Assembly (NCBI RefSeq): GCF_000230995.2 | Contig: NC_019973.1 | Coordinates: 2,556,001-2,620,000 of the forward strand | From: Mesorhizobium australicum WSM2073 | Lineage (GTDB): Bacteria > Pseudomonadota > Alphaproteobacteria > Rhizobiales > Rhizobiaceae | Length of the DNA stretch: 64,000 bases | Direction: 5' to 3' | Shown here: positions 1 to 64,000 of the stretch, piece after piece | Position numbering within the stretch: position 1 is the first letter of the stretch | Layout of the letters: the number at the start of each line of letters is the position of its first letter | Position numbers and translations under genes: made by a program | The notes under the pieces: model-generated | Seen by the model: only the letters and a program-made list of their open reading frames with translations | Databases searched by the model: none | What the model was told of the DNA's origin: nothing

Positions 1-48
1 CTCCTTGAAGGTTTCTGGCCAGTGTCCATTTTTTGCGCCATATGCGCA

Positions 49-62
49 TTGCGTTGGATCAA
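49..62. promoter_or_regulatory. candidate FNR/FixK-type box
   Basis: The 14-mer TTGCG-TTGG-ATCAA fits the loose TTG-N8-CAA pattern of FNR/FixK sites, but its left half is the TTGCG form rather than TTGAT. A short palindrome, TGCGC-N5-GCGCA, directly precedes it (34-48). It lies about 155 bases before the small gene at 218 and could equally serve a gene outside the window on the left. Confidence 0.35.
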
Positions 63-217
63 ATCGTGTTGGCCGCACGGCGCTGTCGTATCGAAGCCAG
101 CCGATGACGGTGACAGGCTTCGCTTCAGCCACGCACGTGGTGACAAGAGCCTGACGGCAGTTCGCAAAAATGATTCAGATCAAGGCAGCGGTCGGCGAGC
201 GCACAGATCATAAGAAG

Positions 218-436
218 ATGTGGAAGCCGATCCAAAGCGCTCCGTTTGATCGCGAGCTTGAACTGGCCGTCTTGGACGAAGAGGGCGAGCACGCGCTTGT
301 CTTCCCGTGCAAGAAGGCGCTTAGCGGCTGGCAGAATGCCACCAGCGGTGTGCGTGTCGAAATCCGGCCGACGCATTGGCGTGACTGGCCGCGAGCAGAC
401 AGGACGATTATGAACCAGGGCGAAAGCCGACCCTAG
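218..436 (+). CDS. small conserved hypothetical protein
   Basis: A 72-residue soluble protein starting MWKPIQSAPFDRELELAV. The segment WKPIxSAPFDRxLELAV, followed by a core HALVFPC and a PTHWRDW tail, has the look of a small family I associate with rhizobial genomes; no function is known to me. I chose the ATG at 218 because AAGAAG precedes it and the recognisable family start lies here. The frame stays open upstream to an ATG at 170. It is convergent with fixJ, and the two 3' ends overlap by 4 bases. There are no membrane segments. Confidence 0.6.
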   Translation: MWKPIQSAPFDRELELAVLDEEGEHALVFPCKKALSGWQNATSGVRVEIRPTHWRDWPRADRTIMNQGESRP

Positions 437-1047
437 CTTTTCGATTCGATTATCAAAGCCATGCGCACCAGATGCGAAAGACTGCCGGCGCCCATTTTGC
501 TCATGACGTTGGCGCGATGAATTTCAACCGTGCGCGGACTGATGCCCAGATCATAGGCGATGGTCTTGTTCGGCATGCCTGATAAGAGCCCCTCGAGAAC
601 CTGCCGTTCGCGTTCTGATAAGGTCGACAGACGTCGTTGGATATCAGCAGATTGAGGATGGGTCGCATTCACCTGACTGCGATTATCCAACGCTGAGCGG
701 ATCGCCTCGATCAGCACCTCGTCGTCGAAGGGTTTTTCGATGAAATCGGCAGCGCCTTCCTTCATCGCCTGCACAGCGAGCGCCACATCGGCATGCCCCG
801 TCATAATGATGACGGGAAGTTTATAACCGCGGGTTTTGAGTTCCCGCAACAGCTCGATCCCATCGATGCCAGGCATGCGCACATCGGATACGATGCAGCC
901 GTCCAGATTGTCCGTGACCGCAGACAAGAACGCCGTGGCGGATTCGTGCAGCCGTACCGCGAAATCCGCTGTCGCCAACAGGAAACCGAGCGACTTGCGG
1001 ACATCCACGTCATCGTCGACCACATGCACGAGATTAATGGCGGCCAT
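433..1047 (-). CDS. fixJ: FixJ two-component response regulator
   Basis: A 204-residue transcriptional activator phosphorylated by FixL under low oxygen. In known rhizobia FixJ~P turns on fixK-type genes. Residues 1-120 are a receiver domain with the acidic pocket DDD near residue 11, phospho-acceptor Asp55 in SDVRMPG, and the conserved Lys in FIEKPF. Residues 140-204 are a LuxR/NarL helix-turn-helix ([19 protein letters not shown] then [10 protein letters not shown]). The frame is open farther upstream, but the ATG at 1047 matches the usual FixJ N-terminus and length. It overlaps the 3' end of fixL by 14 bases, so the two are translationally coupled. Confidence 0.95.
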
Positions 1048-2590
1048 TGGCGACCTCTTCCTTTTCGACAATCCGCAAGGTGAACCGAAAAGCTGTTCCC
1101 CCAGAGGGCATTGGCTCGGCCCAGATGTGACCGCCGTGCGACTCGACGATGGTGCGGCAAATGGATAGCCCGACACCCATACCTTGCTTCTTGGTCGTGA
1201 CAAAGGGTTGGAAAAGCTGGGCGGAAACCTCGGGCGAAAGACCGGTTCCCGTATCGATCACGCTCACTTCGGCCATGCCATCTGCTCGCGTGACGGTCAT
1301 AATCTGCAACTCGCGTCTCTCCGCGCCTTGCATGGCTTCCACCGCGTTGCGCATCAGGTTCAGCAGAACCTGCTGGATCTGGATGCGATCGGTGAGCACG
1401 AGTTCGGCGGCAGGGTCAAGGTTGTAAGAGACCTTCAGGTCCATTTCCCTCGCGCCGACGAGCGCCAGGGATGAGGCCTCGTCGATCAACGCGGGCAGCC
1501 GTTCGACCTGGCGCTCACTTTCGCCCCTAGCCACAAAGTCGCGAAGGTGGCGAATGACTTCTCCAGCCCGAAGAGCCTGCTCCGCCGCCTTCTCGACCGC
1601 GTCGCGAAGCATCGGGGCATTCTCTTCCGTGCTCTTTTCAAGCAGTCTGCGGCTGCCTTTCAGGTAATTGGTGATGGCAGTGAGCGGCTGGTTGATCTCG
1701 TGGGCCAAGGTGGAGGCCATCTCTCCCAGAGCGGTAAAGCGCGCCATATGAAGAAGCTCCATCTGCTGCTCCTGGATGCGCGCTTCCGCCCGGTGACGCT
1801 CAGTCAAGTCACGGCAAAAGCCGGTAAAGAACCGTCCGGTGCCCGGGTTCATCTCTCCGACGGAGAGCTCCATCGGGAAGGTTGAGCCGTCCTTGCGCAT
1901 ACCTGTAACGGTGCGGCCGAGCCCAATGATCCGGCGCTCTCCTGTCGCGAGATAACGGTGCAAATAGGCGTCGTGCTCGCCGCGATAGGGAGACGGCATC
2001 AACATTTTTACATTCTGGCCGATGACCTCGCTCGCCCGAAAACCGAACAACGTTTCGGCAGCGGTGCTGAAAGACTGAATGTGGCCCTGTTCATCTATCA
2101 CGACCATTGCGTCGGGTACCGTTGCCAGGATCGACCGCAAATGGTCTTCGCGCAACAGCAGGGCGGCGTTGGCAAAGGAAAGTTCGCTGACGTCGTTGCC
2201 TTCGACAAAGATGGCTGTGATGCGGCCATCATCGGCCTTGATGGGCTGGTAGACGAAATCCAGGATGCGCTCTTCGACCGGTTCGTCGTCCTTGTTTCTC
2301 AGGAGGACCTTGACCCCGCGGCCCCGGTAAGGTTCGCCAGTCTTGTACACTTGGTCGAGCTGTTTATAAAAACCTTGCCCTTCGAGCTCCGGCAAAGCAT
2401 CCCGAACAGATTTTCCGACGACTTGGCGCTGTCCGATGAGGCGCTGATAGGCCGCGTTGGTCAGGTCGAAGACGTGGCCCGGTTCGCGCAACAAGGCCAT
2501 GAAACCCGGGGCCTGGTCGAACATCTGTGACAACACTGATTTAAGCATCGTGCCGACAGTCGACAAATCACGCGCGTCTTTTGGGTTCAC
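1034..2590 (-). CDS. fixL: FixL oxygen-sensing histidine kinase (soluble type)
   Basis: A cytoplasmic haem-PAS kinase that autophosphorylates when oxygen leaves the haem and passes phosphate to FixJ. It has no membrane segments; the order is PAS (about 20-140), haem PAS (150-270), HisKA and HATPase, as in the soluble two-PAS FixL of Bradyrhizobium rather than the membrane-bound Sinorhizobium form. Numbered from the GTG at 2590, the haem ligand is His206 in GEHDAY, the distal Arg is Arg226 in GLGR, and the phospho-His is about His297 in LAHEINQP. This GTG has GAGGA six bases upstream. The alternative ATG at 2617 lacks a clear ribosome site and would add nine residues. Confidence 0.95.
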
Positions 2591-2710
2591 ACGAAATCCT
2601 CGAATTCGGTACGCCATCAGCAAAGGTTAGATATCATCCCTTGCCGCACACGCAAAACCATTCGGGATCCGATTTCGACTGGATTTGGCGGGTAGTCGGA
2701 AATGTGTCTC

Positions 2711-2724
2711 TTGACGCGCATCAA
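2711..2724. promoter_or_regulatory. FixK/FNR box upstream of usp
   Basis: TTGAC-GCGC-ATCAA, a nearly perfect anaerobox, is centred about 69 bases before the ATG of the stress-protein gene. This suits an activator site near -41.5 of a short leader. It lies between the divergent fixL and usp genes, much closer to usp. Confidence 0.8.
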
Positions 2725-2786
2725 GGCGTCGGGCGCCAACGAGCGTACTGGATGGCTGCATTCAAACGCCACGAAAGGTCCGCACG

Positions 2787-3599
2787 ATGTCGTACAAGTC
2801 AATTGCCGTAAATCTCGCAGTGGATGGGTCCCCTGCGCCAATTGTGAAGGTCGCCATCGATCTTGCGGATCGATTTGGCGGCCGTCTTATCGGTCTGGCG
2901 GCGGCAGATGTGCCGCCGCTGGTCGCGACCGGCGATGGCATGGTCTACGAAGGCGAGATCATGCAAATTGAGCGAACGGAGATTGAAAAGCGGCTTGCCG
3001 AACTGCGCGCCGAATTCGAGCGGCTGGTTCCGGCCTCGATCAGAAGTGAATGGGGCCAAGCAATTTGCAGCCCGACCCGCTTCCTCTCTGTCTCAGCGCG
3101 AGCAGCCGATCTGATCGTGACAGGCAGTGACATCGGAGAAAATGTCTTTCGCGCCGTGGATATCGGCAGCCTCGTACTCGGCGCCGGCCGCCCGGTCCTG
3201 GTCGCGGCGAAGAATGTCGAACATGTTCCGGCAAGAATCATTCTGGTTGCGTGGAAGGATACTAGGGAGGCCAGGCGCGCGATCTCGGATGCCTTGCCGC
3301 TTCTGGCCAAGGCCAAGGAAGTAGTCGTCGCAACCATGGACACCGATTCCGACGGCAGCATTCGCGACAGTCTGGCCGATGTCGCGGCCTTCCTCGAATT
3401 GCATCGCGTCGAGACACGAACGGAGGTGATCGTCGGGAAAGGGGATGGCGATCAGCTGTCGGCGATCGCGCGTTCCATTCAGGCGGACCTGATCGTTTCC
3501 GGAGCGTATGGCCACAGCCGGCTGCGCGAATGGGCATTTGGCGGCGTCACGCGAACGCTGCTCGAAGACAACGGCATCAGCCGCTTCCTTTCCTATTGA
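2787..3599 (+). CDS. universal stress protein, tandem UspA domains
   Basis: A 270-residue cytoplasmic protein with two UspA-like halves (about 1-140 and 150-270). The second half ends with the nucleotide-binding style motif SGAYGHSRLREWAFGGVTR; the first half keeps only a weak version (VTGSDIG). Family members bind ATP or other nucleotides and help survival in stress or stasis; the exact role is unknown. AAAGG precedes the ATG at a good distance. The gene is divergent from fixLJ, has a FixK/FNR box at 2711 and is followed by a strong hairpin at 3627, so it is probably a single-gene oxygen-controlled unit. Confidence 0.92.
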   Translation: MSYKSIAVNLAVDGSPAPIVKVAIDLADRFGGRLIGLAAADVPPLVATGDGMVYEGEIMQIERTEIEKRLAELRAEFERLVPASIRSEWGQAICSPTRFLSVSARAADLIVTGSDIGENVFRAVDIGSLVLGAGRPVLVAAKNVEHVPARIILVAWKDTREARRAISDALPLLAKAKEVVVATMDTDSDGSIRDSLADVAAFLELHRVETRTEVIVGKGDGDQLSAIARSIQADLIVSGAYGHSRLREWAFGGVTRTLLEDNGISRFLSY

Positions 3600-3626
3600 T
3601 GTTCCCCCGTAGCGCACCCTGACCGA

Positions 3627-3654
3627 TGTCGGCCAACTCAGCGGTTGGCCGACA
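3627..3654 (+). terminator. hairpin after the usp gene
   Basis: A perfect 11-bp stem, TGTCGGCCAAC / GTTGGCCGACA, with a 6-base loop begins 28 bases after the usp stop. No T-run follows, so it may act as an intrinsic terminator of reduced strength or as a 3' mRNA stabiliser. Confidence 0.6.
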
Positions 3655-3670
3655 GCAAAGGAAACGCATC

Positions 3671-4380
3671 ATGCAGTCCGCCCTCGCTTCAATGAGCATT
3701 CCAACTTCCGAAGGCGCCTATTGGTCACTCGACAGCCCCGAGCTGTTGCACCGCTGCAATCGTCGGCGGCCGGGCTCACGACCGTCGAAGCCGAAGCGCG
3801 ACTCGCCAAAATCGGTCGAAACACTCCGACATCGCAATCCGGCTCATCGGCGCTCAGTGTGTTCGGCCAGCAATTTCGCAGCCCGCTCGTTCTCATCCTG
3901 ATTTTTGCCGCCATCGTTTCGGCGTTCGTTGGAGATGGCCAAGAGGCCGCGATCATCGCTCTGATCGTGCTGACAAGCTGCTCCTGAGCTTCACGCAGGA
4001 ATACGGCGCCTCACGTGCGACCCAAGCACTCAAGCAGCGCACTTCGCGCAGGGCCTGGTCTTGCGCGACCAATCCGAGCGTTCCGTTGATGCCCAGGACA
4101 TCGTGCCAGGCGACATTATCCGGCTCTCGGCCGGGAACCTGATCCCAGCGGACGGTGTCCTCCTCGAAACCTGTGAATTTAAATGTCAGCGAGGCTGTGC
4201 TCACCGGCGAGACGTTTCCGGCGGTGAAGACACCTGGCCGGTCGGCGCCGTCGCGCAGCGCTGGAACGCGGTATTCACAGGCACATCGGTTCGCAGCGGG
4301 ACCGCCACCATGCTGGTGACGAACACCGGAAGCCACACCGAATTCGCCTCCATCGCAGCGGCGCTCGAAAAAGGATTTGA
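3671..4380 (+). pseudogene. frameshifted remnant of a P-type cation ATPase (Mg2+/MgtA-like)
   Basis: Reading across frames reconstructs the N-terminal third of an MgtA-like P-type ATPase. The pieces are a start MQSALASMSIPTSEGAYW; then GLTTVEAEARLAKIGRN with FGQQFRSPLVLILIFAAIVS (first membrane pair); then LSFTQEYGASRATQALK; then the actuator core DAQDIVPGDIIRLSAGNLIPADG; then SEAVLTGETFP; then FTGTSVRSGTATMLV. At least five frame changes are needed, near 3750, 3980, 4055, 4185 and 4225. Homology stops near 4375, before the phosphorylation site, so the remaining two thirds are gone. Even without the frameshifts it could not pump. Confidence 0.85.
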
Positions 4381-4389
4381 CATCCGCAA

Positions 4390-4982
4390 GTCCGACGGCT
4401 CGCTCGACCCCTCAGGCCCCAGACCAGAAAGGTGCATGCGCTGATACCGCCAAGGTTCTCATGAATCTCGGCGATCTCACTGCTGAAGCCGGCGGCCTCG
4501 GCATAGTCCAGATTGCGGGCCGGCGCCTGCGGATATGCCGGCCTCGGCTGCGGGATCGGAATATAGACAGCTGGCGTCACCGCGAAAGATGGAGTGTCCG
4601 GTGGTGCAGGGCTGGCGACTGCTGGCGCTGACAGTTGTTCTGGTGACGCGGCCGTCATACGGGAAGTCGGCGTGCTGGCGGCGAGTGCCGGCTTGCGCGC
4701 GGCAGTCGCAATTGCCGCCGTGGTTTCCGTTCCAATCTGAAGCGGCATGCTCTGCGCGACCTCATGCTGCACATCTCGCAGGCGAACCTCGGTTGGAAAT
4801 GCCGCGGCTGCCGAATTTGGAGAGGCAAGAGCAGATTGGGCAATCGACGGCAACGCGTCGCCGACGGCGTTGGAGGACAGGGCGCTATCAATCGGGTCCT
4901 TGGCATGGCCATTGCCGGACTAATCCCAGACATAAGCGCCCGAGGAGGCGATGACGATAAGCGACAAGGCGATCTGTTTCAT
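4390..4982 (-). pseudogene. broken secreted Ala/Pro-rich protein (possible FMN-binding family)
   Basis: From an ATG at 4982 the frame reads MKQIALSLIVIASSGAYVWD, a short membrane or signal segment, then meets an in-frame TAG (complement of 4920-4922), then continues open through a long Ala/Pro/Ser linker ending PIPQPRPAYPQAPARNLDY. The recognisable sequence ends near 4390-4440, where it runs into the ATPase remnant coming from the other side. The N-terminus and linker remind me of rhizobial FMN-binding-domain proteins, but that domain is missing, so the family is only a guess. A nonsense mutation plus 3' truncation make it a pseudogene. Confidence 0.6.
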
Positions 4983-5136
4983 GAGAGCTGGTTCCCAAGT
5001 TCAGGCGCGCGCTACGGCCATGCCGTTGCATTCGCGTTGGCAGCAATTTGTCACAAGCTAGCTGACAACTGGCTGTCAGTGGCCGCCAAGCGGCGAGCCC
5101 TTTCCATGGCAAGAATTCAAAAACGAACGAATCCAG

Positions 5137-5150
5137 TTGTCTTGGATCAA
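5137..5150. promoter_or_regulatory. candidate FNR/FixK-type box before the VIT1-like gene
   Basis: TTGTC-TTGG-ATCAA has the TTG-N8-CAA core with a good right half and a weaker left half. It lies about 120 bases before the ATG at 5271. It is weaker than the four clear boxes in this window. Confidence 0.4.
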
Positions 5151-5270
5151 GGCATTTGCGCACATCATCGCACGAGAATGCCGCGTCTTTTTTGATCGTG
5201 CACGGGGTGAAAGCAGTGACGGTTAGACGTATCCGCTGAATACCAGGCGAAGGAATGGGACCTCAACCCA

Positions 5271-5966
5271 ATGTCACGACTTCATGCTGAAAACCACCTT
5301 GTCTCGCGCATCGGCTGGCTGCGTGCCGCGGTGCTCGGCGCGAACGATGGCATCGTCTCGACCGCAAGCCTGATTATTGGCGTTGCCGCCGCCAACGCCG
5401 CCACCGCCAATGTCCTGGTGGCGGGCATAGCGGGGCTGGTTGCCGGCGCCATGTCGATGGCCGCCGGCGAGTATGTATCCGTCAGCTCCCAGGCCGACAC
5501 TGAGCAGGCGGATCTTGCCCGCGAGCGAGAAGAATTGGTGACGCAACCGGATTTCGAGCGGCAGGAGCTTGCGCAGATTTATATCCAGCGCGGAGTTGAG
5601 CCCCATCTGGCACTGCAGGTCGCCGATCAGCTGATGGCCAAGGATGCGCTCGGCGCCCATGCCCGTGACGAGCTTGGTATTTCCGAGACAACGGCTGCAA
5701 GACCGATCCTGGCCGCGCTGGCTTCGGCAGCGGCGTTTTCCATCGGTGCGATCATGCCGCTGGCGATGGTCCTGCTGTCATCGCCGTCCCGACTTGTCGC
5801 GGTCGTTTCGATTGCATCCCTGTTGTTCCTGGCGGTGCTGGGCGCGATCGGTGCGAAGGCCGGGGGCGCCAACGTGCTGAAGGCAACATCACGCGTGACG
5901 TTCTGGGGAGCGTTGGCAATGGCGCTGACGGCGGGCATTGGTGCCGTTGTCGGTACGGCCGTCTAG
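5271..5966 (+). CDS. VIT1/CCC1-family iron/manganese transporter
   Basis: A 231-residue inner-membrane protein. It opens with the family signature GWLRAAVLGANDGIVSTASLIIGV and then GLVAGAMSMAAGEYVSVSSQ, the paired N-terminal helices that carry metal-binding Met/Glu residues in plant VIT1. A charged cytoplasmic stretch (about 80-140) is followed by three C-terminal helices. Family members move Fe2+ or Mn2+ out of the cytoplasm. AAGGA precedes the ATG. It is convergent with ccoS, overlapping by 4 bases, with no room for a terminator between them. The neighbourhood of haem and oxidase genes fits iron handling under low oxygen, which is an inference. Confidence 0.9.
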   Translation: MSRLHAENHLVSRIGWLRAAVLGANDGIVSTASLIIGVAAANAATANVLVAGIAGLVAGAMSMAAGEYVSVSSQADTEQADLAREREELVTQPDFERQELAQIYIQRGVEPHLALQVADQLMAKDALGAHARDELGISETTAARPILAALASAAAFSIGAIMPLAMVLLSSPSRLVAVVSIASLLFLAVLGAIGAKAGGANVLKATSRVTFWGALAMALTAGIGAVVGTAV

Positions 5967-6178
5967 GTCATTCCCCTTTGTCTCGCCGCAGGAGTCCCGG
6001 GCATCACCCTGTTTCCTGACAGCGAAGGATGCGGGGCATCCTCCGGGTCGGTCAGGATGCGCTCCGCAGCGCCATCAAGGTCCTCGTATTGACCACTCCT
6101 AAGAGCCCAAAGGAAGCCGACCAGCCCGAGCGTGCCAAGAAACAGGGCAACCGGAATCAAGTAGACGAGCGTTGTCAT
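5963..6178 (-). CDS. ccoS: cbb3 oxidase maturation protein CcoS (FixS)
   Basis: A 71-residue protein with one N-terminal membrane helix (LVYLIPVALFLGTLGLVGFLWAL), then the family signature SGQYEDLDGAAERIL. CcoS is needed to load haem and copper into the cbb3 oxidase. The much longer open frame upstream is a shadow of ccoI. The ATG at 6178 overlaps the ccoI stop as ATGA, the usual coupling in fixGHIS operons. It is the last gene of the operon. Confidence 0.93.
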   Translation of the reverse strand: MTTLVYLIPVALFLGTLGLVGFLWALRSGQYEDLDGAAERILTDPEDAPHPSLSGNRVMPGTPAARQRGMT

Positions 6179-8463
6179 GACAGGGCTGCCGACGGTTGAG
6201 CCTTGGAACTCGGCACGTCGACAGAAGGGCGCGCCGGCCTGTGAGGGACGGATCCATTCAGGCGCAACGCGTTTGCGATGACCAACAGCGAGGAAACCGA
6301 CATCGCGGCCGCAGCGATCAGCGGCGTGACGTGACCGAGGATCGCGATCGGCACCGCCACCGCATTGTAGACGATCGCCAAAGCGAGATTCTGGCGAATG
6401 AGCCGTCCCGCTTTTCGTGAAACGTCCAGCGCGAGAGGTATGGCCAGCAGGCTTTCGCGAAGGAATACGAAATCGGCGGCGCTGCGGCCAATATCGGCGG
6501 CAGTAGCCGGAGCGATGGACACATGTGCCGCGCTGAGCGCCGGCGTGTCGTTCAGGCCGTCGCCAACCATCAGGACCCTGTGCCCGGCCCGGGCGAGGTC
6601 TTCCACGCGTTCGACCTTTCCGGACGGCAACAGGCACGGAACGAACTTGCCGATGGCCAGCGTTTGCGCGACTTTGCTGCAGGCGTGCGCCGTGTCGCCT
6701 GACAGCATCTCGACTGACACTCCGGCGTCTTCCAGCTGGATCAAAGCGCTCCGGGCGTCGGGGCGCAACGCATCCTCGAATTCGAAGGTCGCAACGATCA
6801 TGCCGTCCTTCGACAAGACTGTTCCGCCGAAGCCGTGCTTGCCTTCGCCACCGGTTCGGGCCCTCCATCCTGCCCATCCGCGCCGGCCCAATCTCCAGGT
6901 GCTCCCCGCCGACTTGGCCTCTATGCCAAAACCCGGGTGTTCGGTGATGTAGTCAAATCTCTGTTGCCCGTCGCGACCGGCAAAGCCGGCGATCGCCTTC
7001 GAGAAGGGATGGCGTGAGTTCGAGGCCATGTCTGCCGCCATTGCCAGCATGGCGGGGTCGATCGAAGACCCATTGACGAGGCGTGGCTGTCCGAGCGTGA
7101 GTGTGCCTGTCTTGTCGAAGGCTGCGACGTCGATCGTTGCGAGACGCTCCATAGCCGAGCCATCCTTGACCATGATGCCGCTTTCGAAAAGGCGCCGCGC
7201 CGCGACTACCTGAACGATGGGGACCGCAAGACCAAGAGCGCAGGGACACGTGATGACCAGAACGGCGATGGCGATCGTAATCGACCGGTGCCAGTCGCCG
7301 GTGGCGGCCACCCATCCGAGGAATGTCGCGAAGGCGGTGAGGTGGACCACAGGGGCATAAAGCGCCGACACACGATCGGCGATGCGGCGATACTTCGCGC
7401 GCCCACCTTCGGCGGCCTCCATCAGCCGAACCATCTCCGCCAGGAACGAATCCTTCGCAACAGCCGTACATTCGATGGTCAGAGGCCCGGTGAGGTTGAG
7501 TATGCCGGCTTGAACGATCTGGCCGGGGGAGGCATTTCTCGGCGTGCTCTCGCCGGAAACCAGGGAACAATCGAGATCCGACGTTCCCTGGCGGATCAGG
7601 CCGTCGACCGGGATTCTCTCGCCTGCGGCTACAAGCAGGTGCATTCTTGGTACAATTTCCTCCACCGCCAGATAGTCGCGCGAGGCGTCGGCGCGTATGA
7701 CCATCGCACCGCGCGCTGTAAGCCGTGACAAGCCTTTCACCGCGGTCCGCGCCCTTTCGCGCATGACGTGGTCGAGCGTTCTGCCGATCAGAAGAAAAAA
7801 CAGAAGCGACACCGAGGCGTCGAAATAGGCATGATCGCCATGGTTGATCGTCTCGTAAAGGCTCATGGCATAGGCCAGAGAGACGCCCACAGCGATCGGG
7901 ACGTCCATGTTCATGCGACCATGGCGCAGGGCATTCCAGGCCGAGCGAAAGAAGATGCCGCCGGCGAACGCCAGCGCGGGTATGGCAATAAGTGCCGATA
8001 CCCAATGGAAGAGATCGCGCGTTGCGCCTTGCGCACCGGACCAGACCGAGACCGAGAGAAGCATGATGTTGCCGGCTGCAAAGCCTGCAACCGCCACTGC
8101 GCGAATCAACTCCGACAGCGTTTCATCTCGTGCTTCGGCCTGAGGATCAAAGAGGTGGGCCTGATAACCCAGGTCGGCGAGGACGCTTGCCAGCGGTGGC
8201 ACCGCACCGTCACGCCAGCGGACGGAGACCCTTTTTGTGGAAAGGTTCACGCGCGCGCTCTCGACCCGATCGAGTTTGCCGAGCGCAGACTCGATGGTTT
8301 GGATGCAGGCACCGCAGTGGACCGTTGGCACCGACAAATCGGTTTGATTGATTCCGTCGCCAAGCGCCCGGCTTGCCAGGCGGATCTCCTGGCTTGACGG
8401 CAAATTCGCCGTCGGACCACTGAGATCCAGTACGGATTCAGCTCCGGGTGCGCAGCAGCTCAT
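6175..8463 (-). CDS. ccoI: copper-exporting P1B-type ATPase CcoI (FixI)
   Basis: A 762-residue inner-membrane ATPase that moves copper across the membrane for cbb3 oxidase assembly. It starts with MSCCAPGAE, two adjacent Cys, and has an HMA domain with metal-binding Cys50 and Cys53 in VHCGACIQT. Eight membrane helices are expected. The CPC metal site lies in ITCPCALGL, the phosphorylation motif is FDKTGTLTLG, and the hinge is MVGDGLNDTPAL. Both ends overlap neighbours by 4 bases (ccoH upstream, ccoS downstream), so expression follows the ccoG promoter. Confidence 0.96.
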   Translation of the reverse strand: MSCCAPGAESVLDLSGPTANLPSSQEIRLASRALGDGINQTDLSVPTVHCGACIQTIESALGKLDRVESARVNLSTKRVSVRWRDGAVPPLASVLADLGYQAHLFDPQAEARDETLSELIRAVAVAGFAAGNIMLLSVSVWSGAQGATRDLFHWVSALIAIPALAFAGGIFFRSAWNALRHGRMNMDVPIAVGVSLAYAMSLYETINHGDHAYFDASVSLLFFLLIGRTLDHVMRERARTAVKGLSRLTARGAMVIRADASRDYLAVEEIVPRMHLLVAAGERIPVDGLIRQGTSDLDCSLVSGESTPRNASPGQIVQAGILNLTGPLTIECTAVAKDSFLAEMVRLMEAAEGGRAKYRRIADRVSALYAPVVHLTAFATFLGWVAATGDWHRSITIAIAVLVITCPCALGLAVPIVQVVAARRLFESGIMVKDGSAMERLATIDVAAFDKTGTLTLGQPRLVNGSSIDPAMLAMAADMASNSRHPFSKAIAGFAGRDGQQRFDYITEHPGFGIEAKSAGSTWRLGRRGWAGWRARTGGEGKHGFGGTVLSKDGMIVATFEFEDALRPDARSALIQLEDAGVSVEMLSGDTAHACSKVAQTLAIGKFVPCLLPSGKVERVEDLARAGHRVLMVGDGLNDTPALSAAHVSIAPATAADIGRSAADFVFLRESLLAIPLALDVSRKAGRLIRQNLALAIVYNAVAVPIAILGHVTPLIAAAAMSVSSLLVIANALRLNGSVPHRPARPSVDVPSSKAQPSAALS

Positions 8464-8957
8464 TGGATTTCACCGTGAGCGATGATCAGCCGTCGAACCT
8501 CGCGATACGGCTCGGCGAGGCCGGCATCGGCGTCGACTTCAACGATCCAGACACCGTCCTTGGGCTGATGGCGCGCCGCGAATTCCTGTGCGTTCCCGGA
8601 AGTCAGAATGACTAATTTGTCTTCCTTCTCATAGGCAGGATGGCGAAACATCACCTTGACACTGTGCAACGCAATCGGTTTGCCGGCGGCATCAGCCAAG
8701 CTGTAACGGACGTCTCCGTCCGAGATGACAAACAGGCTTTTCCAACCGAGTGCCGCCTGGGCGCGGCCTTGCTCGGCTTTCTTGTTGAATTGCTGACTGG
8801 CGACATAGGTGTTCTCGACGACGAGGCCTGTCCAGCTTGTGTTTGCCAGTGTGGCCATCAAGACGTTGACCCCGATGACGACACCGAAGAAAGCCAGGAT
8901 GACGGCAAGCATATGCCTGCCGGTGAATTCGCGGGGCCTCTGTGTCGCGGTGCTCAT
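8460..8957 (-). CDS. ccoH: cbb3 oxidase assembly protein CcoH (FixH)
   Basis: A 165-residue protein with one N-terminal membrane helix (HMLAVILAFFGVVIGVNVLM) and a periplasmic domain carrying the family segment ENTYVASQQFNKKAEQGRAQ. CcoH binds the oxidase during or after assembly; it is needed for stable cbb3 activity in other bacteria. The ATG overlaps the ccoG stop by 4 bases and its own stop overlaps ccoI by 4 bases. Confidence 0.94.
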   Translation of the reverse strand: MSTATQRPREFTGRHMLAVILAFFGVVIGVNVLMATLANTSWTGLVVENTYVASQQFNKKAEQGRAQAALGWKSLFVISDGDVRYSLADAAGKPIALHSVKVMFRHPAYEKEDKLVILTSGNAQEFAARHQPKDGVWIVEVDADAGLAEPYREVRRLIIAHGEIQ

Positions 8958-10519
8958 TTCCTGATCTCCGGCGCGTTGAAGGTGGCGACGTACTGGTTAG
9001 CCTCAAATGACGCTTTGTCCTCGGCGACGAACTTGAAGCTCTGCGTTTCACCGTGGATCCGAGCAACTGGCATGCGCACAAAAATCTTCAGCATTTTCAG
9101 TCGGTCGGGTTCGACAGGGATCGCAAATGAGCGCCCCGGCGGGAGGTCGCTGCCGACCAGGCTCATCTCGGCGCCTTCGAGCCCCTGCAGCGTGACGACA
9201 ATCGTCCGCGGCTTCGGAATCATGTTGAGCAGTTTGACTGTGTAGCCATTGCGGATGGCGCCATCGGACAACGTGACGAACTGCGGATTGCGGTCATGAA
9301 GGACATTCACTTCGAGCCGGTCGCGCGTCAGCAGCGAGTAGCCCAATCCAACTCCAAGCATCGACCACAGGCCCATGTAGACGAAGGTGCGTGGCCGAAA
9401 GATTTTCCCCAGATGGAAATGCGCAACCTTTTCGGAGAACCGCCCGTCACCGGCCCTGATCAGCGAAGGTGTGATGGGCGACGTTCTCTGAGCCGTAGCC
9501 AGGGCCATGTTGGCGTTGTAGTCGGTTAGAGTGGCGTAGGAAATCAGCCCGCGCTCCCTGCCGAGCTTGTCCATGACGCCATCGCACGCGTCGATGCACA
9601 GCGCGCAGGTGATGCATTCGAGTTGCTGACCGTCGCGGATGTCGATGCCCATCGGGCAGACGGCGACGCAGGCGTTGCAATCGACACAGTCCCCGGTTGA
9701 AAAGCCGGCTGCCTGGACCTTCTTGGCATGCCGCGAACGCGGCTCGCCACGCCAGTCATTGTAGGTGACCGTCAGCGAACTCTCGTCGAGCATGGCTGCC
9801 TGGATCCGCGGCCATGGGCACATGTACGTGCACACCTGTTCGCGCATCAACCCGCCGAAAGTGTAGGTAGTCGCTGTCAGGATGCCGATCGTCCCATAGG
9901 CGACGGCTGCCGCGGTCCCGGTGAACACCTCCCGCAGGAGTGTTGGGGCATCGGCGAAGTAGAATATCCATGCTCCACCTGTCGCCACCGCTATGACCAG
10001 CCAGATCAGGTGTTTGGCCGTACGAAGTGCGAGCTTGCGAGCTGTCCACGAGCCAGCGTCAAGTTTCATGCGCGCATTGCGATCTCCCTCGATCGCGCGT
10101 TCTACGACAAGAAACAGATCGACCCATACCGTCTGCGGGCAAGCGTAGCCGCACCAGGCGCGGCCGACGGTGGACGTGAGCAGGAAGAGGCCGACCCCGG
10201 CCATCACGAGCAGCCCGGCGACGTAGTAGAATTCCTGCGGCCAGATCTCGATGAAGAAGAAGTAGAAGCGGCGGCTCGCGAGGTCCACCAGAACCGCCTG
10301 GTCTGGCGCGTAAGCGCCGCGATCCCACCGCAGCCATGGTGTCAGGTAATAGATGCCGAGGGTAATGGCCATCACCAGCCATTTGAACTGGCGAAAGCGA
10401 CCAGAAGCGCGCTTGGGAAAGATCTTCTTGCGTGCGGCGTAAAGCGGCTGCCGTGTCTTGGCGGAATTGACCGGCTCTGCCTCAAGCCGTTCGATCTGTG
10501 TTTGGTCCAGCACCGGCAT
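8954..10519 (-). CDS. ccoG: cbb3 oxidase accessory protein CcoG (FixG), ferredoxin-like
   Basis: A 521-residue membrane protein with about five helices, two 4Fe-4S clusters of ferredoxin type (CVDCNACVAVCPMG and CITCALCIDACDG, about residues 275-325), extra membrane-side Cys motifs (WCGYACPQ, CTYMCPWPR), and a C-terminal periplasmic Ig-like domain. CcoG reduces Cu2+ so it can be placed in the oxidase. GGAG directly touches the ATG at 10519. A GTG two codons later has better spacing, so the start is uncertain by six bases. It is first in ccoGHIS and has its own FNR box at 10577. Confidence 0.95.
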   Translation of the reverse strand: MPVLDQTQIERLEAEPVNSAKTRQPLYAARKKIFPKRASGRFRQFKWLVMAITLGIYYLTPWLRWDRGAYAPDQAVLVDLASRRFYFFFIEIWPQEFYYVAGLLVMAGVGLFLLTSTVGRAWCGYACPQTVWVDLFLVVERAIEGDRNARMKLDAGSWTARKLALRTAKHLIWLVIAVATGGAWIFYFADAPTLLREVFTGTAAAVAYGTIGILTATTYTFGGLMREQVCTYMCPWPRIQAAMLDESSLTVTYNDWRGEPRSRHAKKVQAAGFSTGDCVDCNACVAVCPMGIDIRDGQQLECITCALCIDACDGVMDKLGRERGLISYATLTDYNANMALATAQRTSPITPSLIRAGDGRFSEKVAHFHLGKIFRPRTFVYMGLWSMLGVGLGYSLLTRDRLEVNVLHDRNPQFVTLSDGAIRNGYTVKLLNMIPKPRTIVVTLQGLEGAEMSLVGSDLPPGRSFAIPVEPDRLKMLKIFVRMPVARIHGETQSFKFVAEDKASFEANQYVATFNAPEIRK

Positions 10520-10576
10520 CTCCAGACGCGTAGCTTATGATCTGGATAGGTTTGACGCATGGTGGCCAGGACTGCG

Positions 10577-10590
10577 TTGACGCAAGTCAA
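10577..10590. promoter_or_regulatory. FixK/FNR box for ccoGHIS
   Basis: TTGAC-GCAA-GTCAA, a fully symmetric half-site pair, lies 58 bases before the ccoG ATG and just downstream of the ccoNOQP terminator. The position therefore gives ccoGHIS an independent oxygen-controlled promoter. Confidence 0.88.
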
Positions 10591-10603
10591 TCCGCCAGCG
10601 GTC

Positions 10604-10639
10604 AACAAAACAGTCGAGGCCCGGCACGGCCGGGCCTCG
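10604..10639 (-). terminator. intrinsic terminator of ccoNOQP
   Basis: Read on the minus strand, a perfect 10-bp stem CGAGGCCCGG / CCGGGCCTCG with a 5-base loop is followed by ACTGTTTTGTTG. This is the clearest rho-independent terminator in the window. It ends the ccoNOQP transcript about 40 bases after the ccoP stop. Confidence 0.85.
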
Positions 10640-10679
10640 TCGCTTTGGCGGCGAAGGGCCGGGAATAGCCCCCCGTTTC

Positions 10680-11543
10680 CTATTCCCCACCGCCAAGCGA
10701 ATGGACGTAAACGGCGAGTTCCTTGACCTTGGTTTCACCCAGGCGCGCTCCCCAGGCAGGCATCACCCCCTGCCTGGGCGCGCGGACCTGTGCCGCGATC
10801 GCGCTCTCGCCCGAGCCATAGAGCCAGATCGCATCTGTCAGGTCAGGCGCACCGACCTCGCGGTTTCCCTTGGCGGTGTCACCGTGGCATGCGGCACAGC
10901 TCTCCGCGAACACCTTAGCGCCCGGAGCGATCAAGGCGGAGTTTTCGACGCCGCCGGACAGGCTGGCGACGAAAGTGCTGACCTGCGCGATCTGTTCCGC
11001 TGTAAGGACTTCGGCGAAGGCCGGCATTTCCGAAACCCTCGTGTCGGAGTCCAGCACAAAGCGGATGCCGTGTGTGATGGTCTGCTGGATCTGGTCCGGT
11101 TTGCCGCCCCAAAGCCAATCGTCGTCATTGAGGTTGGGAAAGCCCTTCGATCCCGCGGCGCCGGACCCGTGGCATTGGGTGCAATTGACCTTGAATGCGG
11201 CTCCACCGGCGGCGACAGCAAACTCGCGCAAAGTGTCATCCGCCAGAATTTCAGACACGGATTTCGATTGCACTGCCGCCACATATTTGTCTTTGGCAGC
11301 GTCGGCGGCGGCAAGCTCGTTCTTGACTTCATTTCGGCTGGAATAGCCAAGCACGCCCTTCGTGGCGGACGTCAGCATCGGCCACGCCGGATAGAAGATG
11401 GTGTACCCGAGCGCCCAGACGATGGTGATGTAGAAGCAGATCACCCACCACCGCGGGAGGGGGTTGTTGAGCTCCCTGATGCCATCCCATTCATGGCCGG
11501 TCGTGGAGATGCCCGACACCTCGTCGATATGCTCGTCGCTCAT
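10680..11543 (-). CDS. ccoP: cbb3 oxidase dihaem cytochrome c subunit CcoP
   Basis: A 287-residue membrane-anchored dihaem cytochrome c that accepts electrons from soluble or membrane cytochrome c and passes them to CcoO and CcoN. After a cytoplasmic N-terminus, one membrane helix (about 32-50, WWVICFYITIVWALGYTIF) leads to two periplasmic haem domains: CTQCH at Cys121-Cys124-His125 and CAACH at Cys216-Cys219-His220. Met residues in VSEMPAF and GVMPAW are the likely sixth ligands. GAAGGAC precedes the ATG, which lies 2 bases after the ccoQ stop. Confidence 0.96.
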   Translation of the reverse strand: MSDEHIDEVSGISTTGHEWDGIRELNNPLPRWWVICFYITIVWALGYTIFYPAWPMLTSATKGVLGYSSRNEVKNELAAADAAKDKYVAAVQSKSVSEILADDTLREFAVAAGGAAFKVNCTQCHGSGAAGSKGFPNLNDDDWLWGGKPDQIQQTITHGIRFVLDSDTRVSEMPAFAEVLTAEQIAQVSTFVASLSGGVENSALIAPGAKVFAESCAACHGDTAKGNREVGAPDLTDAIWLYGSGESAIAAQVRAPRQGVMPAWGARLGETKVKELAVYVHSLGGGE

Positions 11544-11545
11544 GG

Positions 11546-11695
11546 TCAGTCGTCCTTCAGAGGGATTCTGGCTGCTTCGTCAGCCTGGCTCTTACCGCCT
11601 GGTCGGAGTGCGAAGACGATCGCCCCGACAAAGAACAGGGCCATGAAAAGGAGAACCCAACTGTCGGCGAATTGCCGCATCGCATTGTAGTCCAT
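11546..11695 (-). CDS. ccoQ: cbb3 oxidase small subunit CcoQ
   Basis: A 49-residue single-helix membrane protein (SWVLLFMALFFVGAIVFALRPG) ending in a charged tail. CcoQ stabilises the interaction of CcoP with the CcoNO core. The open frame extends farther upstream but is antisense-like shadow; AGGAA six bases before the ATG at 11695 fixes the start. It sits between ccoO and ccoP in the usual order. Confidence 0.93.
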   Translation of the reverse strand: MDYNAMRQFADSWVLLFMALFFVGAIVFALRPGGKSQADEAARIPLKDD

Positions 11696-11705
11696 TGCGT
11701 TTTCC

Positions 11706-12437
11706 TCAGCGGTATCCAGCGGATTCGTCGTAGTTCTTGAAGTCGACCAGAGTCCCGAGCATTTGCAGGTAGGCAACCAGCGCGTCCATCTCGGTGACCT
11801 GGCTCGGATTGCCGTCGAAATCGCCGAGCTTGGCCTTGGGATAGCGCTTCTCAAGCGCCGTCGTGTCGGCGGCGGGATCCGCCTGCGCCTTCAGGTCGGC
11901 ATCCGCATTGGCAATCATTTCGGGCGTGTAGGGAACACCGACACGGGCGTTGGCCACGAGATGGGTCGAAAAGTTCTTCAGGTCGAGCGGCGTGTCGTTC
12001 AGGAAGCCATAGCTTGGCATGACCGATTCAGGCACCACCGACTGTGGGTTCGTCAGATGCTGGGTGTGCCATTCGTTTGAATAGCGGTCGCCAACACGCG
12101 CCAGATCTGGGCCTGTGCGCTTGGACCCCCACTGAAAGGGATGATCGTACATCGACTCCGCGGCGAGGCTGTAGTGGCCATAGCGCTCGACTTCGTCACG
12201 GAAGGGTCTGATCATCTGGCTGTGGCAGAGGTAGCAGCCTTCACGCACGTAGATGTTGCGCCCGACGAGCTCAAGCGGCGAATAGGGCCGCATGCCTTCG
12301 ACCTTCTCTATCGTGTTGTCGAGATAGAAAAGCGGTGCGATCTCGACGATGCCGCCTATTGTGACGACCAGCAGCGAGCCGACCAGAAGAAGCGTCGCGT
12401 TCTTCTCGATGACCGAGTGTTTGTCCATCAAGCTCAT
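11706..12437 (-). CDS. ccoO: cbb3 oxidase monohaem cytochrome c subunit CcoO
   Basis: A 243-residue membrane-anchored monohaem cytochrome c of the cbb3 oxidase. One N-terminal helix (about 14-35, [20 protein letters not shown]) is followed by the haem site CYLCH (Cys68, Cys71, His72); SVMPSY supplies the probable Met ligand. The length is typical. GGAG lies eight bases before the ATG at 12437. It follows ccoN by 12 bases. Confidence 0.96.
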
Positions 12438-12449
12438 GGGAATGGCTCC

Positions 12450-14060
12450 TTACTGCGCGGGCTGAAGGGCGGGGACCGAGCCCGGCATGGCCGCCTCTTC
12501 GCGTTGGCGCCCGAGGATGGTCATGGTGATGTTCCAGGCCATGAGGAGGGCGCCAGAGAGGTACATCGCCCCGCCGATGGCACGCATCACGTAGTAGGGG
12601 TGCATAGCGGCCACGGACTCGGCGAAGGAATAGACCAGGAAGCCCTGTTCGTCGTATTCGCGCCACATCAGGCCCTGCATGATGCCGGAGACCCACATCA
12701 CGGCCGCGTAGACCACGATCCCCAGTGTCGCCAGCCAGAAGTGCCAGGTGACAAGGCGCAGCGAATAGAGACGCTCGCGATTCCACAGCTTCGGAACCAT
12801 GTAGTAGAGCGCGCCAAACGAGATCAGGCCGACCCAGCCGAGCGCGCCTGAGTGAACGTGGCCGATTGTCCAGTCGGTGTAGTGGGACAGTGAATTCACC
12901 GACTTGATGGACATCATCGGGCCTTCGAAGGTCGACATGCCGTAGAAGGCGATCGCCGCGACCATCATGCGGATGATGGGATCCGTGCGGATCTTGTCCC
13001 AGGCGCCCGACAGCGTCATCAGGCCGTTGATCATGCCTCCCCAGGACGGCATCCAGAGCATGATCGAGAACACCATGCCGAGGGTCTGCGCCCAGTCGGG
13101 CAGGGCAGTGTAGTGCAGGTGATGCGGACCAGCCCAGATGTAGAGGAAGATCAGCGCCCAAAAGTGGATGATCGACAGCCGGTAGGAGTAGACCGGCCTG
13201 TTAGCCTGCTTGGGGACGAAGTAATACATCATGCCCAGAAAGCCGGCCGTCAGGAAGAAACCGACCGCGTTGTGGCCGTACCACCATTGCGTCAGGGCAT
13301 CCTGGACGCCTGAGAACGCCGAGTAGCTTTTCGAACCCAGGAACGAGGCGGGCATCGACAGGTTGTTGACCACATGCAGCATCGCGATCGTCACGATGAA
13401 GGAGAGGTAGAACCAGTTGGCGACGTAGATGTGTGGTTCCTTGCGCTTGAGGATCGTGCCAAGGAAAAGGATGAGGTAGGCGACCCAAACGATGGTCAGC
13501 CAGATGTCCACGTACCATTCGGGTTCGGCGTATTCGCGAGACTCGGTAATTCCGAGCAGATAGCCCGTAGCTGCCATCACGATGAACAGCTGGTAGCCCC
13601 AGAACACGAACCACGCGAGATCACCGCCGAACAGGCGTGCGCGGCAGGTCCGCTGAACGACATAGAGCGATGTGCACAAAAGCGCGTTGCCGCCAAATGC
13701 AAACACGACTCCCGACGTATGCACCGGCCGCAGCCGGCCGAAGTTGAACCACGGCTGGATGTTGAGATGTGGATAAGCCAGTTGCAGGGCAATGATGACG
13801 CCAACCAGCATGCCGACAACGCCCCAGAACATGGTGGCGATAGCGCCGTAACGGATAGGTCCATCCATATAGGCTGTGGGATCGACCGGACTAGCCGGCG
13901 CGAAGTTCGTGTTGCGAATAAGAATGGCGGTAAAGCCGAGCAGCACGAGGAACAGAACCCACATGTGCTGCCGAAAGGGCTCGTCCACTCCGAAGCCAGC
14001 GGCCACCAGCGCGCCGAATGCGAATAGGCCCAATGCAAAGATTTCTGTCCCAAATCTCAT
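12450..14060 (-). CDS. ccoN: cbb3 oxidase catalytic subunit I CcoN
   Basis: A 536-residue, 12-helix haem-copper oxidase subunit that reduces oxygen with high affinity. Visible conserved parts include the [20 protein letters not shown] segment with a haem-ligand His, [18 protein letters not shown] with the Cu-ligand region, [14 protein letters not shown] with paired His, and HVHSGALGW with the haem ligands. The frame runs on to 14177, but the start at 14060 has GGGGA before it and leaves the FNR box at 14139 outside the gene. It is first in ccoNOQP. Confidence 0.97.
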
Positions 14061-14138
14061 GATGTCCCCGAGCGCGAAGTTGATGCGCGGCTGTAAAATC
14101 AGATGCTGCATCAATTCCGCGAGCGGCAGCCAGGCGCC

Positions 14139-14152
14139 TTGATCCAAGTCAA
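14139..14152. promoter_or_regulatory. FixK/FNR box between ccoN and the hemerythrin gene
   Basis: TTGAT-CCAA-GTCAA lies 79 bases before the ccoN ATG (minus strand) and 59 bases before the hemerythrin ATG (plus strand). A single palindromic site can therefore serve both divergent genes. Confidence 0.88.
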
Positions 14153-14210
14153 AGTCCGCGCTTCGCCACTGGGACAATCTTGCAAAATGATTTCACGCGT
14201 GGAGGTCCCG

Positions 14211-14732
14211 ATGGCCAGTGGTAAGTCTTCAGTGGTCGTAAGATGCGATACGCCAGAAACCTGTCCGGTTGTCTCGGCCTGTCTGCACGGCGGTCGGGTG
14301 CCGTGTCTTGACGTTTGTCGCTGGCATGACCAAAAGCTGCGGATCTGTGATGAGCTGGAGACCATCGCCGACGGGCTGCCCGCGAAGGTGGACCGTTTGA
14401 AATGCCTTCTGGTGGCCAACGAACTCCTACCGCTGCTGCGCATGAGCCACGCCTATGAAGAGGAATATGTCTTCCCCGCGTTTGCCAGCGACACCACCCA
14501 CGTCGCATCGCGTGTTGCATCTGTCCGCCGTCTCAAGGCGGAGCATGTCGAGGACGAATGCTCGGCCCAGGATCTTACCGACACCTTGCTTGCCATCGGG
14601 CACGGCGGCGCCGTTGCCAATCCCGAGGCGCTGGGGTTCATGCTTCGCGGGTTCTTCGACAACATGCGCCGGCACGTGGCTTTCGAAAGAGAGCATGTGT
14701 TGTCCACAATCCCGGCGAGGGTACTTGACTAG
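14211..14732 (+). CDS. hemerythrin-like HHE protein with Cys-rich N-terminus
   Basis: A 173-residue soluble protein. Residues from about 38 onward form a hemerythrin HHE domain with candidate di-iron ligands in RWHDQKL, HAYEEEYVFPAF, LKAEHVEDE and RRHVAFEREHVL. Such domains bind oxygen, NO or a di-iron centre. Ahead of it lie five Cys in 25 residues (Cys12, 18, 24, 32 and 36), which is unusual. GGAGG five bases before the ATG at 14211 fixes the start. The gene shares the FNR box at 14139 with ccoN and overlaps the 3' end of fnrN by 4 bases. A role in oxygen or NO sensing or buffering is inferred from context. Confidence 0.85.
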   Translation: MASGKSSVVVRCDTPETCPVVSACLHGGRVPCLDVCRWHDQKLRICDELETIADGLPAKVDRLKCLLVANELLPLLRMSHAYEEEYVFPAFASDTTHVASRVASVRRLKAEHVEDECSAQDLTDTLLAIGHGGAVANPEALGFMLRGFFDNMRRHVAFEREHVLSTIPARVLD

Positions 14733-15469
14733 GCGCCTGAGCGCCGTTTCAGCCGGACCATGTTGTCGACCACGACGTGTCTGTTGTTTTCGATTCTGAT
14801 CACCCCGTCGGCGCGCAATTTGGTCAATTGACGGCTGACTGTCTCGATCGTCAGGCCGAGAAAGTCGGCAATATCGGCTCGGGTCAGCGGCAGGTCGAAG
14901 ACTGCCGATACGGCGTCCTGGTCGTTTGCCGGATCGATACCTGTTGCAATCATCAGCAAGAAGCTCGCAACTTTCTCGGCGGCGGTTTTGCGCCCGAGTG
15001 TCACCATCCAATCCCGAGCCTGGTCAAGTTCCTTCAAGGCCTGCTGCAGGAGGCGGTGCTCAAGCGCGGGCGAGGCCTTGATCATTCGCTCGATGGCGGT
15101 CTTCGGAAATGAGCAAAGCGAAACGCTCGTCGCCGCCTCAGCATTGATAGCGCTTTCGTGCTTGAAGGGTCGTCCCAGAAAGTCCGGGGCGAATTGGAGG
15201 CCGACTATCTGTTGACGCCCGTCAGAGAGGCTCTTGGTGAGTTTGACCACGCCCGCGAGAACGTTCGAGAAGCTTTCTATCGCTTCGGCGTCGCCGATCA
15301 GTTCCTCACCTGCCTCGACGCTATGCTTGACGGAGGTTTTCGCCAGCCCGGCCAGCTGATCGTGGTCAAGTGCGCCGCAGACGCCGTGATGGCGCGCCTC
15401 GCAGGATTGGCACAAGACCGGAATGTCGAAGTTGTGAACGTCCTGTCGCTCGGCCATTGCATCACCCAT
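14729..15469 (-). CDS. fnrN: FnrN, Fe-S type FNR/CRP-family oxygen regulator
   Basis: A 246-residue regulator with a cyclic-nucleotide-like domain and a C-terminal helix-turn-helix (LTRADIADFLGLTIETVSRQLTKL). Unlike FixK it keeps the FNR cysteine set: Cys20, Cys23 and Cys31 in CQSCEARHHGVC plus a central Cys119, which would bind an oxygen-labile 4Fe-4S cluster. ETVSRQ matches the recognition helix that reads TTGAT half-sites. It is divergent from hemN with a shared box at 15536, so autoregulation is likely. The first ATG (15469) and another at 15457 are both possible starts. Confidence 0.93.
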   Translation of the reverse strand: MGDAMAERQDVHNFDIPVLCQSCEARHHGVCGALDHDQLAGLAKTSVKHSVEAGEELIGDAEAIESFSNVLAGVVKLTKSLSDGRQQIVGLQFAPDFLGRPFKHESAINAEAATSVSLCSFPKTAIERMIKASPALEHRLLQQALKELDQARDWMVTLGRKTAAEKVASFLLMIATGIDPANDQDAVSAVFDLPLTRADIADFLGLTIETVSRQLTKLRADGVIRIENNRHVVVDNMVRLKRRSGA

Positions 15470-15535
15470 GAATCCGGATGCCGGTAGACAGCATCACCTT
15501 AGGGCCATGGTTGCCGTCTCCGCAGCGCTGGCACA

Positions 15536-15549
15536 TTGATTGAAATCAA
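15536..15549. promoter_or_regulatory. FNR box between fnrN and hemN
   Basis: TTGAT-TGAA-ATCAA, the best consensus match in the window, lies 35 bases before the hemN ATG and 67 bases before the fnrN ATG. At this spacing it would act as an activator site for fnrN, whereas for hemN it would overlap the promoter core unless translation starts farther in. Confidence 0.9.
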
Positions 15550-15583
15550 GGATTCGCCGCCTGGATCAGCCTAACTCACAGTC

Positions 15584-16957
15584 ATGCAAAGGCCATCCAA
15601 CAGCGACATCCCACCGGATTTAGCCGCCAAGCTGGGCGAGAACGTCCCACGCTACACCAGCTATCCGACCGCACCGCATTTCCATTCGGGTGTCGATGCG
15701 CAAACCGTCCACGGCTGGCTGGAATCAGTTGAAACCGGCAGCGAGATCTCGCTCTATCTGCATGTGCCTTATTGCGACAAGCTGTGCTGGTTCTGTGCCT
15801 GTCACACCAAGCAGACCCGCCACTATGCACCCGTGGCGATGTTTCTGCGCTCCCTGCATGCGGAAATCGAGGCTGTGGCCCGCATTGTCCGCGGCAAGGG
15901 GCGGGTGCGTGCCGTCCATTTCGGGGGCGGTTCACCAACGATGTTGAGACCAGGTGACATCGTGGCGCTCGCAAAGCGTTTGCGGGTGGAGTTCGAACTC
16001 CTTGACGAGGCCAGTGTCAGTGTCGAGATCGAACCCAATGACATGGACGAGGCGCGCCTCGATGCCCTCGCCGAGATCGGCATGACAAGGGCGAGCCTCG
16101 GTGTTCAGGATTTCGACCTCAAGGTCCAGAAGGCGATCAATCGCGAGCAGAGTTTCGAACTGACGAAGCAGGTGGTGGACAGGGTCCGTGCGCGCGGCGT
16201 GAAATCGGTCAATCTCGATCTGCTCTATGGCTTGCCGTACCAGACGCTGGACAGCATTGGCATGACAGTCGAACAGGCGCTGACGCTGACGCCGGAGAGG
16301 GTGGCGCTGTTCGGATACGCCCATGTACCATGGTTCAAGAAACACCAAACGATGATCGACGAGACGTGGTTGCCGAACTCGGCGCAACGTCTCGCGCAGT
16401 CGAGACTTGCCGCACAAATGATGGAGGCAGCCGGGTACGTGCCCATTGGACTCGACCATTTCGCCAAACGTGACGATTCGCTGACAATGGCAGCGAAGAC
16501 CGGCCAACTGCGTCGTAATTTCCAAGGCTATACCGAGGATCAATGTGAAACCCTGATCGGGTTCGGGCCGTCCTCAGTCAGCCGGTACAGGCAAGGTTAC
16601 GCACAGAACATCGTCGCCACCGGTGAATATGAGAAAGTGGTGAGCGCAGGCCAATTGGCGGCTGCCCGAGGCATCGAATTCAGCCGAGATGACCGGGCGA
16701 GGGGTTGGGTCATCGAGCGTCTAATGTGCGACTTCTCCTTCTCGGCGATCGAACTCGTGGAGCGGTTCGGCGACTGTGGCGAGAAACTGCTTCTTCAGGC
16801 CAGTCGTCTCGCCACGGCTGCTTCAGGCGAACTGCTGCAACTGCAGGGCGACCATTTCGTCGTCCCAATCGAGACCCGACCGGTTGTCAGGACAGTCGCG
16901 GCCAAATTCGACAAATTTCTCCAAGGCGGTACGGCGAGGCATTCCCTTGCGGTTTGA
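15584..16957 (+). CDS. hemN: oxygen-independent coproporphyrinogen III oxidase HemN
   Basis: A 457-residue radical-SAM enzyme that decarboxylates coproporphyrinogen III to protoporphyrinogen IX without oxygen, supplying haem to the cbb3 oxidase and NirK partner pathways under low oxygen. The cluster-binding CX3CX2C is Cys64, Cys68, Cys71 in YCDKLCWFC, followed by a further Cys as is typical. The SAM-binding GGGSPT and the segments SLGVQDF and NLDLLYGLPYQT are present. It starts MQRPSNSDIPPDLAAKLG; the RBS is weak. It is divergent from fnrN. The roughly 280 bases after it hold no gene I can support. Confidence 0.95.
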   Translation: MQRPSNSDIPPDLAAKLGENVPRYTSYPTAPHFHSGVDAQTVHGWLESVETGSEISLYLHVPYCDKLCWFCACHTKQTRHYAPVAMFLRSLHAEIEAVARIVRGKGRVRAVHFGGGSPTMLRPGDIVALAKRLRVEFELLDEASVSVEIEPNDMDEARLDALAEIGMTRASLGVQDFDLKVQKAINREQSFELTKQVVDRVRARGVKSVNLDLLYGLPYQTLDSIGMTVEQALTLTPERVALFGYAHVPWFKKHQTMIDETWLPNSAQRLAQSRLAAQMMEAAGYVPIGLDHFAKRDDSLTMAAKTGQLRRNFQGYTEDQCETLIGFGPSSVSRYRQGYAQNIVATGEYEKVVSAGQLAAARGIEFSRDDRARGWVIERLMCDFSFSAIELVERFGDCGEKLLLQASRLATAASGELLQLQGDHFVVPIETRPVVRTVAAKFDKFLQGGTARHSLAV

Positions 16958-17238
16958 ACACCGGGGGCTCGAAAGGCGGGAGCTCGGCCGGTTCCGTGAT
17001 TGAGCATGGCCGGCCCTATCCGTTCGGCCTGGTTCGCAATTGCTTGGGTTGGGGGAGACTAGGGCTACGAAGGGCCTTCCAATTGCCTCCCGCGGAGCTG
17101 GCGGCAAACGCGACGTTCCAGCATCGGGGCGTTTAGCCGAGGTGATGTCCAGGAGCATCCCAAGAATGGCAATCATCGGCAGGTGCTAAACAGGCACAAA
17201 TCCAAGCAGCGAACGATAAGAATTGCCATTAGGGCACC

Positions 17239-17697
17239 TTACCCCGCATCGGCTGGTACATGAGCTTGCGGCCGTTCTAACCGAAAAAACATCGCCAGTT
17301 TCAGGCTTGTTGCTATGCGTTCGGCTCTATCAAGAAACACCGCAGCGGTCTCAGTCGCAAAGATGCCGGCGACCGTGTTACCGAAGATGCTCATCCAAAT
17401 GTCGAAATCCGCTTCTGTGACGTCCTTCAGTTTCAGGTGAGCCGGCAGCGGTCGCCCGTGATAGTCGCCAGTCCGAAGGATGATGGAGCACCAGAAGTCG
17501 GTCATTTTCTCAAGATGGGGTTCCCAATCGCCAGGGATTTCGCGCGCGAAAATTGGGCCAAGGCGGTCGTTTTGTCGGATCGCGGCGTAGAATTCGCGCA
17601 CGAGATGCCCGATGGATGCTCGATTGATCCCTGGATTGTCCAAGGGCCGTTCCACTTTTGGCCAAGCTTGTCCGGCCAAGAATGGTTTCACTGTCAT
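17239..17697 (-). CDS. group III truncated haemoglobin
   Basis: A 152-residue globin. Features of group III (P-type) truncated haemoglobins are the N-terminal LVREFYAAIRQNDRLGPIF, the WEPHLEKMTDFWCSIIL helix and the proximal His in LPAHLKL. Members bind oxygen and NO, and in Campylobacter one protects against nitrosative stress. It starts 15 bases after nirV, so it is probably the third gene of nirK-nirV-trHb. That places an NO-reactive globin directly with an NO-producing enzyme. Confidence 0.88.
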   Translation of the reverse strand: MTVKPFLAGQAWPKVERPLDNPGINRASIGHLVREFYAAIRQNDRLGPIFAREIPGDWEPHLEKMTDFWCSIILRTGDYHGRPLPAHLKLKDVTEADFDIWMSIFGNTVAGIFATETAAVFLDRAERIATSLKLAMFFRLERPQAHVPADAG

Positions 17698-17712
17698 TGC
17701 GTGAGCTCTCGG

Positions 17713-18567
17713 TTAGGAAATGCCAAAGCGCCGAAGGGTCGCCTGGACGAGGTTGAGCCGCTCTCTGACGAGGCGGAATCCCAGATTGTCGGGTGGCGTG
17801 CCGACCGCGCAGCCGCCACTCTTGCCGTCGCGGATGAAGTTCGACATGTAGGTACGGTGGAAGCCTTCCACGACATGAACGCCGCAATTGTCGATCGAAC
17901 TCGCGATCGCCAGGCCATCGGCGCTCATGGTTGCGTGCACGTAGCAAGTCGATGTCCACTCCCAGACGTTCCCAGCAATATCGGCCACGCCCTTCGAGTT
18001 GATTCCGAATGCGCCTTGGGTTCTGGGCTCCGGATCCGACTTGCGACCGAGCGACGCTTCGGTTCGATATTGAACCAGCCAGCGCTGGGCTGGGTTGTTG
18101 GGGTCACTGTCCCCGCCTTCTATGTCACTGCGGAAGCGCTCGCCGGCCGCGTACGCCCATTCCTGGTCCGTTGGCAGTCGCCAGGAGGCGCCGGTCTGCG
18201 TCGAAATCCAATTCGCGTAAGCTTCGGCATCGATATGACTGACGCCCGTAACCGGGACATTGCCACTGCCATTGCTGTCCGCCGGCTTGCATGCGCCAGC
18301 CGTCACGCAGCGTCCATATTCAAGCGCGCTCACCTGGTATTTCATGATTTCCAGGGGAACACTCAGCGTTGCCACTCCCTTGGGTGCCATAGCGGGTCGG
18401 TTGCCCCTCAGGAACTCGCCTGGCCGCGGATGTTCAAACGAGCCCGCCGGCAGCGTCACAAACTCGGCGACAATTTCGTGTGGGCGCTCCGCAAGAAGCC
18501 GGTTAGCCATCCCGATAGCCAACACGGCCGCGGCGGCCCCACACGCTACGATTGGTTTGAGTGGCAT
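17713..18567 (-). CDS. nirV: NirV, formylglycine-generating-enzyme-like protein
   Basis: A 284-residue secreted or membrane-anchored protein with an N-terminal hydrophobic segment (ACGAAAAVLAIGMANRLL) and an FGE-sulfatase (SUMF1-type) fold. Visible parts include SWRLPTDQEWAYAA, GVADIAGNVWEWTS and the C-terminal NLGFRLVRE. nirV follows nirK in several denitrifiers; its biochemical role is not established and nitrite reductase activity does not always need it. A hairpin lies between nirK and this gene. Confidence 0.9.
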   Translation of the reverse strand: MPLKPIVACGAAAAVLAIGMANRLLAERPHEIVAEFVTLPAGSFEHPRPGEFLRGNRPAMAPKGVATLSVPLEIMKYQVSALEYGRCVTAGACKPADSNGSGNVPVTGVSHIDAEAYANWISTQTGASWRLPTDQEWAYAAGERFRSDIEGGDSDPNNPAQRWLVQYRTEASLGRKSDPEPRTQGAFGINSKGVADIAGNVWEWTSTCYVHATMSADGLAIASSIDNCGVHVVEGFHRTYMSNFIRDGKSGGCAVGTPPDNLGFRLVRERLNLVQATLRRFGIS

Positions 18568-18586
18568 GGTTTTCGTCCGGCGGTGA

Positions 18587-18619
18587 ACACGAGCCTGCAG
18601 GCTAGATGCAGGGTCGTGT
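18587..18619 (-). other. intergenic hairpin between nirK and nirV
   Basis: ACACGA / TCGTGT outer arms and CTGCA / TGCAG inner arms form a stem with a small internal mismatch and a 7-base loop in the 76-base nirK-nirV gap. There is no T-run, so it is more likely an mRNA processing or stabilising element that keeps nirK above nirV than a full terminator. Confidence 0.4.
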
Positions 18620-18643
18620 CGACCTTCAGAATGAACATATAAA

Positions 18644-19750
18644 TTAGGACGAAATCGGCTTCGCTGCCTCGACCTGGGTCATCAGGTCGTCGTCCCAGGT
18701 CCCATCGACAGTGAAATGCGCCGTCGCACCGAGTTCCACGGCTTCGATCAGATTGTGGTTCACATAGGCATAGACGCCCGGCTGCCGGAATGTGTAGAGC
18801 GCCGATCCGGCCGATCCACCGCGGATGAACCAGGTTTCGAGATCTTTCGCCGGTGGATTCGCGTACTTGCCCTGTTCCCAGACATAGTCGCCATGGCCGC
18901 CGATGAGGTGAGGGCGGGTATCGCGGTTGGCTTGGGAGTGGACGATCAGGACCGTCTCACCGACCTTGGCTTTCATGGCATTCTGGCCGGTCAGCGATCC
19001 CGCCTTGCCGTTGAACACGACATGGGTGGGGATCAACCCACGCATGACCTTGACCGTATCGTCATAGTTGTCGCCCGCGGATTCGTACTTTTTGAACGTT
19101 CCGCTCTCGTCGCGGGGAATGTAGAAGTCGTTCTCTCCGATATAGTAGATGCGGTCGTAGTGGATCGGCTTGCCCTTCTCGTCCTTTAGCCCGTCGCGCG
19201 GTAGTACCATCACCGTACCGCTCATGCCGGATACGACATGCCACGGGATCATGGGGCCGCCAGGGGCGCAATGATAGACGAACGTGCCGGACCGTGTTGC
19301 CTTGAAGCGAAGCGTTGTCTGCTCGCCCGGATTGATCAGCGTCAGCGCACCGCCGCCGAGAGCGCCGGTCGCGGCGTGGAAGTCGATGTTGTGGGCAAGC
19401 GTGTTGGTATCGGGGTTGATCAGGGTGAGTTCGAGATAGTCACCCTCGTGAACGACCATCAGAGGGCCCGGGATCGAACCGTTGTAGGTCATGGCGTTGA
19501 GTTGCGTGCCGTCGGCATCGATGACGATCGGCTTTTCCTCGATTGTCATGGTGAATTCGACGACTTTCGGACCGCTTTTGGCAACCTGATCGTGAGCGTG
19601 GACGAAAGGCGGCGCGACCAGCGTGACCTTTTCACGGGGCAGTCCCGCCACCTCCTTTGCGCTTGCCGCAGCAGCCGGCATCGCTGTAATCGCTGCGACG
19701 GCGGCAGCGGTGAAAACCGAGCCCAATAACGCTTCACGTCTCGTAAGCAT
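18644..19750 (-). CDS. nirK: copper-containing nitrite reductase NirK
   Basis: A 368-residue periplasmic trimeric enzyme reducing nitrite to NO. The N-terminus [20 protein letters not shown] is an RR-containing (Tat-like) signal peptide. Type 1 copper ligands are His120, Cys161, His171 and Met176; type 2 ligands are His125, His160 and a C-terminal His in LIGGHGDY. The catalytic Asp is Asp123. I chose the ATG at 19750 because AGGAG lies six bases before it; an ATG two codons earlier touches the AGGAG directly. The frame extends to 19837 but would swallow the NnrR site. The electron donor is probably the pseudoazurin next door. Confidence 0.96.
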
Positions 19751-19812
19751 TTCCATCTCCTGTGCCTGAACCAATTTCTGGTCAGACCTTAGTCCTCTTG
19801 TTGCGAACGTCT

Positions 19813-19826
19813 TTGCGCTAGAGCAA
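19813..19826. promoter_or_regulatory. NnrR box upstream of nirK
   Basis: TTGCG-CTAG-AGCAA, one base from perfect symmetry, lies 62 bases before the nirK ATG. It has the TTGCG half-site expected for NnrR and related NO-responsive regulators rather than the TTGAT form of the FixK/FNR boxes elsewhere in this window. Confidence 0.8.
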
Positions 19827-19912
19827 ATCCGATTCATTCATCCAAGGGCTGGAGGAGACAGGAATGATTGTCGTGGAAGGCCGGGGCGAAATCCCCAGCA
19901 AAACGAAACCGG

Positions 19913-19943
19913 CCGGACTGGACCTCTCCCCTGGTCCGTCCAG
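19913..19943 (-). terminator. possible terminator of the pseudoazurin gene
   Basis: GGACC / GGTCC and the overlapping CTGGAC / GTCCAG arms can fold around a C-rich loop downstream of the pseudoazurin stop. A second 6-bp stem, CTCCGG / CCGGAG, lies at 19951-19972. Neither has a T-run, so confidence is low. Confidence 0.3.
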
Positions 19944-19993
19944 CCGTTCCCTCCGGAGATCATGAACCGGAGGTATCCTTGTAAGAGAGCAGG

Positions 19994-20440
19994 TCAGTTG
20001 GAGGCGGCCTTGCTCGCTTCGCTGAACAAATCCGCGAACACCGTCTTGGCCTTGCCGACCTGCTTTACGGTTTGCGCGGCTTCCAGGTTGACGGGCTTGC
20101 CGACGACGATCAGTGCCACCATGCCCATTCCGTAATGCGGTGCGCACTTGACGCCATAGACGCCTTCCTTGGTGAGGGTCACGGTAATTTCCTCACTCGG
20201 CTTTCCCTTGAAAGCTTCGGCGCCGCCAGGCAGCATGCCCTTGATGATTTCGGCGTTGTGGGATTTGTCGGTCGGAACGAACTTCACCGTGTCTCCCGGC
20301 ACCGCACGGGTAAAAGCGGGCTGGAAGACCATTGCACCTTTCTCGCCCTTGTTCAGCATTTGGATCACATGCTCCTCCGCACTTGCAGTGCCGGCAAGGG
20401 TGAGAAGAGCAAGGGCGGCGGCAATCAGCGGCAGTCTCAT
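19994..20440 (-). CDS. pseudoazurin, blue copper electron carrier
   Basis: A 148-residue periplasmic cupredoxin with a Sec signal peptide ([21 protein letters not shown]). Copper ligands are His61 in KSHNAE, then Cys99, His102 and Met107 in [10 protein letters not shown], the pseudoazurin arrangement. It donates electrons to NirK. AAGGA seven bases before the ATG at 20440 sets the start; the frame runs on to 20467. The NnrR palindrome at 20512 is 72 bases before the ATG, so it is co-regulated with nirK although transcribed separately. Confidence 0.94.
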
Positions 20441-20765
20441 GGGGAAGTCCTTTCTTGAGTTCGTCACGGGATCGACCGTGGCGTCCTTCTAGATCGTCGG
20501 ACGTCCTGGCGATTTGCGCTGGCGCAAATTGGCCGAAGAAAATGTGAGCGCCGGCTGTAGGGTTCAGGAAAGGTTGACCGAGCAGGCGCGGCATGATGTC
20601 GACAATTGCGCCTTTCCAGCTCCGCCGGTTCGGCGGAATCTGGTCGGTGCAGCAACATCGGGGTTGAAGACGGTATGCATCACTTGCCGCCAGTCGGTCG
20701 CCCATGACACAGTCCGGCCAAATGATCTGGACGCGTTGTGGTGATCAAGCTGAGGAGTAATACGG
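20441..20765. other. intergenic region between pseudoazurin and nnrR
   Basis: This 325-base gap between divergent genes contains the perfect NnrR palindrome at 20512-20529. I see no convincing gene; open frames on both strands here lack any recognisable protein. The nnrR side has only a GAGGAG ribosome site just before its TTG start. Confidence 0.6.
20512..20529. promoter_or_regulatory. perfect NnrR palindrome upstream of pseudoazurin
   Basis: ATTTGCGC-TG-GCGCAAAT is an 18-base palindrome with both arms perfect and contains TTGCG-CTGG-CGCAA. It lies 72 bases before the pseudoazurin ATG and about 237 bases before nnrR. Confidence 0.88.
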
Positions 20766-21470
20766 TTGGCCAGCCTCGATCGCTCGCTGATTGCCGGGCT
20801 CTCCATTTTCGAGGGCATGGCCGCCGCCGATCTCGACCGCATGGTCGGGCAGGCAAGATCCGCGCGGATTGCCAAGGATCACCTGATTTTCGAACAGGAG
20901 CAGGACGCCCATTCCTTTTTCCTGCTGCTCGACGGGCATGTGCGCGTGGTGAGATCGACGCCGGAGGGTCAAGACGTGACTGTCCGCTATATAAGTCCAG
21001 GCGAATTGCTGGGCATCGCCCACGCACTGGGCCGCGCCACTTATCCGGCAAATGCGATCGCCGCCGTCGATTGCGTGGTTCTGGCCTGGCCAAGCCAGCT
21101 CTGGCCGACATTCGCGGCCAACTTTCCCAGTTTCACCGCCAACACCTACAAGAGCGTGGGGACAAGGCTGCAGGACGCACACACGCGCGTCGTCGAAATG
21201 TCCACCGAACAGGTGGAACAGCGCATCGCGCATGCGTTGCTCAAGCTGGTCAAGCAGTCAGGCAGGAAGACGGAGGAGGGGATCTTGATCGACTTCCCGA
21301 TCTCACGCCAGGACATAGCCGAGATGACTGGAACGACGCTGCATACGGTGAGCCGGCTGCTCTCGGCCTGGGAAGGACAGGGACTGGTCAAAAGCGGGCG
21401 TCAGAAGGTGACGGTGGTCGAACCGCACCGGCTCCTCTTGGTCGCGGAAGGCCGCGTGGAAAAGGGCTAG
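20766..21470 (+). CDS. nnrR: NnrR, CRP/FNR-family nitric-oxide regulator
   Basis: A 234-residue regulator with a cyclic-nucleotide-like sensor domain (FFLLLDGHVRVVRSTPEGQDV, then ISPGELLGIAHALG) and a C-terminal helix-turn-helix (ISRQDIAEMTGTTLHTVSRLLSAWE). It has none of the N-terminal Cys of FnrN, consistent with NO sensing by another route. HTVSRLL fits a TTGCG half-site. The start is TTG at 20766 with GAGGAG eight bases upstream. It should activate nirK and pseudoazurin through the boxes at 19813 and 20512. It is convergent with, and overlaps by 4 bases, the small gene at 21467. Confidence 0.9.
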   Translation: MASLDRSLIAGLSIFEGMAAADLDRMVGQARSARIAKDHLIFEQEQDAHSFFLLLDGHVRVVRSTPEGQDVTVRYISPGELLGIAHALGRATYPANAIAAVDCVVLAWPSQLWPTFAANFPSFTANTYKSVGTRLQDAHTRVVEMSTEQVEQRIAHALLKLVKQSGRKTEEGILIDFPISRQDIAEMTGTTLHTVSRLLSAWEGQGLVKSGRQKVTVVEPHRLLLVAEGRVEKG

Positions 21471-21682
21471 TCCGGGTCGCCGCCATCTAGCGCCGCGAGC
21501 AGATCGCAGCGTAGTTCTTCTTCATTCAGGTCGTGCTCCCGAGCTGCATCGGAAATGGTGTGAAACGAGGCAATAGGGCAGCCGACACAAAGCATGCCGT
21601 GCTGCAACACGATGCGGATCGCCGCCGGCGCCTTCCGCATGAATTCGTCCATCGTCGCGTCGTCGCCGAATTTGCGTTTCAT
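21467..21682 (-). CDS. DUF1858-like small redox-disulfide protein
   Basis: A 71-residue protein with CVGCP in GMLCVGCPIASFHT, the Cys-pair signature of the DUF1858 / hybrid-cluster-protein-associated disulfide family. The C-terminal half is a small acidic helix (LNEEELRCDLLAAL) with a third Cys. The function is unknown; members often sit with nitrogen-oxide genes. The longer open frame upstream is Pro/Arg-rich shadow, so I use the ATG at 21682. It is on the aldehyde-dehydrogenase strand, 151 bases after the DUF779 gene, and may be read from that operon or on its own. Confidence 0.75.
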   Translation of the reverse strand: MKRKFGDDATMDEFMRKAPAAIRIVLQHGMLCVGCPIASFHTISDAAREHDLNEEELRCDLLAALDGGDPD

Positions 21683-21833
21683 GCCGCTCGCCCGCGTTTG
21701 GAAGCGAACATCTTGCGCCCTCCCTCCGGGCTGCTCGTTGCGCTGAAACAAACAAGGAGCAGCCTCCTTGGCTGGGGGAGGCACATGTCGCGTCAGGGGC
21801 CGGCGCCCCGGAAAAAACCCGCGGGCCGGCAGA

Positions 21834-22193
21834 TTAGCTGGCTCCTGGCTCAACATTACGAATCATCGACTGCGTCAGGAACCGCTTCTCCCGCCCGTTC
21901 TCAAGCGAGAACATTCCGCCGCGACCGGGCACGACGTCGATGATGAGATCGGTGTGTTTCCATGCCTCATACTGTGAGGCGCTGATATAGACCGGCGTGT
22001 CGCCGATCTCGCCCAGCCTGACATCATTGTCGCCGATGATGAAATCGCCGCGCGGATAGCACATCGGCGAAGACCCGTCACAGCAGCCGCCGGACTGGTG
22101 AAACAGCACCGGGCCGTGATCGGCGATGATCTCGGCAAGCAGCGCCTCGGCCTCCCGCGTAGCGGACACTTTGCCCAGCGACATCTTGTCCAC
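21834..22193 (-). CDS. DUF779 family protein
   Basis: A 119-residue soluble protein with the DUF779 hallmark HQSGGCCDGSSPMCY, which carries three Cys, and the later block YISASQYEAWKHTDLIIDVV. The family is nearly always next to an acetaldehyde-type dehydrogenase, as here (70 bases after it), but the biochemical role is not known. Metal or cofactor binding by the Cys is possible. Confidence 0.85.
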   Translation of the reverse strand: MDKMSLGKVSATREAEALLAEIIADHGPVLFHQSGGCCDGSSPMCYPRGDFIIGDNDVRLGEIGDTPVYISASQYEAWKHTDLIIDVVPGRGGMFSLENGREKRFLTQSMIRNVEPGAS

Positions 22194-22262
22194 GATCTCA
22201 TCCCTGATGTTTGGCGAGGGCGCGGCAAGCCGCGCCCTCTGTTCCCTGTATCTCGGAGGCTA

Positions 22263-23780
22263 TCAGAAGAAGCCGAGCTTCTTCGGGCTGTAGCTGACCA
22301 GCATGTTCTTGGTCTGCTGATAGTGGTCGAGCATCATCTTGTGCGTCTCGCGGCCGATGCCGGACTGCTTGTAGCCACCGAACGCAGCGTGCGCCGGATA
22401 GGCGTGGTAGCAATTGGTCCAGACGCGGCCCGCCTGGATCGCCCGGCCGAAGCGGTAGGCCCGGTTGCCGTCGCGAGTCCAGATGCCGGCGCCGAGGCCG
22501 TAGAGCGTGTCGTTGGCGATCGACAGCGCGTCGTCGTCGTCCTTGAAGGTCGTCACCGAGACCACCGGCCCAAAGATCTCCTCCTGGAAGATGCGCATCT
22601 TGTTGTGGCCCTTGAACACGGTGGGCTTGACGTAATAGCCGCCCGCCAGATCGCCAGGCAGGACATTGCGCGCGCCGCCTGCCAGCACCTCGGCGCCTTC
22701 CTGGCGGCCGATGTCGATGTAGGACAGGATCTTTTCCAGCTGCTCGGACGAGGCCTGCGCCCCGATCATCGTTGCCGGGTCGAGCGGATCGCCCTGTACG
22801 ATCGCCTCGACGCGCTTGAGGGCACGCTCCATGAACCTGTCATAGATCGATTCATGGACGAGGGCGCGGCTCGGGCAGGTGCAGACCTCGCCCTGGTTCA
22901 GCGCGAACATGACGAAGCCTTCGATCGCCTTGTCGAAGAAATCGTCATCCTCGGCGACGACATCCTTGAAGAAGATGTTCGGCGACTTCCCGCCCAGTTC
23001 GAGCGTGACGGGAATGAGGTTCTGGCTGGCATATTGCATAATAAGCCGGCCCGTCGTGGTCTCGCCGGTAAAGGCGATCTTGGCAATACGCGGCGAGGAC
23101 GCGAGCGGCTTGCCGGCCTCGAGGCCGAAGCCGTTGACAATGTTGAGCACGCCCGCCGGCAGCAGGTCGCCGACGAGATCCGCCCAGAGCAATATGGCGG
23201 CCGGCGTCTGCTCGGCGGGCTTCAGCACAACGCAATTGCCGGCTGCGAGCGCCGGAGCAAGCTTCCAGCACGCCATCAGCAGCGGAAAGTTCCAGGGGAT
23301 GATCTGGCCAACCACGCCGAGTGGCTCGTGGAAATGATAGGCGACGGTGTCGTCGTCGATCTGGGAAAGGCTGCCTTCCTGGCCGCGCAGCGCGCCGGCA
23401 AAATAGCGGAAATGATCGATCGCAAGCGGCAGGTCGGCCGCCGTCGTTTCACGGATCGGCTTGCCGTTGTCCCAGGTTTCGGCGCACGCCAGGAGATCGA
23501 GGTTTTCCTCCATCCGGTCGGCGATGCGGTTGAGGATAAGCGACCGCTCGGCGACGCTCGTGCGTGCCCAGGCGTCCTTGGCGCCGTGCGCCGCGTCGAG
23601 GGCGGCCTCGATGTCCTGAGCGTCCGAGCGCGCCACTTCACACAGCAACTGGCCATTTACCGGCGAGAAGTTCTCGAAATAGCGGCCGGAGCGCGGCTCG
23701 GCCCATTTGCCGCCGATGAAATTGCCATAGCGCTTGTCGAAGGGCGCCTTGACCGAGCGTGAAAATTCAACCTTGTTCAT
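22263..23780 (-). CDS. NAD-dependent aldehyde dehydrogenase (ExaC/AcoD type)
   Basis: A 505-residue cytoplasmic enzyme oxidising acetaldehyde-like aldehydes to acids. It has the NAD-binding segments [14 protein letters not shown] and [12 protein letters not shown], catalytic Glu in [11 protein letters not shown], and catalytic Cys in [11 protein letters not shown] (the EVCTCPSR form is typical of this subfamily). The C-terminus ends YSPKKLGFF, also typical. GGAGGA precedes the ATG at 23780. It is followed by DUF779 and preceded by its probable regulator, whose intergenic region has two inverted repeats. Confidence 0.93.
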
Positions 23781-23800
23781 GTGTCTTCCTCCCAAGCTGA

Positions 23801-23817
23801 CGTCGCGGGATGCGACG
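23801..23817. promoter_or_regulatory. inverted repeat near the aldehyde dehydrogenase start
   Basis: CGTCGC-GGGAT-GCGACG is a perfect 6-bp inverted repeat about 20 bases before the ATG at 23780. It shares GTCGC/GCGAC arms with the repeat at 23884, so it may be a second operator or an mRNA hairpin near the ribosome site. Confidence 0.35.
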
Positions 23818-23883
23818 CGTGTGGGAGATTTGCTTGCTCGAATGCTGATTGTCAGGCCGCCGAAACCATGTCGTTCGGGCGAG

Positions 23884-23901
23884 TGTCGCAGAACTGAGAC
23901 A
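23884..23901. promoter_or_regulatory. candidate operator of the GAF-Fis regulator
   Basis: TGTCGCA-GAAC-TGAGACA has six of seven arm bases paired. It lies 104 bases before the aldehyde dehydrogenase ATG, in the gap between regulator and target. Similar TGTCNNN-N-NNNGACA arms are known for AcoR-type regulators, so a regulator site is plausible. Confidence 0.4.
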
Positions 23902-23915
23902 GTTGGCCGGCAAAC

Positions 23916-24884
23916 TCAGTGAGAACGCCTCAACTCGAAGCGCTTCAACTTGCGATGCAGCGTCGCGCGGCTGATTCCGAGCGCCTCGGCGGCCGCTGAA
24001 ATGTTGCCCGAGGTATGAGCCAGGGCTCTCTGAAGTGCCGCGCGCTCGGCCCGGTCGAGACTGCCTTCCATCCCTTCGGCGCCACTCAAGACGTCCATTG
24101 CGGCCAAGCTTCGCGTCAATGATTCCTGGGAAATGCCCAACGCGATCCGCGCCGATCGCGTCGCGCCGACCACGAGATCGTCGGAATCGATCGCGATCAA
24201 TCCGCCGAGCCCGCTAATCGTTTGCGGAAGGAGAAAAACGCGAGCGCGCGGGAATGCCCGGCGAAAGTTCTCCGCCTCGATTTTTCGGGCGGCGTCCGTG
24301 ACGGCCATCGAGATCAGGTTTGTGAATGCCTCGGTGAGATCGGCGCGACAGGAGGAGACGTCGAGCGCTGCTGCGAGATTGCCTTCGTGATCGTAGATCG
24401 GCGCTGTCGTGCAGCTGAGCAATGTGTTGCGTGCATAGAAATGTTGATCGCGATGGATGGTCAGCGCTCGCCGTTCGGCAAGACAGGTTCCGATGCCATT
24501 CGTTCCTTCACTCTCCTCGCTCCAGATCGAGCCCGGCCACAGCCCCCATTCCTCGAATGTGTCGTCGTCGCAATCAGCACCACGGCGATCCACTGGCACG
24601 CCATCGCGGTTGGCCAGAAGCACACAGCAACCGACCCCGCCCACCGCAAGGTGGAGCCTGTCGAGGGCCGACTGCGCGGCCATCTGCAGCGGCTCCATCT
24701 TCTGGCTGGCTCTTCTTAATTCGGCATCCGACAGCCGCTTGGGTGATTTGCGCTCGGCCGGATCAAGTCGATGCAGTTTGGATGATCGCTGCCACGATGC
24801 GACCAATGCCGATTTCGCCGCCCCGTCGGAATTGACTGCTGCCTGAACGCGGTCTTCATGATGGCCGGCTGATTGCCCGTTCAC
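23916..24884 (-). CDS. AcoR-like GAF-Fis regulator lacking the AAA+ domain
   Basis: A 322-residue protein. Residues 30-200 match the N-terminal half of AcoR-type activators (SWQRSSKLHRLDP, then a GAF domain with EGTNGIGTCLAERRALTIHRDQHF), and the C-terminus is a Fis helix-turn-helix (ALAHTSGNISAAAEALGISRATLHRKLKRF). The central sigma54-interacting ATPase (GAFTGA) module is absent, so it cannot be a classical sigma54 activator. The GTG at 24884 has GGGAG six bases upstream; the frame opens at a TTG 21 bases earlier. It is upstream of the aldehyde dehydrogenase and probably controls it. Confidence 0.85.
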   Translation of the reverse strand: MNGQSAGHHEDRVQAAVNSDGAAKSALVASWQRSSKLHRLDPAERKSPKRLSDAELRRASQKMEPLQMAAQSALDRLHLAVGGVGCCVLLANRDGVPVDRRGADCDDDTFEEWGLWPGSIWSEESEGTNGIGTCLAERRALTIHRDQHFYARNTLLSCTTAPIYDHEGNLAAALDVSSCRADLTEAFTNLISMAVTDAARKIEAENFRRAFPRARVFLLPQTISGLGGLIAIDSDDLVVGATRSARIALGISQESLTRSLAAMDVLSGAEGMEGSLDRAERAALQRALAHTSGNISAAAEALGISRATLHRKLKRFELRRSH

Positions 24885-25588
24885 GCCGTTCTCCCGCCTT
24901 CGCAACTTTCAATTTTTGCCTGTCCAGTTGGCCTTGCTAAACGATATGCCTTCAGTGTTTCCCAAGTCCGCCATCGACCTGTCAATTCGTCGAAGGGACT
25001 AGTTTGTACCACACGGCATCCAGGCGGAATTTGATCCGGCGCAAATCATTGCTGGCTGCTACGGAGACAAGTTGGCGGCGCGATCTCGCCTGGATTTGAC
25101 TGTACGATGCCGTGCAGAACCATGGGGAATGATGCGGGAAGATCTCCCCAGATGGTTCATGAAAGAGCCAAATAAAATCAACGCTCCAAATGTGTGTCCC
25201 CCGAACCCACCAATAGCAACAACGAGAAGACGTCGGCCGACCTGGCCCAAGCCATCCAAAAATGTGATACCTATTGTGATACCTACTGTGCTACAAATTC
25301 GCGTCGTCGGCACGGAAAGTCGAATAAAAACAACCTTTTGGATGTCGTGCCGATCCCAGCCAACGGTACCACTAGCACTCTCCCCATAACCGGTCGAAAC
25401 TATTGGAGAAGGTTTTTCCAATAGCGGGTCCTTTCCTGATTGCATCGCCTTCGATGCTGCGCCCCTTGCTCTCGCGCACCGCAACTTTCGCGGTGTTCCG
25501 GCGCATCAGTAAGTGATGGCTCGACCCGCAAAACCACGCCCCGCTCTTAAACCGTCGGCTGCGGCCCGGGCCTCGCGAACCCGACCCG
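24885..25588. other. gap with no supported gene; region boundary
   Basis: About 700 bases between the aldehyde regulator and the polysaccharide locus. Several open frames cross it (for example 25194-25424 on the plus strand and 25059-25484 on the minus strand), but none has a ribosome site plus a recognisable protein. The stretch 25150-25400 is clearly AT-richer than both flanks and holds a 12-base tandem repeat. It may be a remnant of a transferred segment. Confidence 0.5.
25263..25290. repeat. 12-bp tandem repeat
   Basis: TGTGATACCTAT is followed directly by TGTGATACCTAC and then TGTG, giving 2.3 copies. In the plus frame that starts at GTG 25194 it would encode Cys-Asp-Thr-Tyr twice, but that frame has no other support. 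Confidence 0.7.
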
Positions 25589-26608
25589 TCAGCTGTAGAA
25601 ATCCTGGTACCACTCGACGAACCGCCCCACCCCCTCGGTGACGGAGGTGCGGGGGCGATAGCCGACCGCCGCCTGCAGCGCCGAAGTGTCGGCGAAGGTG
25701 TCGGGCACGTCGCCGGCCTGCAGCGGCAGCAGCTCGATCACCGCCTTGCGGCCGAGCGCGTTTTCCAGCGCCTCGACATAGGCGGTCAGCTTCACCGGGT
25801 TGTTGTTGCCGATGTTGAAGATGCGCCAGGGCGCGCTGCTGGTCGCCGGGTCCGGACGGCCGGAATCCCAGGCCGGGTTGGCTGCGGCGGGGCTGTCGCT
25901 GGCACGGATCACGCCCTCGGCGATGTCCTCGACATAGGTGAAGTCGCGCGTGTGGTTGCCGTTGTTGAACAGCTTGATCGGCTCACCGGCCAGGATGCTC
26001 CTGGTGAACAGGAACAGCGCCATGTCAGGGCGTCCCCAGGGGCCGTACACGGTGAAGAAGCGCAGCCCCGTGGTCGGCAGGCCGAACAGGTGGCTGTAGC
26101 TGTGCGCCATCAGTTCGTTGGCACGCTTGGTGGCGGCGTAGAACTGCAGCGGATGGTCGGCCGGCCGATGCTCGGAAAACGGCATGTCGGTGTTGGCACC
26201 GTAGACGCTCGAGGTGCTGGCATAGGTCAGGTGCCCGACACGGCTGCCGCGGCAGGCCTCGAGCATGTTGGTGTAGGCGATGATGTTGCTCTCGACATAG
26301 GCGCGCGGATTTTCCAGGCTGTAGCGCACGCCGGCCTGGGCGGCGAGATGGATCACCCGGTCGAAGGCATGGTCGGCAAAGCAGCCGTCGACCACGCCCC
26401 TGTCGGCGAGATCGCCATGGATGAAATGATAGCCGGCATTGGTCTTGCGGCTCGCCTCGTCCAGGAGCCGCAGCCGCGCCTGCTTGATTTGCGGGTCGTA
26501 GTAATCGTTGATGCTGTCAATGCCGACAACCTCGTCACCGCGCTCCAGGAGCCGCCTGGCGACATGATAGCCTATGAAGCCGGCAGCGCCGGTGACCAGT
26601 ACCTTCAT
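25589..26608 (-). CDS. UDP-glucuronate 4-epimerase (LpsL-like)
   Basis: A 339-residue short-chain dehydrogenase/reductase that interconverts UDP-glucuronate and UDP-galacturonate. The NAD site is [20 protein letters not shown], the catalytic residues are the Ser/Thr of [11 protein letters not shown] with the YxxxK of YAATKRANE, and the segment [19 protein letters not shown] is diagnostic for uronate epimerases. It is last in a minus-strand row after prsD-prsE with a 105-base gap. The product would feed galacturonic acid into the polysaccharide, where a nearby AsnB could amidate it (inference). Confidence 0.92.
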
Positions 26609-26713
26609 CAGAAGGCATTATAGGTTGCGCCGCGAAACCGGCATCCTGCGGACGCATGATATGTCCAGCCCATGGCTCTCGGACTGGACCCGGCGTGCGA
26701 ATTCCAGGTCTGC

Positions 26714-28105
26714 TTAGCGGAAAGCCCTGGAAATCTGGTCCGTGAGAGGTTTCAGCATATACGACCAGACATTGCGTTCATCCGTGCGGATGTGAACTTC
26801 CGCTGGCATGCCCGGTCTGAGTTGCCTGGCTTCCTTCAAGCACTCCGACTGACTGTCGACCTTGATACGGGCCGAAAAGTACGAAAGCTGGCGTTGCGGA
26901 TCTTTGATCAGGTCCGCCGAGATGTACTTGACGGAGCCGTTGCAAACAGGGGTAGTCCCGGCATCGAAAGCTGGAAACCGGATCGAAACGCTCTGTCCCG
27001 GGTTGACGTCGTCTATGCGGGAAGGAGGGATCAACGCGTCCACGACAAGGTTGTCGGCCTCGGGAACGATCGTCATCAGCAGTTCGCCCGGGGCGACCAC
27101 GCCGCCGACAGTGTGAACGGACGACTGCTGAACTGTGCCGGATTGCGGAGCGCGGATCTCGGTTTTGGTCAGTTCGTCTTGCGCCACGATCTTGCGTTCG
27201 TTGAGTTCGGTGCGCTTGGCTTCAGTCTCGCGCAGTTCACCGGTCACATCGCTTCGCCGTTGCTCGTCGAGCTGCAGAATCTGCAACTCGATCTCGCTGA
27301 TCTTGGCCTGTGCCTCTGCTACCGCGGCTGCAAGTCGCCCCGACTCGCCCTTGGCTCGCGTCGCATCCAGCCTGACGTTGCTGATCCTCTCTTTGGATAC
27401 CAGTTTCTTCGAATAGAGGGCATCGACATCCGTAAGGTCAGTGCTCAGCAGCGCCGCTGATTCATCGGCTGCAACCTGCTGCGCCTTCAGGCCATCGATC
27501 TGACGCTCGAGTTGCTTTGTTTGGCTCGACAAGAGCGCCTTCTGCCCGGCCAATGCCGAGGCACGGGTTTCGAACAGAGCGCGCTCGCCGCTGACAAGGG
27601 CGGCCAGCTCCGGCTTTGGCATCCCGGCCTCAAGGCCGGCTGGAAGCTGCATTTCACGCAAACCGCCGCGTTCGGCCTCCAGTCGCGCAAGCCGCACCGT
27701 GGTGCGATCAAGATCTTCGCTGATGATCTGCAGATTGGCCCGTGGCAGCGTGCCGTCCAGCCGGACCAATATGTCACCGGCCCGAACATGGTCGCCGTCT
27801 TGCGCAAAGATGCCGCCGATCGTGCCGCCGGTCTGGTGCTGGACCTTCTTGATGTTGCTTTCGACCACCACCGTGGCGGGCGCGATCACGGCACCAGCTA
27901 TCTTGGTCAAGCCAAGCCATGCTCCGCCGCCGACCACCAGCAGGCCAGTCACAACGAGCCCCAGCGTCATGCTTGGCCAAAGGGTCCCTGGCGCAAGGAT
28001 GCTGTCTGGCACCTTGGGCAAGTCGGTTTCGGCGGGCTGATCTCGAGTTCCGAACCGGGCAAGTGTCGGCATGAACGCAAGCACGCGGGGCAAGATGTCA
28101 CGCAT
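26714..28105 (-). CDS. type I secretion membrane-fusion protein (PrsE/HlyD family)
   Basis: A 463-residue periplasmic adaptor. One N-terminal helix (about 45-65, LGLVVTGLLVVGGGAWLGL) is followed by a split biotinyl-lipoyl half (VQHQTGGTIGGIFAQDGDHV), a long coiled-coil hairpin (about 130-290), the second half (IRAPQSGTVQQSSVHTVGGV) and a beta-barrel ending GMPAEVHIRTDER, all standard for T1SS HlyD proteins. It overlaps prsD by 8 bases. With the outer-membrane TolC supplied elsewhere, it should export the RTX protein encoded at 30257. Confidence 0.92.
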   Translation of the reverse strand: MRDILPRVLAFMPTLARFGTRDQPAETDLPKVPDSILAPGTLWPSMTLGLVVTGLLVVGGGAWLGLTKIAGAVIAPATVVVESNIKKVQHQTGGTIGGIFAQDGDHVRAGDILVRLDGTLPRANLQIISEDLDRTTVRLARLEAERGGLREMQLPAGLEAGMPKPELAALVSGERALFETRASALAGQKALLSSQTKQLERQIDGLKAQQVAADESAALLSTDLTDVDALYSKKLVSKERISNVRLDATRAKGESGRLAAAVAEAQAKISEIELQILQLDEQRRSDVTGELRETEAKRTELNERKIVAQDELTKTEIRAPQSGTVQQSSVHTVGGVVAPGELLMTIVPEADNLVVDALIPPSRIDDVNPGQSVSIRFPAFDAGTTPVCNGSVKYISADLIKDPQRQLSYFSARIKVDSQSECLKEARQLRPGMPAEVHIRTDERNVWSYMLKPLTDQISRAFR

Positions 28106-29852
28106 GTCCGGTCACTCCCGAGTGGATGGGCGCGATCGAAGATGGACGTTGCGCGGCAGGCGAGGGCGGCCGCCGCATGCCGGCAAGCACTTCCTCGCGC
28201 GAGCCGAAGGTGCGCAGCCTGCCATCCGCCAGGACCATGACCTGATCGATGTTGGTGAGGGCAGATGGCCTGTGTGCAACAACGATCACAATACCTCCAC
28301 GCTGGCGGACGGCCATGATGGCTCCGGCCAGGGCGGCGTCACCTTCAACGTCGAGATTTGAGTTTGGCTCGTCCAGCACGACCAGGAACGGGTTGCCGTA
28401 GAGCGCCCGGGCAAGGCCGATAAGCTGCCTTTGCCCTGCCGACAGCGCTCTTCCTCCCTCGCCGATGCGCGTCTGGAAGCCTGCCGGCAGATGCATGATC
28501 ATCGAGTGGACGCCCGCGGCTTTCGCCGCGGCGAGCACGCCCTGGGGGTCGCTCTTGCCGCCAAATCTCGAAATATTGTCCGCCACCGTCCCGTCGAACA
28601 GTTCAACATCCTGCGGCAGATAGCCAATGTGGGCGCCGAGCCGTTGCGCGTCCCACTGGTCGAGAGAGGCCCCGTCCAGCCGCACCGTGCCGTGCAGAGG
28701 GCTCCAAACTCCCACCAGCGCGCGCACCAATGTTGTCTTTCCCGAGCCGCTTGGGCCGATAACGGCCATTCCCGCGCCGCTCGAAAGCTGGAAGCTTACA
28801 TCGATGAGCGTCGGCCTGGGTGTACCCGGAGGCGCTACCGCCAAACTATCGACCGCCAGGCGAGCCTCTGGCGGCGGCAACTTCATGGATTCGATTGGAC
28901 TCTCGAACGCACGGAGCGCCGCTTTCAACTGGGAATAGCTCTGCCGGGTGGACAGGAAACCCCGCCAGTTCGCAATCGCCGCATCGACCGGGGCTAGCGC
29001 GCGACCCAGCAATATCGACGACGCGATGATCACGCCAGGGGATGCTTCGCCTCCGATGACGAGATACGCGCCGAGCCCTAGCACCGAAGATTGCAGCACC
29101 ATCCTAAGCGCCTTCGACAGCGAGCTGATTCCACCCACGATGTCGGAGAGCCGCTCCTGATAGGAGAGATAGGCGTGAGTGACTTCGCCCCAGCGCCCCG
29201 CCAGCCGTTCGGAGAGGCCCATCGCGTGGACCACCTCGGCATTCCGACGGCCGGAATCAGCAAGCGCGCGCTGTGTCAGGATCGCTTCAGACGCCAGCGC
29301 CGCAGGGCGGCGGCTGATGATCTCAGCCACGATGGTCAGCACGACGACGGCGACGGAGCCGAAGGTCGCAAGCACGCCGAGCGACGGATGCAACATGTAG
29401 ATAATGAGCAGATAAAACGGGATCCACGGCGCGTCGAAAAGAACCGTCGGCCCCGTTCCCGAAAGGAATCCGCGCAATTGATCGAGGTCCCGCAACGGAA
29501 GCACCCGGTCCGCTTCTCGACCGGCCCTGAGCGGGAGAAGCAACGAAATTGCGAATGTTCTCTGCTGCAAACTGCAGTAGAATCGACTGGCGATTCGGAC
29601 CAGTAGACGAAGCCGCACGAAATCGAGCAGACCGTAGGCCGCATAGAGGCCCAGCATTCCGATGGTGAACCCGACCAAGGTCGGGACGCTTTGCGACGGC
29701 AGGACGCGATCATAGACCTGCAGCATGTAAACGGATCCGGTCAACGCAAGGATGTTTATCATTGCGGAAAAGAGTCCGATGCCAGCTATCCCAGGCAGGC
29801 AGTCCAGTATTGCGGAGCGTAGCGGAGAGGCGTTTTGTGGTTCTTTATTCAT
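28098..29852 (-). CDS. type I secretion ABC transporter (PrsD family)
   Basis: A 584-residue half-transporter: six membrane helices (about 20-300) and an ATPase domain with Walker A GPSGSGKTT, Q-loop YLPQDVELFDG, signature LSAGQRQLIGLARAL, Walker B LVVLDEPNSNLD and the switch His in VAHRPS. The N-terminus lacks a peptidase domain, as expected for exporters of C-terminal-signal RTX cargo. The ribosome site before the ATG at 29852 is weak, and a 17-bp palindrome lies 14 bases upstream. It is divergent from the RTX gene. Confidence 0.93.
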   Translation of the reverse strand: MNKEPQNASPLRSAILDCLPGIAGIGLFSAMINILALTGSVYMLQVYDRVLPSQSVPTLVGFTIGMLGLYAAYGLLDFVRLRLLVRIASRFYCSLQQRTFAISLLLPLRAGREADRVLPLRDLDQLRGFLSGTGPTVLFDAPWIPFYLLIIYMLHPSLGVLATFGSVAVVVLTIVAEIISRRPAALASEAILTQRALADSGRRNAEVVHAMGLSERLAGRWGEVTHAYLSYQERLSDIVGGISSLSKALRMVLQSSVLGLGAYLVIGGEASPGVIIASSILLGRALAPVDAAIANWRGFLSTRQSYSQLKAALRAFESPIESMKLPPPEARLAVDSLAVAPPGTPRPTLIDVSFQLSSGAGMAVIGPSGSGKTTLVRALVGVWSPLHGTVRLDGASLDQWDAQRLGAHIGYLPQDVELFDGTVADNISRFGGKSDPQGVLAAAKAAGVHSMIMHLPAGFQTRIGEGGRALSAGQRQLIGLARALYGNPFLVVLDEPNSNLDVEGDAALAGAIMAVRQRGGIVIVVAHRPSALTNIDQVMVLADGRLRTFGSREEVLAGMRRPPSPAAQRPSSIAPIHSGVTGHA

Positions 29853-29866
29853 AGCTTATTGCTATG

Positions 29867-29883
29867 ACACGACGTTGTCGTGT
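29867..29883. promoter_or_regulatory. palindrome before prsD
   Basis: ACACGAC-GTT-GTCGTGT is perfect over 7+7 bases and ends 14 bases before the prsD ATG. It could be a repressor site or, in the mRNA, a hairpin close to a weak ribosome site. Confidence 0.5.
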
Positions 29884-30064
29884 GTCTTTCTTTGTTCATC
29901 CGATAGGTAACCTTTTCTGATTCCACCATATCACATGCGCCCCCGGGACATGATGGCTCGCTAACATATGGCGAACTTTATGCAAAATGAAGCGAAATCG
30001 TGGCCGGGAGTCGCGGTGGGGAGAGGGGTGCCTGTGAAAACAGTGGAGAACTGTGCATGCGGTC

Positions 30065-30104
30065 GTCAGTGGAAAACCCGCAGATTTCTCTGCAAGCCAC
30101 TGAC
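30065..30104. promoter_or_regulatory. composite inverted repeat upstream of the RTX gene
   Basis: Outer arms GTCAGTGG / CCACTGAC (8 bp, perfect) enclose an inner hairpin GCAGA-TTTC-TCTGC. The palindrome TTTAC-A-GTAAA follows at once (30105-30115). It lies 150-190 bases before the RTX ATG and upstream of the CTAATGTAGCT element. Confidence 0.5.
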
Positions 30105-30192
30105 TTTACAGTAAATTGCACCGACCCGTTGATGTGGCCATCCCCACAGCGATCAAAAACTTCGTTCAAAGATGTTGGTATGTGATTTTCAT

Positions 30193-30203
30193 CTAATGTA
30201 GCT
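30193..30203 (+). promoter_or_regulatory. shared element CTAATGTAGCT, copy 1
   Basis: CTAATGTAGCT, followed two bases later by CGGT, lies 54 bases before the RTX ATG. The same 11 bases followed directly by CGGT occur at 45299, upstream of the nucleotidyltransferase operon. Confidence 0.5.
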
Positions 30204-30256
30204 TTCGGTCTAACCCCCATCCAGGGCGGGGTGTTGCCAAACAAGAAGGAAAACGC

Positions 30257-31966
30257 ATGGCGACTCTCCATTATGCATCAGGCGGTTCGGCTGCCGAAGT
30301 TGCGGGCGCCGGATTTAACCTGGCGGACGTTCAGTATCTTTCGCAGGTCAATGAGCTGCCCAGCGGAATGAAGGGGCTTGTCTATCTAAGCGCTCATGAC
30401 GGGGTGACCTCGTCGTTCATCGAAAAAGTCACGCCCTTCCTCAACAATCCAAAAGTGTTTGGATTTTTCCTGATGGACGAGCCGGATCCTACCGGCAGAT
30501 GGGGCACCTACGCGAGTGCGGCAAATCTGAAGGCTGAATCCGACTGGATCCATTCCCACTTCCCGGGCGCCAAGACCTTCATCACCATGATGAATATGGG
30601 GTCGTCCACCAACCCGGACTTTTCCAACACCTATAATCCCGCCAACACCGGGATCGACTACTATGGACTGGACCCATACCCGGTTCGCACGGGGATAAGC
30701 AGCGTCGACTACAACATGATCGACAGAGCCGTGGCAGCGGCCGTGAAATCAGGCATTCCGGCTGACAAGATCGTTCCTGTATATCAGACATTTGGCGGCG
30801 GCGGTTGGCAGACGGACACCGGCGGCAAGCACGTCATGCCAACGTCGACCCAAATGCAAACGATGATCGATCACTGGGCAAAGCTGGTTCCGTCCCCAGC
30901 CTTCGACTATGCGTATGCCTGGGGTTCTCAGAATGGCGACACCGCCCTGGAGAACTCCCCTGAGTTGCAGGCCGTTTTTCGCCAGCACAACCTCGCCAGC
31001 CCTAGTCCTTCGACACCGCCTCCGAGTTCCGAGCCGACAACGCCTACGCCCACCACGCCGACTGTCCCCGATCCCACGCAGTCGACCCATCACATCTTCC
31101 ATGGCGGCCCTGGCGCGGACGTATTTCATTCGACCAGCGGGGACGACGTTTACTATGTCAACAATGCACATGATAAGGTGATGGAGGCATCAGGCGGCGG
31201 CTTCGACAAGGTGGTCGCCTCGGTCAGCTACGCATTGTCTGCTGGTTCGCATGTCGAGCAACTCTCGACCGACAAGACGGGCGGCACACATACGATCAAC
31301 TTGACGGGCAACGAGTTCGGCCAGGCGATCAATGGCAATTACGGCTCCAACAAGATCGATGGTCGAGGCGGCGCCGATACAATGAAAGGCTATGGCGGCA
31401 ACGACACCTATTTTGTCGACAATGTGCATGACAAGGTGGTGGAGCAGCCAGGCAACGGCAAGGACGCGGTGTTCGCCTCGGTGAGCTATGCTCTCTCGGC
31501 GGGTTCATCCGTCGAGAAACTTGCGACCACGCAGGCTTCGGGAACGGGGCAAATCAACCTGACGGGCAACGAGTTTGCCCAGACGATCCAAGGAAATGCC
31601 GGCGCCAACAAGATCAATGGCGGGGGTGGTTCCGATACGCTGACGGGCTTTGGCGGCAAGGACGTCTTCGTGTTCAACACCGCGCTTGGCTCTGGAAATG
31701 TCGACAAGATAACCGACTTCAAGGTTTCCCAGGACAAAATCCAACTTGATCACAGCGTATTCAGCGGACTCCAGCAGGGCGCCCTTTCGGCCGCGAACTT
31801 TCACATCGGCAAAGGTGCGCATGATGGAAGCGACCACGTCATCTATAACAGTTCGACCGGCGCGCTCTCTTTCGACAGTGACGGTATCGGCGGCCATGCT
31901 CAGACGCAGTTTGCGACCGTTGCTCCGCATCTCTCAATTGGCGCGAGCTCCTTTTTCGTGGTTTGA
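30257..31966 (+). CDS. secreted TIM-barrel/RTX protein, likely T1SS glycan hydrolase
   Basis: A 569-residue protein without an N-terminal signal peptide. Residues 1-245 look like a glycosidase-type barrel: GFFLMDEPDPTG with Asp74 and Glu75, IDYYGLDPYP with Asp139, and FDYAYAWGSQNGD. A Pro/Thr/Ser linker (about 248-280) joins it to RTX calcium-binding repeats (GGxGxDxL-like: GRGGADTMKGYGGNDT, GGGGSDTLTGFGGKD) and a C-terminal tail ending SIGASSFFVV, a T1SS-type signal. AAGGA precedes the ATG. It is divergent from the PrsD/PrsE exporter. Hydrolysis of the host's own polysaccharide, as for rhizobial PlyA/ExsH, is an inference; I cannot name the hydrolase family. Confidence 0.85.
   Translation: MATLHYASGGSAAEVAGAGFNLADVQYLSQVNELPSGMKGLVYLSAHDGVTSSFIEKVTPFLNNPKVFGFFLMDEPDPTGRWGTYASAANLKAESDWIHSHFPGAKTFITMMNMGSSTNPDFSNTYNPANTGIDYYGLDPYPVRTGISSVDYNMIDRAVAAAVKSGIPADKIVPVYQTFGGGGWQTDTGGKHVMPTSTQMQTMIDHWAKLVPSPAFDYAYAWGSQNGDTALENSPELQAVFRQHNLASPSPSTPPPSSEPTTPTPTTPTVPDPTQSTHHIFHGGPGADVFHSTSGDDVYYVNNAHDKVMEASGGGFDKVVASVSYALSAGSHVEQLSTDKTGGTHTINLTGNEFGQAINGNYGSNKIDGRGGADTMKGYGGNDTYFVDNVHDKVVEQPGNGKDAVFASVSYALSAGSSVEKLATTQASGTGQINLTGNEFAQTIQGNAGANKINGGGGSDTLTGFGGKDVFVFNTALGSGNVDKITDFKVSQDKIQLDHSVFSGLQQGALSAANFHIGKGAHDGSDHVIYNSSTGALSFDSDGIGGHAQTQFATVAPHLSIGASSFFVV
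31142..31657 (+). repeat. two tandem 86-residue RTX modules
   Basis: Residues 296-381 and 382-467 of the RTX protein are direct repeats of 258 bases each. Both run from D-x-YxV-x-N, through SVSYALSAGS, to INLTGNEF and a glycine-rich GGGGxD turn. Confidence 0.85.
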
Positions 31967-31983
31967 CGCGCGCAGTTGTGCTT

Positions 31984-32010
31984 CCGGCAGGAGCTGAGCG
32001 CTCCTGCCGG
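31984..32010 (+). terminator. hairpin after the RTX gene
   Basis: A perfect 11-bp stem CCGGCAGGAGC / GCTCCTGCCGG with a 5-base loop begins 17 bases after the stop. It is followed by TCGGCTTCTCC, so the U-tract is poor, but the stem is very strong. Confidence 0.72.
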
Positions 32011-32133
32011 TCGGCTTCTCCGCTCGCCGTCGAGTTGAGCGCGCACGCCGCTTTTTGGGCTAAAAACGGCTGCCGTCCGAGGCATTGCGGGAACATTCTG
32101 CCTTGATCGTGGTTTGGTGCCATCGCGCAGGGG

Positions 32134-32394
32134 ATGGATGACGTGCCAAGCTACGAAGTCGAGGAGATTTTCGCCGGCCAAGTCGTGGTGACCCACAAGG
32201 TAGTCGCACCAACTCCGTTTCGAGCAGCCAAGCTCGCGACAAACCGGGAAATCACGCTTCGTGCTTCCGAGGTCCGCTGGATCCGGGTATTCGAGCAGGA
32301 CGGCCGCCGCCGAGCCTATGAATATACGTTCTCGGATCGACCTCAACCCACCCCAACGAGCAATCTTGATAGTCCGATCACCCGTTCGCGATGA
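32134..32394 (+). CDS. small conserved hypothetical protein
   Basis: An 86-residue soluble protein (MDDVPSYEVEEIFAGQVVV). The pattern SYEVEEIFxGxVVxxHxVxAPTPFRAAKLAT followed by RWIRVFEQ is one I associate with rhizobial small proteins of unknown role. A GGGG lies just before the ATG. It stands alone between the RTX terminator and the polysaccharide operon, on the same strand. The following 254 bases hold no gene I can support. Confidence 0.6.
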   Translation: MDDVPSYEVEEIFAGQVVVTHKVVAPTPFRAAKLATNREITLRASEVRWIRVFEQDGRRRAYEYTFSDRPQPTPTSNLDSPITRSR

Positions 32395-32648
32395 ATGCGC
32401 ATTCGCGCGGCTGATCCCATAGCGCACGGCGTCTCGATCCAAACAGTCCAGCCCGCGGTCTGACCCTTGCGCCGTTGGCACGCAAGCATGGTTCTAGTTG
32501 CGTCATTCGAACGGACGAGGACAACGGCCAGCCCTGCCCGTAGCCTGAATTGCTGGTGTAAATCGCAACGAAATCGGGCCATGGGAAACGATCCAAGTTC
32601 GAGCCGCTTATGGGAGCCGAAGGCCCGCTGGATTTCGGGAGCGGCACG

Positions 32649-33860
32649 ATGAACCCGCACCTGGTTTGCATCGGCGGCGAGGATCACGCCCTGAGGATCT
32701 CGTTTCTGATGGAACTCCGCGAGCGGGGTTTTCGGGTCACCGCGGTCTCGACGGGCGATGAAGCTCTGTTTTTACGGCACGGCATTCCGCACCGCCGCTA
32801 CGAGTTCAATCGCTTTGCCAATGGCAGCGGCAAAGCCGGGACGATCAGGACATTGCGAAGGTTGTTGCGGGAACTCCGCCCCGACATCGTCCAAAGCTTC
32901 GATACGAAACCCAATTTGCTAACCCCGCTGGCGGTGCGGGGAGAAGTCCCGGTCGTCCGCACGATCAACGGCTTGGGCTGGACCTTCTCATCGCTGGAGC
33001 CGCGAGCCTTGGCCATGCGGCCCGCCTTCTGCGGTCTGCAGTGGGTTGCTTCCTTCTGGACTGCTGCCACGGTTTTCCAAAATCGCGACGACCAAGCCTT
33101 TTTTGAGCGCTATCGGCTGATCCCACGCGGCAGCGGACGCCTTATTCAGGGGTCGGGCATCGACGTCAATGCATTCGCGGTGGCAAGACGTCTTGCCTCA
33201 TCACCAGCGGCAATGCGGCGGGAATTCGGACTGGAATCGGCCGAGATCGTCATTTTTGTCGGCCGGCTCACCCGCCTTAAGGGCATTCCGACCCTTCTCG
33301 AGGCGATTCCGCACATTCTCTCCAAAAGACCTCATGCGCGTTTCGTGCTCGTTGGCCCACGGGAATCGGAAGGACCATTCGCCGTCGAAAAGTCCGAAAT
33401 CCAACGATTTGCTTCTCATGTAACCGTGCTGGGCAAACGGCATGATGTCCCCAGTCTGCTTGGCATGGCTGATTTGTTCGCCTTCCCAACGCAATATCGC
33501 GAGGGCGTTCCGCGCGTCTTGCTGGAAGCCGGACTCGCTGGATTGCCGATAGTCGCATCGCGAATGCCCGGTTGCAGCGACGTCGTCGAAGATGGGTGGA
33601 ACGGTTATCTGGTCACGCCGCGCGATGCTCGCGCCCTTGCGGACCGGATAGTCGACATACTGTCGGACCGCACCTTGGGAGCGGCCATGGGGCAGCGCTC
33701 CGCCTCGCTTGTCAGGGAGCGTTTTGCCCTGCCGGGCATCGTCGACCAGTACTGCGATGTCTATAAGAGCAATCTCAGGACCAAATCTCGCGGCTTGCTT
33801 GCTCCATCGCCTCTGGAGAGCGGCATTGCGAACCGCCGGTTGGACGGGGCGCGGCAATGA
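32649..33860 (+). CDS. GT4-family glycosyltransferase
   Basis: A 403-residue cytoplasmic GT-B enzyme. The N-terminal part (CIGGEDHALRISFLMELRERG, then DIVQSFDTKPNLL) is like WbpH/PglA-type transferases, and the C-terminal donor domain has VGRLTRLKGIPTLLEA, GMADLFAFPTQYREGVPRVLLEA and the EX7E pair. It should add a sugar to the lipid-linked repeat unit. The frame runs back to 32610; GGAG fits the ATG at 32649. It is the first gene of the Wzx/Wzy operon and overlaps the next gene by 4 bases. Confidence 0.9.
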   Translation: MNPHLVCIGGEDHALRISFLMELRERGFRVTAVSTGDEALFLRHGIPHRRYEFNRFANGSGKAGTIRTLRRLLRELRPDIVQSFDTKPNLLTPLAVRGEVPVVRTINGLGWTFSSLEPRALAMRPAFCGLQWVASFWTAATVFQNRDDQAFFERYRLIPRGSGRLIQGSGIDVNAFAVARRLASSPAAMRREFGLESAEIVIFVGRLTRLKGIPTLLEAIPHILSKRPHARFVLVGPRESEGPFAVEKSEIQRFASHVTVLGKRHDVPSLLGMADLFAFPTQYREGVPRVLLEAGLAGLPIVASRMPGCSDVVEDGWNGYLVTPRDARALADRIVDILSDRTLGAAMGQRSASLVRERFALPGIVDQYCDVYKSNLRTKSRGLLAPSPLESGIANRRLDGARQ

Positions 33861-35119
33861 TGCGCGACGCGTTGCTTGCCGGCGGTGTCATCCTGTCAGC
33901 CGCGTCGCAGCTCTCCGTCCCCGGCATGCCATTCGGCTATGGCGAACTGCTCCTGGCGCTTTGGATCATGCTGTCGGCCGGACGAATGTTGGTCGGCGGG
34001 CGCGTCGAAGCGACACCAGCCTTCGCGCAACTCGCGACTTTTTGGCTGCTCCTTTCTCTCGCATTGGGGATCGGCACGATCGTCGGCTACTTGACCACCC
34101 TGCTTTACCCGACAGGGTTGTTGCACGACACAATGGCCTACGTGCTGTTGGCCAGCATCACTTGCCTGGCGAGTGTGGAGCCCGACGCGGGGCGTCGTCT
34201 TCGGCGCAGCGGTTGGTGGACAATCGTGTTCGCCGACGCAATATTTGCCATCCAACTCGCCATCGCGTGGGGCTGGCTCCATCAGCCCGGCGTCGATCCG
34301 TGGTATTGGGACCGCTTCCGCGGCTGGTCTGAAAACCCGAACCAGCTCGCGCTCTATTGCGCGCTTCTTGGTCCGCTGGCGCTGCACCTTGCAACCACTA
34401 CTCGCAACCGGTGGGGTCAGGCCCTTGCGCTCTCAAGCCTCGTGTTCATCTTTTTTGTCGGCCGCCTGACCAGGAGCGATGCCTATCTCTACACCACGAT
34501 TGTAAGCGGCGTCGCCTTCCTCGGGTTGCGGTTGAAGGCATGGTTGGCATCCGATGGCAATCGAACCAGCCTGCCCAGGCAGATCGCACTTCTGCTGATG
34601 GTCGGCGCTGTCCCCCTGGTGATAGCGATGACCCCCTATCTTCTTAGCGAGGAAAGCTTTGCGGCGAATTTTGCCAAGAGCCTCACCAAGGACGGAGGCG
34701 GCGAGGCCACGGCTGAAACATTCGAACTTCGGGTTTATCTGTGGGATGAGGCGCTTCAGAAGGGGCTGCAATCGGCATCGCTCGGCCTCGGTCCTGGCCC
34801 CCACCTGGAGCGCCCGCCGACGGCCGACATGCAATTTCTGGAGCGGCCGTTCGAAGCGCACAATACGGTTCTCGACCTCTATCTGCAGGGCGGGCTGGTC
34901 GCCGTCATCGCCTTGCTGTGGATTGTTGGATCGGCGGCCATGTCCGCCTGGCGCGCTCGCTACGACGCGCTTTTGGTGCTCGTGGCGTCCGCAGCCGTGT
35001 TCAGCATACCGCACCTCATCATTCGTCATCCGATCGTGTGGTTTGCATTGACCTTCTGCCTCGTCGCGGGACCGCCAAGCGTTTTCCGGCGCGAGCTTGA
35101 GCCTTCAGAGGTGATGTGA
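33857..35119 (+). CDS. Wzy-like polysaccharide polymerase (O-antigen ligase fold)
   Basis: A 420-residue inner-membrane protein with about ten helices, including GYGELLLALWIMLSAGRMLV and LTTLLYPTGLLHDTMAYVLL. The conserved RGWSENPNQLALY in a mid-protein loop and FEAHNTVLDLYLQGGLVAV near the C-terminus are hallmarks of the Wzy_C/WaaL family (the His of AHN is catalytic in relatives). Between Wzx and glycosyltransferase genes it most likely polymerises the repeat unit in the periplasm. It is coupled to both neighbours by overlapping stop and start codons. Confidence 0.87.
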   Translation: MMRDALLAGGVILSAASQLSVPGMPFGYGELLLALWIMLSAGRMLVGGRVEATPAFAQLATFWLLLSLALGIGTIVGYLTTLLYPTGLLHDTMAYVLLASITCLASVEPDAGRRLRRSGWWTIVFADAIFAIQLAIAWGWLHQPGVDPWYWDRFRGWSENPNQLALYCALLGPLALHLATTTRNRWGQALALSSLVFIFFVGRLTRSDAYLYTTIVSGVAFLGLRLKAWLASDGNRTSLPRQIALLLMVGAVPLVIAMTPYLLSEESFAANFAKSLTKDGGGEATAETFELRVYLWDEALQKGLQSASLGLGPGPHLERPPTADMQFLERPFEAHNTVLDLYLQGGLVAVIALLWIVGSAAMSAWRARYDALLVLVASAAVFSIPHLIIRHPIVWFALTFCLVAGPPSVFRRELEPSEVM

Positions 35120-37110
35120 TGTGCGGGATAGCCGGGATACTTCTCGCGTCCAATGCTGCCGACCCCAAGTCGCTCGATCAGATCGGGCAAATGATGATGG
35201 CGCTTCGTCACCGCGGTCCGGATGGCGAAGGACTCTGGACGGATCGCGAAGCAGGCATTGCCTTAGGCCACAGGCGGCTGGCGATCGTCGATCTGTCGGA
35301 AACGGGGCAACAGCCCATGCTGTCCACAAGCGGTCGGTATGCGATCACCTTCAACGGCGAGATATATAATTTCCGTGACCTGCGTCTCGAGCTTGAAGGC
35401 GTCGGGCACCATTTCCGCGGCACCAGCGACACGGAAGTCATGTTGTGTGCGATCGAGAGCTGGGGCCTCGAGGCCGCACTCCAGCGTTTTGCTGGCATGT
35501 TCGCGTTCGCCTTGTGGGACCTGAAGACGAGGACCCTCCATCTCGCGCGGGATCGACTGGGCAAAAAGCCCCTCTACATCGCTTCAGCCAGGCATGCGCT
35601 GGTCTTTGCTTCCGAACTGAAAGCAATCAGCCGCTTTTCAGGCTACTCTCCGGAGATCGATGTGGATGCCGCCACTGCAATGCTTTCCAAAGGGTGGGTC
35701 CCGGATCAGAGTTGCATTTGGCGAGGTGTCTTCAAGCTGCCACCCGGCTCGGTCCTGACCCTCACGGCCGCGACTGTGGCGGAGGGGCGCGGGGCCGCCT
35801 CCCTTTCGCAGGGCGCAAGTCGCTGGTGGTCGCTGGCCGAAGTCGCCAAGAACGGGCGAGAACACCAGATCGCCGGCAGTGACGACGATTTGACCAATGA
35901 ACTGGATGATCTGCTCCGGCTTGCCGTTCGCGAGCGCATGATCGCCGACGTTCCGTTGGGCGGTTTCCTGTCGGGAGGCGTCGACAGCTCTACCGTTGCA
36001 GCCTTGATGCAGGCTCAATCTCCAAATCCCGTGCGCACTTTCACCATCGCCTTCGCGGAGAGCGGCTTTGACGAGGCCCCTTACGCCGCCGAGGTAGCGC
36101 GCCATCTGGGCACCGACCACACGGAACTACACCTTTCGGCCGCCGCCGCGCGTGACGTGATCCCCGAACTGCCAACGGTGTGGGATGAGCCATTCGCCGA
36201 CGAATCGCAGATACCGACTCTGCTGGTGGCGCGGCTGGCCCGCCAGCACGTGACCGTGGCGCTGTCGGGGGACGGCGGAGACGAGTGCTTTGCAGGCTAT
36301 GGCCGCCACTTCATGGCGGACCGGCTGAAACGGTACCAAGGTCTACCCGCAAGTGCACGACGAACGGTGGCGGCCGGCGCAGGGATGCTGTCCAGGGCGG
36401 CTCGTCACGATTTCATTGGCAACCTGCCACTTCCGTCGCATGTGCGGCATGCGCTGCGCAGCGATCGGCTCACTCGCTTCGCCTGGCTTCTCGCCGCGAA
36501 GGATGAAGACGAGCTGCACAGGCGGCTGACGGGATCATCGGCCGAAAACCTCACCCGGCACGAGACTCCTGCATCCATAGTCTCTGCACCGCGGCTCGAC
36601 GGGCTGTTGTCTCGCCTCCTGTACGACGACATGTCCGGTTACCTCGCTGGTGACATTCTCGTCAAACTGGATCGAGCCAGCATGGCCAACAGCCTCGAGG
36701 CGCGTTGTCCCCTGCTGGACCACCGCGCCGTCGAATTCGCTTGGCGCCTTCCGGCTGCCATGAAGGTTCGCAACGGCAGAGGCAAGTGGATCCTTCGAAA
36801 TGTGCTGCGTCGTTATCTTCCGCAACGGCTGATCGACCGGCCGAAGCAGGGCTTCGACGTGCCGATCGCGGCTTGGCTGCGGGGCCCGTTGCGCAGCTGG
36901 GCCACCGATATTCTGTCCGATGTTCGCAACCAGGGCGAAGGCTTGCTGGACAGCACAAAGGTGGACGCCTGCTGGCGCGATCACGTTGCAGGACAGGACC
37001 GCTCCCGTGACCTGTGGTCGGTGCTGATGTTTCAAGCCTGGTGCAACGAGGCCAAGCGGCAGGCGTCGGCATCGAACTCATCCCGTGAACTCGATCTGGC
37101 AGGAGTATGA
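35119..37110 (+). CDS. AsnB-type glutamine-dependent amidotransferase (polysaccharide operon)
   Basis: A 663-residue enzyme. The nucleophile Cys2 of MCGIAGILL fixes the start at 35119, overlapping the wzy stop by one base (TGATG). The glutaminase domain (RHRGPDGEG, FNGEIYNFRDLR) is followed by the synthetase domain with the ATP-pyrophosphatase motif LSGGVDSSTVAA and SGDGGDECFAGYG. AsnB homologues in polysaccharide loci usually amidate a carboxylate, often a uronic acid, rather than making free asparagine. With the uronate epimerase at 25589 that suggests a galacturonamide residue, which is an inference. Confidence 0.9.
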   Translation: MCGIAGILLASNAADPKSLDQIGQMMMALRHRGPDGEGLWTDREAGIALGHRRLAIVDLSETGQQPMLSTSGRYAITFNGEIYNFRDLRLELEGVGHHFRGTSDTEVMLCAIESWGLEAALQRFAGMFAFALWDLKTRTLHLARDRLGKKPLYIASARHALVFASELKAISRFSGYSPEIDVDAATAMLSKGWVPDQSCIWRGVFKLPPGSVLTLTAATVAEGRGAASLSQGASRWWSLAEVAKNGREHQIAGSDDDLTNELDDLLRLAVRERMIADVPLGGFLSGGVDSSTVAALMQAQSPNPVRTFTIAFAESGFDEAPYAAEVARHLGTDHTELHLSAAAARDVIPELPTVWDEPFADESQIPTLLVARLARQHVTVALSGDGGDECFAGYGRHFMADRLKRYQGLPASARRTVAAGAGMLSRAARHDFIGNLPLPSHVRHALRSDRLTRFAWLLAAKDEDELHRRLTGSSAENLTRHETPASIVSAPRLDGLLSRLLYDDMSGYLAGDILVKLDRASMANSLEARCPLLDHRAVEFAWRLPAAMKVRNGRGKWILRNVLRRYLPQRLIDRPKQGFDVPIAAWLRGPLRSWATDILSDVRNQGEGLLDSTKVDACWRDHVAGQDRSRDLWSVLMFQAWCNEAKRQASASNSSRELDLAGV

Positions 37111-37111
37111 A

Positions 37112-39346
37112 ATGGCGGGTTCCGCAGTCAGCCGAATTGAATTGCCACGAGCCACCCCGGTGGCTGCCCCGGCTCCTGAAAGCAGGGCCCGCGTACGGCC
37201 TCCCAGAAGCGCCCCGAATTCAGCAACCCCGTCTCGCCAACTGCTGGTGACATTGGCGAGCAGGAAATGGATCATTCTGCTCTTCGCGGTTGTCGGCGGC
37301 ATCTTGGCGGCCTTGGCGGGAATAACCCGCCCTACCATGTACGAAGCCACCAGCCAGCTTATCATAGACGCTCCTGCCAGGGCGGCCCTTCCCGCCAGCC
37401 CGGGCTCAGCGCAGGACATGATCGATTCAAGCATTGACGACCACATCACGATGCTCTCGTCGGAGAGCCACCTTCGTCGAGTCGCCGCAGCGCTGCGTCA
37501 ACCGAGCCCGGCCAACGCGACCGCACAACCGCAAGCCGGGAAGGGAAGCTCCAGCCAGGGGCCAACGCCCGCCGATCCGCCGACATCGCACTCTTTCGCT
37601 GGCGATCTGCTGAAGCGCCTTTGGCCGCGGGATGTTGTATCCACCAATGCGCCGCAAGCAGCAGAGGCCGCCGAGATGAAAGCGCTGCGCAAAGGGGTAA
37701 GGGTCGGACAAGAGCTCCGGTCCCGGGTCATTTCCGTCGGCTTCTCGGACGATGACCCGGCGCGCGCGGCGCTGGTGGCCAATACATTCACCAAGATCTA
37801 TGTCGACGACCTCGCGCAGAAAAGTCAGGCGTCGAACATGCAGGAACTTGACGCCGTCGTCGCCAGTTTGCCCAAACTGCAGAATGAACTGGTGGATGCG
37901 TCCAATCGGCTCGAGGAGTATCGGCTGAGCCATGGCGCGGTCGATCAAGGCTCGGCTGACAAGGTGGCCGGGGAGAGGGCGGATCTCAGCCAACAGATAT
38001 CGATGTCCAAAGCGGATCTGGCGGCGCTGGAGTCCCGGCTCCAGCGTATCCAGGAGCTTCGAAAGCAGGGCGCGCCGGCCGCGACCCTGGCCGAGGCCGC
38101 CGGCACGCAGGAGTTGGCCGACCTTTCGGCTCGCGTGGCCAGGGCGCCAGCGGACAAGGATCTGGCCAATGCCTTTTCCGTCGCGATCGAAAAGGTAATC
38201 GCTGATATCGTCGCTGAAGCGGACATCTATCGTGCCCAGGTCGAGGCTCTGGGAAATCGAATGCGTGTGCTCGATGCGGTCGCGGCCGACACGGCCAGCC
38301 GGCTCGCCGGTTTGCGGGCGCTCGAACCTCAAGTCAGCCTCCTGACGCAACGCTACAACGAACTTCTCGGCCGCCAGCAGGACCTGAAGCGGCGCATCGG
38401 AGCTCCGTCCGCCGGGGTCTCGGTCCTTTCCGTTGCATGGCCGCCGACAATTCCGCAGACATTGCCGCCGGTTTTTTTGGTTCCACCGGGAATGATTGCG
38501 TTCGGCCTCCTTGGCGCCGTTTTGGTCCTCATGCGAAATCGCTTCGATCGCACCTTGCGCGGTGAAGCGGAGGCGGAAGCCGTGCTCAGGATACCGTGCG
38601 TGGGGCTCGTGCCCGAACCGGGCAGGATGCACGCCAAACAGTTGCGTGACTTGGTTTTGGGCCAGCCCAAGTCGGCCTACAGCCGTGCGGTGACGTCGCT
38701 GCTGGTCGCGGCCGCGCCAAATCAGGCAAGGGGTCGTGCTCCGCACACGATCCTGCTCACGCCAAGCGTCCGGGCTGACGGAGCGACCGAGCTTGCGTGG
38801 GGCCTGGCCTTGGCGGCCACCCGACTGGGCAATCGTGTTCTTCTGGTGGATCTCCAGCGGGCGGGCTCCCAACTTACGCCCGAGTTTCTGCGCCAGTTCA
38901 ACGGACCCAAGGCTCGTCATTCCTTCGCGGATTACATCAGCAGTCGTTGTACCTTGGATGACGCGGTCGCCAGCATTCCCGAAATTGGCATCGACCTGAC
39001 GACCATGGCACCTGCAGAAGATCTTTTGGCTCTCCTGGCGCGTGTCGACACCGCCAAGTGCAGGGAAGATTTGCACTCGGCGTACAGCCTCGTCATCATA
39101 AACGGGCCATCGGGGCTGGCTGGGCCAGAAGCCATGTTCCTCAAGAGTTGGGCGGACGCGGTTCTCGTTACCGTTCGCTGGGCAAGAACCTCGCGGCATG
39201 TCGCGCGCGGGGTGGTGGAGCAGCTCCTGAGCGACGGAACGCTCTCGGTTCCGGTGGCGAGCGTCCTTACCCGGGTGAACCTCACCCGGTACGGCAGGTA
39301 TCGGTTTGGCGACAGTGCCGATCTTTTGCGCGAGAGGATCTCATGA
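37112..39346 (+). CDS. ExoP/Wzc-like polysaccharide copolymerase with degenerate ATPase
   Basis: A 744-residue inner-membrane protein. The first membrane helix (about 52-72), a Wzz domain, a long periplasmic coiled coil (about 250-420), and a second helix (about 455-475) are followed by a cytoplasmic BY-kinase-like fold. In that fold the P-loop is lost: the site reads LLTPSVRADGATELAWGLAL with no GxGKT/S. The Walker A'-like VLLVDL is kept, and Walker B is VIINGP. There is no C-terminal Tyr cluster, only RYGRYRFGD. It probably sets chain length without kinase activity. GGAG sets the ATG at 37112, two bases after asnB. Confidence 0.9.
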   Translation: MAGSAVSRIELPRATPVAAPAPESRARVRPPRSAPNSATPSRQLLVTLASRKWIILLFAVVGGILAALAGITRPTMYEATSQLIIDAPARAALPASPGSAQDMIDSSIDDHITMLSSESHLRRVAAALRQPSPANATAQPQAGKGSSSQGPTPADPPTSHSFAGDLLKRLWPRDVVSTNAPQAAEAAEMKALRKGVRVGQELRSRVISVGFSDDDPARAALVANTFTKIYVDDLAQKSQASNMQELDAVVASLPKLQNELVDASNRLEEYRLSHGAVDQGSADKVAGERADLSQQISMSKADLAALESRLQRIQELRKQGAPAATLAEAAGTQELADLSARVARAPADKDLANAFSVAIEKVIADIVAEADIYRAQVEALGNRMRVLDAVAADTASRLAGLRALEPQVSLLTQRYNELLGRQQDLKRRIGAPSAGVSVLSVAWPPTIPQTLPPVFLVPPGMIAFGLLGAVLVLMRNRFDRTLRGEAEAEAVLRIPCVGLVPEPGRMHAKQLRDLVLGQPKSAYSRAVTSLLVAAAPNQARGRAPHTILLTPSVRADGATELAWGLALAATRLGNRVLLVDLQRAGSQLTPEFLRQFNGPKARHSFADYISSRCTLDDAVASIPEIGIDLTTMAPAEDLLALLARVDTAKCREDLHSAYSLVIINGPSGLAGPEAMFLKSWADAVLVTVRWARTSRHVARGVVEQLLSDGTLSVPVASVLTRVNLTRYGRYRFGDSADLLRERIS

Positions 39347-39384
39347 ATTCGACCGGCACCGGCCGTAAGCAAGGCTCGCCATGA
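39343..39384 (+). CDS. possible 13-codon coupling ORF
   Basis: The copolymerase stop overlaps an ATG (ATGA) at 39343 preceded by GAGAGG. The frame encodes MNSTGTGRKQGSP and its own TGA overlaps the wzx ATG (ATGA at 39381-39384). It may carry ribosomes from one gene to the next instead of making a functional peptide. Confidence 0.35.
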   Translation: MNSTGTGRKQGSP

Positions 39385-40688
39385 TCCGACTTCCGCAAAG
39401 CCCGATCGGCAAGGTCCTTCGAGCGGCCGGTGGCGTGTCGGCCATGGCGATTGCCGGTCAGCTCATTCTTGTCGCGACCATTCCGGTGTTGGCCAGGCTC
39501 TACTCTCCTGCTGATTTCGGCTTGTTCACGATCTATCTTTCGACCGTGAACATACTGGGGGCGGTCGCGGCACTGCGCTTTGAGGCTTCGCTGTACGGCG
39601 TCAAGAGCGACGCGCAGGCATACGTCACGGTTAAGCTCATTCTTTTGGCCGTGTCGGCAACCGGCGTTCTTGCTTTGACGGCGGGGGTCATGTTGTCGAG
39701 CACCGTTCCGGTCCGCGCTGTTGACCTTGTGTGGCTGGTCCCGATCGGCATGGCAGGCGCAGGTCTTGTGGAGACCATGAATTGCTGGAGCCTGCGTGCC
39801 GGCCTGCTGCGCGACTTCGCGCTCGGCCGCTTGATCTTGCCCGCGACGATGGCGTTGTTGCAACTGATGTTCGGCATCGTCCATCTCGGAGGAGAGGCGA
39901 TGGTGCACGCTCACATTCTCAGCCAATTCATCTTCATTGGGTTCCTTGGCGTTCGGATTTTCCGCTGGGAGGACGTGTGCGGTATTGCCCGCGCGCCGTG
40001 GCAAACGGTCTTTGAAAAGGCCAGGCGCGAATACAAATTTCCACTGTTCGACATCCCGGCAACGGTCGCAAGTTTCGCCATCAACAACCTTCCGGCGATA
40101 CTCGTCGGCTCAATGTTCGGGACCGCCTATGCGGGCTATCTGGGCGTCGCGTCGCGGCTCGTCACCGGCCCCGTCACGCTCATAGCCACGCCGCTCAGCA
40201 ATGTCTTTGTCGCCGAAGCCAACAAGGGCGGCGGCCGCAGGCATCTGCTCGGCCTCGCACGAGGCCTGCTGATCCTTGCCGGCGGGCTCACTTCACTGCC
40301 CATTCTGGCTCTTGGCCTCGCCGCACCGCAGCTCGTCGTACCCCTATTGGGACGGCCATGGCTGCCCGCCGCCGAAATCATGACGGCGCTGGCGTTCATG
40401 GGCGCGGTGCAAGCTTTGTCGACGCCGCTTCAGGATGTGCCGGCTCTCCTGCGACGGCAGGAGGTGCGCCTGGTCGTCGATGCCGTAAGGACGGTGCTCG
40501 TGTTTGGTCCGCTTCTAGCCGGCGCCAGAGCTGGCTGGGAACCTCTCACTGTCATTTATCTCATGGCTGCCGGCGGCGCCGGGGGCTTCTTCATCAAGAC
40601 GGCAGCCTCTCTCTATCTGTTGAAGCAAAGTGTTCAACCGGACGAGACGTCGCCTCGCAGCCGGTGCATCGCCTTGGAGGAAAGATAA
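39381..40688 (+). CDS. Wzx-like polysaccharide flippase
   Basis: A 435-residue inner-membrane protein with about 12-14 helices, starting MIRLPQSPIGKVLRAAGGVSAMAI. The N-terminal ARLYSPADFGLFTIYLSTVNI and the later RREYKFPLFDIPATVASFAIN and GYLGVASRLVTGPVTLIATP are characteristic of the polysaccharide-biosynthesis flippase family. It should move the undecaprenyl-linked repeat unit to the periplasm. AAGG precedes the ATG. Confidence 0.9.
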   Translation: MIRLPQSPIGKVLRAAGGVSAMAIAGQLILVATIPVLARLYSPADFGLFTIYLSTVNILGAVAALRFEASLYGVKSDAQAYVTVKLILLAVSATGVLALTAGVMLSSTVPVRAVDLVWLVPIGMAGAGLVETMNCWSLRAGLLRDFALGRLILPATMALLQLMFGIVHLGGEAMVHAHILSQFIFIGFLGVRIFRWEDVCGIARAPWQTVFEKARREYKFPLFDIPATVASFAINNLPAILVGSMFGTAYAGYLGVASRLVTGPVTLIATPLSNVFVAEANKGGGRRHLLGLARGLLILAGGLTSLPILALGLAAPQLVVPLLGRPWLPAAEIMTALAFMGAVQALSTPLQDVPALLRRQEVRLVVDAVRTVLVFGPLLAGARAGWEPLTVIYLMAAGGAGGFFIKTAASLYLLKQSVQPDETSPRSRCIALEER

Positions 40689-40689
40689 C

Positions 40690-41751
40690 ATGACGCAGAT
40701 GGACAGTCGCGACGCCCTTCCTTCCGCAGCCTTGCCAACAGGGGTCGGACCTTCGCAAGATGAGGGGTCGGCGGAGTTGGTGACACTGCGGCCGTTCATT
40801 TCAGTGGCCATCCCGACCTTTCGCAGGCCAGATACCATTCGAAGGACAATCGACAGCATCCTCCAGCAGGATTTTGCGAATTGGGAACTGGTGGTTAGCG
40901 ACGACGAGGGGCAAGGAGGGCTGTCCTGGAGGATCGTCGACGACTATGCGCGTGCCGACGGTCGCATCCGGATTGTCGAGAACGGCAGGGGGCGAGGCCA
41001 GGTCGAGAATACCAACAATGCCATGCTGGCTTGCACCGGCACCTGGATCAAGTTGCTGCATGACGACGACTGGCTCGCGCCCGGCGCGCTCAAGCGATTT
41101 GCCGAGGTGTCCAAGGAGCATCCCTCGGCCGCATTCATGACCTGTGCAGCCAATATCGTGGAAGACGGCAGGATCATGCTCCGCTCGACGCCATCGGAGC
41201 AAAACCGCGTTTCAGTCTATTCGAGCCAGCAATGCCTCAGGGATCTTTACCTTGTCCGGACGACGAGGAGCCTCGGCATCATTCCCTCGACACTGTTGAT
41301 CAACAGCAAGGTTCTTCAGGCTGGATGCCGAATGCGTGCACACAAATCGATCCCCGCCGGCGTCGACCAACTGTTCTTCGTGGACCTGGCCGGTCACGGA
41401 GACATGGTTGCGATTAATGAGGGTCTGATTTTTTACGACGCGACCAACCATCCGAGCATCACCACATCGAAGAGCTACACGGAAGTGGACGAAGTTACGC
41501 TTGCGGTTAAGCAGCTTAATTGGCAGCTGCTCGAAAACAGAAGGAATCTTCCTGACCCTGAGAGCCTCTTGCGAGCATTGCGGGTTGCACGCGTACCCGC
41601 CAGATTTCATCACCAGTCCTTGCCCGTGACTATCCGCGACACGCTGCAAATTCTTCGCCCATCAGTGATGAAGATCGCAAGCCAGTACCTCGTGGAATAC
41701 CTGTTCAGGATCCGCCCGGTCCTAGGGCCATGGTATACCCGAAGGCAGTGA
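40690..41751 (+). CDS. GT2-family glycosyltransferase
   Basis: A 353-residue GT-A enzyme. FISVAIPTFRRPDTIRRTID begins the nucleotide-sugar fold, WELVVSDDEGQGG follows, and the metal-binding DXD is in KLLHDDDWLAPGAL. The C-terminal third has no clear membrane helix, so it is probably cytoplasmic and adds one sugar to the lipid-linked unit. AGGAAAG lies before the ATG at 40690. It starts 1 base after the wzx stop and is the last gene of this operon. Confidence 0.9.
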   Translation: MTQMDSRDALPSAALPTGVGPSQDEGSAELVTLRPFISVAIPTFRRPDTIRRTIDSILQQDFANWELVVSDDEGQGGLSWRIVDDYARADGRIRIVENGRGRGQVENTNNAMLACTGTWIKLLHDDDWLAPGALKRFAEVSKEHPSAAFMTCAANIVEDGRIMLRSTPSEQNRVSVYSSQQCLRDLYLVRTTRSLGIIPSTLLINSKVLQAGCRMRAHKSIPAGVDQLFFVDLAGHGDMVAINEGLIFYDATNHPSITTSKSYTEVDEVTLAVKQLNWQLLENRRNLPDPESLLRALRVARVPARFHHQSLPVTIRDTLQILRPSVMKIASQYLVEYLFRIRPVLGPWYTRRQ

Positions 41752-41883
41752 TGGAGCTGACCCGTTCAAGGCCGCGCACGGGACGCGGCACGCGCCGAAC
41801 CGATTTATGGGGCACGGATTCACGACGGCCGCCCCTGCGGTGGCCACAAGGCTGGACACGATCATCCCCGGATGTTCAGGGAA

Positions 41884-42585
41884 CTAGGGCAACACCGAGA
41901 CGCGTGCGAGAAGGGTGACCAATTCTGCCTGACGCCTGGTTTCAGTTTTGGCGAACAGTGATGCGAGCTGGGTTCGGATGGTCGTCCGGCTGAGCGCACA
42001 GCTTTCAGCGATTTCCAACGGGGTGTAGCCCTTTGCCAACCGCACCGCCAGATGTGTCTCGGCTCCGGTCAAACCGAACATTCGCTGCAGGGTTTGAGGG
42101 TTGGGCGCCGATTTCGTCTCTCGGTCCAACAGGGCGACGACGATCGTGTTGTCGGCTGCGAAGAGGCCGCGCTCGTTGATGACAACGGGGCGATCTCCGC
42201 TGCTGCGGATCACAATCCATGCAAACGATCCGGGGTTGAGGTGGCACGGCACGTTCGCGATCAGGCTTCTGAGCGCTCCCGAAAGGCCGTCGGCGTTGTT
42301 CACCTGGCTGCCATAACCGCTGAGAATGACGCGCGCGGTGGCGTTCCACTTGAGGACTTTCCTGGTTTCGCTGAGCACGAGACATCCGTAGCCAAGGCGA
42401 TCAAGCATACCCGGGAAAGAATGCAGCGGCGGTTGGTCACCTTCGGTGGCGGCAGCAGGCCTTTCAACCTGCCGGTCGGAGCTTGGGGCATGGCGCAAGG
42501 GAGACGGCCTGCTGCCAGGCCCCATGGCCGCCATCGCACGTTGCACTTGGAAAACAGTACTTCTCGGCCGTTCGACCAGGTTCAT
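41884..42585 (-). CDS. LuxR-type transcription factor
   Basis: A 233-residue protein with a C-terminal LuxR/NarL helix-turn-helix (LTGAETHLAVRLAKGYTPLEIAESCALSRTTIRTQLASLFAKT). The middle (about 65-165) is PAS-like but has no recognisable ligand motif. There is no receiver domain and no autoinducer-binding domain. It is divergent from the sensor kinase at 42770 and sits between the two polysaccharide operons, so a role in controlling them is likely but unproven. The ATG at 42585 is preferred to a GTG four codons earlier. Confidence 0.85.
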   Translation of the reverse strand: MNLVERPRSTVFQVQRAMAAMGPGSRPSPLRHAPSSDRQVERPAAATEGDQPPLHSFPGMLDRLGYGCLVLSETRKVLKWNATARVILSGYGSQVNNADGLSGALRSLIANVPCHLNPGSFAWIVIRSSGDRPVVINERGLFAADNTIVVALLDRETKSAPNPQTLQRMFGLTGAETHLAVRLAKGYTPLEIAESCALSRTTIRTQLASLFAKTETRRQAELVTLLARVSVLP

Positions 42586-42769
42586 TGTCGTCACCACTTT
42601 CCGGTTTCGCTGTCAGATCGGCGCCAGCGCATGGGCTAAGTGTTGGAACTTTCTTCTGATGATTCTGATAGGCTGACATTTCGGCGCGCGAAAGCGAGCA
42701 GCAGCACTAGGTCCGATAACCAAAGGCTCTAAGCCGCATTGGCTAAGCCAAAAGTTGTAGGTAGTCAGG

Positions 42770-44509
42770 ATGAGATTGCGGATAGGCGGTCCCGTACTGT
42801 CGGACAGGCTACGACAACATCTGGTTTCGTCGGCCGTCCTGCTGGCTACCCTTTTTATCGAGATGAAATCGTCGCTGACAGGTGGTGGCAGTGCGGCCTT
42901 TCTGGAATGTGTGCCGGCGATTGTCATCATCGCCTTCCTGGAGGACCGCTGGCCTGCGATGGCTGCCACGTTTGCCATGGTGGCTGTCGGCTTGGCAGTT
43001 CGCCTGGCGGCGAACGGTCAGTTGGTCGGCGATGATCTTTCCGGGGCCATTCTCCTCGCCTTGTCCGGCGGGATGATCGCCTTTCTTTTCCATCGTTCAA
43101 GGCAGGAGTTGAGGAGCGCGCTCGATGTCGCCGAGAACAGGCTTACCGCCATCGAGACGACCGAAGCGCGATATCGCTGGGCTTTCGAGCGGGCCGCCTT
43201 GGGATTTGCGACCGCAAATGACCGTGGTGAGCTGCTGCAGGTCAACATGTGCATGTGCAGTATGTCCGGCTACGCACAGGAAGAGCTCGTCGGCCAGCAT
43301 ATCGAAACGCTCGTTCATCCTGACGAGCGCGATCTGTTCGCCAGGCTTGGACGTGGTCTAAGCGCGGAGGCGCCGTCGTTTGGCTTGGAAATGCGCTTGA
43401 GAAGGAAGGATGGCACTGTTTTCTGGGCTCGCGTGACGCTCTCTTGGTCTGGTCCGGAGAAACAACTGCCGATGGGCATATTTGTCGTCTTCGAGGATAT
43501 CACTGAACGCAGGGCTGCAAGCGAAGCGCTCTTGAGCCAAAAGGAATGGCTGGACCTTGCGCTGCTCGCCGGAAGGCTTGGCACATGGCGCGTGGACTAC
43601 AAGGAGAGAATTGTCTCCGGTTCAGATCAATTTTGGGAAATTCTTGGTTTGCCGCCAGCCGCTTCCCGTCCTCTGGACGAGCTGTCGGCGATCATTCATA
43701 CGGCGGACTGGCCAAAACTCGGGGCCCATTCAGAATTCATCGCGGCAACCGCCAACTACGACGCAGAGGTCCGAGTTCGGCGGTCGGACGGACAGTTCCG
43801 CTGGATTGCCCTGCGCGGCCGTGAGGACATCCGCGATGGCTATCATCAGCGGTTCGGGATCGCGGCTGACCTTACCGAGCGGCGGCAGACGACACTGTTG
43901 CGGGCTGCGGTGAGAAGACAGGAGCGGCTTATACTTGAACAGCGGCACCGGCTCAGTAATCTGTTTGCCGTGATCACGGCTGTCGTGAAAATGATCCCTG
44001 CTTCAGACCAGGATATTTCCAAGTACAGAGGAGATCTTTTAGAGCGAATTCGGGCGCTCGAATCCACGCACCTGCTGTTGATCAACAATGCAGAGTTATC
44101 ATCTACGATCCGCGATATTGTCGCACATGCGCTTCGCCCCTACGCGGAGGCACACAGAGCAACGATCACAGGGCCTCATGTCAGAATCGTCGGAGGCGCT
44201 GCGGAAAGTTTCGCGATGGTCGTCCACGAACTCACGACAAATTCGGTCAAGCACGGGGTGCTCGGGAACTCCCAAGGCCAGGTGGAGGTAAGGTGGGGCG
44301 TCGCACCCGAGGGCTCGGACGGCGACATCGTGTTCGACTGGATCGAACGAGGCGGCCGAAATGCCAAGCCTGTCCTGCGGAAAGGTTTTGGGTCGATTGT
44401 CCTTGGCGCCGATGGAACGCCCTTGGTCGGTCACTCTTCGAAACTGGAAATGTCACCTGGTGGATTGCGATATCAGCTACGCCTATCCCAGGGCGAGATT
44501 CAGCCTTAA
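42770..44509 (+). CDS. membrane PAS sensor kinase, HWE/HisKA_2 type
   Basis: A 579-residue kinase. About four N-terminal helices (20-105) are followed by a short coil, two PAS domains (about 125-250 and 260-375) and a kinase core of HisKA_2/HWE type, with the phospho-His in EQRHRLSNLFAV and the ATP-binding N-box in ESFAMVVHELTTNSVKHG. Such kinases often respond to light, oxygen or general stress. No LOV Cys motif (NCRFLQ) is visible. It is convergent with the NarL-type regulator at 44511, 1 base apart. Confidence 0.88.
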   Translation: MRLRIGGPVLSDRLRQHLVSSAVLLATLFIEMKSSLTGGGSAAFLECVPAIVIIAFLEDRWPAMAATFAMVAVGLAVRLAANGQLVGDDLSGAILLALSGGMIAFLFHRSRQELRSALDVAENRLTAIETTEARYRWAFERAALGFATANDRGELLQVNMCMCSMSGYAQEELVGQHIETLVHPDERDLFARLGRGLSAEAPSFGLEMRLRRKDGTVFWARVTLSWSGPEKQLPMGIFVVFEDITERRAASEALLSQKEWLDLALLAGRLGTWRVDYKERIVSGSDQFWEILGLPPAASRPLDELSAIIHTADWPKLGAHSEFIAATANYDAEVRVRRSDGQFRWIALRGREDIRDGYHQRFGIAADLTERRQTTLLRAAVRRQERLILEQRHRLSNLFAVITAVVKMIPASDQDISKYRGDLLERIRALESTHLLLINNAELSSTIRDIVAHALRPYAEAHRATITGPHVRIVGGAAESFAMVVHELTTNSVKHGVLGNSQGQVEVRWGVAPEGSDGDIVFDWIERGGRNAKPVLRKGFGSIVLGADGTPLVGHSSKLEMSPGGLRYQLRLSQGEIQP

Positions 44510-44510
44510 C

Positions 44511-45182
44511 TTAGATCGTTCCAAGCCATGTCCTCATCAAAACAGCGACCTCGGTGCGGTTTCGGACTCCCAGTTCACGCAAGATTGCGGCGGCATGGAT
44601 CTTCGTCGTGGCCTCGGCGATGTCGAGATCGCGGGCGATCTCCTTGTTCGAATAACCTTCGGCCATAAGCTTGAGCACGTCCTTTTGCCTTGACGTGAGC
44701 CTTCCCAGAGAACCTGGGCTGGCCAAGGCCTGGTGCGAAGCCTCCACGGGAGATCTATGCGTCTGAGGCGCGGCTGCGCCAGAGCTTCGCGACAGGAGGG
44801 CTGGTACATAGATGCGGCCTGACAAGATCTCTTTGACAGCCAGCACCACCTCCTCATCCGGCTGCGACTTCACGATGTAGCCGTGGAGGCCAACTGAAAG
44901 GGCCAGCAAAATTTCCGATCGTGAATCGTTTCCTGACACAATCGCAAACCTGCTTTTGGGATAGGCGGCGAGAACGTCGCCGAGCACTTCCTGGGTGAGC
45001 AGCCCGGGCATGTTCAGGTCCAGGATCGCAAGATCAATTGTTTCGTGTTCGGCCAGGAGCCCAACCACGGCATCAAAACAGGTCGCCTCGATTATTTCGG
45101 CTCCAGGGATTCCGGCTGTCAGCGCCATGCGCAAGCCACGTCGATAAAGGCCATGATCATCGGCTATGACGATCTTGTACAT
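44511..45182 (-). CDS. NarL/FixJ-type response regulator
   Basis: A 223-residue two-domain regulator: receiver (MYKIVIADDHGLYRRGL, phospho-Asp55 in LAILDLNMP, Lys in VKSQ) and LuxR helix-turn-helix (LTSRQKDVLKLMAEGYSNKEIARDLDIAEATTKIH). A GGGGG ribosome site precedes the ATG at 45182. It is divergent from the second polysaccharide operon, whose upstream region has a palindrome at 45288 that it might bind. Phosphorylation by the adjacent kinase is plausible, although HWE kinases often use other partners. Confidence 0.9.
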   Translation of the reverse strand: MYKIVIADDHGLYRRGLRMALTAGIPGAEIIEATCFDAVVGLLAEHETIDLAILDLNMPGLLTQEVLGDVLAAYPKSRFAIVSGNDSRSEILLALSVGLHGYIVKSQPDEEVVLAVKEILSGRIYVPALLSRSSGAAAPQTHRSPVEASHQALASPGSLGRLTSRQKDVLKLMAEGYSNKEIARDLDIAEATTKIHAAAILRELGVRNRTEVAVLMRTWLGTI

Positions 45183-45603
45183 AGAAACCCCCACGCACAA
45201 ACAACCCGCACTACCTGGCCGCGCCTTGCAGGAGCGCCGGTACGTCCAGAAAGGTGGACCCCGACGTCCTACAACCCCGTCCTGCTAATTACCGTACGCT
45301 AATGTAGCTCGGTTTTAGGAAAATGTTTACCTTCAATCGCAATTCAAGTGGGACCTTGGTCTGTTGCGCGTCTCGACCACGCCCGTCAGGTCCGCGGGAT
45401 ATGTTTCGTCCCCTACGGTTCCGGGATCAGAGAAATTCGCCCGTGCCATTCAAACGCACGACGACAGTATCCCGGTTCGCTCCCTAATCTCTCGCAGGTT
45501 CGGACAACTGAAACCCTGCTGCGCGAGGCGGTTCGCCGTCTTGGCTCCGGATGCGGTTTCAGCCGTCAAGGCCAACTCTGGCCATGTGCGTAGGGAGGAT
45601 CGA
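45183..45603. other. divergent regulatory region before the second polysaccharide operon
   Basis: This 421-base gap has no supported gene; the frame that opens at 45364 only extends the nucleotidyltransferase upstream without a ribosome site. It contains the palindrome and CTAATGTAGCT element at 45288-45309. A strong GGGAGG lies before the ATG at 45604. Confidence 0.7.
45288..45309. promoter_or_regulatory. palindrome overlapping CTAATGTAGCT, copy 2
   Basis: ATTA-C-CGTACG-C-TAAT (45288-45303) is a palindrome broken only at one base pair. Its right arm overlaps CTAATGTAGCT (45299-45309), which is followed directly by CGGT. The same element lies upstream of the RTX gene at 30193. Confidence 0.55.
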
Positions 45604-46326
45604 ATGAAAGCGGTAATTCAATGCGGTGGCATGGGAACGCGCCTTCGGCCATTTACATCGGTTTTGCCCAAGCCGCTGATGCCAATTGGCGCGCGGCCAG
45701 TCCTCGAGTTGCTGCTGAAATGGCTGCGGCGTAGCGGAATCGAAGACGTCTACGTCACCACCGGCTATCTCGGGCACCTGATCCGGAGCGTGTGCGGTGA
45801 CGGCTCGCAGTGGAATCTGAGGATCCGCTACACGCAGGAAATGGAACCGCTCGGAACGATCGGCCCGCTTTCCTTGATCAGAGACGAATTGAATGAGCCG
45901 TTCATTGTCTTGAACGGCGATGTGCTGACCGACCTGAGCATCAGCCGGTTTACCGCAGCGCACCGCCTGCACAAAGACTCCGTCACGATAGCGACTTCGC
46001 TGCGGCTTACCAAGATGGATTTCGGTGTGATCGACGAGGTTGACAACACCGTCCAGGTGTTCCGCGAAAAGCCTGCGCTGTCGCATCTGGTAAGCATGGG
46101 CATCTACTGCATGAACCCGGACGTCCTCGACTTCATCCCATCCGGGATACCGTTTGGGTTCGACGACCTCATGCTGCAGATGCTCCAGGCCGGACGCGTC
46201 GTGCATGTCTACAAGCACGAAGGTCTTTGGCTCGACATCGGACGCGTCGAGGACTTCCAGAACGCGCAGACAGTTTCCTGGGAAGAGCAGTCGGCGTCCA
46301 TCGAAGTGGCCGCCGCGGCAGCGTAA
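45604..46326 (+). CDS. sugar-1-phosphate nucleotidyltransferase
   Basis: A 240-residue GT-A-fold enzyme that activates a sugar phosphate with an NTP. The signature is QCGGMGTRLRPFTSVLPKPL, with the metal-binding site in FIVLNGDVLTD. It is similar to the mannose-1-phosphate guanylyltransferase / PtmE / RfbF group; the substrate cannot be told from sequence alone. GGGAGG precedes the ATG at 45604. It is the first gene of an operon with an aminotransferase and a sugar dehydratase. Confidence 0.88.
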   Translation: MKAVIQCGGMGTRLRPFTSVLPKPLMPIGARPVLELLLKWLRRSGIEDVYVTTGYLGHLIRSVCGDGSQWNLRIRYTQEMEPLGTIGPLSLIRDELNEPFIVLNGDVLTDLSISRFTAAHRLHKDSVTIATSLRLTKMDFGVIDEVDNTVQVFREKPALSHLVSMGIYCMNPDVLDFIPSGIPFGFDDLMLQMLQAGRVVHVYKHEGLWLDIGRVEDFQNAQTVSWEEQSASIEVAAAAA

Positions 46327-46359
46327 CGGCCAGGCGCGAGGATCATCGAGGAGGTGACG

Positions 46360-47496
46360 ATGCTCTTGGTAAGTTCCCCGGTCCTGGGAGTGCCAGAAAA
46401 AGCGGCTTTGGCGAAAGTGATCGACAGCGGTTGGCTGACGATGGGTGAACGGGTCCGGGCTTTCGAAGAGGCGTTTGCCTTGATGCACGAGGCAGAGGAC
46501 TGCGTAGCGGTTAGTTCCTGCACCGCAGCCCTTCATCTTATCCTTCACGGATTGGGGATTGGTCCGGGCGACGAGGTGCTGGTTCCTTCGCTGACCTTCG
46601 TGGCTACCGCGAACGCAGTGCTCTATGTCGGCGCCACTCCTGTCTTTGTCGACATAGAATCGGCAGACGTCCCTCTGATGTCGCTCAAAGAAGCAGAAGC
46701 ACGCTGCAGCCCTCGCACCAGGGCCGTGATCCTGGTTCATTTCGCCGGCTATCTTGCCGACAAGGACGCCTGGCAAGCATTCGCCAGCGCACGCGGGCTC
46801 TCGATCATCGAGGATGCGGCACATGCTCCCGGCCTAAAAGCGGTTGGCACCTTTGGTGCGGGCGCCGCCTTCAGCTTCTACGGCAACAAGAACATGACGA
46901 CGGCGGAGGGCGGGGCCGTAATTGCCCGGGACCCCCAACTGCTGGACAGGATTCGCCAGGCTCGCGCGCACGGCATGACCACCGGAACACGCCAGCGACT
47001 GAACAGCCGCACCGCGCATTACGATGTGACTATGCTCGGCTTCAACTACCGAATGGATGAAATGCGGGCCGCGATCGGCTTGGTTCAACTCCAGAACCTG
47101 CAGGAGTGGAACGAGATACGGCGCATTCTTGTCGTGTTGTACCGGCGCCTTATCGCGTTGCGTTGCCCGGCAATCACAATACCCTTCGAAGAACCGCGAG
47201 CCTCGGCTTACCACATCATGCCGATCCTCTTGCCGCGCTACGTCAATAGGCAGCATGTCGTCGATGAACTGCGGGCGCAGGACATACAAACCACGGTCCA
47301 TTACCCGCCCGTTCATCAGATGACCCTCTACCGTGAGCTTTACCCGGGTACTCACCTGCCGCGCACCGAGGATTTCGCGGAACGCGAGTTGACCATTCCG
47401 CTGCATCCTCAGATTACCGCGCCCGCGGTTGAAGCCGTGGTGGACGTCTTGGCGACCGCGCTCAATAGCGGCATCCACGCGGGAACCGCCGCATGA
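46360..47496 (+). CDS. DegT/DnrJ/EryC1 sugar aminotransferase
   Basis: A 378-residue PLP enzyme that aminates a keto-sugar nucleotide. PLP lysine is about Lys177 in FSFYGNKNMTTAEGG, with the cofactor contacts SSCTAALHL and IIEDAAHAPG and the substrate segment GFNYRMDEMRAAIG. GGAGG lies eight bases before the ATG at 46360; a GTG two codons earlier is in frame. It overlaps the next gene by 4 bases. Together with the dehydratase at 48232 it can give an amino-dideoxy sugar. Confidence 0.92.
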   Translation: MLLVSSPVLGVPEKAALAKVIDSGWLTMGERVRAFEEAFALMHEAEDCVAVSSCTAALHLILHGLGIGPGDEVLVPSLTFVATANAVLYVGATPVFVDIESADVPLMSLKEAEARCSPRTRAVILVHFAGYLADKDAWQAFASARGLSIIEDAAHAPGLKAVGTFGAGAAFSFYGNKNMTTAEGGAVIARDPQLLDRIRQARAHGMTTGTRQRLNSRTAHYDVTMLGFNYRMDEMRAAIGLVQLQNLQEWNEIRRILVVLYRRLIALRCPAITIPFEEPRASAYHIMPILLPRYVNRQHVVDELRAQDIQTTVHYPPVHQMTLYRELYPGTHLPRTEDFAERELTIPLHPQITAPAVEAVVDVLATALNSGIHAGTAA

Positions 47497-48167
47497 ACGC
47501 GTTTGATCTGTCCATCCACCCGCCCGTCGTGTCAGGCGTGAGCCATGGTTTTAGCAGACGGGCGATGGATGTCGTGGCCGCATCCTTGGCCGCGATCGTT
47601 TTCGCGCCGCTGATGTTGCTGATTGCATTTGCGCTATTTCTCGAGGGCGGACGCCCCGTGCTTTTCCGGCAGCCTCGCATCGGTGCAGGGGGGCGCATGT
47701 TTCATATCTATAAGTTCCGCAAATTCGAGGTTCTGTGTGATCCTCAGGGCCCTGCGTTGACCAGCATAGGCGACCGTCGGCTGACGAAGATCGGGCGCAT
47801 TTTGGCCAGCACCAAACTGGATGAGTTGCCGCAACTCTGGAATGTGCTCAGAGGCGACATGGCCATCGTCGGGCCACGGCCGGAAAGCCTCGCCTTTGCT
47901 GACTGCTTCCATGGCGGCTTCGAGGCGGTCCTAAGATATAAACCCGGCTTGGTCGGCCCGACGCAAGTTCTTTTCCGTCACGAAGCCTCTCTCTACCCGG
48001 TCTCAGGAGACCTGTCGTCCTTCTACAGGGAGGCGCTGTTTCCGATCAAAGCCAAGTTCGATCTTTCCTATTATCCCCGACGAACCATCGCTTCGGATGT
48101 TGTGTGGATGATCCTCGGTTTTCTGGCGGTAATCGGCTGGGTGCCTGTCGGGCTACTCAGGCGTTGA
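47493..48167 (+). CDS. ExoY-like priming sugar-phosphate transferase
   Basis: A 224-residue monotopic membrane enzyme that starts the repeat unit by moving sugar-1-phosphate to undecaprenyl phosphate. One membrane segment (about 25-48) is followed by the catalytic core: GGRPVLFRQPRIG, FHIYKFRKF, STKLDELPQLWNVLRGDMAIVGPRPES (with the Asp-Glu pair) and YKPGLVGPTQV. The length matches ExoY. It overlaps the aminotransferase by 4 bases. Confidence 0.92.
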   Translation: MNAFDLSIHPPVVSGVSHGFSRRAMDVVAASLAAIVFAPLMLLIAFALFLEGGRPVLFRQPRIGAGGRMFHIYKFRKFEVLCDPQGPALTSIGDRRLTKIGRILASTKLDELPQLWNVLRGDMAIVGPRPESLAFADCFHGGFEAVLRYKPGLVGPTQVLFRHEASLYPVSGDLSSFYREALFPIKAKFDLSYYPRRTIASDVVWMILGFLAVIGWVPVGLLRR

Positions 48168-48231
48168 AGGCTGTTTCTGTGTGCGCGCTCGGCAACCGGA
48201 GCGCTTCAGGTGAAAGAAGGAACACCTGGTT

Positions 48232-49236
48232 ATGAGCTACAATGGCAAGAGAGTTCTGGTCACCGGCGCGGATGGGTTCATTGGATCGCATCTGACCGAG
48301 GCACTCGTCCGCAACGGTGCCGAGGTGACCGCATTGGCCCTCTATAATTCATTCGACAGTCATGGATGGCTGGATGATCTGCCAGACGACATCCGAGGTC
48401 ATCTGAAACTCGTTCGAGGCGATGTACGCGACGGTGCATTCCTGAACCGGATCGTGCGCGGCCAAGCCGTCGTGTTTCATCTCGCTGCGCTTATCGCGAT
48501 CCCGTACTCATACGCGGCCGCCCAGTCCTATGTGGAAACCAATATCATGGGGACGCTGAATGTCCTTGAAGCGGCCCGCCAATGGGAGACGGAACGGATC
48601 ATTCACACCTCGACCAGTGAGGTTTACGGCACGGCGCTCAGCATGCCGATCAGCGAGTCCCATCCTCTTCAGGGACAATCGCCATATTCGGCGTCCAAGA
48701 TCGGCGCCGACATGATGGCGCAGTCCTATGCCAGATCGTTCGACCTGCCCGTCGTGATCCTCCGGCCGTTCAATACATTCGGGCCGCGACAAAGCGAACG
48801 AGCCATAATACCGACAATCATCCGGCAGGCGCTCGATCCAAAATGTGTTTCGATCATGGTGGGAGATACCAGCCCGGTCCGCGACCTGACCTTCGTCGAG
48901 GACACAGCGGCTGCCTTCCTGAGCGCGGGTTCAGCCACACTCGAATTCGGCCATGCCTATAATGCTGGAAGCCAGCGTGCCGTGACCATATCGGACGTGC
49001 TCGATCTCGTGCTCGAGCTGAGCAACTGCAAGAAGCCCGTCCACCGCGACGAGAGTCGATTGCGGCCGCAAAACTCCGAGGTTCGCGCTCTGCTGGCCGA
49101 TTCATCACGGCTCGAACGTGAAACCGGATGGACTGCGCAAACGAGTTTGCGCCACGGCTTGGCCAGAACCATCGATTGGTGGCGGGCGCGCCTCGGCGAA
49201 GGTCGGGTACGTCGCGAAATGAGCTACATGACATGA
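48232..49236 (+). CDS. SDR sugar-nucleotide dehydratase/epimerase (LegB-like)
   Basis: A 334-residue extended SDR enzyme. The NAD site is VLVTGADGFIGSHLTEALV; the active site is HTSTSEVYGTA with the YxxxK of YSASKIGADMM; RPFNTFGPRQSERAIIPTII is a substrate segment seen in UDP-GlcNAc 4,6-dehydratases such as LegB. With DegT and a nucleotidyltransferase it fits synthesis of a 4-amino-4,6-dideoxy sugar. GAAAGAAGGA precedes the ATG. It overlaps the next gene by 4 bases. Confidence 0.88.
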   Translation: MSYNGKRVLVTGADGFIGSHLTEALVRNGAEVTALALYNSFDSHGWLDDLPDDIRGHLKLVRGDVRDGAFLNRIVRGQAVVFHLAALIAIPYSYAAAQSYVETNIMGTLNVLEAARQWETERIIHTSTSEVYGTALSMPISESHPLQGQSPYSASKIGADMMAQSYARSFDLPVVILRPFNTFGPRQSERAIIPTIIRQALDPKCVSIMVGDTSPVRDLTFVEDTAAAFLSAGSATLEFGHAYNAGSQRAVTISDVLDLVLELSNCKKPVHRDESRLRPQNSEVRALLADSSRLERETGWTAQTSLRHGLARTIDWWRARLGEGRVRREMSYMT

Positions 49237-50495
49237 GGTTTTACCCACTCCCATTGGCACTGCTCCTGATCGCCTTTGCTGTCCTGCTGCGGGCGGCCGA
49301 CAGCCAGGGAAACAGCATGTCCACGACGTTCGTCGCGCCAATGCCGATGGATCTCCCAGATTATCTGCATCCCGCGACAGATCCGGCATTCGGCACGAAT
49401 TTCATGCGCATCACCAAACCCGGCGCACTTGGGGGAGGTGTCGTGTGTGGGACGAAATATTGCAGTCATCGCTATTCGAGCGCTCAAGCCTGGAATGCGG
49501 ACCAAAGCCTGCTCGTGCTGGCCAATGGCTGCAACGGGCTGTGCTTCCTCGACGGCAAGACATATGCTCCGCTATTCCACCGCGACAAAGGCGGTGAATG
49601 CGAATGGCATCCTCGAAACGCAGACGTGATGATCTGCGTTGAGGATCGGAAGATCTCGACATGGGCGCCAAGGACAAACCACGAAGACGTTGTCTTCGTC
49701 ACGGCTCAATACCACGATCTGCAGTTCGGGCCGTCGAAGGGCAATCCAAGCCGTGACGGCAACCGTATAGCCGTCCGCGCTGTCCGCGCGGATGGAAAAG
49801 CGGTGGTGTTCGCCTTCGATCTCGCGGATCGGTTCAAATTCCCGGACATCGATCTCGCTCTGGTTCCCGGAACCACCAGCTCCTGTACCATCTCCCCGCT
49901 CGGCACGAACATCCTTTGCTTTCAAAACCTGGCCGACGGCACCGAGCAGAGGGCCATTTTCAGTGTCGATGGCACCTTGCGACAGAGGTGGACGGACCAT
50001 CACCGCCCCGGCCACGGAGACCTTACGCTCGATGACGACGGCAGCGAGGTCTATGTAGGCATCAGCAAATCCGGCCCCGACAAGTATCACGTAGTCAAGC
50101 GAAGACTGTCCGATGGGAAGGTGACCTCCCTGACCGGATACGGCGAAGCAGAGCATGCATCGTCGCGGGCTCTGAAGCGGCCCGGCTGGGTCTTCCTGAC
50201 CTATGGCGGCAACCCTGAGGAGGTATCGGCCAATCCAGGCTGGGCACCATATGCACGGGAAGTCATCGCGTTGCGCATCGACGGCAGCGGCGAAGTTCGG
50301 CGCATCGTGCAGACACGCAACGCGCCATTCGACTACTGGAGCGAGACGCATGCGTCACCTTCGCCGGACGGCACACAGGTGATCTGGTCCAGCAATTGGG
50401 GCGTGGCCGGTGGACCGGTTTACGACTTCGTCACCCGCGTCGACTGGCCCGAAAACCAGGACAAGAAGGAGATTGTCGCGAATGGTCAACCTTAG
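49233..50495 (+). CDS. secreted Cys-rich beta-propeller protein
   Basis: A 420-residue protein with an N-terminal signal peptide or anchor (FYPLPLALLLIAFAVLLRAA). The rest is built of WD/TolB-like blades (SSAQAWNADQSLLVLANG, TISPLGTNILCFQNLADG, DLTLDDDGSEVYVGISK, ASPSPDGTQVIWSSNWG), resembling the fold of oligogalacturonate lyases. Six N-terminal Cys (72, 77, 100, 104, 123, 135) suggest disulfides, so it is probably periplasmic or outside the cell. It may cut or bind the polysaccharide. The ATG overlaps the previous stop (ATGA), and its end overlaps the exporter by 14 bases. Confidence 0.78.
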   Translation: MRFYPLPLALLLIAFAVLLRAADSQGNSMSTTFVAPMPMDLPDYLHPATDPAFGTNFMRITKPGALGGGVVCGTKYCSHRYSSAQAWNADQSLLVLANGCNGLCFLDGKTYAPLFHRDKGGECEWHPRNADVMICVEDRKISTWAPRTNHEDVVFVTAQYHDLQFGPSKGNPSRDGNRIAVRAVRADGKAVVFAFDLADRFKFPDIDLALVPGTTSSCTISPLGTNILCFQNLADGTEQRAIFSVDGTLRQRWTDHHRPGHGDLTLDDDGSEVYVGISKSGPDKYHVVKRRLSDGKVTSLTGYGEAEHASSRALKRPGWVFLTYGGNPEEVSANPGWAPYAREVIALRIDGSGEVRRIVQTRNAPFDYWSETHASPSPDGTQVIWSSNWGVAGGPVYDFVTRVDWPENQDKKEIVANGQP

Positions 50496-51741
50496 CCGAT
50501 TCTTCCTTGCGACACTTGCGATGCTTTGCGCCCTGCCAATGACTGCGGCAGCGGATGCGACGATCTATCGAATTTCGCCCGGAGACACCATCGAGGTCGC
50601 AATCACCTCGCTTCCCGAGCGGACGCAGCGTGCGGTGGTGCAGATGGACGGCACCATCGTCCTCGCCGAGGCAGGCACGGTGCCTGTCGCCGGCCTGACT
50701 CCGTCCGAACTTCAGACGCGCTTGCAGGCGATCCTGCCGACCAAGATCTACCACATACGCATGCCGGACGGCCGTGAGCAGGTGGCGGTCGTCAGGCCCG
50801 GCGACGTGACGGCGACCATCGCTGAATACCGTCCGATCTACGTGACTGGCGAAGTGCTCGCTCCTGGGCAGCAAGCCTTTCGTCCGCTCATGACGGTTCG
50901 GCAGGCGATAGCCGTCGCCGGCGGCTTCAGCCTCTTGCGTGCACGGGCGAACCAGGCTGGGCCGGACCCAACGGACTTGCAGCGCGATTATGAGACGATC
51001 TGGGGAGAATACATCAAGGACTATTTCCACAGTGCGCGCATACGTGCCGAACTTCAAAAGCAGCCCGATTTCGACATGAAGGCCCCCCAGGGCTTTCCGC
51101 TGTCTTCTTCCCTCGCAACCGAAATCGCGCAGGCCGAGGCAGAAGGGCTGAAGCTCTCGCTGGACAATTTCGGGCAGGAGCAGAGCTTTCTGGAGAAGGG
51201 CGCCAAGGATGCAGCGACCCAGGTCCAGGCGTTGCTCCAGCGCGAGCAGGACGAAGCCGATGGAGTCAAGGCCGATGAAGAGGATTTGGCGCAGGTGACC
51301 AAGCTCTTCAAGGCTGGCAACCTGACCAACAACCGGCTCGCCGATGTCCGGCGCGCGGTACTTCTGTCCTCGAGCCGTGCGCTTGAAACTTCGGTCGAAC
51401 TCATGCGGGCTCGGCGCCAACAGGATGATCTTGCAAGGCAGATCGAGCGCAATGACAACCAGAGGCGTGCCGGTTTGTTGAACGAGTTGCGGGATACACA
51501 GGCGCGCCTTGCCGACATCACCGCAAGGCTGCACGCGGTCAGCCAGAAATTGCAGCCGCAGGGAGCATCCGCCTTGCCGCAGCCGATCGGCGGCGAAACC
51601 GTGCGGGCCCAGGTGACGATCATCCGCTCCGTCGATGCGCAATGGCGCAAGCAGCCGGCCGACCAGGATACCGCGGTGGCGCCGGGTGATACGATCGAGG
51701 TCAGATTCAGCAGCGCGCTCGAAAGCGCGGCGGTGCAATAG
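50482..51741 (+). CDS. ExoF-like polysaccharide export protein
   Basis: A 419-residue periplasmic or outer-membrane protein with a Sec signal peptide (FFLATLAMLCALPMTAAADA). A Poly_export domain (YRISPGDTIEVAI, VQMDGTIVLAEAGTVPVAGL) and an SLBB-type segment (PIYVTGEVLAPGQQAFRPL, TVRQAIAVAGGF) are followed by a long coiled coil (about 210-370) and a second VAPGDTIEVRF. Length and order match rhizobial ExoF, the Wza-like exit partner of the copolymerase at 37112. It is the last gene of the operon. Confidence 0.9.
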   Translation: MVNLSRFFLATLAMLCALPMTAAADATIYRISPGDTIEVAITSLPERTQRAVVQMDGTIVLAEAGTVPVAGLTPSELQTRLQAILPTKIYHIRMPDGREQVAVVRPGDVTATIAEYRPIYVTGEVLAPGQQAFRPLMTVRQAIAVAGGFSLLRARANQAGPDPTDLQRDYETIWGEYIKDYFHSARIRAELQKQPDFDMKAPQGFPLSSSLATEIAQAEAEGLKLSLDNFGQEQSFLEKGAKDAATQVQALLQREQDEADGVKADEEDLAQVTKLFKAGNLTNNRLADVRRAVLLSSSRALETSVELMRARRQQDDLARQIERNDNQRRAGLLNELRDTQARLADITARLHAVSQKLQPQGASALPQPIGGETVRAQVTIIRSVDAQWRKQPADQDTAVAPGDTIEVRFSSALESAAVQ

Positions 51742-51801
51742 ACAATCCCTGCCGGCGTCGCCGGCAGCGGCAATATCTTCGATGTCGTTGCGAGAACGGT
51801 C

Positions 51802-52494
51802 GTGAGCGAAGAGATCAGCGTCGCCGGCGCTTACAACAAAGGCAGCATCACCTTCATGGGAATGGAGATCCTGGTTGCGCCCGGTGCGCTGGTGCCGCGG
51901 CCGGAAACAGAGCTGCTCGGCTCCATTGCCGTAGATGTTCTGCGCGCAATGGATCTGCCGGCGCCGCGTGTCGTCGACATGTGCTGTGGCGCCGGCAACC
52001 TGGCCTGCGCGATCGCTAGCCATATCCAATCCGTGCGAGTTTGGGCCTGCGATCTTACCGACGGCTGTATCGGCGCGGCGCGACGAAATGTCGTTCATCA
52101 TGGCTTGACTGACCGGATTTCAGTGCATCAGGGTGATTTGTTCGAAGGCGTGTCCGGACTGGAGCTCGACGGCACGCTTGATGCCATCGTCTGCAATCCG
52201 CCCTACATTTCGGAGAAGCGGCTCGAGGGTGATCGCCGCCATCTGGTCGTGCTTGAGCCGCGAGAGGCATTCGCGGCCGGTCCTTATGGGCTCAGCATTC
52301 ATATGCGGGTCGTCAAGGACGCGCTGCGCTACCTCCGACCAGGCGGCGTCCTGCTGTTCGAGGTGGGGCTTGGTCAGGACCGCCAGGTCATAAGTCTTCT
52401 GGAGCGCAGCAAGGGCTACGAGCAGATACGCACCTTCGCCAACCATGCCGGTGAAGTGCGGGTGGTCCTGGCAGGGGCCAGGCGGCAGGCATGA
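51802..52494 (+). CDS. PrmC/HemK-like N-methyltransferase without the N-terminal domain
   Basis: A 230-residue SAM-dependent methyltransferase. It has LVPRPETELL and the SAM site VVDMCCGAGNLACAIA, then CNPPYIS, the NPPY motif of glutamine- and amino-group methyltransferases. PrmC itself has about 70 more residues at the N-terminus, which bind release factors; they are absent here, so the substrate is probably different. The start is GTG at 51802 with no clear ribosome site. It follows the ExoF-like gene by 60 bases on the same strand and is convergent with the acyl carrier gene. Confidence 0.82.
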   Translation: MSEEISVAGAYNKGSITFMGMEILVAPGALVPRPETELLGSIAVDVLRAMDLPAPRVVDMCCGAGNLACAIASHIQSVRVWACDLTDGCIGAARRNVVHHGLTDRISVHQGDLFEGVSGLELDGTLDAIVCNPPYISEKRLEGDRRHLVVLEPREAFAAGPYGLSIHMRVVKDALRYLRPGGVLLFEVGLGQDRQVISLLERSKGYEQIRTFANHAGEVRVVLAGARRQA

Positions 52495-52548
52495 CCGCGT
52501 TCGGCCGGTATCGGGCCGACCGTCCAGATCATTGCTTCTTGCGCCAGA

Positions 52549-52824
52549 TCATTTCTTCTTGCGAACGATGAACCGCGCGATTCCTTGAATCGAATCGAGG
52601 TTTTCCGGCAGGAGTTCACTGTCTTCCACTGTGATGCCGAAAGTCTCTTCGATGAACCCGATCACCTCGAGCACTCCGGTCGAGTCGACGATCCCCTGAT
52701 CGAGCAATGATGCGGTGAGGGATAGCGCCTTGACGTCCGCGATGTAGAAATTCGAGGCCAGGAAGCTGCGGATCTGGTTGATATGAATGTCGTCGCTTTC
52801 CGCGGCCGATATCATGGAATCCAT
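52549..52824 (-). CDS. acyl/peptidyl carrier protein
   Basis: A 91-residue free carrier protein. The phosphopantetheine site is Ser48 in DQGIVDSTGVLEVIGFIEE, and the following EETFGITVEDSELLPENLDS is the usual helix III region. It is distinct from fatty-acid ACP (DSLDxVEL) and closer to D-alanyl or amino-acyl carriers of biosynthetic clusters. It is the last gene of the operon, 52 bases after the ligase. A phosphopantetheinyl transferase would have to be encoded elsewhere. Confidence 0.9.
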   Translation of the reverse strand: MDSMISAAESDDIHINQIRSFLASNFYIADVKALSLTASLLDQGIVDSTGVLEVIGFIEETFGITVEDSELLPENLDSIQGIARFIVRKKK

Positions 52825-52876
52825 CTAATCCATCCTCCGTTGCAAAGGCGACTTGCGATCGCGCTTCTGAAACAAT

Positions 52877-54430
52877 CTACGACAGGGCCGCTTTCTTGAG
52901 TTTTCCGGTATCGGTCATCGGCAGGCTGGGCACGATGACGATGGTCTTTGGCACCATGAAATTCTCCAGCCGTTTCCGGCACTCCATCAGGAGCTGCCTT
53001 TCGCCGACAATTCTTCCCTGCTCGATGACGACGAATGCTTTGACCGCTTGCCCGAGGAGGTCGTCGGGAACACCGATGACCGCGGCTTCCTTCACCCCAG
53101 GGACGTCCATCAGCACGCTTTCCACCTCTTTGGGAGCGACCTTTTCGCCTCGTGATTTTATGATCTCGTCACCACGGCCGACGAAGTACAAATAGCCTTC
53201 AGCGTCCATCCGGCAGTAGTCGCCCGTGTAGAGGACCTGCTCGCCCGGCAGCGGCCCCGGCTTCAGCTTCCTTGCCGTGGCCTCTGGCTTGCCCCAATAG
53301 CCTTTCATCACCGTTGCGCCGCGGACTACAAGTTGGCCAACGACGCCCGGACCGACCCGCCTGCCACTCTCGTCGACGATCCACACTTCTGTGTTGGGAA
53401 TGGCAATGCCTACGCTGAGGGGCTTTCGCCCGAGATCGTCGGGCGGCAGATAGCTGCAGCGTTTGCATTCGGTGAGGCCGTACATGGAATAGATGCGTGC
53501 GCCCGAAAACAGCTCCCTGAGCATGGCAATCTGCTTGAGCGGCAGGGCGGCCGCGGTATTGGTGACATAGCGGATGCTCGCGAAATCGTTGCTCTTCAGC
53601 GATCTGAGCTCCGCAAGCGCCGCGAAGATCGTGGGCACGCCCGGAAAGCCTGTGATCTGCTCGTCCTTGATCACCTGAAGGATCTGCGCCGGAAAAGCGA
53701 AGGAGCGTTCGAGGACGAGCCGTGCGCCGGTGCGAAAGGCCATGATCATTTGATAGAGCCCGTAGTCGAAGGCGAGGGGCAGGACGTTGAGGATCACCTC
53801 ATCTTCACGCAGTTCCAGGTAGGAGGCGATCGATGTGCACGCGGCAGTCATGTTGCCGTGCGTCAACATGACCCCCTTGGGTTCGCCGGTGGATCCGGAG
53901 GTGTAGACGATGGCCGCGAGATCGATGTCGATCGATTTGCGCGGCGGCGCAACAGAAGGTCTGTCGACGATCGTGTCCCAGCGAACGGCGTGCGGCAATC
54001 GGTTGAACTCGGCCTCGTTGATCGTCCCAGAGACAATCACCGCCCGCAGCGAGTGACAGTCGCGCGACGGTTGGCAGAATATCGAGTGTAGATGGCTGTC
54101 CGTGATCAGCGCCGCTGGCAGGCAATCGTTGAGCAGGTAATGAAGCTTCTCGCTTTTCGTAAGCGGGTTGACGATGCAGACCACGGCGTTCGCCTTGAGC
54201 ACCGCCCAGAAGCTGACGACGGTTTCGACCGTATTGTCGGCGAAGATCATGACGCGGTCGCCACGCTCGACGCCCGCCGCGGCCAGGAAATGCGCGATCC
54301 TGTCGGAGCGCTCATCGATCTCCGCATAGGTGACACGTTGCTTGCCGGCCACCAACGCGATCTTGCCGCCAAGCCGGACGGCGGAATGGATGAGGTAGTC
54401 CTGCAGGAGTGGTACGGCGCCGTGGATCAT
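52877..54430 (-). CDS. acyl-AMP / acyl-CoA ligase (ANL superfamily)
   Basis: A 517-residue adenylating enzyme. The motifs are AIVYTSGSTGEPKGVMLTHGN (A3), YSMYGLTECKRCSYLPP (A5), VLYTGDYCRMDAEGYLYFVGRGDEIIKSRGEKVAPKE (A7-A8 regions) and the C-terminal Lys in MTDTGKLKKAAL (A10). YGLTECKR is typical of carboxylic-acid ligases rather than amino-acid-activating A domains. It probably loads an acyl group on the neighbouring carrier protein. It overlaps asnB by 4 bases. Confidence 0.9.
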   Translation of the reverse strand: MIHGAVPLLQDYLIHSAVRLGGKIALVAGKQRVTYAEIDERSDRIAHFLAAAGVERGDRVMIFADNTVETVVSFWAVLKANAVVCIVNPLTKSEKLHYLLNDCLPAALITDSHLHSIFCQPSRDCHSLRAVIVSGTINEAEFNRLPHAVRWDTIVDRPSVAPPRKSIDIDLAAIVYTSGSTGEPKGVMLTHGNMTAACTSIASYLELREDEVILNVLPLAFDYGLYQMIMAFRTGARLVLERSFAFPAQILQVIKDEQITGFPGVPTIFAALAELRSLKSNDFASIRYVTNTAAALPLKQIAMLRELFSGARIYSMYGLTECKRCSYLPPDDLGRKPLSVGIAIPNTEVWIVDESGRRVGPGVVGQLVVRGATVMKGYWGKPEATARKLKPGPLPGEQVLYTGDYCRMDAEGYLYFVGRGDEIIKSRGEKVAPKEVESVLMDVPGVKEAAVIGVPDDLLGQAVKAFVVIEQGRIVGERQLLMECRKRLENFMVPKTIVIVPSLPMTDTGKLKKAALS

Positions 54431-56448
54431 GCCAGGACCCTTTCCCGCTGTTCGTGATCAACGTCGATCCTGAGCTCGGCTTTGTCCGCTCCGCCCGGGC
54501 GGCTCGCGATGAACTGCTGATGCAGAAGCTGGGTCGACAGCACGCCGACCAGTGCCATGTTGTCGGAGTTGGAGAGATCGCCGCCGCCGGCCCTGGACCG
54601 GCACTTTCCAAGCAGGAAAGCCACCGATTTCGGATCGAAGACGTTTGCCGCGCGCAATGCCGTGTCCGACAGTGCTTCGCGAATGTAATCTGGTGCATCA
54701 TGACCAACGAAACTAAGCGCATTTGGCGCCCTGTAGGGCTGCTTCGTGCGGGCAACGACTTGCGGTGGGACGATCGGCTGCGCCACTCGCTTGAGCACGT
54801 GCTTTTCGTCGAGGATGCGCAACTTGTAAGCATCCGGAAGCGAATTCGCGAGCGCCACGACATCGTCGTCGAGATAGGGGAAGCGTCCCTCGACCGAGTG
54901 TGCCATCAGCATCCTGTCGCCCTGCGAGGAGAGCAGGTAGCCCGACATCAGCGTTCGGATTTCGAGATACTGGTCCTGGGCAAGGAAGCTCCATCGCGAA
55001 AATTCGGCGGGGAGAGGGGCGAGCAGTTCGGAGACCGCATTGCGGTGCTGCGAGGCGCCGCGCATGTCGGGGCAGAATAGGCGCTTGATGGCGCTCGTGG
55101 TGCGCCAGCGCGTGTCATGTGCAAAGCCGGGCCTGTCGCAGGCATGAAGATCGAGCCCGAAGAACTGTCGCGCCATGGCCTGTTGGTGCACCGGTGAGCG
55201 CGACAGATAGGGGTAGAGACGCTCGAGCAGTCGCGCACGCCGGCTCGAAGCAGGTTGACGCCCCCAGAAGCGGCGAACCTTGCCTTCGCGGAAAAGGTCG
55301 TAGCCGGCGAACATCTCGTCGGCGCCTTCCCCTGTCAGCACAACCTTGATGCCGCGCTCGCGGACCAACTTGGATAGAAGGAAGAGCGGTGCCGGGGCCG
55401 TCCTCAGGATTGGCCGCTCGGCGTGGTAGACGACCTCGGGAAAAACCGCTGCAATGTCGCGGCGGGAAATCACCACCTCGTGGTGCTCGCTCGCGGTGGC
55501 GGCGGCGACCAGGCGCTGGAAATAGGTCTCGTCGTATTCCTCGTCGGCAAAACGCAAGGAGAATGTCTGGAAGCGCTCCCCCGCGAAACGTCTCCCAAGC
55601 GCCGCGACAAGCGAGCTGTCGAGCCCACCGGACAAATAGCAGCCCACCGGCACGTCGGCCTGCACCATCCGCAGCGCCGTCGCGGCTTCGAGCGCACCGC
55701 GGACCGCCTCGACGGCATCGTCGCACGAGCCGCTGAACCATTCAGGGTCGGAAGCGGAAATTCGCGGATAATGCGGCTCCCAGAAGGCCGTCTCCCGTGC
55801 CACGCCACCTTCATAGAGCCGGATATGTCCAGGCTGCAGTTCCTTGACGCCTTCGAAGACGCTCTGCGGCGGGATCACCGTCCAGAATGTGAATGTCTGA
55901 TCGATTCCTGCCGGATCAAAGGCGCGAGGAATCGCTGTTTCCGCAGCGAAAATGGCTTTGACTTCGCTTGCAAAGAAGACGCAGCCGCCGTGCTCGCAAT
56001 AATACAGCGGGCAGATGCCGTAGCGGTCACGCGACAGGATCAGGCGGCCGGCAGCAGAGTCCCATATCGCGACTGCCCATTGACCATTCATCCGTTCAAA
56101 GGCGGCCTGGCCCCAGGCCTGGTAAGCGTGGAGCACGACTTCCGTGTCGCTATGCGTGCGGAAGCGGTGACCAAGCGCGATCAACTTGTCGCGCAATTCG
56201 ACGTAGTTGAAGATTTCACCGTTGAAGACGATCCATGTCAGGCCGCTCACGTCGGCGAGTGGCTGCTGGCCGTGCAGCAGGTCGACCACGGACAGGCGGG
56301 CATGCGCCAAACCCGCACGTCGGTCGCGGTACAGCCCCCGCTCGTCGGGTCCGCGGTGTGCGAGCGCGCCCACCATACGCAACAGCGCTTCCCGCGAAGG
56401 AGGTGGGGCAGTGGCGCTCAGCGCGACAATTCCGGCGATCCCGCACAT
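54427..56448 (-). CDS. AsnB-type glutamine-dependent amidotransferase (carrier cluster)
   Basis: A 673-residue paralogue of the AsnB at 35119. It starts MCGIAGIV with the nucleophile Cys2; the glutaminase motifs are HRGPDERGLY and FNGEIFNYVELR. The synthetase part has VGCYLSGGLDSSLVAALG and LTGEGADEMFAGYD. In a cluster of carrier and adenylating enzymes it more likely forms an amide on a pathway intermediate than asparagine. It lies 3 bases after the NadE-like gene and overlaps the ligase gene by 4 bases. Confidence 0.9.
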   Translation of the reverse strand: MCGIAGIVALSATAPPPSREALLRMVGALAHRGPDERGLYRDRRAGLAHARLSVVDLLHGQQPLADVSGLTWIVFNGEIFNYVELRDKLIALGHRFRTHSDTEVVLHAYQAWGQAAFERMNGQWAVAIWDSAAGRLILSRDRYGICPLYYCEHGGCVFFASEVKAIFAAETAIPRAFDPAGIDQTFTFWTVIPPQSVFEGVKELQPGHIRLYEGGVARETAFWEPHYPRISASDPEWFSGSCDDAVEAVRGALEAATALRMVQADVPVGCYLSGGLDSSLVAALGRRFAGERFQTFSLRFADEEYDETYFQRLVAAATASEHHEVVISRRDIAAVFPEVVYHAERPILRTAPAPLFLLSKLVRERGIKVVLTGEGADEMFAGYDLFREGKVRRFWGRQPASSRRARLLERLYPYLSRSPVHQQAMARQFFGLDLHACDRPGFAHDTRWRTTSAIKRLFCPDMRGASQHRNAVSELLAPLPAEFSRWSFLAQDQYLEIRTLMSGYLLSSQGDRMLMAHSVEGRFPYLDDDVVALANSLPDAYKLRILDEKHVLKRVAQPIVPPQVVARTKQPYRAPNALSFVGHDAPDYIREALSDTALRAANVFDPKSVAFLLGKCRSRAGGGDLSNSDNMALVGVLSTQLLHQQFIASRPGGADKAELRIDVDHEQRERVLA

Positions 56449-56451
56449 CCG

Positions 56452-57435
56452 TCAGTCCACCGTCATTGGCACCGAAGGCAAAGGCTGGGCGTGCAGATAG
56501 CGCGCCGCTCGACGCTTGGCTTCGATATCCTTGAAGACCTTCTGAACCTCGTCTGGTGACAACCCGGCAACATCAGCGACCTCATCGGCGCAGATGCCAT
56601 GGTTCACGCCGTAGAGGCATAGGTCCGTCTGATGATAGGGCAGGGCGAAGTAGAACTCCTCCTGGCTCTGCGCCATGGAGAAGGTGTCGGTCGTCGGCGG
56701 CCTGCGCCGGATCTCCCCGTCCACACCGAGATATTCCGCCAGTTGATAGACCTGCGTCTTGTAGAGGTGGACGATCGGCATCAGGTCAGCGATTCCGTCG
56801 CCTTGCTTGACGAAAAAACCCTGATCATATTCGAGCCGGTTAGGCGTGCCCGCCACCGCATAGCCGAGACGGTCCGCGTGATAGTACTCAGTCATCTTGC
56901 GAATGCGCTGCTTGTAATTGGTCGCGGCCACTATCTGCAGATAGGCCGCTCCTGACAGGCGCACGGTATCGATCTTCCCCTGGGGGTCCTGAACGGTGAG
57001 ACGGGTGATATTGAGGCCTTTGCTCTCCAGCACCGAGGTCAGCACCAGCTTGCATTTCCACCCTTCGCCGTAGTCCGGAACAACGGTGCGAATGGCCTCT
57101 ATCTGCCGGCTATAGGCACCGATGGCGTCGAGCGCCGGCGCAATGTCCTCGGCGATGGTGTCGATGCCCAGCTGACCGGCGATAACGCGCCCCAGCCTCA
57201 GCGAGTCCCCGGACGAGTCACGCTCCGGCATGAAGATCCCGAGTACCCTGTCCTTGCCGAAGGCAGCCACGCACAACGACGCGACCACCGAACTGTCGAT
57301 GCCGCCTGAGAGCCCGACCACCACTCCGCGCCGGCGGAGCGTGACCAATACCTGCTCGCGCACGGATGCTACGATGCGGTCGACCTCCGCGGCCGCATCC
57401 AGTGCCAGAACATCCTTGCCGAACCGCGAAGTCAC
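56452..57435 (-). CDS. NadE-like ammonia-dependent NAD synthetase / ATP pyrophosphatase
   Basis: A 327-residue ATP pyrophosphatase. The P-loop SGGIDSSVVASLC starts at about residue 43, followed by the NAD-synthetase segments NYKQRIRKMTEYYHADRLGYAVAGTPNRLEYDQGFFVKQGDGIADLMPI and YKTQVYQLAEYLGV. There is no nitrilase (glutaminase) domain, so it would use free ammonia. Family members adenylate nicotinate-adenine dinucleotide and amidate it. Inside a carrier-protein operon it may amidate another carboxylate. Overlap with the upstream gene is 4 bases. Confidence 0.88.
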   Translation of the reverse strand: MTSRFGKDVLALDAAAEVDRIVASVREQVLVTLRRRGVVVGLSGGIDSSVVASLCVAAFGKDRVLGIFMPERDSSGDSLRLGRVIAGQLGIDTIAEDIAPALDAIGAYSRQIEAIRTVVPDYGEGWKCKLVLTSVLESKGLNITRLTVQDPQGKIDTVRLSGAAYLQIVAATNYKQRIRKMTEYYHADRLGYAVAGTPNRLEYDQGFFVKQGDGIADLMPIVHLYKTQVYQLAEYLGVDGEIRRRPPTTDTFSMAQSQEEFYFALPYHQTDLCLYGVNHGICADEVADVAGLSPDEVQKVFKDIEAKRRAARYLHAQPLPSVPMTVD

Positions 57436-60161
57436 GCGAAGCTGCCTTTCATGGTTGAAGACTCGGCCGGCGAATAAGTGCGAGCGACCGCCTCCTCGAT
57501 CAGCGGACGATTGACGCCGATGTGAGGCTCGACGACCAGATCAATGTGGTTGCCGGCAATCGGGATGACCTGCAGGTCCGCGAACACCCGATCCCATCCG
57601 ATCGCAAGAGGCATTCCCGGTCGCGCGCAACGGAACAGCGTTCCGGTGATCGGGAGCACCGTTCTTGGCTGCTCCAACCAACGGAAGAAGGCCTGCGCAC
57701 GCAAGACTTCCTGCAGCTCCAGCTTGATGCGGAAGCTGGTTGCGTTGAATTGTCCTCGGGAAAAGTGGTCGATGGCTTGGGCAAGACGAGCTTCCTGGCC
57801 GACCTTGACCGTGAGCTTCGCCAAAACACGGCAAGCCATTCGATAGGGTGACATGCGGTTGGATCGGACCCGGCGCAAGGTGCGGGTGATTGTCTCCCAG
57901 GGACGGCTCCGCTCGCCAGCCAGGCTGGTGTCGAGGATACCGACAAACTTCACGGACCTTCCCTCCTTCAGCAGGCGCACGGCAACTTCGAATGCGACGG
58001 CTCCGCCGAGCGAGTGGCCGAGTAGCCTTACATGGCCCGACGGCTGGATGCGGTTGATCTGTTCAAGCGCGGCGTCCACCATGGCGGCAAGATCGTTCTG
58101 GCCGCTGAGAATGGTCGCGAGGCTGGGATATCTTATCGGACGGACCGTTGCGACTTTGCCCATGGCTGAGGCGAAGGCTGCAAGACTAGGCCCATAGCCC
58201 ACGGAGCCGGGAAACAGAAAGAGAAAAGGCCGATCATGCTCCAGCACATGATCGGGCGCATTGCCGGCTTGTGCGGACGCGACCGCGCTGACCATCGCTT
58301 CGGCGCTCATCCCGACGGTAAATGCCTCAAGATCCAGTTCCTGGCCGATTTCGTTCTCGATCTCCATGACGCAGTGGAGCAGCTTCAGCGAGTCCCCTCC
58401 CGCTTCATCCCATCGCCCGACGGCTGCCCGCGTGTTGAGGACCCTGGTCCAGGCATTCTGCACTGCTTGATGGGCCTTGAGATCGCTGCCTGAAATCGGT
58501 GGATCGGCAACTTGGGTAGGCTTCTTGGCCAGAAGATCCATTTTCCCGAGTTTCGCCACATCTATTTTTCCGCCCGCCAGGCGCGGAATGTCCTCTACCC
58601 TGTGGAGCCGAAGCGGCCGCAGTGGCGGCGGTAGCGTCTTTGCAAGCAGCTGGCGAAGGTCGTCGGCGAAGGCCGGACCGGCGGAATTCCTGGGGATCGC
58701 GAAAGCGACCAGTTCGTTGGCCTCGGTCACGATCGTCACCGCATCCTCGACTGACGAGGCGGAGCGCAGGATCCTCTCGACTTCGGCCGGCTCGATGCGC
58801 CGACCGTTGATCTTTATCTGCCGCCCCTTGCGGCCGACGATCCTCAGCAGGCCCCGATTGTCCAATTGGACGAGATCGCCGGTCGCGAATATCCGTTGAC
58901 TTGGATCATCGGGATCCGCCTCGGCAGGGATGACGGTGCCGTTTTCCCAGTGGCCGAGCAAGACGTAGGGGCTCTTGATGACGAGTTCCCCGCTTCCGCC
59001 CCGCGGTACGCTGTCACCGTCCTCGTTGACGATCGCAAAAGCTATTCCTGGCAAGAGCCGGCCGACCGGCACGGACGTTTGGTTCTTTGGTTGAACGCGA
59101 GGCAGAAACCATTGTGACCCGGTCGTCTCGGTTGACGAGTAGCCGATCTGTACGAGGCAATGAGCAGGAATCGCCTTTCGCAAAAGGGCAATGTCGGTCC
59201 AAAGCACTTTCTCGCCGCCGACGCGGACCACCCTGAGCGACCCGAAGGCATCGGCGGGGGCATTGGCCATGAGGGCGCGAAGCAGCGCGGGCACGAGGTA
59301 AGTAAGCGTCGCGCCAACCTGCTGCATTCGCTCGCGAACCGCACGCAGGCCGATCGCTTCCACGTCGACCATATGCAAAGTGGCGCCGCACAGGACCGAA
59401 GTCAGGATTTCTCGACATCCGGCTATGGTGGCGGGCCCGGTCAAGGGGAGGAAGACATCGTCGGAATTGATGTGACACGCATCGGCATATTGGTGCACCC
59501 GCCAGAGCAGGCTGCGCTGGCTGTTGACTATGCCCTTTGGAGATCCGGTGCTGCCAGACGTGTAAAGAACCATCGCCGGTGCATCGACGGATACGGCAGG
59601 CAATTGCGTCGATGACAGCGGCGCCGTCGACTCGGGGCTGGCAGTCACATCGATCCACCGGATGTCCTCGGGTAAACCCGCATGCCGGTGTCCAACGCCA
59701 AGAATGGCGCGGAGCCGCGCGACGCCGACAATCTCGTTGACACGGGCGATTGGGTCCCGGGCGTTGAGGGGAACCGAAATCCTTCCCGCCGCCATGCTCG
59801 CCAGGACAGCAACGATGTACCAGACGGAGTTTGGTTGATAAATTCCGATCGGCTGCCCCACGGGAACGACGGCAGCGATCCGGCGGGACAGGACTTCGAC
59901 GGCAGTTGCAAGCTCGAAGTACGACAGTTGATTCACGCCGTCATGCACAGCGGCTTTTTCGGAATATTGGGCCGTGGCTTTCTTGAGCTGATCGGCAATC
60001 CCGACATCTGCAAATGCCGGGCCCAACTTCTGATGAAGGCGCAGCGCCGGGCCACCTTGATCCAGGGCGTAGGCCGGGACGTCTATCCATCTGCGGGAGG
60101 GCCGAGAATCCTGGTGATGGTCCTGATCCGCTGCTGGTGCATTCAAATACGCCGGGAGCAT
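57432..60161 (-). CDS. NRPS-like adenylation-carrier-thioesterase protein
   Basis: A 909-residue multidomain enzyme. The adenylation domain (about 30-530) has MVLYTSGSTGSPKGIVNS, GYSSTETTGSQWFLP, FATGDLVQLDNRGLLRIVGR and KINGRRIEPAEVE. A carrier domain (about 560-630) has the pantetheine Ser in WDEAGGDSLKLL. A C-terminal thioesterase (about 650-900) has the nucleophile Ser in LLGHSLGGAVAFEVA and a late His in GNHID. No condensation domain is present. The A4 region lacks the FDxS of amino-acid activators, so the substrate may be another acid. It is first in the operon, after a 334-base gap. Confidence 0.9.
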   Translation of the reverse strand: MLPAYLNAPAADQDHHQDSRPSRRWIDVPAYALDQGGPALRLHQKLGPAFADVGIADQLKKATAQYSEKAAVHDGVNQLSYFELATAVEVLSRRIAAVVPVGQPIGIYQPNSVWYIVAVLASMAAGRISVPLNARDPIARVNEIVGVARLRAILGVGHRHAGLPEDIRWIDVTASPESTAPLSSTQLPAVSVDAPAMVLYTSGSTGSPKGIVNSQRSLLWRVHQYADACHINSDDVFLPLTGPATIAGCREILTSVLCGATLHMVDVEAIGLRAVRERMQQVGATLTYLVPALLRALMANAPADAFGSLRVVRVGGEKVLWTDIALLRKAIPAHCLVQIGYSSTETTGSQWFLPRVQPKNQTSVPVGRLLPGIAFAIVNEDGDSVPRGGSGELVIKSPYVLLGHWENGTVIPAEADPDDPSQRIFATGDLVQLDNRGLLRIVGRKGRQIKINGRRIEPAEVERILRSASSVEDAVTIVTEANELVAFAIPRNSAGPAFADDLRQLLAKTLPPPLRPLRLHRVEDIPRLAGGKIDVAKLGKMDLLAKKPTQVADPPISGSDLKAHQAVQNAWTRVLNTRAAVGRWDEAGGDSLKLLHCVMEIENEIGQELDLEAFTVGMSAEAMVSAVASAQAGNAPDHVLEHDRPFLFLFPGSVGYGPSLAAFASAMGKVATVRPIRYPSLATILSGQNDLAAMVDAALEQINRIQPSGHVRLLGHSLGGAVAFEVAVRLLKEGRSVKFVGILDTSLAGERSRPWETITRTLRRVRSNRMSPYRMACRVLAKLTVKVGQEARLAQAIDHFSRGQFNATSFRIKLELQEVLRAQAFFRWLEQPRTVLPITGTLFRCARPGMPLAIGWDRVFADLQVIPIAGNHIDLVVEPHIGVNRPLIEEAVARTYSPAESSTMKGSFA

Positions 60162-60495
60162 GGCTTGCCTGGGTTTACGGTTGATACCCGGTTATGAGCT
60201 TGCAAGAGGGGGAATTCATCGATCATTCTGATGATGAACAAGGCACGGAAAGAGATTAGGCGTCGGGTTTCCTTGCCACGGGCGCAGCGTTGGAACCGAT
60301 CCGCTGTTGATCTGTTGTTTACCCAGCGTGGAGATGTCCCCTCAACTCCTAGCCGATCGCCCGCTGCACTCCCCCGAGGCAGTGGGCTTTCTTTTTCAAT
60401 TGGAAATCGCGGGCTCTCGAACAAGCCTGTCAGGCGAGATGAGCCGCTGCTGTAAATAGGATTTAGCGTCTTCCCGAGAGACCTGGAGGCTTCCG
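60162..60495. other. gap upstream of the NRPS-like operon
   Basis: These 334 bases hold no supported gene. They should contain the operon promoter. The only clear symmetry is ATCAT-TCTG-ATGAT at 60222-60235, inside a looser TTCATC...GATGAA repeat, about 60 bases before the ATG at 60161. Confidence 0.6.
60222..60235. promoter_or_regulatory. palindrome before the NRPS-like operon
   Basis: ATCAT-TCTG-ATGAT, with outer TTC / GAA bases continuing the symmetry imperfectly. It lies about 60 bases before the NRPS-like gene's ATG, where an operator would be expected. Confidence 0.35.
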
Positions 60496-60678
60496 TCAGG
60501 TGCTGTCCTTGTATGACTTCGCCGCCTCATCGATCTTGCGCCAATCGTTGCCGTGGCGACGTACCAGCTCCCTTGCCTGAGCGGGCGACAGGTCATGCGT
60601 TTCGACGACATGCCGGACCTCCGCGTCCTCGCCCTTCAAGGGACGTGTACGACGCCTCTTGGTCGGTTGATCCCCCAT
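60496..60678 (-). CDS. small basic protein, DUF3606-like
   Basis: A 60-residue protein (MGDQPTKRRRTRPLKGEDAE). The pattern EVRHVVETHDLSPAQARELVRRHGNDWRKIDEAAKS resembles the DUF3606 family of short rhizobial proteins of unknown function. GGAG precedes the ATG at 60678; the frame is open to 60726. It is transcribed toward the NRPS-like operon on the same strand. The basic N-terminus may bind nucleic acid, which is only a guess. Confidence 0.65.
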   Translation of the reverse strand: MGDQPTKRRRTRPLKGEDAEVRHVVETHDLSPAQARELVRRHGNDWRKIDEAAKSYKDST

Positions 60679-60886
60679 TTCTCCATCTCGCCTTGACACG
60701 ATCGTTTCCTCCGGTGTCGCAAACAAGCTGCGAGTAGGGAAAAGGTTTCACTGTTGGGTGCACGAAGCCCCAATAGCCTCTGCGGTACGGCAGTTGTCTT
60801 GCCGAAGGCATCAATTCCGCCCAAGCGCGGCGTCCCGTAAAGTAACTGAAGCGGAGAGGGATTGGTGTGCCTCGGACAGTGACCAT

Positions 60887-63800
60887 TCACTTGCGATCCA
60901 GCACCTTACGGATCTTCTCTGCCAATTCGTCAATCGTGTAGGGCTTGGTTAAAAGCTCCGTTCCAAAATCAAGTGTGCCGTTGTGGACAATCGCGTTTCG
61001 TGTGTAGCCGGTGGTGTAGAGCACTTTTAGCGACGGGTGCATGCTCTTGACCTGATCCACCAGTTCCCGGCCGGACATCTCCGGCATGACGACGTCAGTG
61101 AACAGAAGCGACGGCACTTGCCCGCTTGCGACGGCCGCCAGCGCGTCCCGCGGCCCTTGCATTTCCAACACGGAATAGCCCAGTTCCCGCAGCGCCTCCG
61201 CAGCCATCAGCCGGACGCGATCTTCATCCTCGACAACCATGATGATCTCGTCCTCACTGCCGGGGTGCTCGCCCGCCACGGACTCGGCCGGGCTGTCGAC
61301 CACGTCGCCGTGCGAGCGCGGCAGATAGATTTTCAAAGTGGTTCCGATACCCTGCTCGGAATAGATCTTGACGCTGCCGCCGGACTGGCGAACAAATCCA
61401 TAAACCTGGCTGAGCCCCAGCCCGGTGCCTTTGCCAACCCCCTTTGTGGTGAAGAACGGATCGAAGGCTCTGGCCAACACGTCAGCGGTCATGCCGGTTC
61501 CGGTGTCCGTGACAGCTATCATCACATACTGGCCGGAGGGTATTGCGTTTTCTCTCGCATACCGGTCGTCGACATGGGCATTGGATGTCTCGATGGTCAG
61601 CCTTCCACCAGCGGGCATGGCATCCCGCGCGTTGACGCAAAGGTTGAGCAACGCGCTTTCCAGCTGCCCTGCGTCGACTTCCACATGCCAAAGTCCCGCG
61701 GCGAGCACGGTCTCGATTTGGATTGTCTCCCCAAGCGTCCGGCTCAGCAATTCACTCATATCCGAGACGAGGCGATTTGGATTCAGGCGCTTGGGCGCCA
61801 GAGGTTGCTGGCGAGAGAAGGCAAGCAGCCGCTTGGTAAGTTCTGCAGCACGTTGGGCTCCATCGATCGCGCCGGTCACGAACTGGTGGACGTTGGTATC
61901 GCCGTTTCTGAGCTTGCGCTGCACAAGGTTCAGTCCGCCGATGATGACAGCCAGCATATTGTTGAAGTCGTGCGCGATGCCACCGGTAAGCTGTCCGACA
62001 GCTTCCATCTTCTGGGCCTGCCGCAGGTGCTCTTCTGCTCTGGTGCGTTCGGCGACTTCGTCCATGACACGTTGTTCAAGGGTGCCATTGAGCGTCTGCA
62101 GCGCCTTGAACAGTCGAGAATTGTCGATTGCCGTCGCGGCATGGCCCGCAAGCCCCAGCAAGGCCTTCTCTTGCTGTTCGGCGAAGACGCCGATCTCTGC
62201 ATGACCAAAGAAGAGGCCGCCCAGCACCTCTCCCGAACGCGAGACGACCGGTACCGCAAGATAGGAACGCACTGGCAGATGGCCCTCCGGCATTCCCTTG
62301 CGGGGCCAGTTCTTGCCGTAGCGGGGGTCGGCGAGGATGTCGTCGGAGCGCACCACGCTTCTCCCGCGGAAAGTGGGGTCGAACACCGCCGTGTTGCGAG
62401 GCATTGGAAATTTTTCGAACGCGGAGCGAGGTGCGCCCGACAGGGCGTAGAGCATGTAGCTGTCGCCCTTGTCGTCGATCACATTGTAGAAGAAAGCTCC
62501 GAATTGTGCGCCCGACAGCGCTACGCCGGCATCAGTTACCGTTTGAACAATCCGCTCCACGTCGAGCTCGGCCGCTACCGCGGCAGCGGTGACGTTCATC
62601 ATCTGAAGCTGATGCTCCACCCGCTTTCGCGCGGTGATATCCATGACGGTACCAATGAAGCGGACCGCGCGCCCTGACTGGAAAAGCGACTCGCCCGCTG
62701 CCGCAATCCAGCGTTCCTTGCCGTCGTGCAAGCCGACCGTCCGATATTCGATGTCGTAGCGGGAAGACGTGCCCGGCGCGAGCGCCTGGCGTACGGCCTC
62801 GTCGGCGCGGGCCCGATCTTCTGGATGAATACCCGCCAGGAACGCGCTTTCATATGTTACCTCCGCGTCTGGCGGGAGGCCGAAAAGGGCTTTGCACCGG
62901 TCATCCCACCGCAGCGCCTTGGTGACGGGATCGTAGTCCCAGGTCCCGATAGCGGCTGCGTCCGTGGCAAGCCGGAGGCGCTCCTCACTGGCCCGGGCCG
63001 CCTGTTCCGAGCGAACGCGCTCGATGTGAGCCCAGGACCGCTCCGTCACCTCCGTCAGCAAGGACAGTTCGCGCTGTGACCAGACGCGGGGCTGCTTGTC
63101 GTGAATGGCCATCAGGGCGGTCAGCCGGCCCTGTTTTACCAAGGGCATGCAGATGGTTGCCGTTATGCCGATGTCCTGAAAGGTCTTTGCCTCCTCGGGC
63201 GCGATTTCCTCGAGGTTGTTGTTGATGATGAGCGGCCGATTGGCGCTGAGATTGGTGACCGCCAGGCGACCAAAATCGGTAAGACTGTAATACCCTCTGA
63301 TGCTGGGCGAGCCGGGTGCGCTCCAGTCGCCACGGATGGTGAAATGGTCCCGGTCCTGCTCCATGTCGGCGTAGGCGCAAATCGAGACGGCAAGATGTTC
63401 GCCCAACAGACGAGTGGTGATCGCCATGACGGCGTCGGCGTCGGCCGCGAGGGCAATCTCCCTTCCAAGACGGTCGAGAAAAGCCAGGCGTTCGGCGTTC
63501 TCACGCAGCGCTCGCTCAGCGCGAAGCCGCTCTATGGCGGTACGCGTCCGGTCCGCCACTTCCGAAATAAGGGCGACCTCCTCCTTGGCCCAGCGTCTGG
63601 GCGCGGAGTGGTTCAGGTATAGCAGCGCCACCAAACCGCCATGCTCGGTAACCGGCATGTTGATGACGGATTGGGCGCTGATGGCTTTGAGAGCCTCTGC
63701 ATGGTCCCTTGTTCGCGGGTCTGTCTCGGCATTTTCGAAGACAACGGTGTCGCCCCGCTTCAAGTCCTCGATATACGAGCCGTAGTTCCTGAAATTCAGG

Positions 63801-64000
63801 GTCCCAGCCAGGCTTTTGATGCCTGGCGCGTTCCAATCCCTCTCGATCGTGATGGTTTCTTTCTCAAGATCGATCGTGCCGTATCCGGCTCGGCTGACAT
63901 CGAAATGTCTCCCTACCAGTTCCGCGGCTGCGTGGGCCAGTTCGGCAGGATCAGTAATCTCGCGTATCCGGTCGCCCAGCGCCGCCAACAGCTCGAAGCG
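60887..64000 (-). CDS. hybrid sensor histidine kinase, 5' end outside the window
   Basis: At least 1037 residues; the frame is open to the end of the window, so the true start lies beyond it. The order visible is GAF (about 1-160), GAF (165-325), PAS (330-455), GAF (465-625), HisKA (H in VGQLTGGIAHDFNNMLAVI), HATPase (LNLCVNARDAMPAGG, GTGLGLSQVYGFVRQSGG), and a C-terminal receiver with phospho-Asp in LLFTDVVMPEMSG and Lys in LLTKPY. It is cytoplasmic; no membrane helix is visible. GAF domains could bind small ligands or chromophores; no bilin-binding Cys pattern is obvious. The gene is preceded downstream by about 200 bases without a gene. Confidence 0.9.
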   Translation of the reverse strand, partial: RFELLAALGDRIREITDPAELAHAAAELVGRHFDVSRAGYGTIDLEKETITIERDWNAPGIKSLAGTLNFRNYGSYIEDLKRGDTVVFENAETDPRTRDHAEALKAISAQSVINMPVTEHGGLVALLYLNHSAPRRWAKEEVALISEVADRTRTAIERLRAERALRENAERLAFLDRLGREIALAADADAVMAITTRLLGEHLAVSICAYADMEQDRDHFTIRGDWSAPGSPSIRGYYSLTDFGRLAVTNLSANRPLIINNNLEEIAPEEAKTFQDIGITATICMPLVKQGRLTALMAIHDKQPRVWSQRELSLLTEVTERSWAHIERVRSEQAARASEERLRLATDAAAIGTWDYDPVTKALRWDDRCKALFGLPPDAEVTYESAFLAGIHPEDRARADEAVRQALAPGTSSRYDIEYRTVGLHDGKERWIAAAGESLFQSGRAVRFIGTVMDITARKRVEHQLQMMNVTAAAVAAELDVERIVQTVTDAGVALSGAQFGAFFYNVIDDKGDSYMLYALSGAPRSAFEKFPMPRNTAVFDPTFRGRSVVRSDDILADPRYGKNWPRKGMPEGHLPVRSYLAVPVVSRSGEVLGGLFFGHAEIGVFAEQQEKALLGLAGHAATAIDNSRLFKALQTLNGTLEQRVMDEVAERTRAEEHLRQAQKMEAVGQLTGGIAHDFNNMLAVIIGGLNLVQRKLRNGDTNVHQFVTGAIDGAQRAAELTKRLLAFSRQQPLAPKRLNPNRLVSDMSELLSRTLGETIQIETVLAAGLWHVEVDAGQLESALLNLCVNARDAMPAGGRLTIETSNAHVDDRYARENAIPSGQYVMIAVTDTGTGMTADVLARAFDPFFTTKGVGKGTGLGLSQVYGFVRQSGGSVKIYSEQGIGTTLKIYLPRSHGDVVDSPAESVAGEHPGSEDEIIMVVEDEDRVRLMAAEALRELGYSVLEMQGPRDALAAVASGQVPSLLFTDVVMPEMSGRELVDQVKSMHPSLKVLYTTGYTRNAIVHNGTLDFGTELLTKPYTIDELAEKIRKVLDRK

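Follow-up and report, generated by a model that had tools for sequence, protein, structure and literature searches.

The window, a stretch of 64,000 nucleotides from Mesorhizobium australicum WSM2073, contains a set of five minus-strand genes running from position 60161 to 52549, all of which were recovered as open reading frames exactly where an earlier note had placed them (Table 1). As calculated from the coordinates, the A-T-TE and NadE-like genes overlap by 4 bases, the NadE-like and AsnB-like genes are separated by 3 bases, the AsnB-like and ligase genes again overlap by 4 bases, and a gap of 52 bases separates the ligase from the carrier gene. Terminator-like sites are not in excess (7, compared with a mean of 6.1 in shuffles). 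Judged from its sequence, the five-gene set is a real operon. Pfam confirms its domains, and the proposal that two enzymes which adenylate and two which form amides serve one carrier-protein pathway is supported. The polysaccharide export gene, on the other hand, does not lie directly beside the operon as had been claimed: a plus-strand PrmC-like gene, overlooked in that note and convergent with the operon, sits between the two.

Table 1. Genes of the cassette and its surroundings (window positions)
Feature	Length (aa)	Position	Strand	Supporting match
A-T-TE protein	909	57432..60161	-	Pfam AMP-binding, 191.7 bits; Thioesterase, 72.4 bits
NadE-like NH3-type ATP pyrophosphatase	327	56452..57435	-	Pfam NAD_synthase, 163 bits
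AsnB-like glutamine-dependent amidotransferase	673	54427..56448	-	Pfam Asn_synthase, 299 bits
VinN-type AMP ligase	517	52877..54430	-	VinN is the best PDB match (substrate region)
Free-standing carrier protein	91	52549..52824	-	Pfam PP-binding, 28.6 bits (cut-off 20.8)
Shortened PrmC-like N-methyltransferase (NPPY)	230	51802..52494	+	TIGR03534, 165 bits
Polysaccharide export protein (context, outside the core cassette)		50410..51741	+	Pfam Poly_export, 57 bits

Distribution of the cassette

The cassette is real and widely conserved. Of 88 well-flanked, non-redundant loci spread over many phyla, 77 contain the AsnB, carrier, ligase and NadE genes as one group. AsnB is absent nearby in seven of the 88, and six of these seven have a ligase that lacks the D, T, K and R set described below. 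Pairwise identities between the cassette genes correlate with each other (mirror-tree r of 0.69 to 0.89), a range that includes shared species history and is thus supportive only; the NadE and carrier rows are incomplete, as some of these genes were missed in the gene calls. No named pathway for this gene set or its families was found in the open-access literature searched, in agreement with the earlier note.

The order of five genes described in this note did not hold as the unit of conservation. The A-T-TE protein passes a threshold of E 1e-120 in only 2 of 385 class-level genomes (its own and one other, with two candidates scored per genome), and four further relatives keep the thioesterase part alone. 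We rejected the five-gene order for these reasons: the A-T-TE protein has been added in particular lineages, and the conserved unit is made up of the four core genes plus an optional PrmC-like gene. A thioesterase count over the cassette loci was unusable, since the A domain of the A-T-TE query matches the ligase. Other cassettes are accompanied by a GNAT-like protein.

Among 19 aligned A-T-TE relatives the GGDS and G.SLGG motifs are retained, the latter reading GHSLGG in the thioesterase of the window. The carrier (T) domain was recognised by the conserved GGDS and has no Pfam match. The adenylation domain lacks the Asp that contacts an amino group, and in the 19 relatives the site that usually reads FDxSxxE is occupied by ATIAGCRE.

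The AMP ligase and its predicted substrate

The best PDB match to the substrate region of the ligase is VinN (E 1.2e-20), with an identical TECKR segment. Ligase residues Asp222, Tyr223, Thr292, Lys323 and Arg324 align with Asp230, Phe231, Ser299, Lys330 and Arg331 of VinN (chain numbers minus 16), which are named as 3-methylaspartate recognition residues in two reports (PMC11253843; PMC7756342). The aspartate for the amino group and the bulky residue next to it are thus present as Asp222 and Tyr223, and the α-carboxylate set is also present, with a conservative Ser-to-Thr change at Thr292. Arg324 is kept in 105/105 aligned ligases, window included, whereas Asp222, Thr292 and Lys323 co-vary, Thr292 being found in all 59 ligases that have the D/K pair. 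The D, T, K and R set is missing from the ligases of 36 of the 87 scored well-flanked loci, so not all cassettes use aspartate. Classed by sequence, the ligase of the window appears to be of the VinN type and to join aspartate to a carrier as an aminoacyl group; the predicted substrate is L-aspartate, less probably glutamate or another amino-dicarboxylate. The 'acylated' product of the earlier note should then become an aminoacylated one. The carrier itself has its Ser48 in a VDSTG segment, with DST invariant in 82/82 aligned sequences, window included.

VinN-type ligases attach aspartate via its side-chain carboxyl, and in the known pathways the α-carboxyl is then decarboxylated. For AFC-BC11, activation of L-Asp and its loading onto a free carrier have been demonstrated for AfcQ, a VinN-type enzyme, with AfcP as the decarboxylase of the carrier-bound aspartate (PMC12186527). 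VinN/VinO of the vicenistatin starter pathway and AfcQ/AfcK/AfcP resemble the cassette in pairing a free-standing A-domain ligase with a free carrier and in handling an aspartate-type substrate through the side-chain carboxyl, as predicted here, and VinN shares the D, S/T, K and R recognition set. They differ in what follows: a PLP enzyme removes the α-carboxyl there, whereas the cassette has NadE-like and AsnB-like enzymes, and a TIGR03099-type PLP decarboxylase was found in 0/112 cassette loci at E 1e-5. This count rests on two usable queries, which matched 20/20 control regions and gave no cassette locus below E 0.2; the genome of the window likewise has no TIGR03099 match at E 1e-100. Conversely, a related ligase occurs in 18 of the 20 decarboxylase regions and a NadE-like gene in none, and the position of Lys323 is a phenylalanine in 18/18 ligases adjoining the decarboxylase.

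Predicted amide-forming and methylating enzymes

Among aligned relatives, no catalytic motif inspected in AsnB, NadE or the carrier varies; in AsnB these motifs are Cys2 and SGG.DS (101/101, window included). The NadE-like protein shares the fold and the ATP-binding SGGIDSS motif of NH3-dependent NadE, NAD synthetases being the top fold matches of its predicted model (pLDDT 85.7). It is longer, however, than the solved NH3-dependent enzymes listed (238 to 285 aa) and has extra strands (127–132, 144–149 and 155–159 in the model). Another NadE is present in all 36 cassette genomes tested, which should make the cassette copy dispensable for the NAD of the cell; its predicted role in the cassette is to form an amide. 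The cassette seems to have taken in relatives of two housekeeping enzymes.

The PrmC-like protein shares the catalytic NPPY and PR.ETE segments with PrmC, the release-factor glutamine N5-methyltransferase, but scores under the TIGR03534 cut-off (199 bits) and lacks about 47 N-terminal model positions, the match beginning at position 48. NPPY, presumably marking a PrmC-type amide N-methyltransferase, occurs in 35/35 aligned PrmC-like proteins, window included. Among the matches listed, at least 13 of 36 genomes have a shortened copy, which in each of the 13 lies within 18 kb of the NadE gene of the cassette; a full-length PrmC is also found in each of the 36. With one of the 88 well-flanked loci unscored, a PrmC-like gene within 8 kb accompanies 32 of 51 ligases with the D, T, K and R set (19 of 38 when Mesorhizobium-type loci are left out) and none of the 36 others. 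The remaining 19 of the 51 aspartate-type loci have none within this distance; three genomes have the gene 12 to 17 kb away. The methyltransferase gene appears to belong to the cassette system.

A proposed aspartyl-amide pathway and its alternatives

We propose, with a probability of about 0.5, that the cassette makes an amidated aspartyl group on the free carrier protein in five steps. The AMP ligase would activate the side-chain carboxyl of L-aspartate, or of a very similar amino-dicarboxylic acid, and load it onto the carrier, leaving the α-amino and α-carboxyl groups free; at the residue level this predicted step is well supported. Either the NadE-like or the AsnB-like enzyme, or both, would then amidate the α-carboxyl, where vicenistatin-type pathways decarboxylate it. 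For a single α-carboxyl, two amide-forming enzymes are one more than the scheme accounts for, which counts against it. In some loci, the amide nitrogen may be methylated by the PrmC-like enzyme. The thioesterase would release or transfer the group, with a second acid, one that has no α-amino group, probably added by the A and T domains of the A-T-TE protein, and the group would end up on a neighbouring surface polysaccharide or in a small exported product. The cystobactamid (iso)asparagine linker pathway has a carrier-bound isoasparagine building block like the one proposed here, obtained there from asparagine by an aminomutase/dehydratase domain and not by side-chain loading of aspartate and amidation (PMC7966384). 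The wider reading is of a multi-phylum carrier pathway that makes (N-methyl-)isoasparaginyl groups from aspartate with paralogues of NAD synthetase and of the release-factor methyltransferase. It would be the amidating branch among the aspartyl-carrier pathways of the VinN family, its groups going to surface glycans or to small products for export. This reading is tentative, and in our view somewhat less likely than not.

The destination bears on the first alternative, rather unlikely in our view: a stand-alone small-molecule pathway, unrelated to polysaccharide, in which the thioesterase would free an amidated dipeptide-like metabolite in which the aspartyl amide is coupled to whichever acid the A-T-TE protein activates. 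The retained thioesterase motifs are consistent with it, as is the lack of an exporter homologue within 10 kb in 5 of the 16 Mesorhizobium-type loci that have sufficient flank. Against it, the other 11 do have a homologue of the polysaccharide exporter at this distance, and a Bradyrhizobium locus (L093) lies among polysaccharide genes. In all, 25 loci were chosen for a scan of the flanks, which covered 128 proteins from 21 diverse loci (L139 in part; L140, L141, L143 and L145 outside) and, after removal of 13 (11 short, two over 1,100 residues), 115 proteins. No polysaccharide family dominates among them, which again suits a small molecule; in raw counts for cassette flanks only, some families of sugar pathways were matched, with four epimerases and three glycosyltransferases. 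Polysaccharide genes as universal neighbours are unsupported in these 115 proteins, and the link to polysaccharide made in the earlier note survives in part, for the Mesorhizobium-type loci, but is weak outside Mesorhizobium. In the proposed pathway, the carrier-bound group may possibly be transferred to the neighbouring polysaccharide.

We consider it improbable that the locus is an exosortase-A-type carrier module minus its exosortase, one that prepares the nucleophile or glycan which exosortase systems join to proteins and that here would serve polysaccharide only. The XrtA module (TIGR03098, TIGR03099 and TIGR03108) does contain a related ligase with the equivalents of Asp222 and Arg324 and a related AsnB, and shares its polysaccharide setting with some loci; an exosortase W gene directly follows the NadE-like gene in loci L111 and L145, the latter with aspartate-type ligase residues. 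Yet the ligase and AsnB scores stay below the cut-offs (484 against 592 bits for TIGR03098, 390 against 817 for TIGR03108), the exosortase family is matched by 2/115 flank proteins (L145 lying outside the scan), and PF09721 has no match in the genome of the window. The XrtA module has the decarboxylase in place of which the cassette has a NadE-like gene, a gene absent from all 20 TIGR03099 loci. Strongly disfavoured, finally, is the chance adjacency of ordinary NAD and asparagine synthesis genes: the scores exceed curated cut-offs (NF002048, 505 against 313 bits; TIGR01536, 537 against 267) and the NadE-like fold is that of NAD synthetases, but the additional NadE in every genome tested, the linkage of four genes with correlated identities across phyla and the three-strand stretch at 127–159 all speak against it.

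If the amidation pathway is correct, the matches that this common set of genes gives to the NAD synthase, asparagine synthase, acyl-CoA ligase and PrmC families would together mark one biosynthetic module with predictable chemistry. The co-occurrence of NadE and PrmC paralogues would be explained, and these paralogues of NAD synthetase and of the release-factor methyltransferase would be carrying the names of their housekeeping relatives. Amidation would be a second fate of carrier-bound aspartate beside the known decarboxylation, and would give a way into the chemistry of the carrier modules that are linked to exosortases.

The five-gene run and its conserved core

The five genes that the earlier note had placed here are all present, closely spaced on the minus strand of a genome consisting of one contig of 6.2 Mb. 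The polysaccharide exporter, on the other hand, does not lie directly beside them as claimed: a PrmC-like gene, coding for a shortened relative of release-factor methyltransferase, intervenes, and beyond it come the exporter, a LegB-like dehydratase, a sugar phosphotransferase, a DegT aminotransferase and a nucleotidyltransferase.

Features of the window and of three other cassette loci (coordinates relative to the stretch named)
Feature	Position	Strand	Remark
Five-gene run	60161-52549	-	A-T-TE (adenylation-carrier-thioesterase) protein, NadE-like, AsnB-like, AMP ligase, carrier protein
A-T-TE / NadE-like junction			4-base overlap
NadE-like / AsnB-like junction			3-base gap
AsnB-like / AMP ligase junction			4-base overlap
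AMP ligase / carrier protein junction			52-base gap
PrmC-like methyltransferase	51802-52494		convergent with the run
455-aa protein	49128-50495	+	no Pfam or NCBIfam match; kept next to exporter in several other Mesorhizobium loci
Second AsnB-like gene	35116-37110	+	within polysaccharide gene set
420-aa protein	33857-35119	+	no Pfam match; within polysaccharide gene set
Exosortase W, L111	11010-12563		immediately downstream of NadE-like gene
Exosortase W, L145	11001-12551		immediately downstream of NadE-like gene
A-T-TE + NadE-like, L074	7241-10978		plasmid pMspAR07a; read as single frame

The closest named relatives of the window's NadE-like protein are from Mesorhizobium (78 to 89% identity), which makes this genus the most likely source of the window, and the gene occurs in 76/146 genomes at the genus level and in 36/199 of the bacterial family. 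Two versions coexist in 15 of the Mesorhizobium genomes (G851, G859, G874 and 12 others), with about 80% and about 60% identity to that of the window. The gene contains one in-frame TGA in G855 (contig C2) and in G967 (contig C73).

AsnB, carrier, ligase and NadE genes are found together in 33 of 35 family loci (the window's own excluded, with wider flanks); L037 and L039 are without AsnB. A scan of named genomes returned at least 590 stretches, 581 of which encode a relative of the window's NadE-like protein; record titles assign the best 80 loci to Alpha-, Beta- and Gammaproteobacteria, Myxococcota and other former Deltaproteobacteria, Planctomycetota, Acidobacteriota, Nitrospirota and Verrucomicrobiota, with one bin each titled Bacteroidetes and Armatimonadetes. 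The two sets together (115, or 112 after removal of three duplicates) are biased toward Rhizobiales, and 88 loci have at least 7 kb on either side of the NadE midpoint. Among these 88, AsnB is present in 81, the ligase in 87, the carrier in 83 and all four in 77, with a PrmC-like gene in 32 and a GNAT-like protein in 45. The full five-gene order, for which a search had been proposed, is shared by the remaining Mesorhizobium-type loci (L069 to L085, with L075 and L077 cut by a contig end), but the broader unit is the four-gene core. Of the 16 Mesorhizobium-type loci long enough to include the PrmC-like gene, 15 have it convergent with the run and one, L076, has it on the same strand; in L090, L095, L097 and L100 it immediately follows the ligase gene on the same strand. 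Ten loci (L087, L089, L092, L100 and L145 among them) also have, close to the cassette, a protein of about 284 aa with weak resemblance to the GDSL family. The cassette in a record titled Bacillus subtilis SK6B4 (L125), whose neighbours resemble those of L036 and L129 (Pseudochrobactrum), is probably contamination.

The AMP ligase and the fate of the carrier-bound acid

In NCBIfam, the window's ligase falls near the exosortase-A ligase family, with a score under the cut-off. Against the PDB, its 134-residue substrate region places VinN, the vicenistatin-pathway ligase, at the top (E 1.2e-20, compared with 5.7e-10 for the next other protein); over the full length VinN leads the single-A-domain chains, multi-domain synthetases ranking higher because their domain scores are summed. 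The TECKR motif is identical in both, and five VinN recognition positions align with Asp222, Tyr223, Thr292, Lys323 and Arg324. Passages of the review PMC11253843 and of the bolagladin paper (PMC7756342) name the VinN residues at these positions for recognition of the amino group and carboxylate. For the VinN-type ligase AfcQ, PMC12186527 demonstrates loading of L-Asp on a free carrier, followed by its decarboxylation there by AfcP. Arg324 is invariant (105/105 aligned ligases). Positions 222, 292 and 323 covary, with Thr292 in all 59 ligases having the Asp/Lys pair and alanine in 38 of the 41 other scored ligases; the cassette ligases therefore probably form two substrate classes, and by these residues the window's would belong to the aspartate class.

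The exosortase-A decarboxylase TIGR03099 was matched in 33/299 phylum-level genomes (E 1e-100). Regions of 16 kb (one of 11 kb) were fetched around the 20 best matches, 18 over the family cut-off and two below. A related ligase occurs in 18 of them, with the recognition code D, Y or A, S or T, F, R, and one region (L200) holds another AsnB relative; a NadE-like gene occurs in none of the 20. Conversely, no TIGR03099-type decarboxylase was found in the 112 cassette loci, in a search resting on two usable queries that matched 20/20 control regions but gave no hit below E 0.2 in any cassette locus. The mutual exclusion of the two genes in these sets suggests that decarboxylation and amidation may be alternative fates, the same kind of carrier-bound acid being decarboxylated in one system and amidated in the other. 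In the cassette, the α-carboxyl of this acid is predicted to be amidated by the NadE-like enzyme, the AsnB-like enzyme or both.

The accessory domains and the NadE and PrmC paralogues

The A domain of the A-T-TE protein has ATIAGCRE at the site of FDxSxxE, the motif of amino-acid-activating domains; the acid that it activates therefore probably lacks an α-amino group, judging from this motif. Carrier and thioesterase motifs are retained in 19 aligned relatives, the exception being L074 with its disturbed C-terminus. At L074, tblastn shows a frame change close to where the A-T-TE gene ends. In loci of Bradyrhizobium, Tardiphaga and Phreatobacter (L086, L088, L093, L094) the thioesterase alone is kept, so that it probably works on the free carrier.

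Each of the 36 cassette genomes encodes a further NadE that passes the family cut-off (at least 165 bits in 32, 66 to 80 bits in four) and a full-length PrmC that passes its own. Among the matches listed, 13 of the 36 also have shortened PrmC-like copies, starting at model position 47 to 54, and in all 13 the cassette NadE lies within 18 kb of one. A PrmC-like gene lies within 8 kb in 32/51 loci with a D, T, K, R ligase, against 0/36 others (one of the 88 unscored), and in 19/38 once Mesorhizobium-type loci are excluded; these counts are not independent events, since the loci share descent. The NPPY motif is retained in 35/35 aligned PrmC-like proteins. A structure model of the NadE-like protein (pLDDT 85.7) has strands at residues 127-159 flanked by two helices, and its top fold matches are NAD synthetases, including 3fiu, titled NMN synthetase, which by analogy offers a precedent for an altered substrate in this fold.

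Polysaccharide context and relation to known pathways

The polysaccharide link put forward earlier holds in part. Of 16 Mesorhizobium-type loci (L075 being too short to judge), 11 have an exporter homologue no more than 10 kb away; none was found within that distance in L069, L074, L079, L081 and L082. Polysaccharide genes surround L093, and in L111 and L145 the cassette sits within an exopolysaccharide and exosortase locus, but no family dominates the 115 flank proteins scanned from 21 loci. Decorating a polysaccharide is thus a plausible role for the window's cassette, but not a general one across the cassette loci.

The earlier note knew of no named pathway with this set, and open-access literature searches for the set or for its families found no paper that describes it. 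The nearest printed remark found, a passage of PMC7468200, is that AsnB-like TIGR03108 genes accompany exosortase and VimA-like genes. From the sequence comparisons, the gene set would belong with the VinN-type aspartyl-carrier pathways, from which it would differ by its predicted amidation step.
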